A stretch of 64,000 nt of DNA, taken from assembly GCA_944332295.1 (NCBI GenBank), contig CALVJR010000001.1, positions 128,585 to 192,584 of the forward strand, given 5' to 3'. Source of the stretch: an uncultured Bacilli bacterium (lineage in GTDB: Bacteria > Bacillota_I > Bacilli_A > RF39 > UBA660). The notes under the pieces are model-generated. The model saw only the letters and a program-made list of their open reading frames with translations. It was not told the DNA's origin and made no database searches. Position numbers and translations under genes: made by a program. Shown one piece after another: positions 1-64,000 of this stretch (its first letter is position 1; each line of letters begins with the position of its first letter).

Positions 1-3000
1 AAGCACAAATAGAAAATATTAACTTTAATAATGTAGAAATAAAAACAACTCCATCAGAAAATCCAACCATCTTAGGATTAGTAGCAGGAAAAGTAAATGA
101 TAAAACAACAATCAAAAATATAGCAATCCAAAATGCAACAATAAATATGGAAAATACCCTTGCAAAACAAGAAAATAGAATTGGCGGGGTAATTGCTGAG
201 ACTAGTACTGATACAGTAGTAGAAAATATTTATGTAAATGCAGAAATCAAGGATGCGAATGCGAATAGTTTTGGAACCGTATTTGGAACATTAAAAGGAA
301 AAGCAAAAAGAATAATTACACAAGTAACCTATACAAACTTTTTATCTGTAAATGTAGATGAATATGCAGCAATAGAAGAAGGAGCAACGCTAGAAGAAGA
401 ATACCAATTAGTAAGTAATGGTACTTCACTTTATATTCAAAATCAACAGGAAACATCAATAGATAGTTTACTAGAAATATTGAACTTAAATATAGATAGT
501 AAGTATAACTGGGTACAAGAGGGACTAACATTAAAGATAGCAATGAAACAAATAGTAACTCTAGAACAAGAAGAAATACCAGTACAGTTTGCTTTTGGTA
601 GAAGTGCTGATATTCCACTTCATGAGTCAGGAATTACCGATACTACAGTCTATATAAATGACTTAGAAAGTGACTATAACTATTATCAAGGTCTAAATTA
701 TACCCAGTCAAATACAGGTGCCTTACCAACAGGTAATAACCAATCATTATATAGTGATAGTAACCTAGTAAAAGTATATATAAAATATAGTGGAGAAGAT
801 ATAAATGATGTTAATCTAGTTGGACATGTAAGCTTAGAAGAACAGCAATACGAATATATATACTATAAATATTATGTGGTAGAAAATAATTATGTAACTA
901 TCGAATTAATTGACAATCCATTTGCTGATCATCCCAACGATAAAGGATTCAATGGCTGGGTAACAAATTATCCAAATGCAGTAATTTCATTTGATGAAGA
1001 AACATACACAAGATATGTAACAATACCAGTAACATATACAAACGGAGTACCAGATACTATCAATATTACATTCTACAGTAGCTGGTTAGATGCTAACATT
1101 TATGAGATGACCAGAAATAATACCTGGGACGAAGCATCCAATGTCTTAAAAAGTACGGGCATGGTTCTTTTGACTGGACGTTCTATAGGCTACGAGGACA
1201 TGAGTAATTATTATGTATATGGAGGAAGTATTAGTTTTGGTAGAACATATCCAACAGGTGCCTATGATAATAGATTAAATTCAAGGGAAAATGAGTACTG
1301 CTTTAGTTTCGGAGGATGTACTTACTATTTGCGAAACGACTCTTCTGAATATGATTCTTCAAAAACTTATTATAGGTTTAATGGCAGCAGATTAGTAGAA
1401 TATACTCCACAAATGGTAGATAGCGGACCATTAGAAAATATTCCATATGGAAGTATAGCATCAGGACTATATAAAGAAGTAACGCTAAGTAGGGGAACAT
1501 CAATAGAAGGATATTATAACAGTTTAGGTGTTAAACAAACATCTGGAGCTTGTACACAAAGTAGTTGTAAATATTATGAATTAGAACAATATTATAATAG
1601 CGATGGAACAGTAAATACTGTAACCAATGGCTCTAACTACTACTATTTTGTAACAAGAGATATGAATATCGTAGTAGCAAGAACAGATATCAATACTGCT
1701 TGGTCAATTTCAAAACCATTTACCCTAACAGGAATACATAATGGTAATGACTATTCTGATAGTAGATATTATATTAATAATAATGCAATATCCATAAGTG
1801 CCGACACGAGAATAGAGTATATTACAAGCTATACCACTAGAACATTCTCTAACCGTAACGCATCGGGAAGTAGGAATGCTGCCAATATCATCTATGGCAA
1901 TTGGCATAATCTAAAAATAGGTCGAGGTATTAAAACAAGAGGTGGCAATTATGTCTTTGCCGATAGTATCATAGGTGGAGGAAATAATGCAACTGGAAGC
2001 AGAAATGATATTACAAGATATAAATTAATAATTGAGTCTGGTGCCTATAATACAACAGGTATTGTTAATGGAGGAACAACTTCTAATATAAGTGATTATG
2101 TAGGAGCACAAGCCATTTATGGAAATGATTATGATAGAATTAATAATAATAACGATAATCTAGAGGTTTACTTCAGTGCTGTAGGAAGTTGGGGAGGAAA
2201 TCTTCATAGTTCTTCAGATGCTACTGATTTAGCAATTGATTTAGTAGTAAAAAGCGGTCAATTTGGTACCTCAAAATCTGATGTTAGTACTGGTTTATAT
2301 GTAGGAGGACGTTCTTATGGAGACCATTATGCACCAAAAAGAACAATAATCGAAGGCGGATGGATTTATAATGTTAACGGAGGACCATTAGTTAGTGATG
2401 ATGTAAGCGACCAAATTGCAACATATACTTATATGAAAGGTGGACAAGTAGATTTCATCTTTGGAGGAGCAGGAACTTCAGAAACTTATGGACATAGAGT
2501 AATAGGCGTAACTGGAGGAACCGTAAACTACAGTGTATTTGGTGGAAGTAATGGATATGAAGGACGTACTGGAGATGGAACCCTATCCGGATATGGCTTT
2601 GTCTATGTTGGAGGAAATGCTACTATTGGAAATAATGATTATAACCTATCTGGTTCTGAGAATTGGGGAGTAGAAAAAGGTTCTGTTTTTGGTATCGGAA
2701 ATGGAAAGCAAAATTATGATAATATTGGTTCAAATTCAGGTTCTATTGTCATTATCGATAAAGAAGCCACTATCAATGGAAATGTTTATGGTGGAGGAAA
2801 TTATGGTTATGTAGGAATACGAAATCAAACAACTACAAACATTAAGATAAATGGCGGAACAATAAAAGGTTCTATTTATGGTGGAGGAAACAACAATGGA
2901 GCCGGAACAAATAATATTGATGCAGAAATTAATATAGAAATGACCACAGGAACAGTAGAAGGTTCTATTTATGGTGGTTCTAGAACAAAAGGAACTATCT

Positions 3001-6000
3001 ATGGAAACAGCACTATAAATATTCTAGCAGGAAACATCGCAACAGATATCTATGGTGGAGGCGAAGGAGGTTATACTAGCTCAAGGTCTCCAGGAACTTT
3101 TGTAAGAGATAATATCTCAGTAACAATAGGAAATGACATATCGGGTCCAACCATCAATGGAAATGTCTATGGAGGAAGTGCCTACGGAAGTGTCAATGGA
3201 ACAAGTAACAATGGAAGTGCAAATAATAAAACCACTAATGTAACAATAAATCAAGGTGTAATTGCTAAATCTGTTTTTGGTGGTGGTAAAGGAAATGCTG
3301 AGTACACACCAAAAGTATATGGAAATATTACAGTAACAATTAACAATGGTAGTATCGGAAACGTATTTGGAGGAAATGATGCTGCCGGAAGCCCTAGCAA
3401 TAATGATGTTGTCTACTTAAATGGTGGAGTAATAGAAAATGCTTATGGTGGAGGAAATCAAACTGGTCAAACCATAACCAATATTTATCTACAAGGTTCA
3501 CAAGTAACAAAACTATTTGGAGGTTCGAATCAGTCTGGTACTGTAAATACAGCTAATGTATATGTATCCGCTGGAACATCAGAATATGTCTATGGTGGTA
3601 ACAACAGTGGTGGAACAACAAGAGAAGCCAATGTAACAATTACGGGAGGAACAGTAACAAAAGAAGTCTATGGTGGAGGAAGCAAAGCTGATACGGATGA
3701 GACTCATCTATACTTAGGAAATGCCACCTTAAATGATGTTTATGGTGGAGGAGAGTCAGCAAGTGCTACGACAACAGAAGCAACCATTGAAGGAGCAACG
3801 ATAACAAACTACTATGGAGGATCTAATAAATCTGGAACTGTGGATACAACAACGACAACTATGAACTCTGGAAATGTTGGTAATATGTACGGTGGAAATA
3901 ATGTTGGAGGAACATCAAACACAGCAAATATCACCATAGAAAATGGTACTATAGGTACAATTTATGGTGGTGGAAATCAAGTAGCCTCATCATTTGCCAA
4001 TATTAACATTAATAATGGTAATATCACTAACATCTTTGGTGGTGGAAATGAAGCCGGACTAAATACATCAACCATTAATGTTGCTGCTGGAGCAATTGGA
4101 AATATTTATGGAGGGTCTAACCAATCTGGTAACATTACCCAAACAACGATTACAACAGAAAATAACCAAAATATTACAATTAATAATATTTTTGGTGGAA
4201 ATAACATGGGAGGACTAACATCAAATGCTAACCTAGATATTGGTGGAGGAGTAATCGGAAATATTTATGGTGGAGGAAATGAAGCAGAAGTAGAAACTCC
4301 AATCGTAGATATAGAAAACGCAACCGTAACCAATGTCTTTGGTGGAGGAAACAAAGCTAGAATCACTGGAGATACTAATGTTTCTATTACAAATAGTAAT
4401 ATTCTAACCAATGTTTACGGTGGAGGAAACGAAGGAGAAGTAGATGGAAATACTGAAGTACTATTAAATGGCAGTACCATTTTAGGAAGTGCCTATGCTG
4501 GAGGAAACGGAAGAACAGCCATTGTTAATAGAAATACAACAATCACAGTAGAAAATAATACCGTGGTAGGATCTGATAGTTCTAAAGCACCACATAGTGG
4601 ATGTGTTTTTGGAAGTGGTAATGCCGCAGCAACAGGTACAGAAGCTCAAAATAATTCTCTAGCAACCGTAAATATTGTTGGAGCAAAAATATATGGAAAC
4701 GTGTATGGAGGAGCAAATACTTCTGTTGTTTACGGAAAAACAGATACCAATATCGGAACAAATGCTGTAAATATTGAGGGACTAATAGAAACCTCTATCG
4801 ATATTGGAGGAACCGTCTTTGGTGGAGGAGAAGCAAATGCCGCAGGAGACGAAGATTACGACTTCTCATTCATCTCCGTAACAGGAGCAATCGATATTGA
4901 TATTGATGGAAAAAATTATTTAAATAATAATCATAACTTTATCATTTCAGGTTCAATATTTGGTTCTGGAAACGCATCATCTTCTAGTGGAACTAGTGAA
5001 ATCTATATAGCAAACCTAGGAACTAGAGAAAATCCTAGTAAAAATATCTCTATTCAAAGAGCAAACACAGTAATACTTGATAATACGACAATGGAATTAG
5101 AAGGAACAACCGATAGAACCAATGAATATTCAGATATCGAATATTCACTAAACCGAATTGATGAATTAACAATAAAAAATAATACTATGTTATTATTACA
5201 AAGAAATGCCAACCTTCTACAAAAATTCAGAAGTACTGTAGATGTAGATGGAAAAGAAGAAAAAGCCACAGTAATTATTGATGATGATACAAAAACAGTA
5301 ACTAAAAATGTAGATAATCGTCTATATTTATTAGCGAATAGAAACTTAAATATCACGACCAATGAAGCTGCTACTGCCTATGGAGAGGTGTATGGTATGA
5401 CTTTCTTTGGAATGTATCAAAGATATGGTAATGGTTCTTTCTCTTACGGATTATATGAAGATTCAGTAAACTATGGAGATAGTGGTGATGCCGGGGATAT
5501 CATCGTAGGAGGATCTTATGTATTAGGACTTCATAGCTTAAATCATGATATCACCGTAGATGGATTCTACAGCAACTTTATTGATGATGCTTATACTGAA
5601 ATATCAACGGCATATATTAATCCAACACCACCAGATTCTAACTATTATATGTGGACAATCGGTATTTCAGCAATCAACTATTCATTTGCTATGACAGCAT
5701 CAAAATATTCATCTCTTGGTACCTATGAATTATCAATGAGGGAATTCGCCAAAGGAGACACAACATTTGAAGTAATAGGATTTAATTCAGAAGGACTAAC
5801 ATCCGGAGTAGAATTAGTAGATTCTAATGAAGTGCCTAAAGTCGCTGATACCGAAGAAGATGCCAATAGTATTTTAGGTCTTTCAATGAAGAGTGAAACT
5901 AGTGAGTGGACATCTTACGGTACAACAAAATTATTAAGTGAAAACAACGGTACATATACAGGAGACGAAATATATAAAACGGATAGTCAACCTCTAGCAC

Positions 6001-7628
6001 CATCACTCATGTTTTATCTATACCATGCTAAAAATATTACTCTAAATCAAGAATTAGGTACAGTTGTTGTAACATTACAAGCAAAAACACCAATTAATGA
6101 AATAGAGTATGACGTTCAATTAATTACAATAACGATTGACTTAGTAGCAAGAAACTATGATGATGGTAATTCATACGATGCCAGTATTACTTATGACAAA
6201 AAATATGAAATGCCAGCAGCAACTACAGTAAATATTACAAATCAAAGTCAGTTTACTGCATACTTCGACCTATTTGCATGGAGTGATACATTTGAAGATT
6301 TCTATGGACGAGGAAACACATATTACCATGCACTAGTAACTGACTATGCATTACCAGTAGGTACTCAGATTACAATGTTAGATTATAGTAAAGAAGGAGA
6401 TCCGAAATATTACTATTATACAATTGATGAAGCAGAATATAATAGAGCCCTACAGCAATTAGAAACAGATAATGAAATTACCTATCGTCTAAGTAATTTT
6501 ATAAAAATGGGTAGTACAAGTGAGAATAATACCTATGACGATAAATTTGCCAATAAATCATACTATGATGAAGAGAAAAAACGTACCATGGAAGAGTTCT
6601 TGTTTATCTTTGATTTTAAAAACACGAACATAACAGGTAATGAATTAAATAAATATATGCGTTTTGAACTACGTAATCAAGAAGATAGAACGGTAATTAC
6701 AGTACTAGGTATTAGACAAAACTTAATGTACTTTAACTTATATGAAAGTAGTAATATGGTTTTAAATCAAGAAGTAACTCCAGACAATAATTACATCTAT
6801 CCAGGTACTGCTAGACATATTGCATATTCAACAGCAATTACTTATGATCAGACTGGAAATCGTGAGTCGATTATTAATACAAATTATGAATCAACAAGCA
6901 TGGGCTTGAATGTTACTTTATATGATCAATCGGGAACGCAAATCAGTTCTAGTTTATTAACAGGAACATCGATTCGTATGGATGGAGTAGAATACTTTGC
7001 AGATAGTGAAGGAGTCTTCAGAATAAAACTAGCTGGCAAGGTCTCAAACTTAAATAAAGATTTATATTTCTTAACAGATGAAAGCCTACCTGCAGGAAAT
7101 TATAAAATGGTATTCACTTTATTTGCATCTTCAGATGGTCTACACAACTCAGGTAATTTACAATATGTAGAAAAAACATTAGATGTAACAGTAGTACCAT
7201 CAGACAATGCGATTAAAGTAACTGGTGTAGACGAGCAGAAGGTAATCAATGGAATAACAAGATTAAATGAGCAAGATAGAAGCGACGCAACCTATAGAAT
7301 TACAACTACTCAAAATCTAACTAGTCCAAACCTACGTGTTGCATTATATAAGAGAAATATCGATAACAAAGATACCACTGCATATACAGAAGTAAGTATG
7401 GATGAAGTATTTGTACATACATTAACAACACCAATTGATAATGGCCTAACACCAGGTACACCAAACGAGTTAATGGTAGGAAATACAGTAGGACCACAAA
7501 CAGAGGTAACCATGAGTTATGCAGAAACTTTAACTAGTGGAACTTATCGTATCGTATTTAGATTATATGACCAAAATCAGTTAATAGATGAGGACCATGA
7601 ATACATAATTATCAAAAAATTAGAATGA
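1..7628 (+). CDS. Giant repeat-rich surface protein, 5' partial
   Basis: The frame is open from base 3, so the gene begins outside the window; the first in-window ATG (147) is not the start. About 2,540 residues are visible. The N-terminal part has a GLUG-like stretch (GLVAGKVNDKTTIKNI). The middle holds roughly 32 units ending in motifs such as VYGGGN, IFGGGN and IYGGSN, with Thr/Ile/Asn-rich strands between them, typical of a right-handed beta-solenoid. The last ~600 residues lack the motif and look like beta-sandwich domains. No LPXTG-like anchor or C-terminal membrane segment is seen. A terminator follows directly. Adhesin or matrix protein is inferred from composition and from the SipW/TasA-like genes downstream; no ligand or enzymatic role is visible. 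Confidence 0.85.
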   Translation, partial: AQIENINFNNVEIKTTPSENPTILGLVAGKVNDKTTIKNIAIQNATINMENTLAKQENRIGGVIAETSTDTVVENIYVNAEIKDANANSFGTVFGTLKGKAKRIITQVTYTNFLSVNVDEYAAIEEGATLEEEYQLVSNGTSLYIQNQQETSIDSLLEILNLNIDSKYNWVQEGLTLKIAMKQIVTLEQEEIPVQFAFGRSADIPLHESGITDTTVYINDLESDYNYYQGLNYTQSNTGALPTGNNQSLYSDSNLVKVYIKYSGEDINDVNLVGHVSLEEQQYEYIYYKYYVVENNYVTIELIDNPFADHPNDKGFNGWVTNYPNAVISFDEETYTRYVTIPVTYTNGVPDTINITFYSSWLDANIYEMTRNNTWDEASNVLKSTGMVLLTGRSIGYEDMSNYYVYGGSISFGRTYPTGAYDNRLNSRENEYCFSFGGCTYYLRNDSSEYDSSKTYYRFNGSRLVEYTPQMVDSGPLENIPYGSIASGLYKEVTLSRGTSIEGYYNSLGVKQTSGACTQSSCKYYELEQYYNSDGTVNTVTNGSNYYYFVTRDMNIVVARTDINTAWSISKPFTLTGIHNGNDYSDSRYYINNNAISISADTRIEYITSYTTRTFSNRNASGSRNAANIIYGNWHNLKIGRGIKTRGGNYVFADSIIGGGNNATGSRNDITRYKLIIESGAYNTTGIVNGGTTSNISDYVGAQAIYGNDYDRINNNNDNLEVYFSAVGSWGGNLHSSSDATDLAIDLVVKSGQFGTSKSDVSTGLYVGGRSYGDHYAPKRTIIEGGWIYNVNGGPLVSDDVSDQIATYTYMKGGQVDFIFGGAGTSETYGHRVIGVTGGTVNYSVFGGSNGYEGRTGDGTLSGYGFVYVGGNATIGNNDYNLSGSENWGVEKGSVFGIGNGKQNYDNIGSNSGSIVIIDKEATINGNVYGGGNYGYVGIRNQTTTNIKINGGTIKGSIYGGGNNNGAGTNNIDAEINIEMTTGTVEGSIYGGSRTKGTIYGNSTINILAGNIATDIYGGGEGGYTSSRSPGTFVRDNISVTIGNDISGPTINGNVYGGSAYGSVNGTSNNGSANNKTTNVTINQGVIAKSVFGGGKGNAEYTPKVYGNITVTINNGSIGNVFGGNDAAGSPSNNDVVYLNGGVIENAYGGGNQTGQTITNIYLQGSQVTKLFGGSNQSGTVNTANVYVSAGTSEYVYGGNNSGGTTREANVTITGGTVTKEVYGGGSKADTDETHLYLGNATLNDVYGGGESASATTTEATIEGATITNYYGGSNKSGTVDTTTTTMNSGNVGNMYGGNNVGGTSNTANITIENGTIGTIYGGGNQVASSFANININNGNITNIFGGGNEAGLNTSTINVAAGAIGNIYGGSNQSGNITQTTITTENNQNITINNIFGGNNMGGLTSNANLDIGGGVIGNIYGGGNEAEVETPIVDIENATVTNVFGGGNKARITGDTNVSITNSNILTNVYGGGNEGEVDGNTEVLLNGSTILGSAYAGGNGRTAIVNRNTTITVENNTVVGSDSSKAPHSGCVFGSGNAAATGTEAQNNSLATVNIVGAKIYGNVYGGANTSVVYGKTDTNIGTNAVNIEGLIETSIDIGGTVFGGGEANAAGDEDYDFSFISVTGAIDIDIDGKNYLNNNHNFIISGSIFGSGNASSSSGTSEIYIANLGTRENPSKNISIQRANTVILDNTTMELEGTTDRTNEYSDIEYSLNRIDELTIKNNTMLLLQRNANLLQKFRSTVDVDGKEEKATVIIDDDTKTVTKNVDNRLYLLANRNLNITTNEAATAYGEVYGMTFFGMYQRYGNGSFSYGLYEDSVNYGDSGDAGDIIVGGSYVLGLHSLNHDITVDGFYSNFIDDAYTEISTAYINPTPPDSNYYMWTIGISAINYSFAMTASKYSSLGTYELSMREFAKGDTTFEVIGFNSEGLTSGVELVDSNEVPKVADTEEDANSILGLSMKSETSEWTSYGTTKLLSENNGTYTGDEIYKTDSQPLAPSLMFYLYHAKNITLNQELGTVVVTLQAKTPINEIEYDVQLITITIDLVARNYDDGNSYDASITYDKKYEMPAATTVNITNQSQFTAYFDLFAWSDTFEDFYGRGNTYYHALVTDYALPVGTQITMLDYSKEGDPKYYYYTIDEAEYNRALQQLETDNEITYRLSNFIKMGSTSENNTYDDKFANKSYYDEEKKRTMEEFLFIFDFKNTNITGNELNKYMRFELRNQEDRTVITVLGIRQNLMYFNLYESSNMVLNQEVTPDNNYIYPGTARHIAYSTAITYDQTGNRESIINTNYESTSMGLNVTLYDQSGTQISSSLLTGTSIRMDGVEYFADSEGVFRIKLAGKVSNLNKDLYFLTDESLPAGNYKMVFTLFASSDGLHNSGNLQYVEKTLDVTVVPSDNAIKVTGVDEQKVINGITRLNEQDRSDATYRITTTQNLTSPNLRVALYKRNIDNKDTTAYTEVSMDEVFVHTLTTPIDNGLTPGTPNELMVGNTVGPQTEVTMSYAETLTSGTYRIVFRLYDQNQLIDEDHEYIIIKKLE
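1970..4980 (+). repeat. Tandem degenerate YGGGN-type coding repeats
   Basis: About 32 copies of a unit of roughly 20-45 codons lie inside the giant gene. Each unit ends in a [IVAMLY]-[YF]-G-G-[GSN]-[NSEK] motif, often coded by variants of tatggtggaggaaat, preceded by a strand of the type TxVxIxxGTIxxN. Unit length varies, so these are diverged repeats rather than recent exact duplications. Confidence 0.85.
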
Positions 7629-7633
7629 AAATC

Positions 7634-7662
7634 AAAAGGAACTACCAGGTAGTTCCTTTTAT
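7634..7662 (+). terminator. Rho-independent terminator after the giant gene
   Basis: A perfect 13-bp stem (aaaaggaactacc / ggtagttcctttt) with a one-base loop lies just after the stop codon. It separates the giant gene from the next one. Confidence 0.9.
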
Positions 7663-7688
7663 TATAGAAGAATCCCTTCTGTTATACC

Positions 7689-7717
7689 TTGAAAAAAGAA
7701 AATAAATATGATAATCT
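7689..7717 (+). promoter_or_regulatory. Candidate promoter for the Ser-less SipW-like gene
   Basis: TTGAAA, 17 bases, then TAATCT, about 35 bases before the coding start at 7751. Placement after a terminator supports it; the -10 match is moderate. Confidence 0.45.
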
Positions 7718-7750
7718 AATATAGAGTAGAAAATAGAAGCGGGTGAACAG

Positions 7751-8335
7751 ATGAAAAAATTCTTAAAAGGATGCTGGGGAGTATTACAAGTAATTATTAT
7801 TGTATATGTAATTTGTATTACAGTATGTCTATTATGTAAAAATAAATACGGGTTTACACAAATAGGTGATATGACACTAATTACAATCAATGAAGAACTA
7901 CAACAATACTTACCAGAAACAAAAGAAAAAGACTTATTATTAGTAAAAGAAACAAAAAATGATATGAATGTTGGAGATAAGATTTATTATTATGCAACAG
8001 CAAATAATGAATATATTATAAAAACAGCACACATCAAAGAAAAGATAACATCAGATGAAAATATGTCTTTATATAAATTAGATGATGAAGCTGGATCAAC
8101 TATCGCAACAACAAGAGTCATCGGAAAGTATTCTACAATATATAATAATATTGGAGGAATATTAGATATCTTAGAGTCAAGATTAGGATTCTTATTACTA
8201 GTTATTTTACCTATTCTTTTAATCTTTATGTATCAAATATATGCTTTGATTATAGTGATTAAATACGGAGAAGAAGAAGCAGAAGAAGAATTAAAACAAA
8301 AAAAGCAAAAAGAAAAAGAAATAGAGTTACTATAA
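7751..8335 (+). CDS. SipW-like signal peptidase homologue lacking catalytic Ser
   Basis: 194 residues with the layout of archaeal/ER-type signal peptidase I: an N-terminal membrane segment (about 9-30), an extracytoplasmic domain, a C-terminal membrane segment (about 143-172) and a charged cytoplasmic tail. The order of blocks (DLLLVKE, NVGDKIYYY, TAHIKEK, RVIGKY) parallels the intact SipW at 14383-14973. Where that enzyme has TGSMIP, this protein reads TINEEL, with Asn in place of the catalytic Ser; a His (TAHIKE) remains. It is therefore probably not a peptidase and may be a chaperone or scaffold for neighbouring TasA-like exports (inferred). Ribosome site: gggtgaacag before ATG. A second Ser-less copy is at 23274-23795. 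Confidence 0.6.
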   Translation: MKKFLKGCWGVLQVIIIVYVICITVCLLCKNKYGFTQIGDMTLITINEELQQYLPETKEKDLLLVKETKNDMNVGDKIYYYATANNEYIIKTAHIKEKITSDENMSLYKLDDEAGSTIATTRVIGKYSTIYNNIGGILDILESRLGFLLLVILPILLIFMYQIYALIIVIKYGEEEAEEELKQKKQKEKEIELL

Positions 8336-8358
8336 AGATTAAGCAATTAATCTTTTTC
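8335..8358 (+). terminator. Rho-independent terminator
   Basis: aagattaa / ttaatctt stem with a four-base loop followed by a T-rich run, directly after the stop codon of the SipW-like gene. Confidence 0.75.
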
Positions 8359-8378
8359 TTTTTGTAAACAAAAGGTTG

Positions 8379-8387
8379 TGTTATAAT
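8379..8387 (+). promoter_or_regulatory. Extended -10 promoter for the TasA-like operon
   Basis: TGTTATAAT is an extended -10 element about 22 bases before the start codon, after a terminator. No good -35 is visible at the usual distance. Confidence 0.6.
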
Positions 8388-8409
8388 ATCATTAGAAAGG
8401 TAGAATAAG

Positions 8410-8988
8410 ATGAAAATAGTAAAAAAACATAAAATGATAGCTTTAGTAATAGTAATATTAATCTGTCTTTTATATCTAAAAGGTAATAGTACTTATACAT
8501 CTTATGAATCAGAAGTAACAGGAAATGTAGAAAGTGATATTGCAGACTGGAAAATCAAAGTAAATGATACCTTGATTACGACGGAAAATGAACAAGTAAT
8601 TAATATTGATTCTATAAGTTGGGAAACCAATCATACAAGAGATGGAAAAGCATCTCCTGGTGCATCAGGAACCATAGAGATAACGATAGACCCTACCTCA
8701 ACAGGAGTAGCTTTTAACTATGAATTAACAGTAATTGACCAAACGGTAGATCCTACAAAAATATTAGTAGTAAATGAAATAGATACAGACGTAGGAAAAT
8801 TTGAAAAAATAGATAATACTTATTATGGTAGTATGTCACTTGATAATATCAAAGCAGGAAAAAAAGAAAAACTAACGATGCATGTAAAATGGGAAGACCA
8901 TGGCGAAGACACAGTGGTAGTACCAGGGGATGAACCAACAACTTCAGATTTTATCGAAATGAGTTTTAAAGTCGCACAGAAAAAATAA
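8410..8988 (+). CDS. TasA/camelysin-like membrane-anchored protein
   Basis: 192 residues: a short basic N-terminus, one hydrophobic segment (about 10-25), then a beta-rich domain opening with TSYESEVTGNVESDIADWKI. That pattern (aromatic residues, then Gly, then an A-x-W-x-I/V strand) is the signature start of the TasA/CalY (camelysin) fibre family normally processed by SipW. It also carries a DPTSTGVAFNYEL strand and a KVKWED-like strand found in its paralogue at 15733-16338. Despite the old peptidase M73 label of this family, no protease motif is visible. First gene of a three-gene run. Role as a surface or matrix fibre subunit is inferred from family and context. Confidence 0.6.
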   Translation: MKIVKKHKMIALVIVILICLLYLKGNSTYTSYESEVTGNVESDIADWKIKVNDTLITTENEQVINIDSISWETNHTRDGKASPGASGTIEITIDPTSTGVAFNYELTVIDQTVDPTKILVVNEIDTDVGKFEKIDNTYYGSMSLDNIKAGKKEKLTMHVKWEDHGEDTVVVPGDEPTTSDFIEMSFKVAQKK

Positions 8989-8999
8989 GGAGGAAAAAT

Positions 9000-9638
9000 A
9001 TGCTAAAGGAAAAGCACAAACTTAAAATATTAAATAAATTTAAAAAAGAAAATATAGCATATTTTGAAGAAAAGAAAAGATTTATAATTGTTATTTTAGT
9101 GATGTTCCTAATTATTTTTATTGCAGTAAAACTATTTCAAATAGCCTATGCCTCATATGAATCAACAGCAAAATTAAATGCAAATATTGAAAAAGCAGTT
9201 TATATATTAAAAGAAGGAGGAATGGATTTTAATATTGATTTAGATAAAATAGAACCTTCTCCAGATCCTTATATATATAAGTTTAGTATTTCAAACTTTA
9301 ATGGAAATAAGCACAGTGATGTAGATATCGAATACAGTATATCCATTACAACCACAACCAATCTACCATTAACATATGAATTATATAGAAATGAAAATTA
9401 TGATGATGAGAATGCAACCAATCTATTTAAAGATATGACAGTAAAGCAAGATGCAGATGGTGCTTGGTATAACTATTTTGAAGGAAAAGAATTATATTAT
9501 TTTCCATACGAAGAAGATCTAACAGATATATATACATTAGTAATCTATTTTAAAGAAGAAAATAAGATGACAACAGATTATGCAGATAGTCTAGAAAATA
9601 TTGAGGTAAAATTACAGTCACATCAAGTAACAGAATAG
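9000..9638 (+). CDS. Membrane-anchored TasA-like protein
   Basis: 212 residues. A charged cytoplasmic N-terminus of about 28 residues precedes one membrane segment (about 29-47) ending in AYASYES, the same aromatic/Ser junction seen in its TasA-like neighbours. The exported part is beta-rich (DIEYSISITTTTNLPLTYEL) without a recognisable enzymatic motif. The gene follows its neighbour by 11 bases behind an aaggaggaaaa ribosome site and precedes the next by 9, so the three are co-transcribed. Likely an accessory or anchor subunit of the same surface structure. Confidence 0.5.
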   Translation: MLKEKHKLKILNKFKKENIAYFEEKKRFIIVILVMFLIIFIAVKLFQIAYASYESTAKLNANIEKAVYILKEGGMDFNIDLDKIEPSPDPYIYKFSISNFNGNKHSDVDIEYSISITTTTNLPLTYELYRNENYDDENATNLFKDMTVKQDADGAWYNYFEGKELYYFPYEEDLTDIYTLVIYFKEENKMTTDYADSLENIEVKLQSHQVTE

Positions 9639-9647
9639 AGGTGTAAT

Positions 9648-10580
9648 ATGAATTTTATAAGAACTCATAAAAAGTTAAGTATCATAGTATTAATCATCGC
9701 AATAATATTGTTTCTTTATGGTACTACATTAGCTCGATACATCTATAATGCAATTCATAATTATATCTTAGAAAGTAAAGAATTTTATTTTAATAGTACA
9801 GTATTAGATATGAATACAAAACAATTTAGAATTAATAATTGGGACGGTGTTAATGACTATGTATTAACAATAGACGTAAATAATAAGAAAAACTCACTAA
9901 AAAGTACACCTAGTGACATCTCTTACAAGATAGAAGTATCCTGTCCAGATACAGTAGAGTGTAAACTAAGTAAAACAGAAGGCATTATTTATCAAACAGC
10001 CGGAACGGATAGTTATCAAGTAACAGTAATACCAAAAGACAATTTCTATGAAGGGGATGAAGTAGAAGTAACAACTACTGCAACCTCAACATCTCCATAT
10101 GTAAAATCACTATCAGCAACTTATACCATTGGTATTGAAACAAGTAATTTTACTTATGATATAACAGATGCAAAGAATGACAAGTTTTTAACATTAAATT
10201 TAACAAATGCTCTAACATACTACAAGGTAGAAAAATCATTTGGAGCATATCAAGAAGGGGACAGACTTTCAACCGAAGAATATCAAGCATTAACAGAAGA
10301 AGAAAAAGCAAACTGTTTTTCAGCAAAAGTAACTTTATCTATTCCGACAAGAGAAATATATTTAGACATGACAAACAAGAATTACTTAGCAAAAATAGCT
10401 GGTTCAGAAAAAACAGAGACCATAGATAATTTTAATTATGTAAAAGAATTTACTTTTAAAATGGATGCTAGTTCCAGTGAAAAAGTAATATTTTATAAAG
10501 AAGATATTACAAAAGATTATACATATCCCATAGTAAATGAGGAATCCATAGTAACAGTAACCGTAGAAACTGCAGAATAG
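9648..10580 (+). CDS. Membrane-anchored beta-rich exported protein
   Basis: 310 residues: one N-terminal membrane segment (about 10-28, ending GTTLARYI) and a beta-rich extracytoplasmic region of perhaps two Ig-like domains, for example SYKIEVSCPDTVECKLSK and VTVIPKDNFYEGDEVEV. The LARY junction is again TasA/camelysin-like, but the body is longer than that family. Four Cys residues are present. Third and last gene of the 8410-10580 operon. Exact function unknown; a structural surface protein is inferred from context. Confidence 0.45.
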   Translation: MNFIRTHKKLSIIVLIIAIILFLYGTTLARYIYNAIHNYILESKEFYFNSTVLDMNTKQFRINNWDGVNDYVLTIDVNNKKNSLKSTPSDISYKIEVSCPDTVECKLSKTEGIIYQTAGTDSYQVTVIPKDNFYEGDEVEVTTTATSTSPYVKSLSATYTIGIETSNFTYDITDAKNDKFLTLNLTNALTYYKVEKSFGAYQEGDRLSTEEYQALTEEEKANCFSAKVTLSIPTREIYLDMTNKNYLAKIAGSEKTETIDNFNYVKEFTFKMDASSSEKVIFYKEDITKDYTYPIVNEESIVTVTVETAE

Positions 10581-10583
10581 GCT

Positions 10584-10611
10584 TTGAAAGAAAAAAGATA
10601 TGTGTTATAAT
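10584..10611 (+). promoter_or_regulatory. Promoter of the McrB-like/SipW operon
   Basis: TTGAAA, 16 bases, TATAAT, with an additional TG one base before the -10 (extended -10). It starts a new transcript 33 bases before the gene at 10644; an aaggagg ribosome site follows. Confidence 0.75.
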
Positions 10612-10643
10612 TTACCTAGCATAAAATAAGGAGGAGAAAAGAT

Positions 10644-11702
10644 ATGAACTTAGTAACTAAATTTTTAGAATATAAGAAAAATAAACTAGTTTCGTACGGA
10701 CTAGCACTTTTCTCCGAAACTGAATATCATGATTTTTTAGTAGAGTGCTTAAAAAAATATATCAATAATTATATAGAAGTGAAATATCATCAACAGTTTG
10801 AAACCGTATCTGATAATTCTGAAGTAACAAAAGAAGTAATAGAAGAAGAACAGACTGGAATGAGACTAGAACTATTAGATGACCTATCAGTAAAAGAAAT
10901 TATCGAAACAAACGAAGGATATATTAGAAAACAAGAACTAATTAATGTCGCAGCAACAATTGCTAAAACTATAATAAGAATAGATACTTTAGACTTAACA
11001 GAAGAAAATAAGGATGAAAAACTAGATAGAGTATTAAAAGAAGCAAATAAAGAATTCCCTCTACGCCAAAATGCCAAAACATTAATCGTAAAAATATGGC
11101 GAGAAGAAGAGGGAACAATAAAAAAGATATTAACACCAAAAGAAAGTTTTACTCTAAACTTAATATCATATGAGGGCAATATAAAAGAAGTAAAATTAAC
11201 TCCTCAAATAAAGCAATTAAATATCTATAAAAAAAGTCTAGTAGAAAGAGTTTATCAAGAAGAAAAAGTAACATATGAAAAAATAAAATTAATGATAATC
11301 TTGTTAAATCAATTAGTATTAGAAAAAATAATAAAAAAAGAAGAAATAGAAAATTACATGGTAATCATTCCCGATGAAATATGGACAAAAAAGCAAAAAA
11401 TGGATGCGATATACGAACTATTAGATGACAAAATCCTAAAAGAACATATTTTATTAGGAATTACTTATAACACATTAATTAGTAATAAGACAATACAAGA
11501 AAAAAGAAAAGAAAAATATAAGTTTATCTGTCTCCAAGATTTTACACACATTAATGATATTCCAACCAAAATAAGTAATATTGATACTTCTAATTTATTT
11601 GATTATTTAATGGTAACATCATACAAAGATAAAGACTTTAAAGAGTTTGAAAATATAGAAGTAACGACAATGAAAGGAATTTTATTTAGTAAGGAAGGTT
11701 AA
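10644..11702 (+). CDS. Unknown protein preceding McrB-like ATPase
   Basis: 352 residues, not recognised. No signal peptide or membrane segment; acidic/basic helical composition with Glu/Lys-rich stretches. The start has a strong aaggagg ribosome site. The stop is two bases before the ATG of the AAA+ gene, so the products are probably made together. It is the first gene of an operon that continues through the ATPase, the DUF2357 protein, SipW and a TasA-like protein, so a cytoplasmic adaptor or third subunit of the McrB-like complex is the simplest guess. No nuclease motif could be picked out by eye. Confidence 0.5.
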   Translation: MNLVTKFLEYKKNKLVSYGLALFSETEYHDFLVECLKKYINNYIEVKYHQQFETVSDNSEVTKEVIEEEQTGMRLELLDDLSVKEIIETNEGYIRKQELINVAATIAKTIIRIDTLDLTEENKDEKLDRVLKEANKEFPLRQNAKTLIVKIWREEEGTIKKILTPKESFTLNLISYEGNIKEVKLTPQIKQLNIYKKSLVERVYQEEKVTYEKIKLMIILLNQLVLEKIIKKEEIENYMVIIPDEIWTKKQKMDAIYELLDDKILKEHILLGITYNTLISNKTIQEKRKEKYKFICLQDFTHINDIPTKISNIDTSNLFDYLMVTSYKDKDFKEFENIEVTTMKGILFSKEG

Positions 11703-11704
11703 GT

Positions 11705-13246
11705 ATGAATACATTTATAAGGTTTTTATATGAATTTATGTCTGTTTTCTTTAATGGTCTTTATACCATAGGTAAAGGAATTGTATCTGGAATTGCTCAA
11801 ATGTTTAATATTAGTGAGTATTTATACATCATACAATTTTATAAAAATGATTTTAATGTATCAGAATGGGTACTAGTAATTATTGCGATTATCGTATTAA
11901 TCATATTATTAGGATTAATACTAGTCTTAGGCTGGTTACTAATTAGAAAATATATTAGATTTAGAAAAACATTAGTAGAGCAAGAATCAATGTTAGCAGA
12001 AATCGGAGAATTAAATAAAAAAGTAGCAAGCCTAGTAAAAGAAAAAGAAGAAATACTAGCAATGAAAGTATCTCAATTAGGACTAAAACCAGGGGAAGCA
12101 GAAATATTGGATGAAAAAGAAAATAAAGAAAAACAAGACGAAGTAGAAACATTAGAAGATGATGGAAATTATCGTTTCTCTAAACTACATGCTATTGACT
12201 TACAATTTAAAGATTATAAAGTACAAAATTATAATAATACATTCACTCTAGAAGAATTAGTAGAATTATTTAGAAACTTTGCCGCATCAAAATTAAGACT
12301 GTATTATACAACGAATATGATAAGATTATTTATCTCATCACTATCCGCAACAAAACTAGTAATACTACAAGGTATTTCTGGTACTGGTAAAACATCTCTT
12401 GCTTATGCCTGGGGAAAATTTATAAAACGAGATGCCATTATCGCATCAGTACAACCATCTTGGAGAGACCGTACGGAGTTATTTGGTTACTTCAACGAAT
12501 TTACAAAGAAATTTAATGAAACAGATGTCCTAAAAGGAATGTATACAGCAGGCTATACAGATGATGTTTATGTAACTGTACTAGATGAAATGAACATTGC
12601 TCGTGTCGAATATTATTTCGCAGAAATGTTATCTATTCTGGAAATGCCTAGCCGTGATGAATGGGTAATTGAATTAGTTCCAAGTAGCTGGGATAATGAT
12701 CCAAAAAAATTAAAAAATGGAAAATTACAAATTCCAGGAAACATGTGGTATATAGGAACAATCAACAACGATGACTCTACATTCGCAGTAACAGATAAAG
12801 TATACGACCGTGCTATGCCAATCGATATCAATGACAAAGGGCAACCATTTACACCAACAGATACCGAAGCAATGAATATAAATAGTTCTTATCTAGAAAG
12901 TTTATTTGCTGAGGCAAAACAAAAACATCCTCTATCAGAAGAGATGGAAAGAAAAATTAATGAAATGGATGACTATGTAATCAAACATTTCCGTATTGCC
13001 TTCGGTAACCGTATCGTAAAACAAATGCGAGACTTTGTCGCAACTTATATTGAATGTGGTGGAACCGAAGTAGATGGAGTAGATTATTATATCGCAAGAA
13101 AGATATTAAGAAAATTTGAACAATTAAATCTAGCATATATCAGAGATGAAATCGATGGCTTTATCGATTATCTAAATAAAACATTTGGAAAAGATAACTT
13201 TAACGAATGTAAAGACTACTTATTAAGATTAAAGAAATTAGTATAG
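11705..13246 (+). CDS. Membrane-anchored McrB-like AAA+ ATPase
   Basis: 513 residues. An N-terminal hydrophobic segment (about 54-80) precedes a Lys/Glu coiled-coil stretch (about 88-150). The AAA_5/McrB-type domain has Walker A LQGISGTGKTS (about 221-231), a PSWRDRTELFGYFNE block, Walker B VLDEMNIARVEYYFAEML (from about 292) and a sensor-1-like IGTINND. These are the hallmarks of the GTP/ATP-driven McrB subfamily used in McrBC and LlaJI restriction. A membrane anchor is unusual for that family. The next gene encodes a DUF2357 protein, the usual partner in LlaJI-type pairs, but the operon also encodes SipW and a TasA-like protein. The motor may therefore act at the envelope; this is inference. 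Confidence 0.75.
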   Translation: MNTFIRFLYEFMSVFFNGLYTIGKGIVSGIAQMFNISEYLYIIQFYKNDFNVSEWVLVIIAIIVLIILLGLILVLGWLLIRKYIRFRKTLVEQESMLAEIGELNKKVASLVKEKEEILAMKVSQLGLKPGEAEILDEKENKEKQDEVETLEDDGNYRFSKLHAIDLQFKDYKVQNYNNTFTLEELVELFRNFAASKLRLYYTTNMIRLFISSLSATKLVILQGISGTGKTSLAYAWGKFIKRDAIIASVQPSWRDRTELFGYFNEFTKKFNETDVLKGMYTAGYTDDVYVTVLDEMNIARVEYYFAEMLSILEMPSRDEWVIELVPSSWDNDPKKLKNGKLQIPGNMWYIGTINNDDSTFAVTDKVYDRAMPIDINDKGQPFTPTDTEAMNINSSYLESLFAEAKQKHPLSEEMERKINEMDDYVIKHFRIAFGNRIVKQMRDFVATYIECGGTEVDGVDYYIARKILRKFEQLNLAYIRDEIDGFIDYLNKTFGKDNFNECKDYLLRLKKLV

Positions 13247-13264
13247 AATAAAGGAGGGTAACAT

Positions 13265-14389
13265 ATGGAAGATGAAATTGAACTATTAGAAGAAACCACA
13301 AATAGTGATATATTTTTAAATAATATAAATGCAATATTATCAGTAAAAAAAGATTATGAAAAAAAAGAATATGACTATGAATGGATTGATATGATAGATG
13401 AGACTCTTCCATATCTAGACAATATTCTAAGAAATCCTAAAAGATTTATTATCAATGAGGAAGAAGTAGTACAAGTAGAAAAATCAAAGAAAGTAACTGT
13501 AGAAAGTATTATTCACTTAACACAACATACCAACTATATTCAAAAAATAGAAGATAATGGTGATGTAAAACCATCCAAAATATTAAATATTAATAAAGAG
13601 GAAAGTCTAGATACTTATGAAAACAGATTTGTCTATACATTAATTAATAATACAAGAACTTTCTTTGAACAAAGAAAAGCAGTAACGGGAGATTTTTCTT
13701 ATTTCAAGGATAAAAAAGAATTAAAATATGAAGCAAATACTCAAATTGGTACGGAAGAAGTAGAACTATCTCTAAATATATCATCTAGAAATGAAGCAAA
13801 ATTAGAAACAGAAAAGAAAGACTCTAATGAATCAGTAGCGGATAGACTAAAAAGAATAAAAATACAACTAGATGGATTTACGGGAACAGAACTAATGCAA
13901 ACGCTATCAAGATTACATGTATCACCCGTACGTTCTCCCATTAGAAAAACAAACGTTATCTTAAAAAATCCTAACTTCCAAAAAGCAGAAGCTCTATGGA
14001 ATTATATTCAAATGTATGAAGAAAAAAATGTAAATGAAAAAGAACATAAAGATTATTATGATGAAAGTAATCTAAAAAGAGAATATAACAAAGCATTTCT
14101 AGAACTATATCTAGCAAATAAAGTTCTAGACTATGAAGCAAAACTATTAACAGAAAAGAAACTGTTGCAACAATTAATAAATCGTATGATTGAAAACATA
14201 TTAGACTCTAATTCCGAAATGACAGAAAAAACCATCAAAGAATTATTTGAACAGCAATTAAAATTAATAAAAGAAGCAAATGAAGAAAAGAAGAAAAAAA
14301 TTAGAAAGATATTATTAGAAAAGCTAGAAACAGAACAAAATAATTATATAAAAGACTGGAACATACTAGAGGAGACGAGAATATGTTAA
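13265..14389 (+). CDS. DUF2357/McrC-like partner, nuclease motif not seen
   Basis: 374 residues. The block KEESLDTYENRFVYTLINN (about 115-133) matches the core of DUF2357 proteins, which pair with McrB-like AAA+ ATPases. It also has VSPVRSPIRKTNVILKNP, a conserved-looking loop. Authentic McrC/LlaJI partners carry a C-terminal PD-(D/E)xK nuclease; here the C-terminus is a Lys/Glu-rich helix and no such motif is visible. Strong ribosome site aaaggagggt. The 3' end overlaps sipW by 7 bases, so the two are translationally coupled. It is probably the cytoplasmic partner of the ATPase at 11705; a role in surface assembly rather than restriction is a hypothesis. Confidence 0.6.
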   Translation: MEDEIELLEETTNSDIFLNNINAILSVKKDYEKKEYDYEWIDMIDETLPYLDNILRNPKRFIINEEEVVQVEKSKKVTVESIIHLTQHTNYIQKIEDNGDVKPSKILNINKEESLDTYENRFVYTLINNTRTFFEQRKAVTGDFSYFKDKKELKYEANTQIGTEEVELSLNISSRNEAKLETEKKDSNESVADRLKRIKIQLDGFTGTELMQTLSRLHVSPVRSPIRKTNVILKNPNFQKAEALWNYIQMYEEKNVNEKEHKDYYDESNLKREYNKAFLELYLANKVLDYEAKLLTEKKLLQQLINRMIENILDSNSEMTEKTIKELFEQQLKLIKEANEEKKKKIRKILLEKLETEQNNYIKDWNILEETRIC

Positions 14390-14973
14390 GAAAGATATTA
14401 GATAGCAAATACTTTCAGATTCCATATAGAATAATAAAAGCAATAATTATTATTGTAATGGTAACATATGTAACTTTCGTGGTTGTTCAAAGAGTAAGTG
14501 GAAATAAAAGTATTTTTGGTTATCGTATTTTTACAGTTGCAACTGGAAGTATGATTCCTGACTATGAAATAAATGATGTTTTAGCAATCAAAGAAGTAAA
14601 CTCAGACGAATTAGAGGTAGGAGATGATATTACTTATCTCGGAAAAAAATTAGATGTTAATGGAAAAATAGTTACCCATAGAATTATTAATATAAAAATA
14701 GAGGACGGAAAGAAAGAATTTATAACGAAGGGTGTAAACTCTTCAGCAGAAGATCCTGCCATAACAGATGATCAAATCTATGGTAAAGTAATAGGAAAAA
14801 TTCCTGTTATAACCACAATCAATCATATTATAAAAAATCAATATGGCTTCTTCTTCCTAATCTTTCTTCCTTTAGTAACGGTAATCTTTTTAGAAATTGC
14901 TGATACAGTAACGGAAATAAAATTAGAAAAAAAGAAGGTTGAGGATAATGAAGATGTGGAAGAAATTATTTAA
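14383..14973 (+). CDS. sipW: Signal peptidase I, SipW type
   Basis: 196 residues: N-terminal membrane segment (about 18-37), catalytic Ser in ATGSMIPDYE (S56), then LEVGDDITYL and the His of VTHRIINI (H99), which replaces the Lys of ordinary bacterial enzymes, then a TKGVNSSAEDPAI loop supplying acidic residues, and a second membrane segment near 150-172. This is the archaeal/ER-type S26B enzyme that releases TasA/camelysin-type proteins. It is the only one of the three SipW-like genes in the window with an intact active site. It overlaps the genes on both sides, and its immediate downstream neighbour is a likely substrate. Confidence 0.85.
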   Translation: MLRKILDSKYFQIPYRIIKAIIIIVMVTYVTFVVVQRVSGNKSIFGYRIFTVATGSMIPDYEINDVLAIKEVNSDELEVGDDITYLGKKLDVNGKIVTHRIINIKIEDGKKEFITKGVNSSAEDPAITDDQIYGKVIGKIPVITTINHIIKNQYGFFFLIFLPLVTVIFLEIADTVTEIKLEKKKVEDNEDVEEII

Positions 14974-15706
14974 ATTAGATCAACCAGTAAATGAAAGAAG
15001 AAAAAGTAGAAGAAAAACCATTGTAAGAAGTATATTACTAATCGCTTTTTTACTAATAATCAATACGTTTGCATGGTTTACTTATATTTCAAAAGCTAAT
15101 TTATCTCTTAATGGAAGCGTAGTATCCTGGGAAGTAAGTTTCTTAGATCAAAATAGTATCATAAAAGATATAAATATTGCAATTACAGATATGAAGCCAG
15201 GAATGATGCAATTTGCAAAAACAATTGATATCGTAAATAACAGTGACGTAGCTGCCCAATTTACATATAAAATAACATCAGTAGAGTTACTAGGAACCAA
15301 AATATTCGAAGGAGAAGAAACGGAGACAATTAAACAAAAATTAGAGCAAGAGTTTCCTTTTACGTTAAAGATGATAGTAGGAAAACAAGATTTAGATTTA
15401 ACTGATACAAGTAGTTTCGAAGTAACAATGGACTGGACTTATGAAGAAGATAAATATTATAAAGTAAACAGTCTATATACATATGATCCAGCAGTTAATT
15501 ACTATGTGTTAATAAATGATACTTACCAAGTAGATAGTACCGTAACAGAAGAAAATTTCCAGTCTAAAGTACAAACTGGAATATATTTAGCAAAAGATGA
15601 TGCAGATAGTTTCTTCGGTTATGCCTGTGGCAATTATGAAAAAAATACCAAGAAACCATGTATGGATGTCCATATAGAATTAGAAGTGAGTCAAAGAACT
15701 CCATAA
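14948..15706 (+). CDS. TasA-like exported protein
   Basis: 252 residues from the ATG at 14948. A longer frame from TTG at 14939 is possible, but aagg at 14935-14938 sits nine bases before this ATG. A basic N-terminus (RRKSRRK) precedes one hydrophobic segment (about 27-45) ending AWFTYISKANLSLNG, the TasA/camelysin-type cleavage region followed by the SWEVSF strand. The exported domain is beta-rich, and two Cys (YACGN, KPCMD) near the C-terminus may pair. Overlap with sipW makes it the prime SipW substrate candidate. Last gene of the operon; a bidirectional terminator follows. Confidence 0.6.
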   Translation: MKMWKKLFKLDQPVNERRKSRRKTIVRSILLIAFLLIINTFAWFTYISKANLSLNGSVVSWEVSFLDQNSIIKDINIAITDMKPGMMQFAKTIDIVNNSDVAAQFTYKITSVELLGTKIFEGEETETIKQKLEQEFPFTLKMIVGKQDLDLTDTSSFEVTMDWTYEEDKYYKVNSLYTYDPAVNYYVLINDTYQVDSTVTEENFQSKVQTGIYLAKDDADSFFGYACGNYEKNTKKPCMDVHIELEVSQRTP

Positions 15707-15707
15707 A

Positions 15708-15734
15708 AAAGCAGTTTTATGATAAAACTGCTTT
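15708..15734. terminator. Bidirectional terminator between convergent genes
   Basis: A perfect 13-bp stem (aaagcagttttat / ataaaactgcttt) with a one-base loop lies between the convergent stop codons and is flanked by A and T runs, so it can serve both strands. Confidence 0.9.
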
Positions 15735-16338
15735 AATTATTTAACTGACTAAATTGAAGAGTAACACTCATCAATGCTTTACTTTCATCATCAGTAGCAA
15801 CCTCTGTATCCGCTTGATTATCCATAGTACCCTCATCATCATCCCATTTTATATAAACCCTAAATACTGTTTGATTAGTATTTTTAGAAATCTGTTGAAC
15901 AATTCCAGTATCTGCAGAATAAGTTAATCTCTCATCAGTATCACTAACTGGATTAATGACATAAGATAAAGTCTTTAAATCAGAAACACTAGAATCTACA
16001 GAAACATCAGAGTGCATAGTACATAAAAAGTTAACATCTACATCACTTGCATCAATCGTAATAGTATAATATCCTTCCACACCAGGAGCAATAACTCCTT
16101 CTTTCGTATTTTCAGACTCCAAAAATGTAGGCTCGATAGTAGTAGTTAATGTTTTTTTATTAGCAATATCTTCACCATTAACTTTAATATTCCAATTAGC
16201 AATATCAGAAGAAACTGTTCCTTCTAGTTGTCTTCGATATTTAGCATAAGAAGATTGAAATAAATAAAGAAGACAACAACTAACTAAAACAATAAACAAA
16301 ATAACAAATTTTATATCCTTTTTCTTAGCATTAGTCAT
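15733..16338 (-). CDS. TasA/camelysin-like exported protein, opposite strand
   Basis: 201 residues: N-terminal membrane segment (about 10-28), junction SSYAKYRRQLEGTVSSDIAN and strand WNIKVNGED, then APGVEGYYTITID and a KWDDDEG strand. This is the clearest camelysin-type sequence in the window and a paralogue of the protein at 8410-8988 (shared VSSDIANW/VESDIADW start and Pro-Gly-x-x-G turn). It is transcribed alone against the SipW operon. A SipW substrate and fibre subunit role is inferred from the family. Confidence 0.65.
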   Translation of the reverse strand: MTNAKKKDIKFVILFIVLVSCCLLYLFQSSYAKYRRQLEGTVSSDIANWNIKVNGEDIANKKTLTTTIEPTFLESENTKEGVIAPGVEGYYTITIDASDVDVNFLCTMHSDVSVDSSVSDLKTLSYVINPVSDTDERLTYSADTGIVQQISKNTNQTVFRVYIKWDDDEGTMDNQADTEVATDDESKALMSVTLQFSQLNN

Positions 16339-16410
16339 AAGACACCTACCTTACACTTAATTTTATCACAGAATAAAAGAAATAAAAAGTGTGTAAACTA
16401 AAAAAACAAA

Positions 16411-16428
16411 TAGTAAAATTGTTTACTA
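16411..16428. promoter_or_regulatory. Inverted repeat upstream of the lipoprotein gene
   Basis: tagtaaa and tttacta form a perfect 7-bp inverted repeat with a four-base spacer, between the divergent TasA-like and lipoprotein genes. It could be an operator; no regulator is identified. Confidence 0.3.
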
Positions 16429-16471
16429 TAGAAAAAAAGATATGATATATTCATAATAAGGATGTGAAAAT

Positions 16472-17314
16472 ATGAAAAAGAAAATAGCGTTAATCATAGG
16501 AATGTCTCTAGTAACCATATTATTAACAGGGTGTGATGGAACGGTAACAAGAGATATCAGACATGCAGGATTTAATCTATCAAATAATGAGTTCGAATGT
16601 AGTGAGTTAATGCCAATAGGAGATAGTGCAGAACCAAATGACAAAATACTATTTATGAATGAAACTTATGCTATTACAGAAAACGGTAATTTATATGATA
16701 TATCATTATCTCAATCCTATAGCAATAACCAAAATTGTAAACAAATAAATTTTGAACAAGACATCATCGCTTATATGGATAGTAATATTTTAAAAGGGGA
16801 AGATAATAAATATTATTATGCTCCAGGTACTAACAATACAACCCCGTTAACAGAGGTAACCGCAAACGACAGTAATTATCAACTTTATACATTACTATTG
16901 GGAAATGAAAATGTAAAAAAAGTAATAACAGTAGACTCTAATGCAGGAATTTATTACGTTTTAGAAAATGATGGAGTAGTATACCAATATACAATTACAA
17001 GACAAAATTATTCAGCACCATATACATTAGTATCAAAGGAACCAGTATATGATAAAGGAAAATATGGACAAATTGTAGATTTTAACTATGCTGGAGACTC
17101 TACTTCTACTTATATAAAAACCAGTACACAAATTTATCGTATGCAAAAAACAAATGAAGAAGAATGTACAAAATATGCTGATGTAGCATGCAAATATACC
17201 ATGAAAAAAGACGAAACACTAACAAAGTACTATAAAACAGAACCCAAAATATTATATTACGGACCATCTATCTTAATTACAACCTACAAAAAAGAATTTA
17301 CACCAATATCGTAA
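16472..17314 (+). CDS. Lipoprotein of unknown function
   Basis: 280 residues with a clear lipoprotein signal: MKKKIALIIG, hydrophobic core, lipobox LLTGC (Cys about 21). The mature part has repeated short strands such as ENGNLYDISL and NDGVVYQYTI, as in beta-propeller-like regions, and pairs of Cys near the C-terminus (EEECTKYADVACKY). Ribosome site aaggatgtgaaa before ATG. No enzymatic motif recognised. Monocistronic: its own terminator overlaps the stop codon. Confidence 0.7.
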   Translation: MKKKIALIIGMSLVTILLTGCDGTVTRDIRHAGFNLSNNEFECSELMPIGDSAEPNDKILFMNETYAITENGNLYDISLSQSYSNNQNCKQINFEQDIIAYMDSNILKGEDNKYYYAPGTNNTTPLTEVTANDSNYQLYTLLLGNENVKKVITVDSNAGIYYVLENDGVVYQYTITRQNYSAPYTLVSKEPVYDKGKYGQIVDFNYAGDSTSTYIKTSTQIYRMQKTNEEECTKYADVACKYTMKKDETLTKYYKTEPKILYYGPSILITTYKKEFTPIS

Positions 17315-17325
17315 GTTCTTTTTTT
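17292..17325 (+). terminator. Terminator overlapping the lipoprotein stop
   Basis: aagaatttac / gtaagttctt (one G-T pair) with a nine-base loop and a T run. The stem includes the end of the coding region. Confidence 0.75.
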
Positions 17326-17352
17326 GACAAAATTATGTTTGCGTGTTAAAAT
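17324..17352 (+). promoter_or_regulatory. Promoter of the acyltransferase gene
   Basis: TTGACA, 17 bases, TAAAAT: near-consensus, starting in the T run of the preceding terminator and about 50 bases before the gene at 17400. Confidence 0.8.
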
Positions 17353-17399
17353 AACGCAATTAAGAGACGAGGTATATGAGTAAGTGAAAAGGAGAAAAT

Positions 17400-18563
17400 A
17401 TGAAAGAAGATAAAGAGAAAAAAAGAAGTAATTTATTTATAAGTAAACTAAATGAAAAAGATGTAAATCACTTTACATCGGATATAGGATTATTTTTAAG
17501 AAGAAAATGTGATGTTCCATATAAATTGGCCGCTCATGAAATTTGTGGTGTTCATGTTATAAAGCCATCAACAGAAAACTTACTACCAGATGAAGAATAT
17601 TTTAATAGTCTAAGTGAGGAGAAAATTCCTCTTTCAAATTATGATTTAAAAAAAGGAAAACATAATATTATAGTAGAGCGATATCCCAAATTAAATAAAA
17701 AAGAACCATATATTTTTGTATGTAATCATACCTGTCCCGAAGATATAGAAACAGTACTTAACGTTTTAGATAGAAATGCTTATCTAGTATTAGGATCAGT
17801 AAAAACACTAAGAGAAGAATCAGATGGATATTTAGTATGGTTAAATGGAACAATACCATTTGATATTTCCAATAATAAGGAAAAAAGCACCGTAATTCCT
17901 AAAGCAGAACGAGTATTAAAAACAAACAGCGTTTTAATATTTCCAGAAGCATCTCACAATCTTCATCCTAATAAAATAATCAACAACTTATTTGATGGAC
18001 CAGTAAATATGGCCTTATCATCAGGTAGAAAAATAGTACTAGTAAGTTTAATTAGAGATAATGAGAAAAATGTTTCCTATGTAGACGTAAGTAACCCGGT
18101 GGATATAACAAGATTAAATGAAGAACTAGATGAAGAGTTTTCATATAATGATGAAAATTTACCACCAAAAGAATATAACAAGAAAAAAATAAAAAGAATG
18201 ACTGCTGAACTTAGAGATAAAATGGCAACATCAGTAATGCATATCTTATTAAGACATGAAGAAGTGTTAATAAGAAAAGACTATAGAAATATAGAGTCAT
18301 ATCTTAGAACAATGAAAATTTATGATTCTACTAAGAAATTACATTGGAAGGAATTTGATGATTTTGAAGGAGAATTTAAAACGAAACAAGTTCCTGCCGA
18401 ACAAACGCATCAACAGGTTATTAGCAATCTAGCAAACCTAGCAGCAACAAAAAATGTTGGCTTTGATCAAAGTAGTTGGATAACACTAGCAGACGATTTA
18501 GAAAACAAAGATGCACCAAAAGTGATGAAAAAATATGTAAAACAGTTAACTAAGTTAAAATAA
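17400..18563 (+). CDS. PlsC-like acyltransferase domain protein
   Basis: 387 residues. A glycerolipid acyltransferase-like core is visible: FVCNHTCPEDIE (about 104-115) fits the H-x4-D catalytic motif, SVKTLREESDGYLVWLNGTI corresponds to the next block, and LIFPEASHNLHPN matches the FPEG-type substrate motif. The flanks (first ~60 and last ~150 residues) are not recognised and make it longer than typical 1-acyl-glycerol-3-phosphate acyltransferases. Probably acts on membrane or glycolipid substrates at the cytoplasmic face. Own promoter; ribosome site aaaaggagaa. Confidence 0.65.
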   Translation: MKEDKEKKRSNLFISKLNEKDVNHFTSDIGLFLRRKCDVPYKLAAHEICGVHVIKPSTENLLPDEEYFNSLSEEKIPLSNYDLKKGKHNIIVERYPKLNKKEPYIFVCNHTCPEDIETVLNVLDRNAYLVLGSVKTLREESDGYLVWLNGTIPFDISNNKEKSTVIPKAERVLKTNSVLIFPEASHNLHPNKIINNLFDGPVNMALSSGRKIVLVSLIRDNEKNVSYVDVSNPVDITRLNEELDEEFSYNDENLPPKEYNKKKIKRMTAELRDKMATSVMHILLRHEEVLIRKDYRNIESYLRTMKIYDSTKKLHWKEFDDFEGEFKTKQVPAEQTHQQVISNLANLAATKNVGFDQSSWITLADDLENKDAPKVMKKYVKQLTKLK

Positions 18564-18638
18564 GAAATATTTAAAAACTCAAATTATCATTGCCAAAACT
18601 ACTAATTTTTATTAATATATAATCAGAGGCGGTATATA

Positions 18639-20519
18639 ATGATAGAGTTTGAAATACCATTTGTATGTTTAATTTTTACAACACTTATTTCCATAATTTT
18701 CTTTACTAAAAAGAAAGTTGATCTAGAAGAAAATTATTACTATAAAAATATATTAATCTTTACTCTTTTAGTAAATGCAACAAATTTTATATCTCATTAT
18801 ATGGCAAGTATTTTTGCTAAAGACTATATTAGTGATTGGTTTGCTATAGTATTTGCAAATATTAATAAATTAGGATCACTATTTATTGTAATTATAACAA
18901 CCAATATCTTATCTTATATTTTATATATAAGTTTTGAAAAATATAGAAGAAATTTTGTAAGAAATAAGAAAATTAATTATATTTTTTACATAGTAGTAGG
19001 TATATTAATATTTTTATTAAAATTTGATGTATATAAAATAGGGGAAGTAACTAGTGGACGAGGATCAGCAGTCATTTTAACATTTAGTATTGTATTTCTT
19101 GATTTAATAGTAGCATTTATAATTGCTTTAACAAATATAAAGAAATATGACAAAAGATATTATGCGATTTACTTTATTATTCCTTTAATATTCTTACTAG
19201 GTATTTTTGTTATGTTTCATCCCCAATTTAACATATATGATTTAATTTTAAGCTTGTTATGTTATTTGATGTATTTTACAATAGAAAATCCGGATATGAA
19301 AATGATTGTAGAATTAAATACCGCCAAGGAACAAGCAGAACGTGCTAATCGAGCAAAAAGCGATTTTCTATCAAGCATGTCACATGAAATTCGTACTCCG
19401 TTAAATGCTATTGTAGGATTATCGGAAGACGTAAAAATGAGAAGCAACTGTCCCGAAGATATGAAAGAAGATTTAGAAGATATTGTATCTGCATCCAAAA
19501 CGTTATTAGAGATTGTTGGAAATATTATGGATATTAATAAAATAGAAAGTGATAAACTAGAAATCACAGAGGTATCTTATAATCCTAAAAAAGAAATAGA
19601 AACGCTAGCAAGAGTAGAAGGAACAAGAATAGGAGATAAACCAATTGATTATAAAATAAATATTGCTGAAGATATACCTTATCATTTAATTGGGGATAAA
19701 TCACATATAAAACAAATTATAAGTAACTTACTTTCTAATGCCATCAAATATACAGAAAAAGGGATAATAGAGTTAAACGTAAACTGTATTAACCAAGGAG
19801 AAAACTGTCTATTAATAATTAGTGTTAAAGACACTGGTAGAGGTATAAAATCAGAAGATATTAATAAATTATTTACTAAGTTCGAACGACTAGACGTAGA
19901 AAGAAACACAACAACAGAAGGAACCGGGTTAGGATTAGCAATTACTAAAAAATTAGTAGAATTAATGAATGGATTGATTAATGTAGAAAGTAGATATAAA
20001 GAAGGTTCTATCTTCGTGGTACAAATTCCCCAAAAAATAGATATGCTGACAAAACCATTATCAGAAGAAGAATTACTAAACACAGCAGAAATTTTAATAA
20101 ATGAAAAAATAAACATAAGTAATAAAAAAGTATTAATTGTAGACGATAATAAACTAAACATTAAAGTAGCAAGAAGAAGTCTACAAGATTTTAACTTAGT
20201 AATAGAAGAATGTTATAATGGAAAAGAATGTCTAGAAAAAGTAAAGTCTGGAGAAAAATATGACTTAATTCTAATGGATATTATGATGCCGGAAATGAGT
20301 GGAGAAACTGCTTTAACTGAGTTAAAAAAGATAGACGGATTTAATACGCCTGTAATTGCTTTAACAGCAGATGCCATTGCAGGAGCAGAAGAAAAATATA
20401 AACAAGATGGATTTATAGATTATATAGCAAAACCGTTTACAAAAGATCAAATTAAGAAAAAATTAGATAAAATATTTAGAAAGCAAGAAGAACAGAACAA
20501 TAATATAGAAATGCTATAA
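18639..20519 (+). CDS. Hybrid sensor histidine kinase with receiver domain
   Basis: 626 residues. Residues 1-215 contain about six or seven membrane helices and no large extracellular domain. HisKA has the phospho-acceptor motif SHEIRTPLN (H249). The ATPase domain shows the N box ([11 protein letters not shown], 362-372), G1 (DTGRGI, 398-403) and G2 (GTGLGL, 428-433). The C-terminal receiver has VDD (501-503), phospho-acceptor D547 in [11 protein letters not shown] and a Lys near 597. It is a complete phosphorelay kinase with no response regulator beside it, so output probably passes through a distant phosphotransfer protein. The next gene follows by 14 bases. Confidence 0.9.
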
Positions 20520-20533
20520 CAAGAGGTGAAGGT

Positions 20534-21406
20534 ATGAAATTAGCAACAAATTGGAAAGACTATGAACTAATAAAAACATCTCGTGGTCAAAAGCTAGAAC
20601 GATGGAAAGATATTTATCTACTGAGACCAGATCCACAAGTAATCTGGGATCAAGGAGATTTATATGAAGAGTATCATAAAATACTACATGCTGTATATCA
20701 TCGCAGTAATAAGGGTGGAGGAAACTGGGAAAATATAAAAAAAACACCCGAATCTTGGAAGGTAGAATATAAAGGGCTAATATTTAATATAAAGCAAATG
20801 GGATTTAAACATACAGGACTATTCCCAGAACAAGCAGTAAACTGGGACTTTATGATAGATAAAATAAAAAAAGAAAACAGAAAAATAAAAGTATTAAACT
20901 TATTTGCCTATACAGGAGGAGCAACCGTTGCCTGTCTTAGTGCAGGAGCCTCTGTTACACACGTAGATTCTTCTAGAGGTATGATAGACTGGTGTAAAGA
21001 AAATGTCAAAGATAATGGACTAGAAGAAAAAGAAATTCGTTACTTAGTAGATGATGTTGTCAAATTTGTAGAAAGAGAAATTAGAAGAGGTAATAAGTAT
21101 GATGCTATTGTTATGGATCCACCAAGTTATGGACGTGGAGCCAATAAAGAAGTTTGGGATATTGAAAAAAGTCTAAACTACTTAGTAACACAATGTACTA
21201 AAATATTAAGTGATAATCCGCTATTCTTTATAATAAACTCTTATACAACCGGACTTTCTAGCACAGTATTAGAAAATATATTAGAGCTTACAGTAAATCA
21301 GAAGAAAAAAGGTATAATTACTTGTGGAGAAATAGGGCTAAAAGGAACCAAAGATAATTTAGTCTTACCTTGTGGAATATATGGAAGATGGGAAAAAAAT
21401 GAATAA
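20534..21406 (+). CDS. Class I SAM-dependent RNA methyltransferase, RlmI-like
   Basis: 290 residues. The SAM-binding motif LNLFAYTGGATVACLSAGAS and catalytic motif MDPPSYGRG with VWDIEKSLNYL are typical of the RlmI/RlmK-type family that methylates 23S rRNA cytosine. The N-terminal PUA domain of E. coli RlmI is missing, as in many Firmicute homologues, and is replaced by a short N-terminal part beginning with KLATNWKDYELI. Target base not deducible. Follows the kinase by 14 bases and overlaps the pseudouridine synthase, suggesting an RNA-modification pair. Confidence 0.75.
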   Translation: MKLATNWKDYELIKTSRGQKLERWKDIYLLRPDPQVIWDQGDLYEEYHKILHAVYHRSNKGGGNWENIKKTPESWKVEYKGLIFNIKQMGFKHTGLFPEQAVNWDFMIDKIKKENRKIKVLNLFAYTGGATVACLSAGASVTHVDSSRGMIDWCKENVKDNGLEEKEIRYLVDDVVKFVEREIRRGNKYDAIVMDPPSYGRGANKEVWDIEKSLNYLVTQCTKILSDNPLFFIINSYTTGLSSTVLENILELTVNQKKKGIITCGEIGLKGTKDNLVLPCGIYGRWEKNE

Positions 21407-22073
21407 AATAAATGTATTATATGAAGACAATCATATAATAGTAGTAGAAAAACCTATCAATATGTTAAGCCAAAGTGATAATACCAAAGATCAAGACTTA
21501 TTAACTTTAGTAAAAGAGTACATAAAGGAAAAATATCATAAACCAGGCAACGTTTATATAGGGTTAGTTCATAGACTGGATAGACCAGTAGGCGGGCTAA
21601 TGGTATTTGCTAAAACATCAAAAGCTGCGAAAAGACTATCAGAAGAAATTCGTTCTCATCAAATAAAAAAAACTTATTTAGCTATTGTAGAAGGATTAAT
21701 AGAAGAAGATAAAGGAACATATTGTGACAAAATATTACGTCTAGAAAATGGAAATAGTGTAATAAATAGTCAAGGAAAAGAAGCTATATTAGATTACCAA
21801 GTATTAAAAAGAAATAAAGAACAAAAAAAAACACTAGTAAAAATATTTTTAAAAACTGGTAGACATCATCAAATAAGAGTACAGTTTGCTTATCACAAAC
21901 ATCCTTTATGCGGTGATCAACGCTATGGTAAACAAGATAAGACACAAATTGCTTTATATGCTTATCAATTAGAACTTGTTCACCCTACAACGAAAGAAAC
22001 TTTAAAATTTAAAAAATTACCACCTAGGATAGATCATTGGACACAATTTACAGTGTCAAGCGATGTACAATAG
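21399..22073 (+). CDS. RluA-family pseudouridine synthase
   Basis: 224 residues from the ATG at 21399; an in-frame ATG at 21372 lies inside the upstream gene and is less likely. The catalytic block LVHRLDRPVGGLMVFAKT contains the conserved Asp of HRLD, followed by KTYLAIVEG and GRHHQIRVQFA as in RluA/RluD enzymes. No S4 domain. Isomerises uridines in rRNA or tRNA; target unknown. Overlaps the upstream methyltransferase by 8 bases, indicating translational coupling. Confidence 0.85.
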   Translation: MNKINVLYEDNHIIVVEKPINMLSQSDNTKDQDLLTLVKEYIKEKYHKPGNVYIGLVHRLDRPVGGLMVFAKTSKAAKRLSEEIRSHQIKKTYLAIVEGLIEEDKGTYCDKILRLENGNSVINSQGKEAILDYQVLKRNKEQKKTLVKIFLKTGRHHQIRVQFAYHKHPLCGDQRYGKQDKTQIALYAYQLELVHPTTKETLKFKKLPPRIDHWTQFTVSSDVQ

Positions 22074-22080
22074 ATAAAAT

Positions 22081-22103
22081 GTTTGCAATTGCAAATATTT
22101 TTT
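22081..22103 (+). terminator. Probable terminator
   Basis: A perfect 14-base palindrome (tttgcaattgcaaa) followed by a T-rich run shortly after the pseudouridine synthase gene. The stem is AT-rich and therefore weak. Confidence 0.5.
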
Positions 22104-22146
22104 GTTATCATAATATTAGAATAAAAGTAGAGGGAGTCGATATAAT

Positions 22147-23235
22147 ATGGATTTTAGTTTAGACTGGTTTTTATCTATACCAGGATTATTAATAACAGGA
22201 GGAGTACTATTATTTCTTATAGCATTTATTCTTTTAATTGTAACAATGTTAAAAAAGAAAAAAGAAAACAAGAGTACCGATGCAGCGGCACCTACTAATG
22301 CCAGTGCTACTACTGCAGCCGCTACTCCAAACCCTGCAGTAACGCCAGGAACAATGCCAGCACCAGTAGCAGGAGCAACTAGTGCTGTACCAGAGATGAC
22401 TTCTCCAAGTGTAACAGGAGGATCAATTATGGATATTCCTACACCTATGACAGGTCAACCACAAGAAATGAATATGAATATGAATGCCAACATGAATGCT
22501 ATGGCCATGGGACCACAACCAATGCCACAAGCACCAATGAATGTAAGTGTAGAGCAGATGCCACCTCAGATGCCAATGGATACAATGGTACAACCACAAC
22601 CAATGGCACCAATCGAACCAATGGCTCAAGCAGTGCCAACACCTGAACCAATAGCACCTGTTACTCCAACACCAGAACCAATGGCAGTACAAGGAGTAGC
22701 ACCAATACAAGAGACTCCACAAGTACCAGTCGTTGATCCAATGGCACAGAATATTCAAACACCTGAAATTGCACCAACAATACCAACAGAAACACAACAA
22801 ACACCTGTAATGCCAACAGTAGAGCCTATTGCACCACAAGAAGCTACACCAGAACCTATTGCTCCAGTAGCACCAATGCCTGAGGAGCCTGCGATGCCAA
22901 CGGTAGAGCCTACTATGCCAGTACAACCTGAAATGCCAAATATACAAACAGCTGCACCAGTAGAGCAACCATTTGTAGAACAGGCACCAGTACAACCTCA
23001 ACCAACAACTGGACCAGTAATTTACGGAGGAGCAAATCCTATTGTACCTGAGATAAATATTAATGAAACACAACATCAAATTTATGGAGGAGCAAATCCT
23101 TTAGAAAACACACAATCTATTCCAATTTCTAATTTAGCTGGACAACAAAATGTAGTACAAACACCACAGCCAGAACCAACAATGGTAACACCACAAGTTG
23201 CTCCAGTAACAGAAACGAATAATATAGGACAATAA
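22147..23235 (+). CDS. Pro/Met/Gln-rich protein with one membrane segment
   Basis: 362 residues. An N-terminal membrane segment (about 12-34) and a short basic stretch (KKKKENK) are followed by about 300 residues of low-complexity Pro/Ala/Met/Gln/Thr sequence with repeats such as EPIAPV, and two copies of IYGGANP near the C-terminus. The orientation implied by the basic stretch after the helix would place the tail in the cytoplasm. Low complexity prevents a family assignment; such tails often act as flexible linkers or binding platforms. Own terminator downstream. Confidence 0.65.
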   Translation: MDFSLDWFLSIPGLLITGGVLLFLIAFILLIVTMLKKKKENKSTDAAAPTNASATTAAATPNPAVTPGTMPAPVAGATSAVPEMTSPSVTGGSIMDIPTPMTGQPQEMNMNMNANMNAMAMGPQPMPQAPMNVSVEQMPPQMPMDTMVQPQPMAPIEPMAQAVPTPEPIAPVTPTPEPMAVQGVAPIQETPQVPVVDPMAQNIQTPEIAPTIPTETQQTPVMPTVEPIAPQEATPEPIAPVAPMPEEPAMPTVEPTMPVQPEMPNIQTAAPVEQPFVEQAPVQPQPTTGPVIYGGANPIVPEININETQHQIYGGANPLENTQSIPISNLAGQQNVVQTPQPEPTMVTPQVAPVTETNNIGQ

Positions 23236-23256
23236 AAAGCTTCAAAGCTTTTTTTC
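23235..23256 (+). terminator. Rho-independent terminator
   Basis: aaaagctt / aagctttt stem with a two-base loop and a long T run, immediately after the Pro-rich gene. Confidence 0.85.
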
Positions 23257-23273
23257 TTTATCAGAGTATCTTT

Positions 23274-23795
23274 ATGCTAAAAAAAATTGTATTAATACTC
23301 TATGTAATAATCATAGGAATAGCAATTGGAGTTATTGTGGTATCAATGAATAGAAACGAACAAGGACTAATACAATTTGGAAATACCATATTAGTAGAAG
23401 TTGAAAATAATGTATTAGAACCAAAACTTGTAAAAGGAGACTTAGTCTTAGTAAACACAGAAGAACAAAAAGTACAAGAGAAGGATATTATTACCTATTT
23501 TACTTTAGAGAATCAAAAATCAGAAATTCGTACGAACGAAATAGCAGCCATTACAGAAGATGTAAACGGAGTAACAATTTACTCATTAAAAAAAGAAGAT
23601 GGAACAATTGAAAATATTGATGATAGCTGTATTATAGGAACATATAAATTATCGATACCTTATGCCGGTACAATTTTAAATTACATATTATCAAAAGATG
23701 GATTTTTAACGGTAACCTTAGTACCAGCAATAATTTTATTTTTAATAATGTTATTAAAATTTGTAATGGAAGTAAGTCCCAAAAAACAGATGTAA
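23274..23795 (+). CDS. Second Ser-less SipW-like protein
   Basis: 173 residues: N-terminal membrane segment (about 5-24), extracytoplasmic domain with blocks in SipW order (VLEPKLVKGDLVLVNT, VQEKDIITYF, IRTNEIAAI, CIIGTYKLS), and a C-terminal membrane segment (about 145-165). Where SipW has TGSMIP the sequence reads ENNVLEP: the catalytic Ser position is Asn, as in the copy at 7751-8335, and the catalytic His is not found (RTNEI). A peptidase-dead paralogue is inferred. Ribosome site is weak (agag) and the gene sits only 18 bases after a terminator. Confidence 0.55.
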   Translation: MLKKIVLILYVIIIGIAIGVIVVSMNRNEQGLIQFGNTILVEVENNVLEPKLVKGDLVLVNTEEQKVQEKDIITYFTLENQKSEIRTNEIAAITEDVNGVTIYSLKKEDGTIENIDDSCIIGTYKLSIPYAGTILNYILSKDGFLTVTLVPAIILFLIMLLKFVMEVSPKKQM

Positions 23796-23815
23796 GACCT
23801 GAATAGGTCTTTTTA
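23794..23815 (+). terminator. Rho-independent terminator
   Basis: aagacct / aggtctt stem with loop gaat and a T run, overlapping the stop codon. Confidence 0.85.
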
Positions 23816-23819
23816 TTTA

Positions 23820-23873
23820 TTAAGTGAACAAAAAGAAATTTAAGTTTACTTAATAAAGATGTCTTGATATAAT
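23820..23873 (+). promoter_or_regulatory. Promoter with inverted repeat for the glycosyltransferase operon
   Basis: A TATAAT -10 at 23868-23873 lies 16 bases before the ATG at 23890. A 10-bp inverted repeat (ttaagtgaac / gtttacttaa, one mismatch) at 23820-23829 and 23844-23853 covers the -35 region, where a repressor could act. No cognate regulator is identified. Confidence 0.5.
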
Positions 23874-23889
23874 GACAATAGGTGATTAC

Positions 23890-25035
23890 ATGAAGAAAGT
23901 AGCGATATTATCATTACATTTAGGTTATGGAGGAATAGAAAAATCCGTTGCCGCTTTAGCCAATATTTTATGTAAAAAATATGAAGTGGAAATTGCATGC
24001 ACATATCAATTATATGAAAAACCAGGATTTAAAATTGATGATAGAGTAAAAATCACTTATCTTGTAAAAAACTATGTCCCAAACAAAAAAGAGTTAAAAG
24101 AAAGTTTAAAAAAGAAAAAATTAATTTCTGCATCTAAAGAAGGTTTAAAATCAGTAAAAATACTTTATCTAAGAAGAAAAACTATGGTAGATTATATAAA
24201 AAATAGTGATGCAGATTATATAATTTCTACGAGAGACATTTTTGATCGCTGGTTAGGAGATTATGCTAATACTGATACGGTAAAAATTGGTTGGGAACAT
24301 AATCATCACCATAATAATAAAAAATATGCAATAAATATTATTCGTTCTTCTTGGAACTTAGACTATCTAGTTTTAGTATCTAAAGACCTTACAAAGTTTT
24401 ATAAGAATGAAATGCGTAAATCTAAATGTACTTGTGTATATATACCTAATGTCTTAGATTACATTCCAAAAAAACTAGCTCCATTGCAAGAAAAGAGACT
24501 AATTTCTGTAGGAAGACTATCTAAAGAAAAAGCTCCAGATGACTTAGTAAAAATCTTCAATCTATTGTCAAAGAAACATCCAGATTGGCATCTAGATATC
24601 ATAGGTGATGGAGAAGAAAGAGAAAAAATAGAACTATACATAAAAAAACATAAATTAGAAGATAAAGTAACCTTACATGGTTTTCAAAATAAAGAATATA
24701 TTGATAAATATTTACAAAAATCTTCACTGTACATAATGACCTCTCTAACCGAGTCTTTTGGAATTGTCTTGTTAGAAGCAATGTCACATGGTATACCTTG
24801 CGTTGCTTTTTCATCAGCAGAAGGAGCTAGAGAAATAATTACAAGTGGAAAAAATGGCTATCTGATAAAAAACAGAAATTATGGTGCCATGATAAAAAAA
24901 ATAGAAGACATAATGAAAAAAGAAGATATTAGAAAACAACTAGGAAAAGAAGCAAGAAAAAGTATTAAAAAATATACGAAAGAAGTAGTACAAGAAGATT
25001 GGTATGAATTATTAGAAAAGAAGGTAAAAAAATGA
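23890..25035 (+). CDS. GT4-family glycosyltransferase
   Basis: 381 residues from the ATG at 23890 (MKKVAILSLHLGYGGIEKS). The earlier in-frame ATG at 23872 overlaps the promoter -10 and is unlikely. A Gly-rich N-terminal loop (GYGGIEKS), the central ISVGRLSKEKAPDDLV block and the C-terminal E-x7-E motif (ESFGIVLLEAMSHGIPCVAF) identify a GT-B fold GT4 enzyme. It probably transfers a sugar to a lipid-linked glycan on the cytoplasmic face of the membrane. First of three overlapping glycan genes. Confidence 0.85.
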   Translation: MKKVAILSLHLGYGGIEKSVAALANILCKKYEVEIACTYQLYEKPGFKIDDRVKITYLVKNYVPNKKELKESLKKKKLISASKEGLKSVKILYLRRKTMVDYIKNSDADYIISTRDIFDRWLGDYANTDTVKIGWEHNHHHNNKKYAINIIRSSWNLDYLVLVSKDLTKFYKNEMRKSKCTCVYIPNVLDYIPKKLAPLQEKRLISVGRLSKEKAPDDLVKIFNLLSKKHPDWHLDIIGDGEEREKIELYIKKHKLEDKVTLHGFQNKEYIDKYLQKSSLYIMTSLTESFGIVLLEAMSHGIPCVAFSSAEGAREIITSGKNGYLIKNRNYGAMIKKIEDIMKKEDIRKQLGKEARKSIKKYTKEVVQEDWYELLEKKVKK

Positions 25036-25505
25036 AAAGGCAGGTATTATTTATTTCTTCTACCGGAGGACATCTAGACGAATTAATGCAATTAAAACCA
25101 TTATTTGCAAAATATGACTATCATATTATTACAGAAAAAACAAAATCAAATTTAAAGTTAAAAGAAAAATATAAAGACAAGATTGGATTTTTAGTATATG
25201 GAACCAAACTACATAAGTTTTCTTATGTGTTTAAGCTACTATATAATTGCTTTAAAAGTCTATATTTCTATATTAAGTTCCACCCGGACTATATTATAAC
25301 AACAGGTACTCATACAGCTGGGCCAATGTGCTGTATCGGAAAAATATTAGGAAGTAAAATTATTTATATTGAGACATTTGCAAATATCAATACCAAAACT
25401 TCAACAGGAAAATTAATTTATAAGTTTGCAGATCATTTCATTGTCCAATGGCCTTCTATGAAAAAATTATATCCTAAAGCAATAGACGGGGGATGGATAT
25501 ATTAA
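25032..25505 (+). CDS. Alg14/PssD-like glycosyltransferase subunit
   Basis: 157 residues. LFISSTGGHLDELMQL at the N-terminus is the conserved start of Alg14/PssD/CpsF-type membrane subunits, and TTGTHTAGPMC resembles the family's TG-x-G-P region. These proteins recruit an Alg13-like catalytic subunit to form a bipartite GT-B enzyme. Overlaps GT4 by 4 bases and the Alg13-like gene by one base, fitting obligate partners. Confidence 0.75.
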   Translation: MKRQVLFISSTGGHLDELMQLKPLFAKYDYHIITEKTKSNLKLKEKYKDKIGFLVYGTKLHKFSYVFKLLYNCFKSLYFYIKFHPDYIITTGTHTAGPMCCIGKILGSKIIYIETFANINTKTSTGKLIYKFADHFIVQWPSMKKLYPKAIDGGWIY

Positions 25506-26389
25506 TGATATTTGTAACATTAGGAACACAAGATAAAACATTTGAAAGACTTTTAAAAGCAATAGATAAAGCAATTGAAAATGGTGAAATAAAAGAAAAA
25601 GTAATAGTACAAGCCGGAAATACAAAATACGAATCAAACAATATGGAAATATTCGATTTAATTAGCCAAGATGAATTTCAAAAGTTAGTAGATAAATGTG
25701 ACCTATTAATTACGCATGGTGGAGTAGGATCAATTTTATCAGCGGTAAAGCAAGGAAAAAAAGTAATCGCAGCAGCAAGGCTGAAAAAGTATAATGAACA
25801 TGTAAATGACCATCAAAAACAAATTATTCATGAATTCGAAAAAGAAGGATACCTAATCGAATTAAAAGATTTTAATCAAATAGGAAAAACGATAAGAAAA
25901 GCAGAAAATTTTAAGCCTAATAAATTTAAATCAAACACAAATAATATGATTAATTTAATAGAAGATTTAATAGAAAACGATAATCATATCTCATGGTACA
26001 ATAAAATAAAAGAAATTTTATGGTATGGATTTTTTGGCATACTAACAACATTAATTAATATTGTTAGTTTCTATTTATTAGACAAGACAGGAATGAATGT
26101 CTATATAAATAATTTAATAGCCTGGATTCTATCAGTATTATTTGCCTTTATAACGAATAAGCTATTTGTATTTAATTCAAAATCACTAGACAAAACAATA
26201 GTTATGAAAGAAATAATTTCCTTTTTCTTCTTTAGAATCTTATCATTAGGTATTGATATGGCAGGAATGTATATTTGTATCAGTCTATTACATATAGATA
26301 AATTAGTATCAAAAATAATCATGAATATAATTGTCATAGTTTCTAACTATATATTCAGTAAAATTTTTATTTTTAAGAACAAAGAGTAG
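25505..26389 (+). CDS. Alg13/PssE-like domain fused to GtrA-like membrane domain
   Basis: 294 residues from the ATG at 25505 (MIFVTLGTQDKTFERLL), overlapping the preceding stop as TAATG. Residues 1-155 match the Alg13/PssE catalytic C-terminal half of a GT-B enzyme (LITHGGVGSILSAVKQGKK is its sugar-nucleotide-binding region). Residues from about 170 on form four membrane helices with GtrA-family features (WYGFFGILTTLINIVSFYLL, ITNKLFVFNS). GtrA-like proteins move or present polyprenyl-phosphate sugars, so the fusion joins glycosyl transfer with lipid carrier handling. The fusion is seen directly; the coupled role is inferred. Confidence 0.75.
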   Translation: MIFVTLGTQDKTFERLLKAIDKAIENGEIKEKVIVQAGNTKYESNNMEIFDLISQDEFQKLVDKCDLLITHGGVGSILSAVKQGKKVIAAARLKKYNEHVNDHQKQIIHEFEKEGYLIELKDFNQIGKTIRKAENFKPNKFKSNTNNMINLIEDLIENDNHISWYNKIKEILWYGFFGILTTLINIVSFYLLDKTGMNVYINNLIAWILSVLFAFITNKLFVFNSKSLDKTIVMKEIISFFFFRILSLGIDMAGMYICISLLHIDKLVSKIIMNIIVIVSNYIFSKIFIFKNKE

Positions 26390-26406
26390 AATAACTCTTT
26401 TTTTTT
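26381..26406 (+). terminator. Terminator overlapping the Alg13-GtrA stop
   Basis: aaagagt / actcttt stem with a six-base loop and a long T run; the stop codon is part of the hairpin. Confidence 0.85.
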
Positions 26407-26492
26407 CGACTAAATTTGTCAACCAACAAGACTATATCTATACAAAAAAACAAAAAAATGATACGATATATAATGATAGGATAGGTGGTAAA

Positions 26493-27059
26493 ATGCCAAA
26501 AAGAATCAAAGTTTTATTTAGTTTAAGCGCATTCTGTATCGTTTTAGGTCTGGTTTTAAATTTTACAACAAGTCTAAAACACGATAAGGAAGAAGTAGCC
26601 TCAAGAATGAAAACGATTAACGCGGCATATGAAGTTTTTAAGAAAGAAACAGAACAATTTAGTACAACAAGAGACAATTTATATGACAATGTATTTTCAG
26701 AGCTATATTTTGAGACATTGAATCAGACTATTCCAGGTTGCCTAGAAGAATTACAAAAATATGAAATTGTATTAGATGAAGTAGGAAAAGAAGCAGAAAA
26801 ATTAAAAAATAATTGTGAAGATATCTATTTTCCCTCATCAGATGTTAATACCAAATGTAAAACAGCAACAACTACTTATGAAGAAATGTTTAACTACTTT
26901 ATTAATGATATAACACAAGTGAATCAAAATATTGAAGAATATAATAAATACAATCAAGATAATCAAACAGGAGTTGCTCCAGTTCAAAAATATAATACAA
27001 CAAAAAAATATATAGATTTTGATGAAGATAAAAAATACACTGGAAAGGAAGAATTTTAG
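26493..27059 (+). CDS. Membrane-anchored coiled-coil protein, unknown
   Basis: 188 residues: N-terminal membrane segment (about 6-25) then a helical, charged extracytoplasmic region with three or four Cys (NQTIPGCLEEL, NNCEDIYF, NTKCKTA) and an Asn/Gln-rich tail. No family recognised. A ggtggtaaa ribosome site precedes ATG. It abuts the phosphodiester glycosidase gene, so both may act in the same envelope process. Confidence 0.5.
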   Translation: MPKRIKVLFSLSAFCIVLGLVLNFTTSLKHDKEEVASRMKTINAAYEVFKKETEQFSTTRDNLYDNVFSELYFETLNQTIPGCLEELQKYEIVLDEVGKEAEKLKNNCEDIYFPSSDVNTKCKTATTTYEEMFNYFINDITQVNQNIEEYNKYNQDNQTGVAPVQKYNTTKKYIDFDEDKKYTGKEEF

Positions 27060-27061
27060 TG

Positions 27062-28159
27062 ATGAATAACAATGAAGAAATAAAAACAGTAAATATAATT
27101 TCTCCTGAACCAGAAAAAGAACATAAAAAAAGAAAAAAATGGAGTAAAAAGAAAAAAGTAACTATTATTTTAGGAAGTGTTTTTACAGTTGGATTAGCCA
27201 CATTTTTATTCTTATTTTACGGTCCATGGCCAGGATTTAGAAATTTCTGGATTACTAGTGCAATGACGACGATGTCTCATCGCTATCTAGCAACTTGGTT
27301 CTATAGTGACGAGACAATACAGAAGGTATTAGAAAACAACAAAATTATTGAAGTGGGAGAAGTATCAGATCCAGATTTGATTAAGTTTAAAAAATATAAT
27401 GGAAATATGTTAATATTTAAAAATAAATACGAAAAAGAGATATTGACTAAAGACAAAGATAATGATTTATATAAAATCATCGATATTAATGGGCCTACTT
27501 ATCAAGGTTTTTTAGTAGCAATCTATGATCCATCCAAAGTCTCTATCGCAACTGCACAGTATCTAGGAACAAGAGGAGAAGCAATTACAGATGTTGCGAA
27601 AAGAGAAGGTGCTGTAATCGCTATGAACGCAGGAGGGTTCTATGATCCTGATTGGAATTCAAATGGAGCCATGCCACATGGTACAGTAATTAAAGACGGA
27701 AAAATTGTAAGTGATTTTCAAGATGCCAACATGGGTGGAGGATTTATAGGATTTACAAACGATAATAAATTAGTATTAGGAAAAATGACCAAAGAAGAAG
27801 CCTTAGAAGTAGGATATAGAGACGCGATAGAATTTGGTCCATTCTTAATAGTAAATGGAAAAAGTTCATTTATTAAAGGAAATGGTGGCTGGGGAATTGC
27901 ACCGCGTACTGCTATAGGGCAAAGAAAAGATGGTATCGTATTATTTTTAGTAATTAACGGAAGATTACCAAACAGTATTGGCGCTGATATGGTAGATTTA
28001 ACAGAAATTATGGAAAACTATGGTGCTTATAATGCAGCTAATTTAGATGGAGGATCATCAACCGAATTAGTAGTGAATAATAAAATTATTAACACTCCAG
28101 TAGCAGGTGGAACAAATGGTCTAAGAGATATGCCAACATTCTGGGTAGTGAAAGAATAA
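27062..28159 (+). CDS. Phosphodiester glycosidase (NAGPA) family protein
   Basis: 365 residues from ATG 27062 (GTG at 27059 overlaps the previous stop). A Lys-rich cytoplasmic N-terminus and one membrane segment (about 39-58) precede a NAGPA-type domain: VIAMNAGGFYDPD, GWGIAPRTAIGQRKDG, VINGRLPNSIGADMVDLTEI and NLDGGSSTELV. Members cleave N-acetylglucosamine phosphodiesters or act in exopolysaccharide metabolism. It would work outside the membrane on glycan or teichoic-acid-like substrates. Substrate is not deducible. Confidence 0.8.
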   Translation: MNNNEEIKTVNIISPEPEKEHKKRKKWSKKKKVTIILGSVFTVGLATFLFLFYGPWPGFRNFWITSAMTTMSHRYLATWFYSDETIQKVLENNKIIEVGEVSDPDLIKFKKYNGNMLIFKNKYEKEILTKDKDNDLYKIIDINGPTYQGFLVAIYDPSKVSIATAQYLGTRGEAITDVAKREGAVIAMNAGGFYDPDWNSNGAMPHGTVIKDGKIVSDFQDANMGGGFIGFTNDNKLVLGKMTKEEALEVGYRDAIEFGPFLIVNGKSSFIKGNGGWGIAPRTAIGQRKDGIVLFLVINGRLPNSIGADMVDLTEIMENYGAYNAANLDGGSSTELVVNNKIINTPVAGGTNGLRDMPTFWVVKE

Positions 28160-28169
28160 TTCGCAACCA

Positions 28170-28198
28170 TTGACGATAACAAAAAATTATAGTAAAAT
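28170..28198 (+). promoter_or_regulatory. Promoter of the acetyltransferase/small membrane protein pair
   Basis: TTGACG, 17 bases, TAAAAT; roughly 90 bases before the gene at 28288, leaving an untranslated leader with no clear structure. Confidence 0.6.
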
Positions 28199-28287
28199 AA
28201 TAAACCAAAATATTATAAAAACACTACACCTATCATAAGATAAAGACGAGAAAATAAGAAAAGTAACAAAAAGAAACTGGTGATAGA

Positions 28288-28839
28288 ATGGAACTATATT
28301 TAAGAAAAGTAACAATATTCGATGAGAAATTAGTAGATGATTTTGCTAGAGAACATTATGCCTTAAAAGAAACAGTACAAGCAGGAGATTGTTCTCTAAT
28401 TTTGGGAAAAACATATGAAGAATATGAGAACTTCTACGATTGGTTCAAAGAAGAAGAAAAACTAGATCAAGAAGAAAATTTAAAAAAAGGGCAAGTGGGA
28501 TGTACTACTTATCTAGTATTAACAAAAGAAGATGATGAGCTAATTGCTTTATTAGATATGAGACATAGCCTAAATTTTAAACATGGTTCTGTTTATGGAC
28601 ACATAGGAATAGATATTAGACCAACAAAGAGAAACAAGGGTTATTATAAAGAAATATTAAAATTATCAGTAGAATTAGCCAAAGAATTAAAAATGGAGAA
28701 ATTAGTAATTGCCTGTGATTATACAAATATCCCATCAAAAAAAGGAATAGAGCATATCTTTGGTAATAAATATCAGACAATCCCTGTAGAAGGTACCTAT
28801 TATTTAGTTTATGAAAAGAATCTAAGAAAGAAGGGGTAA
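28288..28839 (+). CDS. GNAT-family acetyltransferase
   Basis: 183 residues. The acetyl-CoA-binding region GIDIRPTKRNKGYYKEIL corresponds to the R/Q-x-x-G-x-G/A loop of GNAT enzymes, preceded by the GHIGID strand and followed by LVIACDYTNIPSKKGIE. Substrate unknown. The stop codon is one base before the next ATG, so it is co-translated with the small membrane protein. Confidence 0.7.
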   Translation: MELYLRKVTIFDEKLVDDFAREHYALKETVQAGDCSLILGKTYEEYENFYDWFKEEEKLDQEENLKKGQVGCTTYLVLTKEDDELIALLDMRHSLNFKHGSVYGHIGIDIRPTKRNKGYYKEILKLSVELAKELKMEKLVIACDYTNIPSKKGIEHIFGNKYQTIPVEGTYYLVYEKNLRKKG

Positions 28840-28840
28840 G

Positions 28841-29257
28841 ATGTTTTATATTTTAGACTATGAAAGAGTAAGCGAAGATATCATAGAAGCTTGTGGAAGC
28901 ATAGGAATCGCAGGATTAATTAATATTGTAAAAACAGTATTATCTTTAATTCAGATAATTGGGCCAATTCTTTGCATGATTGCTCTAACTATAAATTTTA
29001 TAAAATTAATGTCAAATCCAGATGAAAAAAAATATAAACCAATAATAAAAAATTGTATTATGGCATTAGTAATATTATTTATGGTACCACTAATTATTAA
29101 TGTGGTGATGAGGTTTGCAGATGAGTCTTTTGATTTAGCAAAATGTTGGAATAATGCAGAAGATGTAGTAGAGCTTGGAGAAGATAGTCAATATGTTGAC
29201 ACATCAGAAGAACCACCACAATCTATCTTACCAGATACACAAGGAACATCTTCATAA
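28841..29257 (+). CDS. Small two-helix membrane protein, Mbov_0395 pilin-like
   Basis: 138 residues with two membrane helices (about 25-50 and 70-92) separated by a short basic loop, and an acidic C-terminal tail. The arrangement GLINIVKTVLSLIQIIGPIL then CIMALVILFMVPLIINVVM resembles the VirB2/TrbC-like Mbov_0395 family found across Mollicutes and related Firmicutes. No other conjugation gene is near, so a conjugative role is not supported here. One base after the acetyltransferase gene. Confidence 0.5.
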   Translation: MFYILDYERVSEDIIEACGSIGIAGLINIVKTVLSLIQIIGPILCMIALTINFIKLMSNPDEKKYKPIIKNCIMALVILFMVPLIINVVMRFADESFDLAKCWNNAEDVVELGEDSQYVDTSEEPPQSILPDTQGTSS

Positions 29258-29388
29258 AATAAGTATATAAAATTTTTTAAAACAAAAGAAATAAGTAAAC
29301 AATTTTAGAAAAAATCCGACACACAAAATGATGAAAAATGTAATATGAGTATGGATAATATAGAAATAACACGATATAAAATAATAAG

Positions 29389-29422
29389 AAACTGTAGATA
29401 GTAATAATCATACAGTTTTTTA
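29389..29422 (+). terminator. Terminator before nifJ
   Basis: aaactgt / acagttt stem with a 16-base loop followed by T residues. A TATAAT -10 for nifJ follows near 29444-29450. Confidence 0.55.
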
Positions 29423-29474
29423 ATGAAAAAAAGTAAAAAATAGGATATAATGAAAATATAAGGGAGGAAACAAG

Positions 29475-32400
29475 ATGAAAAAAATAATGGATGGAAATGA
29501 AGCTTGTAGCTTCGTATCATACAATTTTACTGATGTTGCAGGAATATATCCAATTACACCCGCATCACCTATGGCAGAGCTAACAGACAAATGGGCAAAT
29601 GAAGGAAAAACAAATTATTTTGGCATGCCAGTAAAAGTAGTAGAGATGGAATCAGAAGCAGGAGCTGCTGGTATGGTTCATGGATCTCTTCAAGCAGGAT
29701 GTCTAACCACAACCTACACAGCTAGTCAAGGTTTATTATTAATGCTTCCCAATATGTATAAAATAGCAGGAGAGTTATTACCTTGTGTAATCAATGTCGC
29801 TGCAAGATCAATTGCAACCCATGCACTATCTATTTTTGGTGATCACCAAGATATTTATGCTGCAAGAGCAACCGGGTTTGCTATGCTTGCATCATCATCA
29901 GTACAACAAGTAATGGACTTAACTGGTGTTGCTCATCTATCAGCAATCAAAGGAAGAGTACCATTTATTAATTTTTTTGATGGATTTAGAACCAGTCACG
30001 AATTACAAAAAGTTGAAGTAATTGATACTGACAAATTAAAAGAGTTAATTGATCAAAAAGCCTTAGAAGAATTTAGAAATAGAGCACTAAATCCAAGTAG
30101 TCCAGTAATTAGAGGAACATCTCAAAACGAAGATATCTATTTCCAAGCAACAGAAATTAGAAATGAATATTATGATAAAGTACCAGATATCGTAAATGAA
30201 TACATGCAAGAAATTAATAAAATAACAGGAGAAAACTACGCACCATTTAATTATTACGGAAGTGAAAATGCAACAAAAGTAATTGTTGCCATGGGAAGCG
30301 TATGTGAGACCATCAAAGAAACAATAGACTACCTAAGTAACAAAAGAAGTGACCTAGGATTACTAGAAGTACATCTATATCGTCCATTTAGTGCCAAATA
30401 TTTCTTAAAAGTATTACCAAAATCAGTAAAAAAGATTGCAGTACTAGACCGTACAAAAGAGCCAGGTTCTGCCGGAGAACCATTATATCTAGATGTAGTA
30501 AAAACAATTAAAGAAGTAGAAGGAAAAGTAAGAGTAATTGGAGGACGTTACGGTCTTTCTAGTAAAAATACAACACCAGCCATGATTAAAGGTGTATTCG
30601 ATTATATGGATAGAAAAGATGCTCATACTAACTTCACAGTAGGTATTGAAGATGATGTAACAAATCTTTCTATTCCTTATGATAAAGACTTTAAAATACC
30701 ATCACCAACAACAGAATTTTTAATCTATGGATATGGTAGTGATGGAATGGTAAGTGCCTGTAAAGACATTATGAAATTAACGGGTACTTATACAAGAGCT
30801 AATGTTCAAGGATATTTTCAGTATGACTCAAAAAAATCTGGTGGAATTACTATGTCTCATTTACGAATGGGAACAAAACCAATTAGATCAACTTACTATG
30901 TAGAAAATCCATCCATGGTAGTATGTACAAAAGAGTCTTATTTACAAAAGATGAAAATGCTAGACAAAATTAAAAAGAATGGTATTTTCTTATTAAATAC
31001 CAATAAAAATAAAGATGAAATATTAAAAGAAATGACTTCTCATGACAAAAAGATATTACAATCTAGAAATATTAAGTTCTATATTGTCGATGCGGGAAGA
31101 ATAGCAGCAGATAATGGTCTATCTGGAAAAATCAGTGCTATTATGGAAACATTAATCTTTAAATTAGGACGTATTATGGATTTTGATTTTACTATTCAAA
31201 AGATGAAAGAAAGCATCGCAGCAAAATTTGCCAATAAAAGTGGTGGAATTGTAGAAAAGAATCTAAAAGCAATCGATTGTAGTATTAATAGTTTAATCCA
31301 AGTAAAATTACCAGTAGTAGATTATGTAGAAGAGTTTCCTAAGAAAAAAAATATGTTTGAAATCATCAGTAGTATGGAAGGAGATACACTTCCAGTAAGT
31401 AGTTTTATGAAAAATCCTGATGGTACTTTTGAAGTAGGAACAACCAAACATGAAAAGAGAAACATATCAGACATTATTCCTTGCTACAACAGTGAAAACT
31501 GTATCTCTTGTAATCTATGTGCTCTAGTATGTCCGCACGCAGTAATCAGACCTTTCTTATTAGATGAAAAAGAAGTAATGGACGCACCAGAAGAGCTAAG
31601 AGAAAAATTACTTCCTGCAAACATCAAAGAACAAGATTTAAAATTTACAATAGGAATTAGTGCTGCAGACTGTACTGGTTGTGGATTATGTGCCAATATT
31701 TGTCCAGGTAAAAAAGGTGCCAAAGCACTAACTATGAAAATAAAAGAAGAATTAGATGAAGAAAAAACAAAAGAAGAATATACTTACTTATTTAATGAAG
31801 TAAAAGAAAAAGATGTAATGCCAACGACAACAGTAAAGGGAAGCCAATTTAAAACACCAAAATTTGAATTCTCTGGAGCTTGTGCTGGTTGTGGAGAAAC
31901 ACCATATTTAAAACTATTAACACAACTATTTGGTGATAGATTAGTAATTGCCAACGCAACAGGATGTTCTTCTATCTATGGTGCATCAACTCCATCTATG
32001 CCTTATTCCGTACCTTGGGCAAACTCATTATTTGAAGATAATGCCGAATACGGATATGGTATGAAAATAGCGGATGATACAATCAAAGCAAGAATTAAAA
32101 AGATAATTACAGACAATATAAAATTAGTTAAAAACTCTCAACAAGAAACTTATAAAAACTATGTAGAAAATGTAAATACTGAAACAGCAGAAGAACTATT
32201 AAAAGTAATTGATGAGACAAAAATAAAGGAATTATTACCATTAAAGAACTTTATAAAACCAAAATCTGTATGGATGATTGGTGGTGATGGTTGGGCCTAT
32301 GATATAGGGTATAATGGTATTGACCATGTTCTAGCAAACAAAGAAAATGTAAATATCTTAGTATTAGATACAGAAGTATACTCAAACACAGGAGGACAAG

Positions 32401-32900
32401 CTTCTAAATCAACCAGAACAGGAGCCGTTGCGAAATTTGCATCAGCTGGAAAAGAAACTGCTAAGAAAGATTTAGCAAAAATTGCCTTAACGTATCCACA
32501 TGTCTATGTCGCAACTATATCTCTTGGAGCAAATCCTAATCAAACAATCAAAGTATTACAAGAAGCAGAAAGTTATCAAGGACCATCCATAATTATTGCT
32601 TATGCACCATGTATTGCACAAGGAATTATTAAAGGAATGAAAAACTCTATAGAAGAAGAAAAAGAAGCAACAAGATCAGGTTACTTCCCAATATTCCATT
32701 ACAATCCTGAAACAAAAGAATTTAAAATGGATAGTAAATCAGACTTTACGAGATATGAAGAATTTATATTAGGAGAAGATAGATATCGTTCCTTAGAAAA
32801 AATATCAAAGAATCATAAAAAATTATTATCAGAAAATAAACAACATGCAGAAGAAAGCTATGAATATTATGAAAGTCTAGCAAATAAAGAAAAAGAATAA
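29475..32900 (+). CDS. nifJ: Pyruvate:ferredoxin (flavodoxin) oxidoreductase
   Basis: 1,141 residues, the full single-chain form. The N-terminal domain (MDGNEACSFVSYNFTDVAGI, YPITPASPMAE) binds pyruvate. Two [4Fe-4S] motifs, CISCNLCALVCPH and CTGCGLCANICPG, form the ferredoxin-like domain. The thiamine diphosphate domain has CAGCGETPYLKLLTQLFGD, ATGCSSIYGAS and GGDGWAYDIGYNGIDHVL. It oxidises pyruvate and CoA to acetyl-CoA and CO2 and reduces ferredoxin, indicating anaerobic energy metabolism. Ribosome site agggaggaaac. Own promoter and terminator. Confidence 0.97.
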   Translation: MKKIMDGNEACSFVSYNFTDVAGIYPITPASPMAELTDKWANEGKTNYFGMPVKVVEMESEAGAAGMVHGSLQAGCLTTTYTASQGLLLMLPNMYKIAGELLPCVINVAARSIATHALSIFGDHQDIYAARATGFAMLASSSVQQVMDLTGVAHLSAIKGRVPFINFFDGFRTSHELQKVEVIDTDKLKELIDQKALEEFRNRALNPSSPVIRGTSQNEDIYFQATEIRNEYYDKVPDIVNEYMQEINKITGENYAPFNYYGSENATKVIVAMGSVCETIKETIDYLSNKRSDLGLLEVHLYRPFSAKYFLKVLPKSVKKIAVLDRTKEPGSAGEPLYLDVVKTIKEVEGKVRVIGGRYGLSSKNTTPAMIKGVFDYMDRKDAHTNFTVGIEDDVTNLSIPYDKDFKIPSPTTEFLIYGYGSDGMVSACKDIMKLTGTYTRANVQGYFQYDSKKSGGITMSHLRMGTKPIRSTYYVENPSMVVCTKESYLQKMKMLDKIKKNGIFLLNTNKNKDEILKEMTSHDKKILQSRNIKFYIVDAGRIAADNGLSGKISAIMETLIFKLGRIMDFDFTIQKMKESIAAKFANKSGGIVEKNLKAIDCSINSLIQVKLPVVDYVEEFPKKKNMFEIISSMEGDTLPVSSFMKNPDGTFEVGTTKHEKRNISDIIPCYNSENCISCNLCALVCPHAVIRPFLLDEKEVMDAPEELREKLLPANIKEQDLKFTIGISAADCTGCGLCANICPGKKGAKALTMKIKEELDEEKTKEEYTYLFNEVKEKDVMPTTTVKGSQFKTPKFEFSGACAGCGETPYLKLLTQLFGDRLVIANATGCSSIYGASTPSMPYSVPWANSLFEDNAEYGYGMKIADDTIKARIKKIITDNIKLVKNSQQETYKNYVENVNTETAEELLKVIDETKIKELLPLKNFIKPKSVWMIGGDGWAYDIGYNGIDHVLANKENVNILVLDTEVYSNTGGQASKSTRTGAVAKFASAGKETAKKDLAKIALTYPHVYVATISLGANPNQTIKVLQEAESYQGPSIIIAYAPCIAQGIIKGMKNSIEEEKEATRSGYFPIFHYNPETKEFKMDSKSDFTRYEEFILGEDRYRSLEKISKNHKKLLSENKQHAEESYEYYESLANKEKE

Positions 32901-32903
32901 AAC

Positions 32904-32938
32904 AATAAAAATCACTATTAACCTTAGTGATTTTTATT
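32904..32938 (+). terminator. nifJ terminator
   Basis: A perfect 14-bp stem (aataaaaatcacta / tagtgatttttatt) with a seven-base loop, four bases after the nifJ stop. Confidence 0.9.
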
Positions 32939-32968
32939 ATGAATAGAAAATAAGAATAAATATATGAA

Positions 32969-33115
32969 AAAAGAAGACACCGGCAAATGTCTTCTTTTAC
33001 TTTTCATCTAAGAGGTTGCACCCCCTGAGGGCAACCTCTAAAAAGAATAAAAAGGGGTTGGCTAGTGTGATACTAGCGACCAATTCGCCTAATTCCGAAT
33101 TGGTAGTTCTTATAC
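32969..33115 (+). ncRNA. Array of hairpins, candidate structured RNA before recG
   Basis: The 420-base gap between nifJ and recG holds successive inverted repeats: 32969-32998 (11-bp stem), 33011-33039 (agaggttgc / gcaacctct, 9 bp), 33056-33081 (gctagt / actagc, extendable by ggt / acc) and 33080-33103 (ccaattcg / cgaattgg, 8 bp). A ccgaaagg tetraloop-like element follows near 33119. This part is GC-richer than its surroundings. Strand and function are unknown; no clear promoter was found. The last 200 bases before recG hold only a -10-like gatataat near 33294. Confidence 0.4.
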
Positions 33116-33323
33116 TAACCGAAAGGACCTAATTTGTCAATAAAAAAATGAAAAAATTTAAAAAAAATAGAAAAAATAAAGCCAAAGAAAAAGAATAGCA
33201 ACCAGAAAACAAGTAAGAACTGAAAAAAAGAAAATGTTGTTAATCTTTTTTTCAAAAAATTATAAAAACATTGGAAAAAGAATCAAAAAATATGATATAA
33301 TATGCCAAGAAGGAAGTGATAGT

Positions 33324-35318
33324 GTGGCAGAACTAAAAGACGTAAAAGGAATCGGACCCAAATCTCTTGCCTTATTAAATAAAATTAATATATACACAGT
33401 AGAAGACTTAGTGACACATTACCCATTTCGTTATGAAATATTAAAAAGAAATGACCTACAAGAAGTAGAAGATGGAGAAAAAATTGTAATAGATGGAAAA
33501 GTAGAAAGTATTCCTATATTAATGCGTTTTAAAGCAGGCCTAAATAAAATGAACTTTAGATTAGTAACTCAATCAGGAGTGGTTGGTGTATCTATTTTTA
33601 ATCGAGCATTTTTAAAAAGCCAACTAACAGTAGGAACTGGTGTAACAGTAATTGGTAAATTAGACAAAAAGAAAAATGTAATTACTGCCGCAGATATAAA
33701 ACTAGAAACCCTTTCAAATAAGATGAAAATAGAGCCAGTATATCATGCAACAAGTGGATTAACAAATAAAAATATTTCTACTTATATTAATATGGCTTTA
33801 TTGATGTATGGTAAAGAAATACCAGACTATATTCCTGAAGAGTATATGGAACGATACCATTTTTCTAATAAAAAAACATCACTAAACTTAATACATAATC
33901 CTTCAACAGAAGAAAAATTAAAAGAAGTAACGATTCGTCTAAAGTATGAAGAACTATTTGCATTCATGTTTAAAATAAATTATTTAAAAATAGAAAATAA
34001 AAAGAAAAAGCAAGGACTAGAAAGAAAGATAGATAAAGAGAAATTAGAAAAATTTATAAACGATTTACCTTTTGAATTAACAAATGATCAAAAAACAGCA
34101 GTAGATGAAATTGTTGCTGACCTAGAAGCACCACATCGTATGAACCGTTTATTACAAGGAGATGTAGGATCAGGTAAAACAATTGTCTCTTTTCTAGCAA
34201 TGATTGCTAATCATTTAAGTGGTTATCAAAGTGCTCTTATGGCACCAACCGAAATTCTCGCAACACAACACTATCATAATCTAGAAAACTTCTTAAAAAA
34301 TACAGATGTAAAGATTGCTCTTTTAACAGGTTCTACCGCAAAAAAGGATAAACAAAAAATATATGAAGAATTAAAAGATGGAACAATTAGTATGATTGTT
34401 GGTACCCATGCATTGATACAAGAAGAAGTACAGTACCATAATTTAGGCTTAGTAATTACAGATGAACAACATCGATTTGGAGTGCATCAAAGAGCAAATC
34501 TTCAAAACAAAGGAAAAAAACCAGATGTCTTATATATGAGTGCAACACCAATTCCAAGAACTTATGCTTTAACTATTTTTGGAGATATGGATGTATCTAC
34601 CATTAAAGAGCGACCAAAAGGAAGACAAAAAATCACAACCGTAGTAAAGAAAAATAGTGAAATTAAAGATGTATTAGAAATGATGTACAAAGAATTAAAA
34701 GCAAATCATCAAGTCTATGTTATTGCACCACTAATTGAAGAAAGTGAAAACTCAGATTTAACAACAGTCTGTAAATTAAAAGATCAAATGAAACTTGCAT
34801 TTAAAGAACATTACAAAATAGATATTGTTCATGGAAAAATGGCAAGTGCTGCTAAAGACATGATAATGAATCAATTTTCTAATAATGAAATACAAATACT
34901 AATATCAACAACAGTAATTGAGGTAGGAGTAGATGTTCCAAATGCAACGACGATGGTCATCTTTGATGCTGACCGCTTTGGCTTGTCAACACTACATCAA
35001 TTACGTGGTCGTGTAGGAAGAGGTAGTTCTAAATCTCAATGTATCCTAATTAGTGATAGTGATGCCGAAAGATTAAAGATTATGGAACAAGTAGATGATG
35101 GATTTAAAATCAGTGAAGAAGACTTTAAATTACGTGGTCATGGAGATTTATTTGGAACCAAACAAAGTGGAGATATGTCTTTTAAAATTGCTAGCATAAA
35201 ATCAGATTATAAAATCCTACTACAAGCAAAAAAAGATTCTAAGGAATATCTTCTAAATAAAGAAACAGACAACGACCCTTTAAAAATAAAATTAATAGAA
35301 TCTATTACCAAAGGATAA
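33324..35318 (+). CDS. recG: ATP-dependent DNA helicase RecG
   Basis: 664 residues starting at GTG 33324 (VAELKDVKGIGPKSL), placed after a TATAAT-like box (about 33296) and an aaggaagtgat ribosome site; an upstream in-frame ATG at 33234 would precede that promoter. The N-terminal wedge domain is followed by helicase motifs: LLQGDVGSGKTIVSFLA (Walker A), TDEQHRFGVHQR (DEQH box), MSATPIPRTYAL, STTVIEVGVDVPNA and LRGRVGRGSSKSQC. It remodels stalled replication forks and Holliday junctions. Length matches the family. Confidence 0.95.
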   Translation: MAELKDVKGIGPKSLALLNKINIYTVEDLVTHYPFRYEILKRNDLQEVEDGEKIVIDGKVESIPILMRFKAGLNKMNFRLVTQSGVVGVSIFNRAFLKSQLTVGTGVTVIGKLDKKKNVITAADIKLETLSNKMKIEPVYHATSGLTNKNISTYINMALLMYGKEIPDYIPEEYMERYHFSNKKTSLNLIHNPSTEEKLKEVTIRLKYEELFAFMFKINYLKIENKKKKQGLERKIDKEKLEKFINDLPFELTNDQKTAVDEIVADLEAPHRMNRLLQGDVGSGKTIVSFLAMIANHLSGYQSALMAPTEILATQHYHNLENFLKNTDVKIALLTGSTAKKDKQKIYEELKDGTISMIVGTHALIQEEVQYHNLGLVITDEQHRFGVHQRANLQNKGKKPDVLYMSATPIPRTYALTIFGDMDVSTIKERPKGRQKITTVVKKNSEIKDVLEMMYKELKANHQVYVIAPLIEESENSDLTTVCKLKDQMKLAFKEHYKIDIVHGKMASAAKDMIMNQFSNNEIQILISTTVIEVGVDVPNATTMVIFDADRFGLSTLHQLRGRVGRGSSKSQCILISDSDAERLKIMEQVDDGFKISEEDFKLRGHGDLFGTKQSGDMSFKIASIKSDYKILLQAKKDSKEYLLNKETDNDPLKIKLIESITKG

Positions 35319-35349
35319 AGAAGACTAACATCTTGTTTATCCTTTTTTT
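35313..35349 (+). terminator. Terminator overlapping the recG stop
   Basis: ggataaagaaga / tcttgtttatcc stem with a short loop and a T7 run, including the recG stop codon. Confidence 0.8.
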
Positions 35350-35377
35350 AACATGTTATAATAAAAGTGGTGATGTT

Positions 35378-36394
35378 ATGCAAGAAAGTATGAGTGTAGA
35401 AGATGTTTTAAAAGCCTTAAAAGGTAAAATTTATTATTCTAAAGAAAAAAAACAAAAAGAAAGAAATATAGGAATAGAAGATATTTATAAAACCACAATA
35501 GTAATCGCTGTAAAAGACTTAACAGAAGAAAAAATAAATAGTTTAGAAGAATCCTCATTTTTTAGAAAGAATTATCAAAAAAACATCATAACAAACAATA
35601 TAGATATCAATGAATATCATGCACGATTAATAAGACGGTTAAACTCAGAACAAGAGATTAAAGCTTATTCTTTCTTACCAACAGGTCTCGGTCATTATGA
35701 AAATAAAAAAGAATTAATGAATCAAATAGTAAGACAAGCATTACAAGAAGATAGAAAGTATATCTATGTATATATTGATGATTACGATATAGAAAGTCTA
35801 AATAAAAGTTTAGCGGAAATAACAGAAGAAATGACAAATACACTATTATTAATAATAGGAATAAATAAAGATGAGTCAACTTTAACAATATGGAAGAAAA
35901 AAGAAATTATCAACGACTGGATTATTAGAAGACCAGAAAGTAATGAATATCGTACATTTAGTAAGATGGCTAAAAACTTTGAAAAATTATATAGAACCAA
36001 AAGAAAAGATATTTTTACAAGTTATGTTCCTTATGAATCAATAGAGTTTAATAGTTTATGTAATCCTCATCAAATGCGAATATTATTAATTTATGAACAA
36101 GATAAAGAAATGTTAGGTTTTATCGAAGCAGAACGAATTAATACAATAGGAAGTTATCGTTATACCCCTGCAAGAATCATAAGAATTCATCGAATATTCG
36201 TAGTAGAACATAGGAGAAGAGAAAAAATAGGAACAAGACTATATCAAGCAGTATTAGATTTCGCAAGAAAAGAAAGATATAGTAGAATCGAAGTTCAAGT
36301 TTATAATTTTACACCAGAAGCACAAGCCTTTTTCGAATCATTCGGACTAAATATCTTAGCATATCAATATGAAACACCAGTATCAAAAAAATAA
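35378..36394 (+). CDS. Protein with C-terminal GNAT acetyltransferase domain
   Basis: 338 residues from ATG 35378 (MQESMSVEDVLKAL), chosen because a TATAAT box lies at about 35356-35361 and a ggtgatgtt site precedes it. The first ~220 residues are an unrecognised helical region. The C-terminal domain has IRIHRIFVVEHRRREKIGTR, with the acetyl-CoA loop, then EVQVYNFTPEAQAFFESFG, a classic GNAT end. Substrate unknown. It is the last chromosomal gene before the integration site. Confidence 0.65.
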   Translation: MQESMSVEDVLKALKGKIYYSKEKKQKERNIGIEDIYKTTIVIAVKDLTEEKINSLEESSFFRKNYQKNIITNNIDINEYHARLIRRLNSEQEIKAYSFLPTGLGHYENKKELMNQIVRQALQEDRKYIYVYIDDYDIESLNKSLAEITEEMTNTLLLIIGINKDESTLTIWKKKEIINDWIIRRPESNEYRTFSKMAKNFEKLYRTKRKDIFTSYVPYESIEFNSLCNPHQMRILLIYEQDKEMLGFIEAERINTIGSYRYTPARIIRIHRIFVVEHRRREKIGTRLYQAVLDFARKERYSRIEVQVYNFTPEAQAFFESFGLNILAYQYETPVSKK

Positions 36395-36428
36395 TAATGT
36401 CAATTAAGAAAAATTTTATCATAAGCAA

Positions 36429-36457
36429 TTGACTTTTTATCAAATATACTTTATTAT
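36429..36457 (+). promoter_or_regulatory. Promoter of the small RNA at the integration site
   Basis: TTGACT, 17 bases, TATTAT: a near-consensus promoter with no reading frame behind it, starting the RNA that ends at the integrase target terminator. Confidence 0.7.
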
Positions 36458-36463
36458 TAAGAT

Positions 36464-36568
36464 GCGTGATACATATCACGCCGATATCTCTCACGGTGTT
36501 TCAATGTGAGAGTATATTCAACCGAACCCCCTGAAATTCCCCTCGAGAGAGGGGAATACTTTTGTTTA
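36464..36568 (+). ncRNA. Candidate small RNA whose terminator is the attachment site
   Basis: About 100 bases follow a good promoter and contain three perfect hairpins: gcgtgat / atcacgc (four-base loop), ctctcac / gtgagag (11-base loop), and attcccctc / gaggggaat (loop gaga) followed by T residues. The last hairpin is a terminator and lies inside the direct repeat flanking the mobile element. No open reading frame fits and I do not recognise a family. The layout is that of a small regulatory RNA used as an integration target. Confidence 0.6.
36527..36563. repeat. Left attachment core (attL), 37-base direct repeat
   Basis: This 37-base sequence (ccccctgaaattcccctcga...) is identical to 47368-47404 and contains the small RNA terminator hairpin. 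Looser similarity continues about 65 bases to the right. It marks the left end of the integrated element, next to the integrase gene. Confidence 0.8.
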
Positions 36569-36596
36569 TAAGGGATTTTTAACTATTTTGGATTTA

Positions 36597-36627
36597 TCTA
36601 GATACCATACTAGATACTAAATTATTT
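36597..36627. repeat. Left arm-type integrase sites
   Basis: Two direct AGATACYA-type repeats (tctagatacca, tactagatactaaa) lie 35-60 bases inside the left core. A near-identical pair occurs at 47436-47466 and diverged pairs at 47229-47255 and 49917-49945, as expected for arm-binding sites at element ends. Confidence 0.5.
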
Positions 36628-36643
36628 TTTTATTTGAGTTTAT

Positions 36644-37762
36644 TTAAATACTTAGATTTAAATTATCCATAGTATTTTTTACATCAGTTAGATTATTTGG
36701 AAACATATGAGCATATGTATCTAATGTTTCTTTAGTACTAGCGTGTCCTAAATATTTTGATACAGTTGTTACTGGTTGTCCAGTATTTATTAGTAAAGAA
36801 GCACAACTATGTCTAAAAGAGTGTAGTGGAATTCTTCGGATATCTGCGTTTTTAGCAATCCTACCATTAATTCTAGACATCATACCGAAAGTTAATGGTT
36901 CATGTTCTCCGAAGATAAACCATTTGTCATTGAAGCCATAGTACTTCTTTTTTTCATTGTATAAATCTACTAAATCATTATATAAAACTTCGGTAAGTGG
37001 TAAAGTTCTAATGCTTTTAGATGTTTTAGGTGGAGTTAGTTCATAATACTTTTGACTATCCTTTACACTATTAGCTTGTTTGGTAATAGATACTAATTTA
37101 TTATTCCAGTCTATATCAGACCATTGAAGACCTCTTGCTTCACCACGACGTAATCCACAATAATATAACATTTCAAACATTGCTTTATCATTTAGATTAG
37201 TAGTTCCTGTTATATATTTTTGGAATTCTTCAAAAGTGTAAACATCTTTTTCTTCTTTCATTTCATTAGGGTCTTTAAAGAACTCTATTTTTTTATAAAA
37301 TTTCATTAGATTGATATCATACATTTTCATTCCCCAATTAAGAATAATTTTAAGAAATTTTTGAACATCATTTCTAGTAGAACATTTAATAGGTTTATTC
37401 CATAAATCTTGTTGAAATTTATGATATAGATTTCCATCCATATCTTTTAATTTAACATTTTCAAAATCAGCAAAATATCTTCTTCTTTTTAAATATGTTT
37501 CCATTGTTCTTCTTCTAACTTTATTTTTTTGAGATTCAATATATTGGTCGGTTAGTGTACCAAATGTCATATCCATATCTCCACCAAATTCAACCTTACT
37601 ATTTAAAAACTCTCTTTCAGCATTCATAGCATCTAATTTAGTTTTATAAGCTTTAGAAAACTTTTTATGCCATTTTCCATTTTTATCTTTTTCATTCCAA
37701 TAATATTTATATTTACGACCGTCTTTGGTCCATTGATTTTTTGGTAATTTATATATTCCCAT
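36644..37762 (-). CDS. int: Tyrosine recombinase integrase
   Basis: 372 residues. An N-terminal arm-binding-like domain (first ~60 residues, GRKYKYYWNEKDKNGKWHKK) and a core-binding SAM-like domain (about 65-155) precede the catalytic domain. Catalytic residues are visible: Arg in YCGLRRGEARGL (about 205), H-x-x-R in LHSFRHSCASLL (314-317), His in KYLGHAST (340) and nucleophile Tyr in DTYAHMFP (350). It is of the Tn916/phage integrase type and lies 80 bases inside attL, ending toward the junction. It presumably recombines at the terminator core repeat. No separate excisionase is certain; the 83-residue protein at 40453 is a candidate. Confidence 0.93.
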   Translation of the reverse strand: MGIYKLPKNQWTKDGRKYKYYWNEKDKNGKWHKKFSKAYKTKLDAMNAEREFLNSKVEFGGDMDMTFGTLTDQYIESQKNKVRRRTMETYLKRRRYFADFENVKLKDMDGNLYHKFQQDLWNKPIKCSTRNDVQKFLKIILNWGMKMYDINLMKFYKKIEFFKDPNEMKEEKDVYTFEEFQKYITGTTNLNDKAMFEMLYYCGLRRGEARGLQWSDIDWNNKLVSITKQANSVKDSQKYYELTPPKTSKSIRTLPLTEVLYNDLVDLYNEKKKYYGFNDKWFIFGEHEPLTFGMMSRINGRIAKNADIRRIPLHSFRHSCASLLINTGQPVTTVSKYLGHASTKETLDTYAHMFPNNLTDVKNTMDNLNLSI

Positions 37763-37801
37763 ATTTCATTCCTCCTTTTTTGTTGGGATTTATAAATATA
37801 C

Positions 37802-37817
37802 CAGTTCGTAACAATTA
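37802..37817. repeat. Inverted copy of a right-end motif upstream of int
   Basis: The sequence cagttcgtaacaatta is the reverse complement of taattgttacgaactg-type sequence near 47341-47355. Its position between int and mob may mark an integrase-associated binding site or int control site. Confidence 0.35.
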
Positions 37818-37849
37818 TATTTTATCATACAAACTACGAATATTTATAA

Positions 37850-39232
37850 TCATCTCTCAAAATCATCTTTAGATTTTGAATGTTTTCTTAAATAACTACT
37901 AGTTTTATCAATAGCAAAATCTATATCATTTGCTTCATACCAAGTATATGGTATATGAAGAATATCAAATATTTTAGAAGTTAGTGAGAATATTTTATTT
38001 TGAATTTTCTTTTTAAATATCTTAAATTCATTAGTTATTTCTTCAAATTTATTTTTCCATATATTTATTTCATTATCTTTTTCACTAATAATTTTCTTTT
38101 GACTATCAATAATTCTATTTTGTTCTTTATAAGTTTTACCTGATTTAAAATCATTAACTTCTTTAGTTAGAAGTTTAATTTCTAAATCCTTTTTAATATT
38201 ATCTTCAGCAAGTTCTTTTGAGTAAGTAGATAGATTATCTATATCTTCATCTTTATATTGCTTAATAATACCTTTTTTAATAGGATTTAAGATATCTTTT
38301 GATGTTTCTTTATCAACTTTATCAATAAATCTATTCTCGGCTTTATTTGCCTCTTTTAATAGCTCATTTTCTTTTCTTATTTCTTTATTTAAAGCATTTA
38401 ATTCTTTTTGTTGTTTCATAGCATTAGTTAGATGAGTTTTATCTCCACCAATTTCACCTCTAAATAAGTTATAACCTTTTGACTTAATAAATTCGTTATA
38501 ATCATCTTGAAGTAGAGTATAAGAAGCATTACCACCTTTTTGTTTCCAAAATTGATCTGAATTTAGAAATTTACCTTTAACTGTTTCATAGATATTATTT
38601 CCATTTTTATCTTTCTTTTGAATTGGTACTAATTTCTTTTCTCCTTTTTTATTAGTTATTTCGTGTTTTAATTGATGACCATTTTCATCAAGTTCAAATA
38701 CTTTTCTTTTAACTTCATTAACTACTGGAGTAAAATATATATGCATATGTGGAGTAGATTCATCAAGATGTATTGCTGCATATCTTATATTTTCTTTTCC
38801 TACAAAATCAGAAATAAAGTTTAGACTTTCATCAAAAAATCTTTTTATTTCAGTTGGTAGTTTATGATTTTCATCTATAACAACATGTTTAATTGGTTTA
38901 CCGGCATTATCTCCAGTTTTATAAACTTCTCCAGTATCTTTAAATTCCATTCCGTAATGTTCAAAGAATTCTTGACCACTTGTTATGATTAATCCATTCA
39001 ATACTTTTGTACTTTTTTTATTTGGGTTATAGTTTATATTATTAGAATAAAGATAATCAAACGTTGAACTTGCTAGAGTAGGTCCATCATAATTTATTAA
39101 TTCTATATTATATGGAGTTCTAGTACTATCATATTTACCAGAACCTTTTCTTTCCTTTAATTCTTTATCAAGTCCACCAATATCTGATGCTTTAAACTTT
39201 TCTAATCGTAGTGCTTGTTTTCCTGAGTACAT
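37850..39232 (-). CDS. mob: MobV-family relaxase (Mob/Pre)
   Basis: 460 residues. The metal-binding relaxase motif HLDESTPHMHIYFTPV (about 155-170) matches the H-x-D-E-x-T/x-P-H-x-H signature of MobV proteins; YGMEFKDTG and the N-terminal nucleophile region are upstream. The C-terminal third is a Lys/Glu-rich coiled coil, as usual. It nicks an oriT and pilots single-stranded DNA into a recipient using another element's secretion system. Located between int and the presumed oriT region. Confidence 0.9.
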   Translation of the reverse strand: MYSGKQALRLEKFKASDIGGLDKELKERKGSGKYDSTRTPYNIELINYDGPTLASSTFDYLYSNNINYNPNKKSTKVLNGLIITSGQEFFEHYGMEFKDTGEVYKTGDNAGKPIKHVVIDENHKLPTEIKRFFDESLNFISDFVGKENIRYAAIHLDESTPHMHIYFTPVVNEVKRKVFELDENGHQLKHEITNKKGEKKLVPIQKKDKNGNNIYETVKGKFLNSDQFWKQKGGNASYTLLQDDYNEFIKSKGYNLFRGEIGGDKTHLTNAMKQQKELNALNKEIRKENELLKEANKAENRFIDKVDKETSKDILNPIKKGIIKQYKDEDIDNLSTYSKELAEDNIKKDLEIKLLTKEVNDFKSGKTYKEQNRIIDSQKKIISEKDNEINIWKNKFEEITNEFKIFKKKIQNKIFSLTSKIFDILHIPYTWYEANDIDFAIDKTSSYLRKHSKSKDDFER

Positions 39233-39486
39233 TTATTTTGACCTCCTTTCAATGCTTGTTTTAAAATAATACTCTATCTCACTAGGGCATAATATATGCC
39301 CAACCGTGAGCTAAGGAATATTCCTTAGAATCCTTTATGCTTGTAATAGCTAGAGCCAATACCTAATAAATAGGTAAAGGCGTTCGCTATCACAAGATTA
39401 ATTAAACGATATACTATATCATTTAATTAATGGATAATGAATTCACTATCGCCACTTCCAACCTTACAGGTCAGAACGTGCCACGT
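39233..39486 (-). other. Hairpin-rich non-coding region, candidate oriT/origin
   Basis: The 250-base gap between relaxase and RepA-like genes holds several inverted repeats: gggcat / atgccc near 39287-39303, the palindrome ctaaggaatattccttag near 39311-39328, and a near-perfect repeat of about 33 bases at 39399-39431 (attaattaaa ... tttaattaat with gatata / tatatc inside). MobV oriTs usually lie just upstream of mob, so this is where an oriT, and possibly a replication origin, is expected. No nic site was assigned. Confidence 0.45.
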
Positions 39487-40437
39487 TCATTCATTATTTT
39501 CAGAAGGTTCTTCATAAGAACAATGCCATAATCTCTCATTAGCAGTTCTTTTACTTGTTATATGAAGACCTTCTTTCTCCAACAAACTTAGGTTTCTTTG
39601 AATTAAACCTCCAAGTTGTGTTGGAGTTAACAAAATATTTGTTTTAGATAAGATATCTGATATCGTATAATCAAAATCCTTCTTAGTAACTGCATATTTT
39701 ATAAATAATAATAGATTATAATCAGTTTCATCATCAGTATTTTCATCTATAACGCTAAATGTTTGATTTTCATTTCTTTTCAAATTTAATTCTAATCTAC
39801 TAAAATCTCTACCTTTATAATCTAAAGTTAGTTTATTACAATTATTTTTTGATTCTTTTAATTTCATAATTCCAGATGCGTCAGCAGTTAGTCCGACACT
39901 ACCCATAATTCCATTACTTTTATTTAAGTGATGTGTAACAAATAATGTACAGTTATATTTTCTACATATTTCTTTAAACTTTTTAAATACAACATTATTT
40001 ATTTCTTGATAATCATTTTGATTATAGTCACTATCAAATTTAATGTCTTTAAACATATCAATTATTACGAATAAAGGTTCTTTATCAAAGGTTAATTCAT
40101 GAATATCTCTTTCAATATCTCTGATATAAAAATCTGGAATATCATCTATATCTATAATGTGTAATTTATCTACATTAGGTTTCAAATTCATTAATTTAAA
40201 TCGGTCTTGTAATTGATTTATATCGCCCTCTGTGGTAATATATAAGACATGAGAGGGATTTACTTTGAATCCTAAAAAATCTTCTCCAGTAGTAAGAGAG
40301 AAGGCAAGTTGCTGAGCAAACATTGACTTGCCAACCTTAGGATGAGATACAAGTAGATAAACTCCATTTGATATCATTAGGTTTTCGACGATGATATCTT
40401 TTTTTATGCTTTTATTTAATTCATTTATCTGTTTCAA
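39487..40437 (-). CDS. RepA-like RecA-fold ATPase/helicase
   Basis: 316 residues. Walker A LLVSHPKVGKSMFAQQ (about 28-43), Walker B FVIIDMFKDIK and a TLFVTHHLNKSNGIMGS block with GLTADASG resemble the AAA_25/RepA (RSF1010-type) hexameric helicase family. The C-terminal ~90 residues look like a winged-helix domain (LSKTNILLTPTQLGGLIQRN). Such proteins support autonomous replication of plasmids and mobilizable elements. Followed by the relaxase and preceded by two small DNA-binding genes. Confidence 0.75.
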   Translation of the reverse strand: MKQINELNKSIKKDIIVENLMISNGVYLLVSHPKVGKSMFAQQLAFSLTTGEDFLGFKVNPSHVLYITTEGDINQLQDRFKLMNLKPNVDKLHIIDIDDIPDFYIRDIERDIHELTFDKEPLFVIIDMFKDIKFDSDYNQNDYQEINNVVFKKFKEICRKYNCTLFVTHHLNKSNGIMGSVGLTADASGIMKLKESKNNCNKLTLDYKGRDFSRLELNLKRNENQTFSVIDENTDDETDYNLLLFIKYAVTKKDFDYTISDILSKTNILLTPTQLGGLIQRNLSLLEKEGLHITSKRTANERLWHCSYEEPSENNE

Positions 40438-40452
40438 TTTGTATCTCCTTTC

Positions 40453-40704
40453 TTACATGTTTTTAATTAATTGTTTACTAGAAACTCTAGATTCTAAATA
40501 AGGAATATCTATATCAAAGAATGCTACAACTTCTTTTGTTGGAACAACAGACTTTGGAATAAGATAACCTTGTTTTTCTAATTTATCTTTTATTTTCTTT
40601 TTAGCTTTTAGTGCAGAATTCCTACCTAGATGTCCTAACTTCATAATATCTTCTAGGGTGCACCATTGCTTAGCTATTAATTTTAATGTTTCTTCTGCAG
40701 ACAT
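40453..40704 (-). CDS. Small DNA-binding protein, DUF3173/excisionase-like
   Basis: 83 residues. CTLEDIMKLGHLGRNSALKA followed by KKIKDKLEKQGYLIP and a PTKEVVAFFDI end looks like a helix-turn-helix of the DUF3173 or excisionase type found in integrative elements. Strong ribosome site (gggaggaaaataat on its strand). Part of the leftward operon; might direct excision or start replication. Assignment rests on a short motif. Confidence 0.5.
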   Translation of the reverse strand: MSAEETLKLIAKQWCTLEDIMKLGHLGRNSALKAKKKIKDKLEKQGYLIPKSVVPTKEVVAFFDIDIPYLESRVSSKQLIKNM

Positions 40705-40724
40705 ATTATTTTCCTCCCTTCGTA

Positions 40725-40979
40725 TTAATTTTTTTGTGGTGATACAAAAACGTAATATGTATCATCTAATGAATTATAGATAATATATTTTTTCTTTCTT
40801 AATTCTCTAAATGCTAGAGCAACATCTTTTCTACTATCATTACTAAGAGAGTAAAGATCAGTATTTTCAAGTTCATCATTAGTTCTAACTAATAATGAAT
40901 TAAGCATACCAGTTGCTCCAATAGATAAATCTTTAGGAATTATATAATCATTTATATTATCTTTCTTAAATAATCTCAT
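40725..40979 (-). CDS. Small winged-helix-like protein, first gene of leftward operon
   Basis: 84 residues. ATGMLNSLLVRTNDELENTD with SRKDVALAFRELRKKKYIIY is the pattern of a winged-helix/DnaD N-terminal-like domain as in plasmid replication initiators. The ribosome site aaggaaggagg is very strong and the promoter/operator lies directly upstream. Likely involved in replication or its control. Confidence 0.5.
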   Translation of the reverse strand: MRLFKKDNINDYIIPKDLSIGATGMLNSLLVRTNDELENTDLYSLSNDSRKDVALAFRELRKKKYIIYNSLDDTYYVFVSPQKN

Positions 40980-41003
40980 ATTCTTAACCTCCTTCCTTTG
41001 TAA

Positions 41004-41055
41004 TGTCCGATATTAAGGACAATTTAAATATAACACTGTCCGAAAACATTGTCAA
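41004..41055 (-). promoter_or_regulatory. Leftward promoter with TGTCC/GGACA operators
   Basis: On the minus strand TTGACA (41050-41055), 17 bases, TATATT (41027-41032): near consensus. An inverted repeat tgtcc-N8-ggaca sits at 41004-41021, just downstream of the -10, and another TGTCC half-site lies at 41037-41041 inside the spacer. The divergent XRE-family gene is the obvious regulator. Confidence 0.75.
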
Positions 41056-41074
41056 TACAATTTGACCGAAAAAC

Positions 41075-41103
41075 TAGACATTTAAATAAAAACGTGGTAA
41101 AAT
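41075..41103 (+). promoter_or_regulatory. Rightward promoter of the XRE regulator and cargo
   Basis: TAGACA, 17 bases, TAAAAT, about 40 bases before the regulator start at 41144. It lies beside the leftward promoter, giving a compact divergent control region. Confidence 0.55.
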
Positions 41104-41143
41104 TAAATTGTTGAGAGAAAAAAGGGGAGAAAGAAGTGTTATT

Positions 41144-41665
41144 ATGAACTCAGAAGAACTTAAAAATTTAATTGAATCTGCAAGAGAGGCAAAAGGTATT
41201 TCACAAAGAGAACTTGCTAAATTAACAGGTATTAGTAGAAGTACTTTAAATGATTTAATTAATGGTAAAATAAAAAAAGTAGATATTGATGATCTACGTA
41301 AAATTGCTGAAACTTTAGATATGTCATTACAGAAACTATTAAAGGTTGCAGGATATGATGAAATGCTTTTCTATTTTTCTAAGGATAAATATGCAAATAA
41401 ATCTAGTAAAGATTTAAAAGACTTAATTGAACAATATAAAGAATCTGAATTAGAATTACTAGATTTTGATAATGAAAAAAGAAAAAAAGTAAGTGATGCA
41501 AGACAAAAATTATTTTACACTATGGAACACTTAAAAATAATGAAAGATAATAAAGATAGTTTATATACAATAGATAAAGCCATTGAAGATATTAAATATG
41601 CATTTGACGAATTAGAGGATGCAGAACATAAATACGATTATAGTAAATTACCAAAGAAAAACTAG
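41144..41665 (+). CDS. XRE-family transcriptional regulator
   Basis: 173 residues from ATG 41144 behind gggagaaagaag; a TTG start at 41108 is also in frame but has no ribosome site. The N-terminal helix-turn-helix is canonical: AKGISQRELAKLTGISRSTL followed by NDLINGKIKKVDIDDLRKIA. The C-terminal ~100 residues form a long charged helical region, perhaps for oligomerisation or sensing. It sits on the divergent operator and probably represses the int/mob/rep operon. First gene of the cargo transcript. Confidence 0.85.
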   Translation: MNSEELKNLIESAREAKGISQRELAKLTGISRSTLNDLINGKIKKVDIDDLRKIAETLDMSLQKLLKVAGYDEMLFYFSKDKYANKSSKDLKDLIEQYKESELELLDFDNEKRKKVSDARQKLFYTMEHLKIMKDNKDSLYTIDKAIEDIKYAFDELEDAEHKYDYSKLPKKN

Positions 41666-41677
41666 GGAGATGATATT

Positions 41678-42283
41678 ATGGACATAATTAAGTTCAATTT
41701 AGATGAACTTGAAAATCAAAATACAGGTTTTTCATACTATTTATTAGGAAGAAGTTATGATTTAGAAGAAAATGGTGCTATCCAAGATTATACAAAAGCA
41801 TTAGAATATTATTTAAAGGGTTTAAATATTGATTATCCATTATGTATTTATTCTTTAGGTATTTCTTACGAATTAGGATTAGGAGAAATATTATCAATAG
41901 ATAAAAATAAATCAAAAGAACTTCTAAACAATGCATATCCTAAGATTATTAAATTAATAAATAATCCTAACATTTCTGATACAGAAAGAATCTATGCAAA
42001 ATTTGTAACTGGTGCTTATTATTATTTTGGACTTGGTAATATAGAAAAAGATTATAACAAAGCATTTCAGATTATTAAAGAATGTGCTGATAAAGGTCAT
42101 ATTGCCGCAATTTATGATTTGGGTGCTAATTTTTATTTTAATGGTAATGGAACGGATATTAATTATGACTTGGCAGATTATTATTTGAATCTTGCAAAAG
42201 AAAATGGTTTAAAAAGAGCAATGGATTTATGTAAATCAAGAAGTAAAATTAAGAAAAAATCGGAGAGGGATAATAATGAATAA
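41678..42283 (+). CDS. Sel1-like/tetratricopeptide repeat protein
   Basis: 201 residues of alpha-helical repeats: DYTKALEYYLKGLNIDYPLC, YSLGISYELGLG, NKAFQIIKECADKGHIAAIY and NYDLADYYLNLAKENG follow the Sel1-like pattern (A-x-x-W/Y-Y-x-K-A-A-x-x-G). Such repeats mediate protein interactions. No signal peptide, so it is cytoplasmic. Starts 12 bases after the XRE gene and overlaps the HD gene by 8 bases. Confidence 0.65.
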   Translation: MDIIKFNLDELENQNTGFSYYLLGRSYDLEENGAIQDYTKALEYYLKGLNIDYPLCIYSLGISYELGLGEILSIDKNKSKELLNNAYPKIIKLINNPNISDTERIYAKFVTGAYYYFGLGNIEKDYNKAFQIIKECADKGHIAAIYDLGANFYFNGNGTDINYDLADYYLNLAKENGLKRAMDLCKSRSKIKKKSERDNNE

Positions 42284-42905
42284 AAAAATTGAAAATGCTA
42301 TAAAATATTATAAGTTATGTACTAAACTAAAGGATACAATTAGGACAGGTCCTATTGTTTGGAATGCAAAAAGAGAAAGAATCGAAAGTGTTGCAGAACA
42401 CATATACGGAGTTCAAATGTTAGCGATATCAATTTATTATCAATTGGGATACAAATTAGATATTATGAAAGTTATTTATATGTTGGCAGTTCATGAACTT
42501 GAAGAAATAGAAATTGGCGATTTAGCATTCTTTGAAACTACAAGAGAAGAAAAACTTATTAAAGGTAAGAAAGCAACAGATTATATATTAAAGGATTTGC
42601 TTGGAAAAGATGAAATATCAGCATTATTAGATGAGTATAATGAAAGAACTACAGAAGAAGCAAAATTTGCTTATCATTGTGATAAATTAGAGTGTGATAT
42701 TCAAATGAAACTATATGATCAAGAAGGATGTTTTGATTTAAATAATCAGCCTAATAACCCAATTCTTAATAATCCTAATGTTAGAAAAGTATTAGATAGT
42801 GAAAAAAATATATCTAATGCATGGATTGAATTTGATAGAAGTAAATATGAAGATGATAAAAACTTTATTGAGATTATCGACTATTTAAAAGAAAACGAAA
42901 TATAA
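42276..42905 (+). CDS. HD-domain (YfbR-like) phosphohydrolase with HE motif
   Basis: 209 residues. RIESVAEHIYGVQMLAI supplies the first His, LAVHELEEIEIGDLAFFE the second block and HCDKLECDIQM the distal Asp, as in the HD_3/YfbR group of nucleoside-monophosphate phosphatases. The central motif here is His-Glu rather than His-Asp. A deoxynucleotide 5'-phosphatase-like activity is plausible by family but the substitution leaves activity uncertain. Part of the overlapping cargo operon. Confidence 0.65.
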   Translation: MNKKIENAIKYYKLCTKLKDTIRTGPIVWNAKRERIESVAEHIYGVQMLAISIYYQLGYKLDIMKVIYMLAVHELEEIEIGDLAFFETTREEKLIKGKKATDYILKDLLGKDEISALLDEYNERTTEEAKFAYHCDKLECDIQMKLYDQEGCFDLNNQPNNPILNNPNVRKVLDSEKNISNAWIEFDRSKYEDDKNFIEIIDYLKENEI

Positions 42906-42922
42906 GTTAGGAGAATCGAAAG

Positions 42923-43648
42923 ATGAATAATAAAGTAGCATTAGTTACTGGTGGAACTAGTGGAATAGGAAAAGAGATAGTAAAAGAATTATTAGATAAA
43001 AATTGTAAAGTAATAACTTGTTACCATAATAATGAAATAATAGCTAAAGAAACTGAGAAAGAATTTAATAATGAAAATTTATTAATAATAAAATGTGATG
43101 TAAGTAATGAAGAAGAAGTTATTGATATGTTTGATAAAATAAAAACTAAATATGGTAAAATTGATTATTTAGTTAATAATGCTGGAACATTTATAGATAA
43201 TTTAATTAAAGATTTTGATATAAGTGATTTTAAAAAGGTCTTAGATATCAATTTGTTAGGAAAGGTTATTTGTACTAAACATAGTTATCCGATTATGAAT
43301 GAAGGTGGTAGTATAGTAAATATTTCATCTCATTTAGGAGTAGTACCTTGTACTGAATCACCTGCATATTGTTCAGCTGCTGCCGGCATTATCACATTTA
43401 CTAAAGCAACAGCATTAGAATTTTCTGATAAAAAAATTAGAGCTAATTGTATATGCCCTGCATTTACCCCAACACCTTTGTCATTAAGAGGATGGAAACA
43501 AGAAGAAATAGATCAAAAATTAAAAGAAACTCCATTAGGAAGATTTGCTACTCCTGAGGATACGGCTAAATTGTGTTTATTTTTATTATCTGATGATTCA
43601 AGTTTTATAACTGGTGAAAATATTTGGATTAATGGAGGAAGATTCTAA
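42923..43648 (+). CDS. Short-chain dehydrogenase-like protein without the YxxxK Lys
   Basis: 241 residues. A classical SDR fold: TGGTSGIGKEI nucleotide-binding loop, LVNNAGTF, NISSHLG with the catalytic Ser, and C-terminal FITGENIWINGGRF. The active-site motif reads PAYCSAAAGIITFTKA: Tyr is present but the Lys of Y-x-x-x-K is Ala. Such a protein may bind NAD(P) and ligand but is expected to be weak or inactive as an oxidoreductase. One-base overlap with the next gene. Confidence 0.8.
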   Translation: MNNKVALVTGGTSGIGKEIVKELLDKNCKVITCYHNNEIIAKETEKEFNNENLLIIKCDVSNEEEVIDMFDKIKTKYGKIDYLVNNAGTFIDNLIKDFDISDFKKVLDINLLGKVICTKHSYPIMNEGGSIVNISSHLGVVPCTESPAYCSAAAGIITFTKATALEFSDKKIRANCICPAFTPTPLSLRGWKQEEIDQKLKETPLGRFATPEDTAKLCLFLLSDDSSFITGENIWINGGRF

Positions 43649-44190
43649 TGAATAATTACATAGTATTACATGGAAGCTTTGGCTCAAAGAATGGAAATTG
43701 GTTTCCTTGGTTAAAGAAAGAATTAGAAGAAAGAAATTTGAAAGTTGATGTACCACAAATGCCTGTAGGTGTTGGTAATCAAAATTTTGAAAATTGGTCT
43801 AAAATAATGAATGAACTAAATATTAATGCTAATACAACAATAATTGCTCATAGTATTGCTCCAATATTTGTATGTAAATATTTAATAACAAATAAGATAA
43901 AAGTAAAAAAATTAATATTTGTATGTGGATTTAATAATTATTTAGGGATAGATAAAGATTTTGATGCAGTAAATGAACCTATGTTTATTGATAACTATAA
44001 GGATATTAAAAATTATTGTGATAATATAGTTTGTTATTATTCTGATAATGATCCTTATGTAAAATTTGAAGTTGAACAAGAATTTGCTGATGTTATTTCA
44101 AATAGACAATATATTATTGAAGAAGGCGGTCATATAAACGAAGAAAGCGGATATATAACTTTTGAAGAAATATTACAGGAAGTAGGTTAA
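43648..44190 (+). CDS. RBBP9/YdeN-like alpha/beta hydrolase
   Basis: 180 residues. VLHGSFGSKNGNWFPWLKKE at the N-terminus and TTIIAHSIAPIFVCKYL with nucleophile Ser (AHSIA) fit the short RBBP9/YdeN serine hydrolases; the acid is probably in YSDNDPYV and the His in EEGGHINEESGY. Substrate unknown. Overlaps the SDR-like gene by one base and precedes the endonuclease/phosphatase-like gene by four. Confidence 0.75.
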   Translation: MNNYIVLHGSFGSKNGNWFPWLKKELEERNLKVDVPQMPVGVGNQNFENWSKIMNELNINANTTIIAHSIAPIFVCKYLITNKIKVKKLIFVCGFNNYLGIDKDFDAVNEPMFIDNYKDIKNYCDNIVCYYSDNDPYVKFEVEQEFADVISNRQYIIEEGGHINEESGYITFEEILQEVG

Positions 44191-44194
44191 AGAT

Positions 44195-44917
44195 ATGAAA
44201 ATAGTTACTTGGAACATTGGTGAAGATGAAAGAAATGAAAATGGTAAATTAAATATAAATTCTTATAATTATATAGTAGATTTTATTAAAAAAGAAAATA
44301 TAGATGTTATTTGCTTACAAGAAGCTATTATAAAATCAGATTATTTACCAAGCATAGCAAAATATATAAATGATAAAACTGATTTAAAATATTCAGTTGA
44401 ATATGAATTGTCTGATTCTCATATTAACATTGGATGTAAAATGGGGATTGTTATCTGTTCTAGATATGAAATAACTAATTATGAAACATTACTATTAGAT
44501 AATCCTAACTTAATTTATTCAGTGGATGAAAATACAACTTATTATTCACATGATAAAGGATTTATTATTTCGAATATTCAAGGAATAAATATTATTACAG
44601 GTCATTGCTTACCATTTCATGTATTTAAAGAAAATCCATTAGATTATTTAAGTATATTTGAAAAAGCAGATGACAAATTCATAAATGCTTATGATTATAA
44701 TGATAAATTAGTATTATGTGGAGATTTTAATTATGATGATGTTAATACTATATTTCCAAAAATAATGACTCATTGTAAAGATTTAATAAATGAGTCAACA
44801 AGAAAAGATAAACAATTAGATCATTTTATTATAAGTAATAAATTAAATTGTTCTTATAATAAAGTTGTTGATAATATATTTGATCATAAATTAGGAATTT
44901 TTGAAATTTATAATTAA
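44195..44917 (+). CDS. Endonuclease/exonuclease/phosphatase family protein
   Basis: 240 residues with the DNase I-like metal-dependent phosphoesterase motifs in order: TWNIGEDE (Asn), DVICLQEAI (Glu), TGHCLPFHVF, LCGDFNYDDVN (Asp-x-Asn) and a terminal LDHFIIS plus FDHKLGIFE (Asp-His). All catalytic positions appear intact. Members hydrolyse nucleic acids, nucleotides, phosphoinositides or nucleotide-linked adducts; the target cannot be read from sequence. Part of the overlapping cargo operon. Confidence 0.8.
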   Translation: MKIVTWNIGEDERNENGKLNINSYNYIVDFIKKENIDVICLQEAIIKSDYLPSIAKYINDKTDLKYSVEYELSDSHINIGCKMGIVICSRYEITNYETLLLDNPNLIYSVDENTTYYSHDKGFIISNIQGINIITGHCLPFHVFKENPLDYLSIFEKADDKFINAYDYNDKLVLCGDFNYDDVNTIFPKIMTHCKDLINESTRKDKQLDHFIISNKLNCSYNKVVDNIFDHKLGIFEIYN

Positions 44918-44965
44918 ATTAGAAATATATATATATAAATTACACTTTTGAAAGTGAGTGATATT

Positions 44966-45358
44966 GTGAAAGTATTAAGTTTAACTGAACCATATGCAAC
45001 ATTAATAAAAAATGGAAGTAAAACTATTGAAACTAGAAGTTGGAAAACAAATTATAGGGGTAAACTATATATTCATGCAAGTTCAACAAAAATTCCAAAA
45101 GAATATAAAAATAATGAAGCATTAATGTCATTAGTTAATTTAAATGAATTAAACTATGGTAATATAATTTGTTCTTGTGAATTAGTAGATTGTATTGAAA
45201 TGACAGATAAATTTATAGAGGATATAAAGAAAAATAAAAATGAGTATATAACAGGTGTTTATGCTATCGGAAGATATGCGTGGATATTAAAAGATATAAA
45301 AGTATTAGATAAACCTATTAAAGCTAAAGGACATTTAGGTATTTGGAATTTTGAATAA
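44966..45358 (+). CDS. ASCH-domain RNA-binding protein
   Basis: 130 residues from the GTG at 44966; a TTG at 44948 is in frame. LSLTEPYATLIKNGSKTIET and RSWKTNYRGKLYIHAS are the two signature segments of the ASCH fold, related to PUA domains and often RNA- or modified-nucleotide-binding. YAWILKDIK and KGHLGIWNF complete it. It may act with the HD, phosphoesterase and hydrolase genes on nucleotides or RNA (inferred). A strong terminator follows. Confidence 0.8.
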   Translation: MKVLSLTEPYATLIKNGSKTIETRSWKTNYRGKLYIHASSTKIPKEYKNNEALMSLVNLNELNYGNIICSCELVDCIEMTDKFIEDIKKNKNEYITGVYAIGRYAWILKDIKVLDKPIKAKGHLGIWNFE

Positions 45359-45397
45359 TTTTTAAATACAATATTAAATTATTAGATAAATTTAGAT

Positions 45398-45473
45398 AAA
45401 AATGACACTGTGACACTAAAAATGAGTGTAGGGTACTCACAAACAATGTGTCACTGTGTCATTTTTTTTAAAT
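45398..45473 (+). terminator. Long terminator hairpin closing the cargo operon
   Basis: A 19-bp stem with one mismatch (aatgacactgtgacac / gtgtcactgtgtcatt, extended by A-T pairs), an inner gagt / actc hairpin, then a T8 run. It separates the ASCH gene from the retron-like module. Confidence 0.8.
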
Positions 45474-45509
45474 AAATTAGTTGAATTGATAGAAAAAATT
45501 GGTGATTTT

Positions 45510-45518
45510 TGATATAAT
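45510..45518 (+). promoter_or_regulatory. Extended -10 promoter of the retron-like RNA
   Basis: TGATATAAT (TG, one base, TATAAT). A TTGATA at 45486-45491 is 21 bases upstream, too far for a normal -35, so the extended -10 probably carries the activity. Confidence 0.6.
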
Positions 45519-45524
45519 ATTCTC

Positions 45525-45770
45525 GTACTTAGGAACAGATAATAGTTTTATTTGGTACATTCAATTCGGTGAAAGTCCGAGGAATCCTTATAATGGGAGT
45601 ATTAGCATTGCTCATAGCAATAGCTAGGTAAATGATATGGAGTCCTCGTGGTTCGCTTGCAGACAAGCTGCAGCTCACCTACGAGTACTTACCATACATG
45701 ACGTAAATTGCCAAACGTATGGAGATTAATTAAGATTTCAGGTTGCTGCTTTTCCCCTTTGTTTATTAGT
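45525..45770 (+). ncRNA. Candidate retron ncRNA (msr-msd) with long hairpins
   Basis: About 245 non-coding bases lie between a promoter and the retron small protein. Hairpins seen: ttcgg / ccgag (45565-45581); a long imperfect hairpin closed by gagga / tcctc (45579-45647) with apical agcattgc / gcaatagct (45604-45625); ctcgt / acgag (45645-45685) enclosing gcttg / caagc; and ccatac / gtatgg (45692-45722). Position directly upstream of a reverse transcriptase module is that of a retron template RNA. The branching G and the a1/a2 pairing were not identified, so the ends are approximate. Confidence 0.6.
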
Positions 45771-45793
45771 TAATATATAAAGGAGGAATGCCT

Positions 45794-45991
45794 ATGAAAA
45801 AGAAAAAGAAACAAAAAGTTATTGTTATTACAACAATTCTTGCATTTATTTTTCCAATTATGGTGAAGGTTTTAAATTTAGACTCTGATCAAATGACAAC
45901 TTGCATAGTGTTTTATGGATTAGTAGTCAATTTGTACTCAAATTTTAATTTTGGGGAAGCCCTTCTAGTGAAGCTGAGTATTATCACTTAA
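45794..45991 (+). CDS. Small two-helix membrane protein of the retron module
   Basis: 65 residues from ATG 45794, seven bases after aggagg; an ATG at 45788 would be too close to that site. A Lys-rich N-terminus (KKKKKQK) precedes two hydrophobic segments, VIVITTILAFIFPIMVKVL and TTCIVFYGLVVNLYS. A short 2-TM protein between template RNA and reverse transcriptase is the arrangement described for type IV retrons such as Ec48, whose 2-TM protein is the toxic effector. By analogy this is a membrane-damaging effector held in check by the reverse transcriptase and msDNA. Similarity is by architecture only. Confidence 0.6.
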   Translation: MKKKKKQKVIVITTILAFIFPIMVKVLNLDSDQMTTCIVFYGLVVNLYSNFNFGEALLVKLSIIT

Positions 45992-46038
45992 TTAATCGTT
46001 GATGTATGTTTGGCGTTTTTACGTTAAAGAGGTGAAAA

Positions 46039-47220
46039 ATGAAAATCAAAGTAATAAAGAATAGTGATTCTAAACTATATAATAGAGGAAGCAAAAAATA
46101 TGTAGCAGATTTATTATCAGATAAAAATAAAAATATAATTTTTACAAAGAATGATTTAAATAATATCATTTATAAATATGATAAGAAAGAAATTATATTT
46201 TATGAAAGTAAGAAAACTAAAAAAAGATATAAAAGAGAACCAAAAGATTATACATCTAAAAAATATAGAAAATTTACTGATGTTCCAGAACCTAGAAAGA
46301 CTGCATTAAAAAAATTAAATAGTTATTTATCTGAATTAAGTATACCTGATTATGTGTTTGCTAAAACTGATGGTGGTTATGTAAAAAATGCTAGACATCA
46401 TAGAGGAAATACTAATTTTTTGTTAATAGATATAGCGAGTTTTTATCCAAATTGCAAATTTAAAGAAGTTAAACGTTTTTTTATGTCAGGTGGTGGATTT
46501 AAAATGAAAAATGATCTTGCACAAAGAATGGCAGAATTAGTAACTGTACCAGAGAAGAGTAATCCAAAAATAAGAGTAATCCCACAAGGATTTCCAACTA
46601 GTACATTAATAAGTTTCTTTGCATATAGAAAAATGTTTGCAGAATTAAATAAGATTGCTTTAGAAAATGACTTGGTATTTAGTACCTATGTAGATGATGT
46701 AACTTTTTCTACTAATAATGAAAAATTTGATTTCAATTCGATTTTAGAATCTATAGATGGAGTATTAGAAAAATATGGGCATAAAAGAAAAAAAGAAAAG
46801 ACACAAATTTGTTTATTAAAAGATAGTAAATGCCCGACAATAACTGGTATATGGATAAAAAGACATAAAGTAAGAGCTTCTTCAAAAATGTATAAAAAGT
46901 TGATTACTAATTATAGATGGCTTATATCTAATCCTATTATTGATGGTACTAGTTATTTAAATGCTTGGAAACATTTTGTTGTTTTAGATGGATTACTAAA
47001 CACAATTGATTATATCGAACCAGTTAATAAAATAAAAAGAGATTATATTAGAAATTATTTAAATGAAAATAGAGCAAACTTTATACAAGGATTATCTCCA
47101 TATACGAAAAAATTTAATAGTAATTATTGGAAATCTAAATTTTATAACGCCTATAAATGTAGTGATTTAGAAAAATTCTATTTATCTAATAAAGATAAGT
47201 TAAAGAAAAAAAGAATATAG
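46039..47220 (+). CDS. Retron-type reverse transcriptase
   Basis: 393 residues. Reverse transcriptase motifs: LIDIASFYPNC (129-139, first catalytic Asp), IPQGFPTSTLIS (181-192), TYVDDVTFS (216-224, catalytic Asp pair) and a KKEKTQI segment. Retron-specific features are also visible: NARHH at 117-121 fits the region X N-A-x-x-H motif, and PTITG (266-270) sits where region Y has VTG. The Lys-rich N-terminal ~80 residues and C-terminal thumb complete a typical length. Ribosome site aaagaggtg. It would copy the msd part of the upstream RNA into msDNA. Closes the retron module at the right end of the element. Confidence 0.88.
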   Translation: MKIKVIKNSDSKLYNRGSKKYVADLLSDKNKNIIFTKNDLNNIIYKYDKKEIIFYESKKTKKRYKREPKDYTSKKYRKFTDVPEPRKTALKKLNSYLSELSIPDYVFAKTDGGYVKNARHHRGNTNFLLIDIASFYPNCKFKEVKRFFMSGGGFKMKNDLAQRMAELVTVPEKSNPKIRVIPQGFPTSTLISFFAYRKMFAELNKIALENDLVFSTYVDDVTFSTNNEKFDFNSILESIDGVLEKYGHKRKKEKTQICLLKDSKCPTITGIWIKRHKVRASSKMYKKLITNYRWLISNPIIDGTSYLNAWKHFVVLDGLLNTIDYIEPVNKIKRDYIRNYLNENRANFIQGLSPYTKKFNSNYWKSKFYNAYKCSDLEKFYLSNKDKLKKKRI

Positions 47221-47228
47221 TTATTTTT

Positions 47229-47355
47229 TCTAGATACCAAAATCAGATACTAAACGTTTAAAATAAAGTTATTTTTATAAACTTTACTAAATTATGATAA
47301 AAGAAAAAGCCTTATTTTATAAGACTTTAACTAATTAATAAATTGTTACGAACTG
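47229..47355. repeat. Right-end arm sites of the first element
   Basis: An AGATAC pair (tctagatacca ... tcagatactaaa at 47229-47255) and the segment aattgttacgaactgata (47341-47358) precede the right core. Both recur in diverged form at 49917-50003, and the second is inverted near 37802-37817, supporting a role as element-end recognition sequence. Confidence 0.5.
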
Positions 47356-47367
47356 ATAATAATATTT

Positions 47368-47404
47368 CCCCCTGAAATTCCCCTCGAGAGAGGGGAATAC
47401 TTTT
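47368..47404. repeat. Central attachment core, second copy of the 37-base repeat
   Basis: Identical to 36527-36563. It is the right end of the first element and, because left-arm-like sequence follows (47436-47466), also the left end of the decayed second element. Confidence 0.8.
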
Positions 47405-47467
47405 TTTGTAAGGAATTATTACTAATTTAGATTTTTCTAGACACCATACTAGATACTAAATTATTTT

Positions 47468-47968
47468 CAATATATTTATAAATATGTTGTATTACTATCT
47501 GAAAATAAAAAAGTTGATAGAGAAGTTTTAGAATTAAGTGCTTTATTACATGATATTGCTATGACTGATAGAAGCTTAGATAGAACTAATCATAATGAAT
47601 ATGGTTCAGTTATTGCAGAACAATTACTACGAAAAAATAATTATCCAGAAGATAAAATACAACTAGTGAAAAAATGTATTTTAAATCATAGTAGTAAACG
47701 AGCGGATTTTAGAACAACAGAAGAAGAAAGAATATTAGTAGATGCTGATGGTTTATCACATTTTGATTCAATTAACAATTTATATTCTTTAGCACATAAT
47801 GTCATGGAACTTAATGATAAAGATACAATAAAATTTATCCAAGACAAATTAACCAAAGATTATAATGAAATAAGTGATAATTTGAAATGTTTGATTCAAG
47901 AAAAATATGACAGTGTTATGAATATAAAAACAATAGATGAATTGCTAACTATAAGTAAAGAGAAATAA
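47468..47968 (+). pseudogene. HD-domain protein, 5' truncated at the junction
   Basis: The frame is open from about 47460 (YIYKYVVLLSENKKVDREVL) without a start codon until ATG 47561, which lies inside the domain after LSALLHDIA, the HD motif. The rest, NHNEYGSVIAEQLL, CILNHSSK and LVDADGLSHFD, continues as in YpgQ-like HD hydrolases. The N-terminal ~30 residues with the first metal-binding His are missing; the break coincides with the element-end repeat. The gene was probably cut when elements recombined or inserted. Confidence 0.7.
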
Positions 47969-48023
47969 TAATTTGTTACAAATATATGATATAATATAAT
48001 AAAAATAGGAGAATTTTAATTGT

Positions 48024-48419
48024 ATGAAAACGAGAATAGTATTAACTGGTATATTAAGAGATAAAGATTTATTTTTAGTAGTTAAGAGAAATGAAAATGA
48101 TAATCTGTATCCTGGTTCTTGGGAGTTTCCAGGAGGTCATTTAGAAAAAGGAGAAACATTAAAGGATGGATTAAAAAGAGAACTTGAAGAAGAAATTGGT
48201 TTTACTGAAAATTTCAATCCAATTATTACTCATTATTTTGATGAATTAAACGAAAGAAATAACGAATTAATTCATGATTTAGAACTTGATTTTATCATAA
48301 ATGTTGATAGTTCAAAAATAGATATTAAATTAAGTGATGAACACTCTGATTATAAATGGGTTACAAGAGATTCTGAATATTTAGATGATTTTATAAAAGA
48401 TAAATTATCAAATATATAA
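48024..48419 (+). CDS. NUDIX hydrolase
   Basis: 131 residues. A complete NUDIX box GHLEKGETLKDGLKRELEEE-IGF (G-x5-E-x7-R-E-x2-E-E-x-G) is visible around residues 38-60, preceded by YPGSWEFPGG. Such enzymes remove nucleoside diphosphate-linked groups, as in MutT-like sanitation. Substrate unknown. Lies in the second element remnant, 55 bases after the HD fragment, with ribosome site aggaga. Confidence 0.85.
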   Translation: MKTRIVLTGILRDKDLFLVVKRNENDNLYPGSWEFPGGHLEKGETLKDGLKRELEEEIGFTENFNPIITHYFDELNERNNELIHDLELDFIINVDSSKIDIKLSDEHSDYKWVTRDSEYLDDFIKDKLSNI

Positions 48420-48794
48420 AAAAATAAGGGATTTTGAATTAGCCCTCATACAAATTTTGTACGGAAGTACAAATTCAGTGCTACCTGGACGAAAATGTAA
48501 CTCCTAAATATAAGTTTAAAGTACTATCTAAAATTTAGGTAGTGCTTTCTTTTTCATGAAATTTTTAATTTTTAATAGATTGTTTTTTACAATTTTACGA
48601 TTATATTCTAGAATATAAAAATATATAAGTGTTTACTTAGGATTAATCTCCTACAAGAAATTTGATATCTGTTTTAAAAAAACTAAAATACCACATTCAA
48701 TTGATTTTCGTAGTAAATTATTAAAATCTTATTAAATGTTTATAATATATAATTATTATGATATATTATATGTACTGATAAGAAGGTGAAGTAT
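48420..48794 (+). other. Non-coding gap with hairpins and a terminator
   Basis: No coding frame. A hairpin tttgtac / gtacaaa with GGAA loop (48456-48473) sits inside a wider tgaatt / aattca pairing (48435-48477). A terminator-like stem (aaagtactatctaaa / tttaggtagtgcttt, two imperfect pairs) ends near 48552. The remaining ~240 bases before the Abi gene are AT-rich with nothing recognisable except a ribosome site (agaaggtga). Confidence 0.4.
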
Positions 48795-49799
48795 ATGGAT
48801 AATACCAAAAATTTAAGTTCTTTAAGATCTATGATGAATATATCAGAAATGGTTCCATATTTAAAGCAAAAAAATATAAAATTTAATTTAATTTCTGAAG
48901 ATGATGCGGAAGCATATTTAAAATATAATAATAATTATTATAATGTAACTGCATATAAACACAATTTCCCAAAATATCCATCTCCTGCTGGAAAATATGA
49001 AGGACTATATCAAGATTTAGATTTTGCATATTTAAAAGATATGGCAATTATTGATTATAGAATCAGATTACTATTATTTAAAATGATAATTGATATTGAA
49101 CATTATTTAAAAATAAAAATATTAAATACAATAGAAGAAATCGAAGATGAGGATGGATATAGAATAGTTAATTTGTATTTGGAAAAAGATTTCAATGATG
49201 AAAAGTTTCCTAAAAGAGTTCATAATAGTATTTTTAAAAAAGTAGGTAATGAATATTATCAAAAAATATTTTCTAAATATGATGTTGATAAAGATAAAAA
49301 GTTAGAAAATATACCAATATGGGAATTCCTTGAAATTATTACATTTGGCGAATTGGTTAATTTCTATGATTTTTACACTAAGAAATATAATTTAGTGGAT
49401 GAAAATAGAGATGTATATATATTAAGAGATATTGTGAAATTAAGAAATGCTGTTGCACATAATACATGCATATTAAGTGAATTAAATAAGAAAGATAATA
49501 CTTATCCAGCATCATATAAAATTGTACAATATTTAAAAGATTGTAATATAGGGAAAGCAACAAGAAATAATAAGCTTCGTAATTCAAGAATTAGACAAAT
49601 TACATATACACTTTATATGTTTAATGAAATAGTAACAAGTGATGGTATAAAAGAAAATGTAAATAAAGAAATAAATAAATTATTTTTTGATAGAATAATT
49701 TTACATAAAGAATATTATAATAATAATGAACTATTAAAATCAATATATTCATATTTCAAAAATATAATTGAAAAAAATTATGTGAATGTTGATAAATAG
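48795..49799 (+). CDS. Abi_2 (AbiD/AbiF) abortive infection protein
   Basis: 334 residues from ATG 48795; a GTG at 48786 overlaps the ribosome site. The pattern YLKQKNIKFN near the start, NVTAYKHNFPK, IIDYRIRLLLFKMIIDIEHY, IPIWEFLEIITFGEL and VKLRNAVAHN is that of the Abi_2 family. RNAVAH is the R-x4-H motif of HEPN ribonucleases (about R217-H222). AbiD/AbiF proteins stop phage growth by killing or arresting the infected cell. A promoter and a small structured RNA follow immediately, as described for AbiF loci. Confidence 0.85.
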   Translation: MDNTKNLSSLRSMMNISEMVPYLKQKNIKFNLISEDDAEAYLKYNNNYYNVTAYKHNFPKYPSPAGKYEGLYQDLDFAYLKDMAIIDYRIRLLLFKMIIDIEHYLKIKILNTIEEIEDEDGYRIVNLYLEKDFNDEKFPKRVHNSIFKKVGNEYYQKIFSKYDVDKDKKLENIPIWEFLEIITFGELVNFYDFYTKKYNLVDENRDVYILRDIVKLRNAVAHNTCILSELNKKDNTYPASYKIVQYLKDCNIGKATRNNKLRNSRIRQITYTLYMFNEIVTSDGIKENVNKEINKLFFDRIILHKEYYNNNELLKSIYSYFKNIIEKNYVNVDK

Positions 49800-49800
49800 T

Positions 49801-49830
49801 TTGACATAAAAATATATTTTATGATATATT
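49801..49830 (+). promoter_or_regulatory. Promoter of the Abi-associated small RNA
   Basis: TTGACA, 18 bases, TATATT, starting one base after the Abi stop region; no reading frame follows. Confidence 0.7.
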
Positions 49831-49835
49831 GTTTA

Positions 49836-49905
49836 TGCAAGAAAAAAACGTTAAATCGTTTTTGCAAGGGCACTATCTAACGGTGGAGCCCTATTTTTAT
49901 GCACA
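49836..49905 (+). ncRNA. abiF-like small RNA
   Basis: About 70 bases with two hairpins: a first imperfect one (gcaagaaaaaaacg / cgtttttgc, loop ttaaat) and a second one (gggc-cac / gtg-gagccc around a tctaacg loop) followed by a T run. Its place directly downstream of an Abi_2 gene and its two-hairpin form fit the abiF RNA motif reported by comparative genomics next to abiF genes. Assignment is from context and shape, not alignment. Confidence 0.55.
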
Positions 49906-50008
49906 AAATTAAATCTTCTAGATACCAAAATCAGAACTAAATACAAAAAAAGTTATTTTTATAAAATTTAATAAATTATTACAAACTGATATAAATATTT
50001 CCCATAAA

Positions 50009-50034
50009 GACGGACAAAAGTCCGTCACTTTTTT
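50009..50034 (+). terminator. Terminator at the outer end of the element array
   Basis: gacggac / gtccgtc with loop aaaa followed by actttttt. It follows ttccc just as the 37-base core does, so it may be the remaining or original attachment-site terminator. Confidence 0.75.
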
Positions 50035-50066
50035 ATATTTTAATTAACATAGTGAAGTGATTATAT

Positions 50067-50271
50067 ATGAAAAGAATTAGAAACTTAAGAGAAAACAAAA
50101 GTTTAAGTCAAAATAAAGTAGTAGAAATATTAAATTATTCACAAACAACTGATTCAAAATAGAAAAAAATCTAAATATATCTGTTGCTTTTTTAATTAAG
50201 TTTACAATATGTATTAATGATTTAAATGGACTTGCTGATGAAAAAAGCATTATAAAAAATCCCATAGATTA
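50067..50271 (+). pseudogene. Decayed XRE-type regulator
   Basis: MKRIRNLRENKSLSQNKVVE and ILNYSQTT resemble the start of an XRE helix-turn-helix, but a stop follows after about 31 codons. The downstream sequence (LNISVAFLIKF, then LNGLADEKS) in the same frame looks like the eroded remainder. Confidence 0.5.
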
Positions 50272-50382
50272 ACTAAATAAAATTACTATATAGTAGGATG
50301 TAATCTACTATTTTTATTTTATATTTGATGTTATAATTATATATATCAACAAGTGATAAGTGGCAATTATAAAGGAGTATGT

Positions 50383-50571
50383 ATGAAAAATAATAAAGCT
50401 AATATAAATAATATAGTGGGTATCATATGATCTATTGTACAAATAATAATAAGTATTATATGTATGATATATAATATTGTTTCAGGCGGAAATTATATAA
50501 TATGGATTTTAATATTAGGCTCTGGTTTATGTATATTATTTTCTAATATAGATTCACAAAATAAAAAATAA
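50383..50571 (+). pseudogene. Small membrane protein with an in-frame TGA
   Basis: A 63-codon frame with ribosome site aaaggagtat encodes NKANINNIVGII, a TGA at 50428-50430, then SIVQIIISIICMIYNIVSGG and two hydrophobic stretches to NIDSQNKK. The TGA falls in the first hydrophobic segment where Trp would fit (TGG to TGA). Since TGG is used elsewhere and TGA is a stop, this is most simply a recent nonsense mutation. Confidence 0.45.
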
Positions 50572-50607
50572 TACAAATTATAAATTTATTGTTTAGGAGA
50601 ATCAATT

Positions 50608-50775
50608 ATGAATAATAAAAATGAAACAATAACTAAAACAGTTAAAACCGGTATTACTTTTGGAAGTGCATTAGCAATGGTAATTAGTTATGTTAATTGG
50701 CATTCAGTAGGCTGGGCAATTATTCACGGATTAATGAGTTGGCTGTATGTTATTTATTATATAATTAGATATTAA
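50608..50775 (+). CDS. Small hydrophobic protein, conserved type
   Basis: 55 residues: MNNKNETITKTVKTGITFGS, then ALAMVISYVNWHSVGWAIIH and GLMSWLYVIYYIIRY. One or two hydrophobic segments with conserved-looking Trp and His (NWHSVGWAIIHG), the pattern of small Firmicute proteins of unknown role. Ribosome site taggaga. Confidence 0.55.
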   Translation: MNNKNETITKTVKTGITFGSALAMVISYVNWHSVGWAIIHGLMSWLYVIYYIIRY

Positions 50776-50884
50776 GTTGCAATTTATTAAAGTTAAACTA
50801 GAATTATTTTTAATAATTAAACCAGCAGTATGTGTAAAAAAGATAAGATAATTGATAATATTATTCTTGAAACGAGGGATAATT

Positions 50885-51397
50885 ATGAATCAAGAAAAAA
50901 TTGGAAAGTTTATTGCTCAAAAAAGAAAATTAAAAAAATTAACGCAAGAACAACTCGCTGAAAAACTTGGTGTCAGTACCAATGCAGTTAGTAAATGGGA
51001 ACGAGGATTGTGTTTAATGGATATGTCATTGTTAAAGCCGATAAGTAAAATACTAGATGTTACTATAAACGAAATCCTTTCAGGTGAAGAAATAAATAAG
51101 GAAGATATAATTAGTAAAACAGATGAAAATATTGTCAATCTTACGGAACTCTATGATTTAAAATCATCAAAAATTGGAGTAGATGTATTTACTATTGTTA
51201 CATTAATCTTATTAATTTATTATGGAAAAAAAGATATGAATTGTTTAGGATTTGCCATGATTTGGTTTGTATATCGTATGACATATAGTTATAATAAATA
51301 TAAATACACAAGAGATAAAAAGGAAATAAGAGCATCTGTTTTCTATTGTATTTTCTTTATATTGACGACAATAGTTTTTTTTAAACAAACACTTTAA
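50885..51397 (+). CDS. XRE regulator with C-terminal membrane segments
   Basis: 170 residues from ATG 50885 (ribosome site gagggataa). N-terminal helix-turn-helix LTQEQLAEKLGVSTNAVSKW and ERGLCLMDMSLLKPISKIL, then a linker and two or three short hydrophobic segments (about 95-165). Membrane-tethered XRE proteins usually sense envelope state or regulate adjacent membrane protein genes. Followed at 32 bases by such a gene. Confidence 0.8.
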   Translation: MNQEKIGKFIAQKRKLKKLTQEQLAEKLGVSTNAVSKWERGLCLMDMSLLKPISKILDVTINEILSGEEINKEDIISKTDENIVNLTELYDLKSSKIGVDVFTIVTLILLIYYGKKDMNCLGFAMIWFVYRMTYSYNKYKYTRDKKEIRASVFYCIFFILTTIVFFKQTL

Positions 51398-51429
51398 TTA
51401 ACTATAAATGACAATTTATGGAGATGATT

Positions 51430-51840
51430 ATGTTGAATAAATATATTCAAGCAACAGGAATATGGTTTTTAATTATTCCACTAGCAATTATAAATGGTGG
51501 ATTAAGAGAAAATATATTGATTAAATTAGGAGATATTGCATTACCATTAAGTGGAATTATTCTAAGTATATGTATATTTGTGGTAGCATACTTGTTAATA
51601 CCAAAAATAAAAAATTGTAAACAAACAGATTATTTTATCTTTGGAATAATTTGGTTTATTTTAACGAATCTATTTGATTTATTTATGTATATTAGTGAAT
51701 GTAGAGGAATCAAAGATTTATTAGGTTCGTATAACTTTTTAACGGGTAATTTATGGATTTTAGTTGTCATTACCACATTTGTATCTCCAATAGTAGTATC
51801 AAGAATAAAAAATAAGAAAGGTGGAATAGAAAATGTATAA
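51430..51840 (+). CDS. Four-helix membrane protein, unknown
   Basis: 136 residues from ATG 51430 (ggagatgatt ribosome site; an ATG at 51418 is inside that region). Four hydrophobic helices, including TGIWFLIIPLAIINGG, LPLSGIILSICIFVVAYLLI, IFGIIWFILTNLFDLFMYI and WILVVITTFVSPIVV. No family recognised. Overlaps the next small gene by 8 bases. Confidence 0.6.
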   Translation: MLNKYIQATGIWFLIIPLAIINGGLRENILIKLGDIALPLSGIILSICIFVVAYLLIPKIKNCKQTDYFIFGIIWFILTNLFDLFMYISECRGIKDLLGSYNFLTGNLWILVVITTFVSPIVVSRIKNKKGGIENV

Positions 51841-51991
51841 AACAGCTGTTATAGAATATTCTCCAAAAGCAGATGAAATGGCCAAAAAAATAGAGAAAAA
51901 AGCCAATGAAATGTTACAAGATGGTTATGAACTAGTTACTATGTCAATTACAGGAACAGCAAAAGCAATTTTAGTATTTAAAAAGGATTAA
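51833..51991 (+). CDS. Small DUF4177-like cytoplasmic protein
   Basis: 52 residues, MYKTAVIEYSPKADEMAKKI, ANEMLQDGYELVTMSITGTA, KAILVFKKD. The helix followed by MLQDGYELVTMS and a final beta strand is the pattern of small DUF4177-type proteins. Overlaps the upstream membrane protein gene, so it is co-translated. Function unknown. Confidence 0.55.
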   Translation: MYKTAVIEYSPKADEMAKKIEKKANEMLQDGYELVTMSITGTAKAILVFKKD

Positions 51992-52031
51992 AATAGGGTT
52001 GTATAAATTAATGAAAAGGAGTAAGAAAATA

Positions 52032-52229
52032 ATGAAAAAAACCTTACCCGTGATAGTACTTACAATATTATCGTTGTTAATAACATTTTTTCTATTTGAA
52101 ATAATGAGTTGGTATGATTTTGGTAGCCCTATAACAAGAGTAGTATTATTTAGAATAATTATATGCTTTGTTATTATATTTACTATTTTATTAGGACTAA
52201 TGTTATTAGTAAAAAAAAATAAAGAATAA
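52032..52229 (+). CDS. Small two-helix membrane protein
   Basis: 65 residues from ATG 52032, with aaaggag upstream; an ATG at 52011 is also in frame. Two hydrophobic helices, TLPVIVLTILSLLITFFLF and VVLFRIIICFVIIFTILLGL, and a basic tail (KKNKE). Unknown function; last gene of the small cluster, followed by a terminator. Confidence 0.5.
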   Translation: MKKTLPVIVLTILSLLITFFLFEIMSWYDFGSPITRVVLFRIIICFVIIFTILLGLMLLVKKNKE

Positions 52230-52253
52230 ATAATGTTAGGTAATAATTTTTTT

Positions 52254-52282
52254 AACACTAAAAATATAATTTAGTGTTTTTT
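52254..52282 (+). terminator. Rho-independent terminator
   Basis: aacactaaa / tttagtgtt, a perfect 9-bp stem with a seven-base loop followed by a T run. Confidence 0.85.
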
Positions 52283-52376
52283 CTTGAAATAAAGAGTAAA
52301 AAGAATTAAACTAATAAGCATTAAAATGGTATATAACAAAAAATTATCAATTTGTGAAATATAAAAGGAGAATAAA

Positions 52377-53618
52377 ATGGAATTCATTAATCAATATATA
52401 ACAACAATAAAAAAGAATACTTATAAGCTCACTTATTCTAGCGAAGATATAGAAAGATTAAAAGAATATATCATTTTATTAAAAAACTCATATCATAATC
52501 CTTTAACAATAGATGACCTATATCTAATTCGTATTACAAAGGAAAAATACCTCCCTAAAAATATGACTTACTTTCCTCTAGATTATAGAAATTGTCTTCG
52601 ATATATTGATAATCCCTTTAAATATATTATTGGTTGGACAGAACATAAAATAGGTGACTATGAAAATATGGATTTAGGAGGACCTGTTGAAGAAGGTGCA
52701 TTTGGAAATAATAAACTAGCAACTTATTATTACAGATATACCAAGCATTTTTCCATTAACGGATTAGCATCAAATATCTATAATTTTTTAGGACCAAAAC
52801 ATATTTTTGATGATGGAGATTTTATCATACTAGAGCCATTAAAAAACAAAATAGAAGATCCTAGGTTAGTGATACTAAATCCAGTAGATACTTTTTTTGA
52901 TTTGCACGAAAAAGAGATGAAAATAGGAGAAGATGCAATTTTTATAATAAAAGACTCAGTATACCAGAAATTAGATTCTAGTACTCTAAAAAAATTAGGA
53001 GATAGAAAAGTGTATCTTTTTGATAATGAGGCATCAGCCGCAACAGATATCGTTTTATTATCTCTAGGTATACTACCACAACACTCTATCGATCAATCGA
53101 AGTTAATATCAGAAAGTTATTTTACAGATAAAAGCATAATAGATGACGAAGCCTATTTAAGACGTTTTCAAGACTTAATAGAAGAAACAAGCCAAAATTA
53201 TTTACACCAATCGTATCAAAATCCCCCTGTAGAAATCACAGAAGAAAGAATAAAAAATTTTAAAGAAATGGTAGAAGTACCAGGAATATTACATTCGGAA
53301 ACTCCATATTTCAAAGAAGAACAAGAAAAAAATGAACAATCAGAAATAAAAACATACCAAGAATACATGTTTGGATTAATTCCGTTAATAGATAAGGTAC
53401 CTGAAGAAACCATAAGAAAGATAGTATCGACTATAGAATTTGATGTAAAAGAAAAAAATCATTTACCAATTGTGCAAACTTTTTTTGAAACATATCAAGA
53501 GTATGAAAAAGAATTATTAAATATTATGTTAGAATTATCTTATCCAAATTTTCAAAAATATACAGAAGAATTTAATCAAAAGAAGCTAAAAAAGATAGAT
53601 AAAAATAGAATTGGCTAA
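52377..53618 (+). CDS. Unknown 413-residue cytoplasmic protein
   Basis: Not recognised. No signal peptide or membrane segment. It contains MDLGGPVEEGAFGNNKLATY, LEPLKNKIEDPRLVILNPVD, FDNEASAATDIVLLSLGILP and a charged helical C-terminal third. The even mix of helix and strand suggests a folded enzyme or binding protein, but no known catalytic motif stands out. Ribosome site aaaggagaat. Transcribed alone between a terminator and the next promoter. Confidence 0.55.
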   Translation: MEFINQYITTIKKNTYKLTYSSEDIERLKEYIILLKNSYHNPLTIDDLYLIRITKEKYLPKNMTYFPLDYRNCLRYIDNPFKYIIGWTEHKIGDYENMDLGGPVEEGAFGNNKLATYYYRYTKHFSINGLASNIYNFLGPKHIFDDGDFIILEPLKNKIEDPRLVILNPVDTFFDLHEKEMKIGEDAIFIIKDSVYQKLDSSTLKKLGDRKVYLFDNEASAATDIVLLSLGILPQHSIDQSKLISESYFTDKSIIDDEAYLRRFQDLIEETSQNYLHQSYQNPPVEITEERIKNFKEMVEVPGILHSETPYFKEEQEKNEQSEIKTYQEYMFGLIPLIDKVPEETIRKIVSTIEFDVKEKNHLPIVQTFFETYQEYEKELLNIMLELSYPNFQKYTEEFNQKKLKKIDKNRIG

Positions 53619-53766
53619 AATATATAAATAATCATGAAAAAAGTATAGATTTAAGTGACAAATGTAATGATGCCACCTATCAGAATATTGACAAATGAGT
53701 AATTAGGTAATGTTTTTTTGATTTTAAAAAAGTCTATAGTATAATAAAAAAATTAAAGGTGATAGT

Positions 53767-54719
53767 ATGACAAAATTAGAACAAGATTTACAACTTGCTT
53801 ATGCATTGATAGAAGAAAAAGAAAAATATGTGGAGTATTACTGGCAGTTTTATAGACTTTGGCCTTTCACAACAATCAACATGAAAGAATACTTAAATCC
53901 ATATGATTTAGAAAATAAAAAATGTACAACAATACAAGGAAGCTCTGATCATATATTAGAACTTTTTCTAAAAAAACCTAAAAAAATAATAGGAGTAGAC
54001 ACAAATCCATTAACTGGACATTATGGTAATTTAAAACTAGCATCTTTTGCAGTTTTAAAAAATCCAAAAGAATATTTAGATTTTTTTAGATGGCATGACT
54101 ATCCTAGTTTTGTAAAAATAATTATAAAGTACTTGATAAAGATATATTTCAAGAAATATCAAAATATTTATCCGGAGATAGTAAATCATTCTGGGAAGAA
54201 TTATTTAAAAAATATGAACCAGTAAAAATACGAACAAATTTATTTAAAGATACCGACGAAGAAAATAATCAAGCCCTATATCAAGCATTAAACTATTTGT
54301 CAGTAGAAAATTATAACTATATTGTAAATAATAGAGAAAAAATGAACTTTAGTTTTAAAAATGTAGATATCAGAAATTTTACAGAGTCAGTAGAAGAAGA
54401 ACAGGATTTTATAACTTTATCTAATCTTATTATTTATGCACATTGTATGTATCCTAATGATACTCTGCAAAGCTACAAAGGATTAATAGAAAATTTATCA
54501 CAAAGATTAAGTAAAAAGGGTAAAATCATAGCAGGATATCTCTATGATATTGAAAATGAAGATGATGATAGAAAAATCTACAAACAAGTATTAAGAGATA
54601 AAGCATTTCAAGAACCAGAATATTCATATCAATATGTAAAAAGAATGAGAGATTTACATTGCAATCAAGACTCAACAAATCATGATGCTACTTTAATATA
54701 TACCAAAAATAACAAATAA
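53767..54719 (+). pseudogene. DUF3419/BtaA-like methyltransferase with frameshift
   Basis: Two frames together make one protein of about 316 residues. Frame 1 (53767-54225) has YYWQFYRLWPFTTINMKEYL, TTIQGSSDHILELF and IGVDTNPLTGHYGNLK, a SAM-binding-like fold as in DUF3419 proteins. Past about 54118 sense resumes one frame over: KVLDKDIFQEISKYLSGDS, SFWEELFKKYEP, then FTESVEEEQDFITLSNLIIY and HDATLIYTKN. Adding one A to the A5 run at 54114-54118 joins both. Either a genuine pseudogene, a slippery run, or a read error. Confidence 0.7.
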
Positions 54720-54730
54720 ATTTTTAGTAA

Positions 54731-54795
54731 AGAAAAAGAATAAAAGAATAAAGGAATCTTTTTAATCACCTCTTTTATTCTTTTTCTTTTTAAGC
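54731..54795 (+). terminator. Long-stem terminator
   Basis: aagaaaaagaataaaaga and tcttttattctttttctt form a perfect 18-bp stem with a loop of about 21 bases, then T residues. A TATAAT for the sortase gene follows near 54797. Confidence 0.8.
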
Positions 54796-54818
54796 TATAA
54801 TAAAAAATAGGTGATACT

Positions 54819-55682
54819 ATGAGTGATAAACTACCAACAAGAGAAGAATATCGAAAAAGAAAAAAGAAAAAATTAAGATTTCGAAAATGGGTAATTGTAG
54901 TTTTTTTTATCTTCTTTCTAAGCATATTATCAGTTGGTAGTATTGGAATTTATTTTTGGTTAAATGATAATAATGAGATTGATAAAATACAAGAAAAAGT
55001 AGTTGATGATACAAAGGTAAAAGAAAAAGAAGATAATGATAATACAGAACAAATAAATCCTCCAGAAGATAAAGCGGATGATTACTGGGATTATATTAAG
55101 ATGAATCTACTAGAAGTTGATTTTAATGATTTATTAGCCAAAAATTCGGATACAGTAGGATGGATTCAAGTACAAGGAACAAATATTAATTATCCCATTG
55201 TACAAACAACTAACAATGACTACTACTTAAATCATGCTTTCGATAAAACAGAAAATAAAGCAGGTTGGGTCTATATGGATTATCGAAATAATGCTGTGGA
55301 TTTTAATCAAAATACAATTATTTATGCTCATAGTCGTTATAATGGAACCATGTTTGGAAGCTTAAAAAATATATTAAACAGTTCTTGGTATACCAATAAA
55401 GAAAATCATATTATAAGATTATCAACACCAACGGAAAACACAATGTGGCAAGTTTTTAGTGTCTATACTATCCCAAAAGAGAGTTACTATATTACACCTA
55501 GTTTTCCAACTGATGAAAGTTACCAAGAATTTTTAAATACCATTAAAGAACGAAGTGAAGTGGACTTTTCGGGAACAGTAAGTACAGGAGATAAAGTGTT
55601 AACACTGTCAACCTGTAAAGACAATTTTGGCAACAGAATCGTTATGCACGCTAAGTTAATCAAAAAAGAGACCAGAAATTAG
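54819..55682 (+). CDS. srtB: Class B-type sortase
   Basis: 287 residues: Lys-rich cytoplasmic N-terminus, one membrane segment (about 24-47), an acidic linker, then the sortase domain. Catalytic His is in IIYAHSRYNGTMFG (H171), Cys in LTLSTCKDNFGNR (C266), Arg shortly after (R273). GWIQVQGTNINYPIVQT and the long insertion before the Cys fit class B. Sortases join a cleaved sorting motif to peptidoglycan. The next gene encodes a protein ending in NPETS plus a membrane tail, an evident substrate. Confidence 0.9.
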   Translation: MSDKLPTREEYRKRKKKKLRFRKWVIVVFFIFFLSILSVGSIGIYFWLNDNNEIDKIQEKVVDDTKVKEKEDNDNTEQINPPEDKADDYWDYIKMNLLEVDFNDLLAKNSDTVGWIQVQGTNINYPIVQTTNNDYYLNHAFDKTENKAGWVYMDYRNNAVDFNQNTIIYAHSRYNGTMFGSLKNILNSSWYTNKENHIIRLSTPTENTMWQVFSVYTIPKESYYITPSFPTDESYQEFLNTIKERSEVDFSGTVSTGDKVLTLSTCKDNFGNRIVMHAKLIKKETRN

Positions 55683-55787
55683 TAGAAAAAAATGTGTAAT
55701 TTATGTAAAAAAAAGTAAACTTCTATGATATACTAAATATAACGATAGGAGACCTATCTGAAAAATTGGAAAGGAAGGAAGAGAAAA

Positions 55788-56675
55788 ATGAGAAGTTTAA
55801 AGAAAATCATGATGATGGTTCTAGTTGGTGCATTTGCATTTGTACCAATGGTTAGCGTTGATGCTGCAGAAACGGATATTAAACAAGTTAGTACTGGTGA
55901 AGAATTTTTGGCAGCTATTAAAGATGAAAATGTTACAAATATTGAATTAACAGACGATATTGAAATCACAGAAAGAGGAGTAATCACAACAACAAAAAAT
56001 ATTAATGGTAATGGACACAAGATTACTTATACGGGTAGTTTCAAAAATGGTGGAGATAACACTACCTGGGGAAGTGATACATCAAATGGTGATGGTATCT
56101 ACGTAATTTTAGCTTGGCACACAGATGTTACATTAAGCAACATTACACTAACTGGTGGTAACGTTGGTCTTAGTACAAATGGTGCAAATGTAACATTAGA
56201 AGGAACAATTGATGTTAGTGGAAATGGATTTGGAGGAATTGAAGTAACAGATGGACAAGATGACCCAAGACTACCTTCATTAACAATTAATGGAACAATC
56301 GTAAATACAACTGAGACTGATTTAACTCCTACATTATGGACTGATGGACTTACAGATGAAGAAGTTGCAACAGTAAATATTGAATACAATGGTGTACAAG
56401 TTGCTGCTTATGAAAATGTAAAAGGACAAGTTCAATTATTCTTAAAAGCAGAAAACACTCCAGAAGGTCAAAATTATGATGCTCTTGACGCTAACGATTA
56501 TAAACCAGCACCAACAGAAGAACCAGATGAACCAACTACTCCTCCAACAGAACAAGACAGAGTAGAAGATAATACTGAAAATCCTGAAACAAGTGATGGA
56601 ATCTTATTACTTAGTCTATTAGCAATCGTTGGAGTTACTGGAACAGCATTAACTTACAGAAGATTACATAATTAA
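55788..56675 (+). CDS. Sortase-anchored surface protein, NPETS motif
   Basis: 295 residues: signal peptide (about 1-26, ending SVDAAE), a region of parallel-beta-helix character (NIELTDDIEITERGVITTTK, VTLSNITLTGGNVGLS, NVTLEGTIDVSGNGFGGIEV), a Pro/Thr/Glu-rich wall-spanning stretch (EEPDEPTTPPTEQ), then NPETS (265-269), a hydrophobic helix and RRLHN. NPETS resembles the NP(Q/K/S)TN motif of class B sortases. The sortase gene is 105 bases upstream. Ribosome site ggaaggaag is strong. A ligand is not known. Confidence 0.85.
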   Translation: MRSLKKIMMMVLVGAFAFVPMVSVDAAETDIKQVSTGEEFLAAIKDENVTNIELTDDIEITERGVITTTKNINGNGHKITYTGSFKNGGDNTTWGSDTSNGDGIYVILAWHTDVTLSNITLTGGNVGLSTNGANVTLEGTIDVSGNGFGGIEVTDGQDDPRLPSLTINGTIVNTTETDLTPTLWTDGLTDEEVATVNIEYNGVQVAAYENVKGQVQLFLKAENTPEGQNYDALDANDYKPAPTEEPDEPTTPPTEQDRVEDNTENPETSDGILLLSLLAIVGVTGTALTYRRLHN

Positions 56676-56679
56676 TAAC

Positions 56680-56709
56680 AAAAGTACTGCATAAGCAGTG
56701 CTTTTTTTT
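56680..56709 (+). terminator. Terminator after the surface protein gene
   Basis: aaagtactgc / gcagtgcttt (one mismatch) with loop ataa and a T8 run. Confidence 0.85.
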
Positions 56710-56842
56710 GCCATAATTTATAAAGAATAAAATAAACAGAAAAAAAGAAACTAAAAATATTCAGATGATAACTTAAATGTTATAAAAAAGAACAACGAAT
56801 TGTTAGAAACAGATGATTTTGTTCTGTCTAGGAAGAAAGATA

Positions 56843-56851
56843 TGGTATAAT
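56843..56851 (+). promoter_or_regulatory. Extended -10 promoter of the restriction-modification operon
   Basis: TGGTATAAT is an extended -10 about 28 bases before the methyltransferase start. A clear -35 at standard spacing is not seen. Confidence 0.55.
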
Positions 56852-56879
56852 ATTATACAGGTAAAGGCAGGAGAAAGTT

Positions 56880-57989
56880 ATGACTAGAAAAAAAATAGAA
56901 TATGAAAATGAAGATTTTTTAACAAATCAAATTATTACATATATAGGAAATAAAAGATCTTTATTAGAATTTATTGGAGAAGCGATAGAATTAATAAAAA
57001 ATAAAGAAAAAAAGGAAAAATTAAATATTGTAGATATTTTCTCAGGATCAGGAATTGTAGCTAGATATTTAAAAAGATATGCAAATACATTAATTACTAA
57101 CGACCTAGAAAGTTATTCTCTAACTATTAATAAATGCTATTTATCAAATAAAAGTGAATTAAATATGGATCAATTAGTAAGTTATTATAATTTATTACAA
57201 GAAAAACTAAATGAAAAACTAGAACCAGGTTTTATCTCTAAATTATATGCCCCAAAAGACTCAAATAATATAAAAGAAGGGGAAAGAGTCTTTTTTACAA
57301 CACGTAATGCAGAATATATTGATACTTGTAGAAAAATAATAGAAAGCTTTCCAGAAGAAGTAAAACCATATTTTATTGCACCTTTATTATCAGAAGTATC
57401 AATAAAAAATAACACAGCGGGAGTATTTAAAGGTTTTTATAAAAATAAAAAAGGAAAAGGTCAATTCGGCGGAGAAGGTCAAAATGCTCTAAGTCGTATT
57501 ACTGCCGATATTAATATTCCTTTCCCTATATTTAGTAATTATGAATGTAAAGTAATCAATTATCAAAAAGATGCAAATACTCTAGCAAAAGAATTAAAGG
57601 ATATAGATGTAGTATACATGGATCCGCCTTATAATCAACATCCTTATGGCTCAAACTATTTTATGTTAAATGTAGTAAATGATTATAAAGAACCAAAAAA
57701 AATCAGTAAAGTATCAGGAATACCAGATAATTGGAATCGTTCCAACTACAATAAACGAAAAGAAGCATTAACAGCTATGGAAGACCTATGTAAAAACTTA
57801 AATGCCAAATATTTGTTAATTTCCTATAACTCAGATGGTTTCATTACCAAAAAAGAAATGACGGATATGTTAAAGAAAATAGGAAAAGTAACTGTCTTAG
57901 AAAAAAAGTATAATGTGTATAGAGCATCAAGAAATCTAAAAGATAGGTCACTTTATGTAAAAGAATATTTATTTATAGTAGAAAAGTAG
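56880..57989 (+). CDS. D12-class N6-adenine DNA methyltransferase
   Basis: 369 residues. TYIGNKRSLLEFIGEAIE at the N-terminus is the D12-class motif X region, VDIFSGSGIVARYLK (about 51-65) motif I, ITNDLESYS motif II-like and VVYMDPPYNQHPYGSNYF (248-251 DPPY) motif IV. It transfers methyl from SAM to adenine N6 in a specific DNA sequence. The next gene, eight bases on, encodes an HNH protein, so this is the modification half of a type II system. Recognition sequence not deducible. Confidence 0.88.
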   Translation: MTRKKIEYENEDFLTNQIITYIGNKRSLLEFIGEAIELIKNKEKKEKLNIVDIFSGSGIVARYLKRYANTLITNDLESYSLTINKCYLSNKSELNMDQLVSYYNLLQEKLNEKLEPGFISKLYAPKDSNNIKEGERVFFTTRNAEYIDTCRKIIESFPEEVKPYFIAPLLSEVSIKNNTAGVFKGFYKNKKGKGQFGGEGQNALSRITADINIPFPIFSNYECKVINYQKDANTLAKELKDIDVVYMDPPYNQHPYGSNYFMLNVVNDYKEPKKISKVSGIPDNWNRSNYNKRKEALTAMEDLCKNLNAKYLLISYNSDGFITKKEMTDMLKKIGKVTVLEKKYNVYRASRNLKDRSLYVKEYLFIVEK

Positions 57990-57997
57990 GCGATGGT

Positions 57998-59050
57998 ATG
58001 GATGTAAAAAAAATAATTGAAATTATTAATAAAGAAGGAAGACAAGGTCCCAAAGATTTAAAGAGTGAAGAAGTATATAACTGGGTCAAGAAACAATTAA
58101 AGATATCATATGACGATTATAAAAAGATTTTAGAAAGTAACGCAATAGATGATAGTAAAAGAAATGAAAATAGAAATGCTTTCTTTGTAATAGACAAACA
58201 TGGTAAATATCAATTATTTAAATCCAATGAAGAAGAAATTAGAAAATATTTATGTTACATTGTAAGAGAAAATGAAAAAATTACATCAGCAGAAGTAAGA
58301 AAAAAATTTAAATTAATCTACCAAGAATATACAATTGTTGATTTAATGGACCAAAAAAATCTATCTTCAAAACAAGATATTATAGACCAGACTATCAGAA
58401 ATATTTTAGTATCTAATTATGACAGAAAAAATAATAAAATTCTTTTTAATAGAACAGAAACACCCCCTTATAAATACACTTTAACAAAAGAAGGATACCG
58501 TCTAGCAGAAGAAGTAGATATCTTACTACAAAATCATAAAAATGAAGAAATACAAACAGAACACGAATTAGATGGACTAGACAGTATAGAGATAAATAAG
58601 GGTATAGGATATTATACAGAAGAAGAACTACAAAAGATGTTTGAAGAAAATAAAAATTTTGACTTTTATACAGCATATGATGTATCTTATCATGAAAAAG
58701 GTAGAATCCCTACTGATCCAAAATTAAAAACAACAAGATTCTATCAAGTAAAATGTTGCTGTGAAAGTGATAGAAGTCATAAAACATTTAAAACATCAAT
58801 ATTTCCAAACTTCTTAGAAGGACACCATTTAGTACCAATATCAGCTCAAAGAAACTTTCCATCAATTAACTTAGACTGCATTCAAAATATTGTGGCACTA
58901 TGTCCTAACTGTCATAGTAAAATTCATTTTGGAACAAGAGAAGAAAAGAAAGAAGTATTTGATAAAATAGTACAGTCTAGAAAAGAAGATTTAGAAAAAA
59001 TAGGATTTACAGAACCAATATTAAAAGTAATCTTTGATATCTATTATTAA
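57998..59050 (+). CDS. HNH endonuclease, partner of the adenine methyltransferase
   Basis: 350 residues. The C-terminal HNH domain reads FLEGHHLVPIS (274-279 region), DCIQNIVALCPNCHSKIHFG with Asn 297, zinc Cys 302 and 305, and His 306/310, plus an upstream CCC cluster (253-255) that may supply the other zinc ligands. The N-terminal ~240 residues, with helical and probable winged-helix parts, would bind DNA. It sits eight bases after the methyltransferase, consistent with a type II restriction enzyme. Confidence 0.8.
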   Translation: MDVKKIIEIINKEGRQGPKDLKSEEVYNWVKKQLKISYDDYKKILESNAIDDSKRNENRNAFFVIDKHGKYQLFKSNEEEIRKYLCYIVRENEKITSAEVRKKFKLIYQEYTIVDLMDQKNLSSKQDIIDQTIRNILVSNYDRKNNKILFNRTETPPYKYTLTKEGYRLAEEVDILLQNHKNEEIQTEHELDGLDSIEINKGIGYYTEEELQKMFEENKNFDFYTAYDVSYHEKGRIPTDPKLKTTRFYQVKCCCESDRSHKTFKTSIFPNFLEGHHLVPISAQRNFPSINLDCIQNIVALCPNCHSKIHFGTREEKKEVFDKIVQSRKEDLEKIGFTEPILKVIFDIYY

Positions 59051-59067
59051 AAATAAAAGGAGCAAGT

Positions 59068-59952
59068 ATGAGTTTAATAAATAAATTAGTATTAGGAATT
59101 TATAATAATCAATTAAAAGATGTGGATAACAAACAACAAAATATGACCTGGGATAACGAAGTAGCAATCGAAGAAAATATTCCATATCAAGAAGGAAATG
59201 ATAATCTATATACATATGACTACATATATGCCAAAAAAGAAGAAAATCCTCAATCTTTACCATTAATAATTAATATTCACGGAGGTGCTTTCTGTGGAGG
59301 AGATAAATCTGTAAATAAATATTATGGAGCTTTTTTAGCAAAGTATCATTATCAGGTAACAACACTAAATTATCATTACGCACCAGAAGGCAATCTAAAA
59401 AAACAAGTACAAGATTGCTTAGCAGCAATTACTAAAATTGTTGAAAATTATCAAAAAGAAGAGTTCTTTTTAACAGGAGACTCATCTGGATCTGTTTTAG
59501 TATTACTAATTAGTCTACTTTGGAAAAATGAAGAAATGAGAAAATCTTATGGAGTAGAAGTACCAAATGTTAGAATAAAAACACTAGGATTAACTGGAAC
59601 ACAAGCAGGAATTGATATGTTTCCTCCATTTATGAAACCATTTAACAAGGAAAATAGAAGATTAATATTAACAGGGTGTGAGGAAATAGAAAAATATACC
59701 AATATAAAAGAATTATGGACTAATGATATGCCTGCAGTTTTTATAATGAGTGCAGAAGAAGATGTTTGTTACCCTAATTGCCAAGACTTTGACCAATTCT
59801 TAACAGAAAAAAATCATCCTCATCAAAGTTTCTACTGTAAAAAGAAAGAAGAAGGAAAACTATACCATTGCTTTAATGTAATAAGACCAGATCTCAATTG
59901 TAGCAAAAGAATGAATGAAGCAATGATAAACTACTTTAATAATATAAAGTAA
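59068..59952 (+). CDS. Alpha/beta hydrolase, HSL-type esterase
   Basis: 294 residues. Oxyanion-hole motif NIHGGAFCGGDKS (His-Gly-Gly) and nucleophile FLTGDSSGSVLVLL (G-D-S-S-G) are those of hormone-sensitive-lipase-type esterases; the acid is probably in SAEEDVCYPN and the His in LYHCFNV. No signal peptide, so cytoplasmic. Likely hydrolyses short acyl esters. Precedes a glycosyltransferase gene by 9 bases. Confidence 0.8.
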   Translation: MSLINKLVLGIYNNQLKDVDNKQQNMTWDNEVAIEENIPYQEGNDNLYTYDYIYAKKEENPQSLPLIINIHGGAFCGGDKSVNKYYGAFLAKYHYQVTTLNYHYAPEGNLKKQVQDCLAAITKIVENYQKEEFFLTGDSSGSVLVLLISLLWKNEEMRKSYGVEVPNVRIKTLGLTGTQAGIDMFPPFMKPFNKENRRLILTGCEEIEKYTNIKELWTNDMPAVFIMSAEEDVCYPNCQDFDQFLTEKNHPHQSFYCKKKEEGKLYHCFNVIRPDLNCSKRMNEAMINYFNNIK

Positions 59953-59961
59953 GGGATAAAT

Positions 59962-60954
59962 ATGCCAAAAATAAGTATAATAGTACCGGTATTTAATTCA
60001 GAACAAGAAATAAAAGATTGTCTCGACTCATTAGTAGACCAAACAGAAAAAGATTTAGAAATTATTGTAATAGATGATAAATCAACAGACCACAGCCTAG
60101 AAATTATAGAATCATATGCTAAAAACTATTCTAATATTAGGGTATATAGAAATGAAGAAAATAAAGGTGTAAGTGATTCAAGAAATTTAGGTATTGCCCT
60201 GGCAACTGGAGAATACATCACATTTGTAGACAGTGATGACTATGTTAATACTACAATGTATGAAGAATTATATGAAGTAGCCAAAATGTATAACAAGCCA
60301 GAATTAATAACAACCGGAATCGTATTTGTAAAAGGAAACGAATATAGAACAAAAGACTTAAGTTACTTAGGAAAATCATCTCCTAAAGTAATACATCCGA
60401 TAGATAACGAAGAAGCAATATATGCAGAAAGTCCAACCACCTGTAATAAATTATTTAGAAAAGATACAGTAAAAGACTATAAATTTTTAAAAAATTGTCT
60501 CTGGGAAGATATTGCCTTTAGCTTTACTAGATTTTTAGAAGCAGATACCGTAATAGAAGTACCAACTCCAAATTATTTTTATAGAAGAGATATAACAAAT
60601 GGATTATCCTCTAAGAATTACCAAGAAAATGATAAAATAACGGATATTTTTAAAGTAGCAGATGAACTAGAAGAAGAATTAAAGAAAAAAGGAAAGTATG
60701 ATTATTTTAAAGAACAAGTAAAACTACTACAAATAGCAATATGTCTACAAAGAGTAGACGAATTAAAATGCTGGGATATAGAAGAAGAAAAGAAAAACCA
60801 AGTAAAGGAAAATATGTTTGCAACTATCTATCAAAAGTATGGAGACTTAGAAGGAGTAGATGAGGTTACTCTACAATGTAAAGCAAGTTTTAATACAATA
60901 GAAGAGTATAGTAATTTTCTAGAAACAAAGAAGAAAACAGTAACTAGAAAATAA
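59962..60954 (+). CDS. GT2-family glycosyltransferase
   Basis: 330 residues. ISIIVPVFNSEQEIKDCLDS, LEIIVIDDKSTDHSLEII, NKGVSDSRNLGIALATGEYI and FVDSDDYVN (D-x-D-type metal site) identify a GT-A fold GT2 enzyme. The C-terminal region has WEDIAFSFTRFLEA, as in galactosyl/glucosyl capsule transferases. Cytoplasmic; substrate unknown. Ribosome site aagggataa. Confidence 0.88.
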   Translation: MPKISIIVPVFNSEQEIKDCLDSLVDQTEKDLEIIVIDDKSTDHSLEIIESYAKNYSNIRVYRNEENKGVSDSRNLGIALATGEYITFVDSDDYVNTTMYEELYEVAKMYNKPELITTGIVFVKGNEYRTKDLSYLGKSSPKVIHPIDNEEAIYAESPTTCNKLFRKDTVKDYKFLKNCLWEDIAFSFTRFLEADTVIEVPTPNYFYRRDITNGLSSKNYQENDKITDIFKVADELEEELKKKGKYDYFKEQVKLLQIAICLQRVDELKCWDIEEEKKNQVKENMFATIYQKYGDLEGVDEVTLQCKASFNTIEEYSNFLETKKKTVTRK

Positions 60955-60990
60955 AAATCTACAAAAATAAAAACCAAACATAGTATAAAA

Positions 60991-61018
60991 TTGACATTTT
61001 AGTAAAAAATGATATAAT
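60991..61018 (+). promoter_or_regulatory. Strong promoter ahead of a decayed gene
   Basis: TTGACA, 16 bases, TATAAT: consensus boxes. The first reading frame behind it is broken, so it may now drive the genes at 61284 and 61986. Confidence 0.7.
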
Positions 61019-61039
61019 AAACACCAATAAAAAGGGAAT

Positions 61040-61271
61040 ATGGTTATGGAAAAATAAAAACAAGAAAGTAAGTGGACAGAACAATTAGAAGAGCAAGTGA
61101 TTATAAAGAAAACTAACAGAAATGTGTTTTGAACGTACAGAAGAATTTATAGAACAAGGAAATATCATTTACCAAACTAGCACACAAGAGTTACAACAAC
61201 AAACAAAAATAAAAGTTTGCTCTAGATTGTATGTTGCAACGATAAAAAACAAAGTATTAACCAAAAGATGA
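61040..61271 (+). pseudogene. Decayed small gene
   Basis: ATG 61040 is followed by an early stop (MVMEK), the same frame continues as KQESKWTEQLEEQVIIKKT, and after a frame change a 49-codon frame from ATG 61122 reads MCFERTEEFIEQGNIIYQTS to VATIKNKVLTKR. The pieces look like one small protein broken by a nonsense and a frameshift change. No family recognised. Confidence 0.4.
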
Positions 61272-61283
61272 GGAGACTGAAAA

Positions 61284-61982
61284 ATGAATAGAAACTTAGA
61301 TGTCTGGGCAATTCAAAAATATCCGAATGAATTATATACTGCCTTAGAAAATGTAAAAACTGATACAGGAGATTTAATTCTTTTTACTAATTTAGAATGT
61401 GATTTTGAATTAAATGGTCAAACAGTAAAAAGAAGTTTTGATACCTCGCTTTATTATGATGCTGGAAATGGTAATGATGCACTAATATTATTAATGAAAG
61501 CTGGTATTGCAACAGCAGACCAAATAAGAGAATATCTAGAAAAAAAACAATTAAGGTATCATGAAGTATCATTGGCCAAAGATTTTAATAATGCATACAA
61601 AGAAGAAAAAGACGATGAAAATATTCCGGAAATTTGGTTTGCAAGAGAAGAATATGTCTTAAGAGATGCCCTAAATGATAGCATAGAGCAAGGAAATATT
61701 ACATGTGATTATTACCCTTTATTGCAAGGATTTCTAAGTCTAAACTACAGTGCCAATTCTAATCTTTCTAGTTACAGTGTTGATGGAAGAAAGATATTAG
61801 GAGTAATTACCTTAGAAGACAAAATGATTTTATTGATTAATAATGGTAATGACGAGCGAAATATAAGTCCATTTCAAGCACACAAAATTATGGAGGAATT
61901 AGGAGTCTCTGTGAATGTTCTTTCTGATAGGGAATTTAATATTGAAAAACCTTATCAAGGAAAAATGATAGAGAAAAAATAA
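61284..61982 (+). CDS. Unknown 232-residue cytoplasmic protein
   Basis: Not recognised. A soluble mix of helix and strand, for example LYTALENVKTDTGDLILFTN, YYDAGNGNDALILLMKAGIA and ALNDSIEQGNITCDYYPLLQ. No membrane segment. Ribosome site gaggagactg. The stop is three bases before the sirtuin start, so the two are co-translated, and an ADP-ribose- or acyl-linked function with the sirtuin is conceivable but unsupported by motifs. Confidence 0.55.
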   Translation: MNRNLDVWAIQKYPNELYTALENVKTDTGDLILFTNLECDFELNGQTVKRSFDTSLYYDAGNGNDALILLMKAGIATADQIREYLEKKQLRYHEVSLAKDFNNAYKEEKDDENIPEIWFAREEYVLRDALNDSIEQGNITCDYYPLLQGFLSLNYSANSNLSSYSVDGRKILGVITLEDKMILLINNGNDERNISPFQAHKIMEELGVSVNVLSDREFNIEKPYQGKMIEKK

Positions 61983-61985
61983 ATC

Positions 61986-62711
61986 ATGAATGAAATTGAA
62001 AGACTAGCCCAAATCATTAAAGATTCATCTAATACTGTGTTTTTTGGAGGAGCAGGAGTATCAACAGAAAGTGGTCTAAAAGATTTTAGAAGCAAAGATG
62101 GCCTATATCATGAAAAATATAAATATCCTCCAGAAGAAATTTTATCTCATCATTTCTTTTTAGAAAATACCCAAGAATTTTATAAGTTTTATAGAGATAA
62201 AATGAATAGTCTAAATTATAAACCTAACATTACTCATCATGTTTTAGCAAAACTAGAAGAAAAAGGACTATTAAAAGCAATTATTACTCAAAATATCGAC
62301 GGATTTCATCAAATGGCTGGTTCAAAAAATGTATTAGAACTACATGGCTCTGTACTCAGAAATCATTGTATAAAGTGTCACAATTTTTATGCTGCAGAGT
62401 ATATTTTTTCATCTAAAGATATTCCAAAATGTAGTTGCGGAGGAATAATAAAACCAGAGGTAGTACTATATGAAGAACCATTAGACGATGAAATATTAAA
62501 AAAAGCAATAAAAGAAATATCTGCGGCAGATACTTTAATTATAGGAGGAACATCTTTAAATGTTTATCCTGCAGCAGGTCTAATTAATTACTTCCAAGGC
62601 AAAAATTTAGTATTAATTAATAAAGAAAAAACAGCCTATGATATTAAATGTAACTTAGTGATTCATGATAGTATTGGAAAAGTAATGGAAAAAATAAACA
62701 TGGATTTTTAG
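61986..62711 (+). CDS. cobB: NAD-dependent protein deacylase, Sir2 family
   Basis: 241 residues. NAD-binding FFGGAGVSTESGLKDFRS (19-36), TQNIDGFHQMAG (101-112), catalytic His in LELHGSVLRN (H120), zinc Cys 128, 131, 149 and 151 (CIKC, CSC), then IIGGTSLNVYPAAGL. This is a full-length bacterial sirtuin, probably class U, removing acyl groups from lysines. Symbol follows bacterial usage. Starts three bases after the unknown gene. Confidence 0.92.
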   Translation: MNEIERLAQIIKDSSNTVFFGGAGVSTESGLKDFRSKDGLYHEKYKYPPEEILSHHFFLENTQEFYKFYRDKMNSLNYKPNITHHVLAKLEEKGLLKAIITQNIDGFHQMAGSKNVLELHGSVLRNHCIKCHNFYAAEYIFSSKDIPKCSCGGIIKPEVVLYEEPLDDEILKKAIKEISAADTLIIGGTSLNVYPAAGLINYFQGKNLVLINKEKTAYDIKCNLVIHDSIGKVMEKINMDF

Positions 62712-62721
62712 TAAATGAAAT

Positions 62722-62750
62722 TTGACTTTTACGAAAAAGTATAATAAAAT
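62722..62750 (+). promoter_or_regulatory. Promoter of the structured RNA upstream of the Spo0A-like gene
   Basis: TTGACT, 17 bases, TAAAAT, ten bases after the sirtuin stop. Confidence 0.6.
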
Positions 62751-62756
62751 TAAAAA

Positions 62757-62872
62757 GCAAGCGAGGAGATATAAACAATTATGTGAGCTATCTCGGGATA
62801 AAACCTACACGAACAAAGCAGTAAGTACGGAGTCGCTAAGCAATAGCAGTAGACTTTGTGCTTTTTTATTTT
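62757..62872 (+). ncRNA. Structured leader or small RNA of unknown class
   Basis: About 115 bases from a good promoter contain gagata / tatctc (62766-62794) and a compound stem in which acaaag / ctttgt (62813-62859) encloses agtc-gcta / tagc-...-gact (62831-62855), ending in cttttttatttt. The last stem plus T run is a terminator, so it is either a stand-alone small RNA or an attenuating leader of the gene at 62908. It does not match a riboswitch core that I know. Confidence 0.5.
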
Positions 62873-62907
62873 GCAAAGCATAAAGTAAAATAAAGGAGAG
62901 AGAAAAA

Positions 62908-63453
62908 ATGCAAAAAAATTTACAAACAGATACTGGTATAGATTTGGTGAATAGCCAACCATTATCATATGACTATATGGCATCTAAATATAAGGATTAT
63001 AAAGAAGGAATAGTGCCAATAGAAAAGTTAAATGAAAAAGAAAAAAAAGAAGTAGAAACATTGAAAATATTAGAAAAATTAGGGTATTCTTTGACAGAAA
63101 CAGGAACATATTTTTATAAAGATGTCATTGTAAAAGCTATAGAACAATTACAAGAAGCTACTTTGGAAGAAAATTATCGAGAGTTAATAATTGCTATCAA
63201 CAATGACTATTCACAATTCTACTTTGATATTGCAAGAAATAACTATGATGTAGGGCTAAAAACATTTCACAGTTGTATTAATATATCTTTTCAAACGACA
63301 TCGCGAGTTAATAAAGAATTACAAAGAAAAATTGGTTTAGATGAATATAATATGAATTATAAACAAGAAGCATTATTGATTGCTAATCACATAATAGAAA
63401 ATCAACCAAGAAAAGAAAAGGAAAGCATGAAAAAGAAAGTAATAAGTTATTGA
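62908..63453 (+). CDS. Protein with Spo0A C-terminal-like domain
   Basis: 181 residues. The middle (about 52-130) resembles the DNA-binding effector domain of Spo0A: ILEKLGYSLTETGTYFYKDV (as in the LHELG-x-x-x-x-x-KGYxYL segment) then DYSQFYFDIARNNYDVGLKT and FHSCINISF (as in LYP-x-IA... VERAIRHAIE). No receiver domain is attached. N- and C-terminal tails are charged. It could be a transcription regulator answering another signal; target unknown. Ribosome site aaaggagaga. Confidence 0.5.
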   Translation: MQKNLQTDTGIDLVNSQPLSYDYMASKYKDYKEGIVPIEKLNEKEKKEVETLKILEKLGYSLTETGTYFYKDVIVKAIEQLQEATLEENYRELIIAINNDYSQFYFDIARNNYDVGLKTFHSCINISFQTTSRVNKELQRKIGLDEYNMNYKQEALLIANHIIENQPRKEKESMKKKVISY

Positions 63454-63710
63454 TAATACTTAAAATTAGAAAAGCCAAAAAATAATTTGTGCTTTTTTTC
63501 TTAAAAAGGAAGTAAGTATGATATACTAAAAATAGAAAAGTAAAGCAGAAGAAAAAATTGATATTAATATTAAAATATGGTGACAAATATGTAAAACTGC
63601 GAATTCTATAATCTTAGGGTTTACATTAAAAGAAAACATCTACTATCATGATAATATTAGGGAATCATTAAGGGTAAATAAAAACAAGCAACTTCTAAAA
63701 GGAGAGAGAT
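63454..63710 (+). other. Non-coding gap with a gene remnant
   Basis: A weak terminator-like aaaagcc...gctttttttc lies at about 63470-63500 and a tatact -10-like box near 63521. From about 63547 one frame reads KAEEKIDINIKIW, a TGA, then QICKTANSIILGFTLKENIY and YHDNIRESLRVNK without a start codon, which looks like an eroded coding fragment. Confidence 0.3.
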
Positions 63711-64000
63711 ATGAACAATATTGATGATTTTTATAATTCAATTTTAAATATTAGACTACAGCAAAATGAAAAGACAAAAGAATTAATACAAAGAATAACT
63801 AAAAATGCAGTAGAGGAAGTGAAAAAGGTAACTCCAGATTTAGATGGATTTTGCAAGTTTTTAGCAAGCGAAATACAAGGAAAACTAGACCAAAATGGAA
63901 TCAGAAACTACTGGATAGATTTAAATGAATTAATTAACGTAGATCATGTAGTGTTAATTGCAGAATATCGAACAGCAATAGGGATGCAACGTCTACTAAT
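63711..64000 (+). CDS. Unknown protein, 3' partial
   Basis: 96 residues to the window end, starting MNNIDDFYNSILNIRLQQNE behind a strong aaaggagagag site. Helical start, then NAVEEVKKVTPDLDGFCKFL and DLNELINVDHVVLIAEYRTA. Not recognised; the gene continues outside the window. Confidence 0.55.
   Translation, partial: MNNIDDFYNSILNIRLQQNEKTKELIQRITKNAVEEVKKVTPDLDGFCKFLASEIQGKLDQNGIRNYWIDLNELINVDHVVLIAEYRTAIGMQRLL

Follow-up and report, generated by a model that had tools for sequence, protein, structure and literature searches.

A membrane-anchored McrBC-like gene unit with no visible nuclease, probably tied to SipW/TasA-type surface fibres in uncultured Bacilli

Introduction

McrBC, LlaJI and CoCoNuT are restriction systems or systems predicted to act in defence, and McrC is the component that stimulates hydrolysis by McrB. 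As for surface structures, TasA-type fibres are thought to self-assemble outside the cell, and FimX and LapD are receptors through which type IV pili and the retention of adhesins are controlled.

A 2024 census of McrBC systems in eLife (PMC11090510, section 7) named a further type, CoCoPALM, in which an NxD GTPase is fused to an FtsB-like membrane/coiled-coil domain. According to the main text of that census, the NxD motif of CoCoPALM (not NxxD) is usually followed by E or D, the McrC homologue (DUF2357) usually carries a coiled coil, and signal peptidases presumed to act in pilus assembly are encoded next door; the analysis of CoCoPALM itself is deferred to a later paper, and our text search of the literature found none. 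As far as the main text of the census goes, CoCoPALM, which is widespread, has had a name since 2024, yet its parts and its job are essentially undescribed. In CoCoNuT, a HEPN or other nuclease is reported to be always close by when McrC has no active nuclease of its own (PMC11090510). TasA fibres assemble by donor-strand exchange (PMC9674648).

Here, we analyse a locus of an uncultured member of the RF39 family UBA660, contained in a window of 64,000 nucleotides (the whole stretch of DNA analysed). A preliminary description, made from the window alone, had known of no described system of this form; the locus in fact matches CoCoPALM as the main text of the census outlines it (PMC11090510).

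Results

Gene unit and surrounding cluster

The features discussed below are as follows.

1-7628, forward strand: G, giant repeat-rich surface protein whose homologues recur beside B/C loci; its true start is about 456 bases upstream of the window, and the ATG at 147 is internal
7751-8335, forward strand: S1, SipW-like protein without the catalytic serine motif, a putative pseudo-peptidase (NF046067, 1.9e-6; alignment)
8410-8988, forward strand: T1, TasA-like single-span protein, aligned with the E-related T1 family
9000-9638, forward strand: T2, exported single-span protein
9648-10580, forward strand: T3, exported single-span protein immediately 5' of gene A and usually co-operonic with it
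10584-10611, forward strand: candidate sigma-A promoter, TTGAAA-N16-TATAAT with an extended -10 (TG), preceding gene A
10644-11702, forward strand: gene A, 352 aa; predicted helical domain (1-163) and degenerate EAL-fold domain (166-352); putative cytosolic adaptor
11705-13246, forward strand: gene B, 513 aa; McrB-like AAA+ NTPase, membrane-anchored
13265-14389, forward strand: gene C, 374 aa; DUF2357 (McrC N-terminal-like) partner with no visible nuclease domain
14383-14973, forward strand: gene D, 196 aa; SipW-type signal peptidase
14948-15706, forward strand: gene E, 252 aa from its ATG; TasA-like, exported single-span beta protein
15708-15734, forward strand: terminator-like hairpin with a 12-pair stem, 3' of gene E, ending the unit
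15733-16338, reverse strand: T1', exported protein of the T1 family, conserved in position

All five open reading frames of the preliminary description are in place, and genes A-E are one tight unit. As that description had noted, sipW overlaps the partner gene (7 nt between C and D), and D and E overlap by a further 26 nt. The candidate promoter before gene A, with 11/12 consensus matches, is the best of 51 promoter-like sites in 7400-16500, a total that is not above that of shuffled sequence; its TATAAT is kept in close relatives and is absent from loci where T3 abuts A. At most other loci, T3 runs directly into A with no promoter between the two, so the A-E unit normally lies within a longer operon. 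That is, the idea of a single promoter for five genes agrees with the good candidate promoter and the terminator-like stem found here, but elsewhere transcription would usually extend from T3.

The cluster in the host genome also reaches beyond these five genes. It spans about 21 kb and encodes, in order, a membrane protein of 234 aa, a TasA-like protein, a protein of 556 aa, a SipW-like protein of 418 aa whose cytosolic tail is long, G, S1, T1, T2, T3, A-B-C-D-E and, on the opposite strand, T1'. The five genes, at first taken to be the whole system, are therefore the middle of a surface-structure cluster that includes G, S1 and several TasA-like membrane proteins.

The motor and its partner

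Gene B encodes one strong hydrophobic segment (residues 56-74), followed by a heptad-like, i.e., coiled-coil-like, stretch, a Walker A motif (GISGTGKT) and an NxD motif (GTINNDD). The latter was present, as GTINNDD, GTANNDD or GTINNDE, in 135/135 full-length B homologues; the letters NNDD would also allow an NxxD reading, and the choice of NxD follows from the D or E that comes after the motif in the main text of the census (PMC11090510). A strong hydrophobic segment near the N-terminus was likewise found in 135/135, so the membrane helix proposed for the ATPase is a feature of the family. The only relatives of B in a PDB sequence search were McrB (E 1.8e-6), and B gave a weak match to ftsL_broad, "FtsB-like" referring here to the layout of membrane segment plus coiled coil. 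B is conserved far above A and C, as expected if it is the engine of the unit.

Gene C matches Pfam DUF2357 (1.5e-11). Its model is of moderate confidence (pLDDT 74.5, pTM 0.49) and has nothing but helices after residue 266, including a long C-terminal helix (321-373). The alignment of C homologues shows no conserved D...(D/E)xK columns towards the C-terminus, and clostridial relatives of C extend as a very long charged helix/coiled coil, not as a nuclease. Neither motif conservation nor the predicted secondary structure thus reveals a hidden nuclease in C, which agrees, at the moderate confidence of the model, with the earlier view of a partner free of PD-(D/E)xK. Fold searches with C (Foldseek, VIA) gave no useful match and missed McrC itself, so this absence is uninformative; the sole PDB sequence match, 8uzp (0.00085), was set aside, being a designed stem mimetic that aligns through helical sequence.

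Gene A, a predicted degenerate EAL protein

Gene A had no match in the family search and nothing usable in the PDB sequence search, and its AlphaFold model is confident (pLDDT 94.1, pTM 0.88). For residues 166-352, the top 50 PDB fold matches contained only EAL domains (VIA Z 11.0-13.1; rmsd 3.3-4.2 across 159-182 aligned residues), FimX and LapD among them, and Foldseek likewise gave EAL. Across the A homologues there is no conserved set of the EAL catalytic acidic residues; the columns at about 80% conservation are N2, F7, Y43, Y48, D114, F169, Y195, K213, Y238, D299 (acidic) and F319. Hence, A would be a degenerate EAL protein like FimX and LapD, and the model leaves us confident that it comprises a helical domain followed by such a fold. 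A PD-(D/E)xK domain sought in the product of A was not found, the confident EAL fold ruling out a hidden nuclease in this protein. Overall, no nuclease is seen in any of the three products A, B and C; for C, the evidence is good without being final, given its moderate model and fold searches that missed even McrC.

In one lineage, A is about 650-810 aa long and carries a fused N-terminal SipW domain (Peptidase_S24, 1.3e-6), which links SipW and A physically. Together with the resemblance to the FimX and LapD receptors, this fusion would suit a regulatory switch, in which A would respond to a ligand or partner, and SipW activity or subunit release would be toggled by the NTPase cycle of B/C. 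We regard this as unlikely, since a hexameric motor would not obviously be needed for such a switch and no canonical c-di-GMP network is seen: a sequence search of the host genome for EAL found none, its single GGDEF gene has the motif DGNEF, and A-B-C shows no association with strong GGDEF genes, occurring in 12/32 genomes with such a gene vs. 48/161 without (p 0.41). A c-di-GMP link via GGDEF was rejected on the latter comparison, and a c-di-GMP role of A is, for these reasons, unsupported here; a role in protein binding is as likely.

The peptidase and the TasA-like protein

Gene D matches SipW (NF046067, 1.5e-23; TIGR02228, 6.5e-22) and, in the alignment, keeps the SM...HR...D residues, including the regions of the catalytic serine (SM) and histidine (HR). 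Gene E had no Pfam match, and a PF12389 (TasA/camelysin) search of the host genome, with the E and T proteins included, found none either; PDB sequence searches with E and T1 gave nothing usable. Profile comparison aligned E with the neighbouring T1 family (95%, 168 columns) and, using a TasA set that is small and uneven and thus weak evidence, with a TasA/camelysin-type profile (hhalign 85%, 77 columns), which weakly suggests that E is of the TasA type. Therefore, of the TasA-like gene reported to follow sipW, the position directly next to D and the exported, single-span character stand, but the link to TasA is weak and PF12389 is absent.

Distribution, variants and flanks

Among 193 genomes of family UBA660, 59 carry C and 58 carry B (one of the latter matches being weak); 60 genomes (~31%) have B or C, and 56 have both. 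A scan of GTDB contigs found at least 579 relatives, the best 80 of which come from records named Bacilli, Clostridia and others. A phylum-wide sample of 392 genomes gave strong matches in 78, some of these matches being to more distant multi-copy or 600-900-aa relatives. In a set of 137 loci, made of two partly overlapping samples and hence not all independent, 116 keep the order A-B-C and 102 the order A-B-C-D-E; SipW is found within 6 kb at 126 loci and TasA-like genes at 130. The five-gene order thus recurs in other genomes, where we had looked for it, and the 102 loci put the arrangement far beyond chance.

There are also variants. No SipW lies within 6 kb of B-C at L043, L045-L047, L050, L053, L059, L149 and L152, and most such loci retain a fibre-like gene, F. 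In one variant set, A-B-C are accompanied by F, a fibre-like protein of 420-430 aa, and SipW is not nearby; at three loci of two genera (L043, L045 and L046), the variant follows genes for a Tad pilus ATPase and platform-like proteins. A general link to Tad pili was rejected, the Tad ATPase being located elsewhere in the other tested genomes, including that of the host. Other families of the class have SipW-B-C with TasA-like genes or, alternatively, C and large proteins beside several B paralogues that are membrane-anchored; the one multi-B locus scanned (L215, of the SipW-less type) encodes large surface proteins with YDG/MBG domains.

The occurrence of B-C without nearby SipW, and of Tad genes beside A-B-C in only three loci of two genera, might be taken to mean that the genes merely share a transcription unit and are not functionally coupled. 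However, the order is kept across many genera, in records named Bacilli and Clostridia; SipW and A are fused in one lineage; and strong E homologues are never found without B or C, i.e., 49/49 genomes with such a homologue are within the 60 that have B or C, and 0/133 of the others have one, a co-occurrence to which membership of E in the same operon contributes. We therefore consider the absence of coupling very improbable.

Anti-phage defence, with a membrane-acting relative of Type IV restriction using fibre proteins as effector or sensor, is a further reading. It draws on the restriction or predicted defence roles of McrBC, LlaJI and CoCoNuT, on the patchy presence in about 31% of the family genomes, and on a match of B to the PADLOC candidate PDC-M26A (3.1e-33), for which our literature search on PDC-M26 found no paper. 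The best stretch of this match covers 118 residues of the AAA domain only, the unit shows no nuclease or HEPN partner, fibre genes are its constant company, and most of the 76 proteins that flank 15 loci have housekeeping functions, PADLOC matches among them being few. The confinement of the match to the AAA domain and the housekeeping flanks make defence improbable, and the defence device offered earlier as an alternative has, apart from this domain-level match, no positive support. Homologues in defence islands devoid of SipW/TasA genes were not seen; the company is SipW and TasA-like genes.

Discussion

A motor that lacks a visible DNA-cutting part and lies inside the fibre clusters of hundreds of uncultured bacteria probably helps to build or control surface fibres rather than to cut DNA. 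Starting from the observed gene order, domains, predicted folds, fusion and co-occurrence, we find it somewhat more probable than the other readings taken together that the locus is a nuclease-free, membrane-tethered NTPase machine derived from McrBC and serving surface fibres of the TasA/SipW type. The membrane anchor, the link to SipW and the TasA-like substrates would place the work at the envelope, so that the envelope machine for exported fibres proposed in the preliminary description is the best-supported reading, in view of the conserved SipW/TasA-like company and the lack of a visible nuclease, but the powered step within it is a matter of conjecture.

Under this hypothesis, and by analogy with McrBC, B would assemble as a ring on the membrane's inner face, held by its N-terminal span and coiled coil, and the DUF2357 stalk of C would insert into the ring and activate hydrolysis in the way McrC acts on McrB. 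A may link this ring with the SipW peptidase or with a control signal; D would process E, T1 and other TasA-like subunits that have a single span, and the processed subunits would build or cap a fibre that bears the giant protein G. The motor might use NTP to move, release or gate membrane-anchored subunits; as to which fibre step takes the energy (extraction, hand-over to SipW, release or gating), we can only speculate. A more specific form of the hypothesis, in which a restriction-type McrBC motor lost its nuclease, has been recruited as the cytosolic engine of Gram-positive TasA-type fibre biogenesis and is coupled to SipW by the degenerate EAL adaptor, is one we advance tentatively and believe less likely than not to hold in full; if true, it would give fibres thought to self-assemble an energised route of assembly. 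More generally, if A-B-C drives or gates the formation of surface fibres, a function at the envelope would fall to a family that is read as antiviral restriction, SipW/TasA fibres would acquire a controller powered by NTP, and defence-finding tools that flag CoCoPALM would be misled. The A-SipW fusion and the A-B-C-D-E unit provide concrete complexes for study.

Compared with known systems, the locus resembles McrBC and LlaJI in its AAA+ GTPase and DUF2357 activator but shows no DNA-recognition domain or PD-(D/E)xK, is membrane-anchored and belongs to a fibre operon. It shares with CoCoNuT the NxD McrB-like GTPases with coiled coils and a partner that often has no active nuclease; however, no HEPN or nuclease neighbour is seen, SipW, TasA-like proteins, surface proteins and the EAL-like A being found instead, and the main text of the census describes no membrane or fibre link for CoCoNuT. 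The tapA-sipW-tasA operon of Bacillus subtilis likewise combines SipW with exported single-span beta proteins, but it has three genes and no NTPase, and E is only weakly TasA-like and falls outside PF12389. FimX and LapD have a degenerate EAL fold tied to the control of surface appendages, whereas the EAL fold of A is undetectable by sequence, A has no GGDEF domain, and its binding of c-di-GMP is unsupported. The closest counterpart is CoCoPALM, which the locus fits, at the level of sequence, on every feature of the census's main text that we tested: the NxD McrB-like GTPase with an N-terminal membrane/coiled-coil part, the DUF2357 partner (with a coiled coil fused to it in clostridial relatives), and the neighbouring signal peptidase, i.e., the SipW gene D overlapping C. 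To that account (PMC11090510, main text), our analysis adds gene A as a predicted degenerate EAL adaptor, the SipW-A fusion, the TasA-like subunits and giant protein as partners, and the pseudo-SipW.

SipW-like proteins and the GGDEF gene

Two SipW-like proteins of the window lack the catalytic serine motif (SM), and both are candidate pseudo-peptidases:

7751-8335 (+), SipW-like protein (S1), SM serine motif absent
23274-23795, second SipW-like protein, SM serine motif absent

The S1-type protein is kept, next to a predicted active SipW, across the clusters that combine McrB-like and DUF2357 genes with SipW and TasA-like fibre genes. Only one GGDEF gene turned up in the host genome (L224, G000:C1:67300-70500). 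Its product has a solute-binding domain and a membrane segment besides the GGDEF domain, whose motif reads DGNEF; throughout the family there are GGDEF matches that resemble it in score and in frame length.

Other genes of the window

The stretch at 36644-50000 resembles a mobile element and includes the first four genes below, the integrase and relaxase-like gene being assigned by reading the sequence. The gene that comes after the methyltransferase matches type IV restriction enzymes (4.6e-8), and the two possibly form a restriction-modification pair (56880-59050).

36644-37762 (-), integrase
37850-39232 (-), relaxase-like gene
46039-47220, defence-type reverse transcriptase (PADLOC RT_VI, 4.1e-51)
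48786-49799, AbiD-like gene (match, 1.7e-18)
within 56880-59050, Type II-like DNA methyltransferase (PADLOC MTase_II, 1.3e-122)

Related loci in other genomes

Four loci (L212, L214, L215 and L218) carry one DUF2357 gene amid several McrB-like paralogues, together with two giant proteins, and SipW is absent from them. Another architecture is that of L213 and L217, where a 600-aa relative of the McrB-like NTPase lies alongside a SipW-like gene; in L213 this relative is followed by a DUF2357-zinc-ribbon protein and an ABC-transporter-like gene. Upstream in L213 lie five genes that have TasA-like leader sequences.
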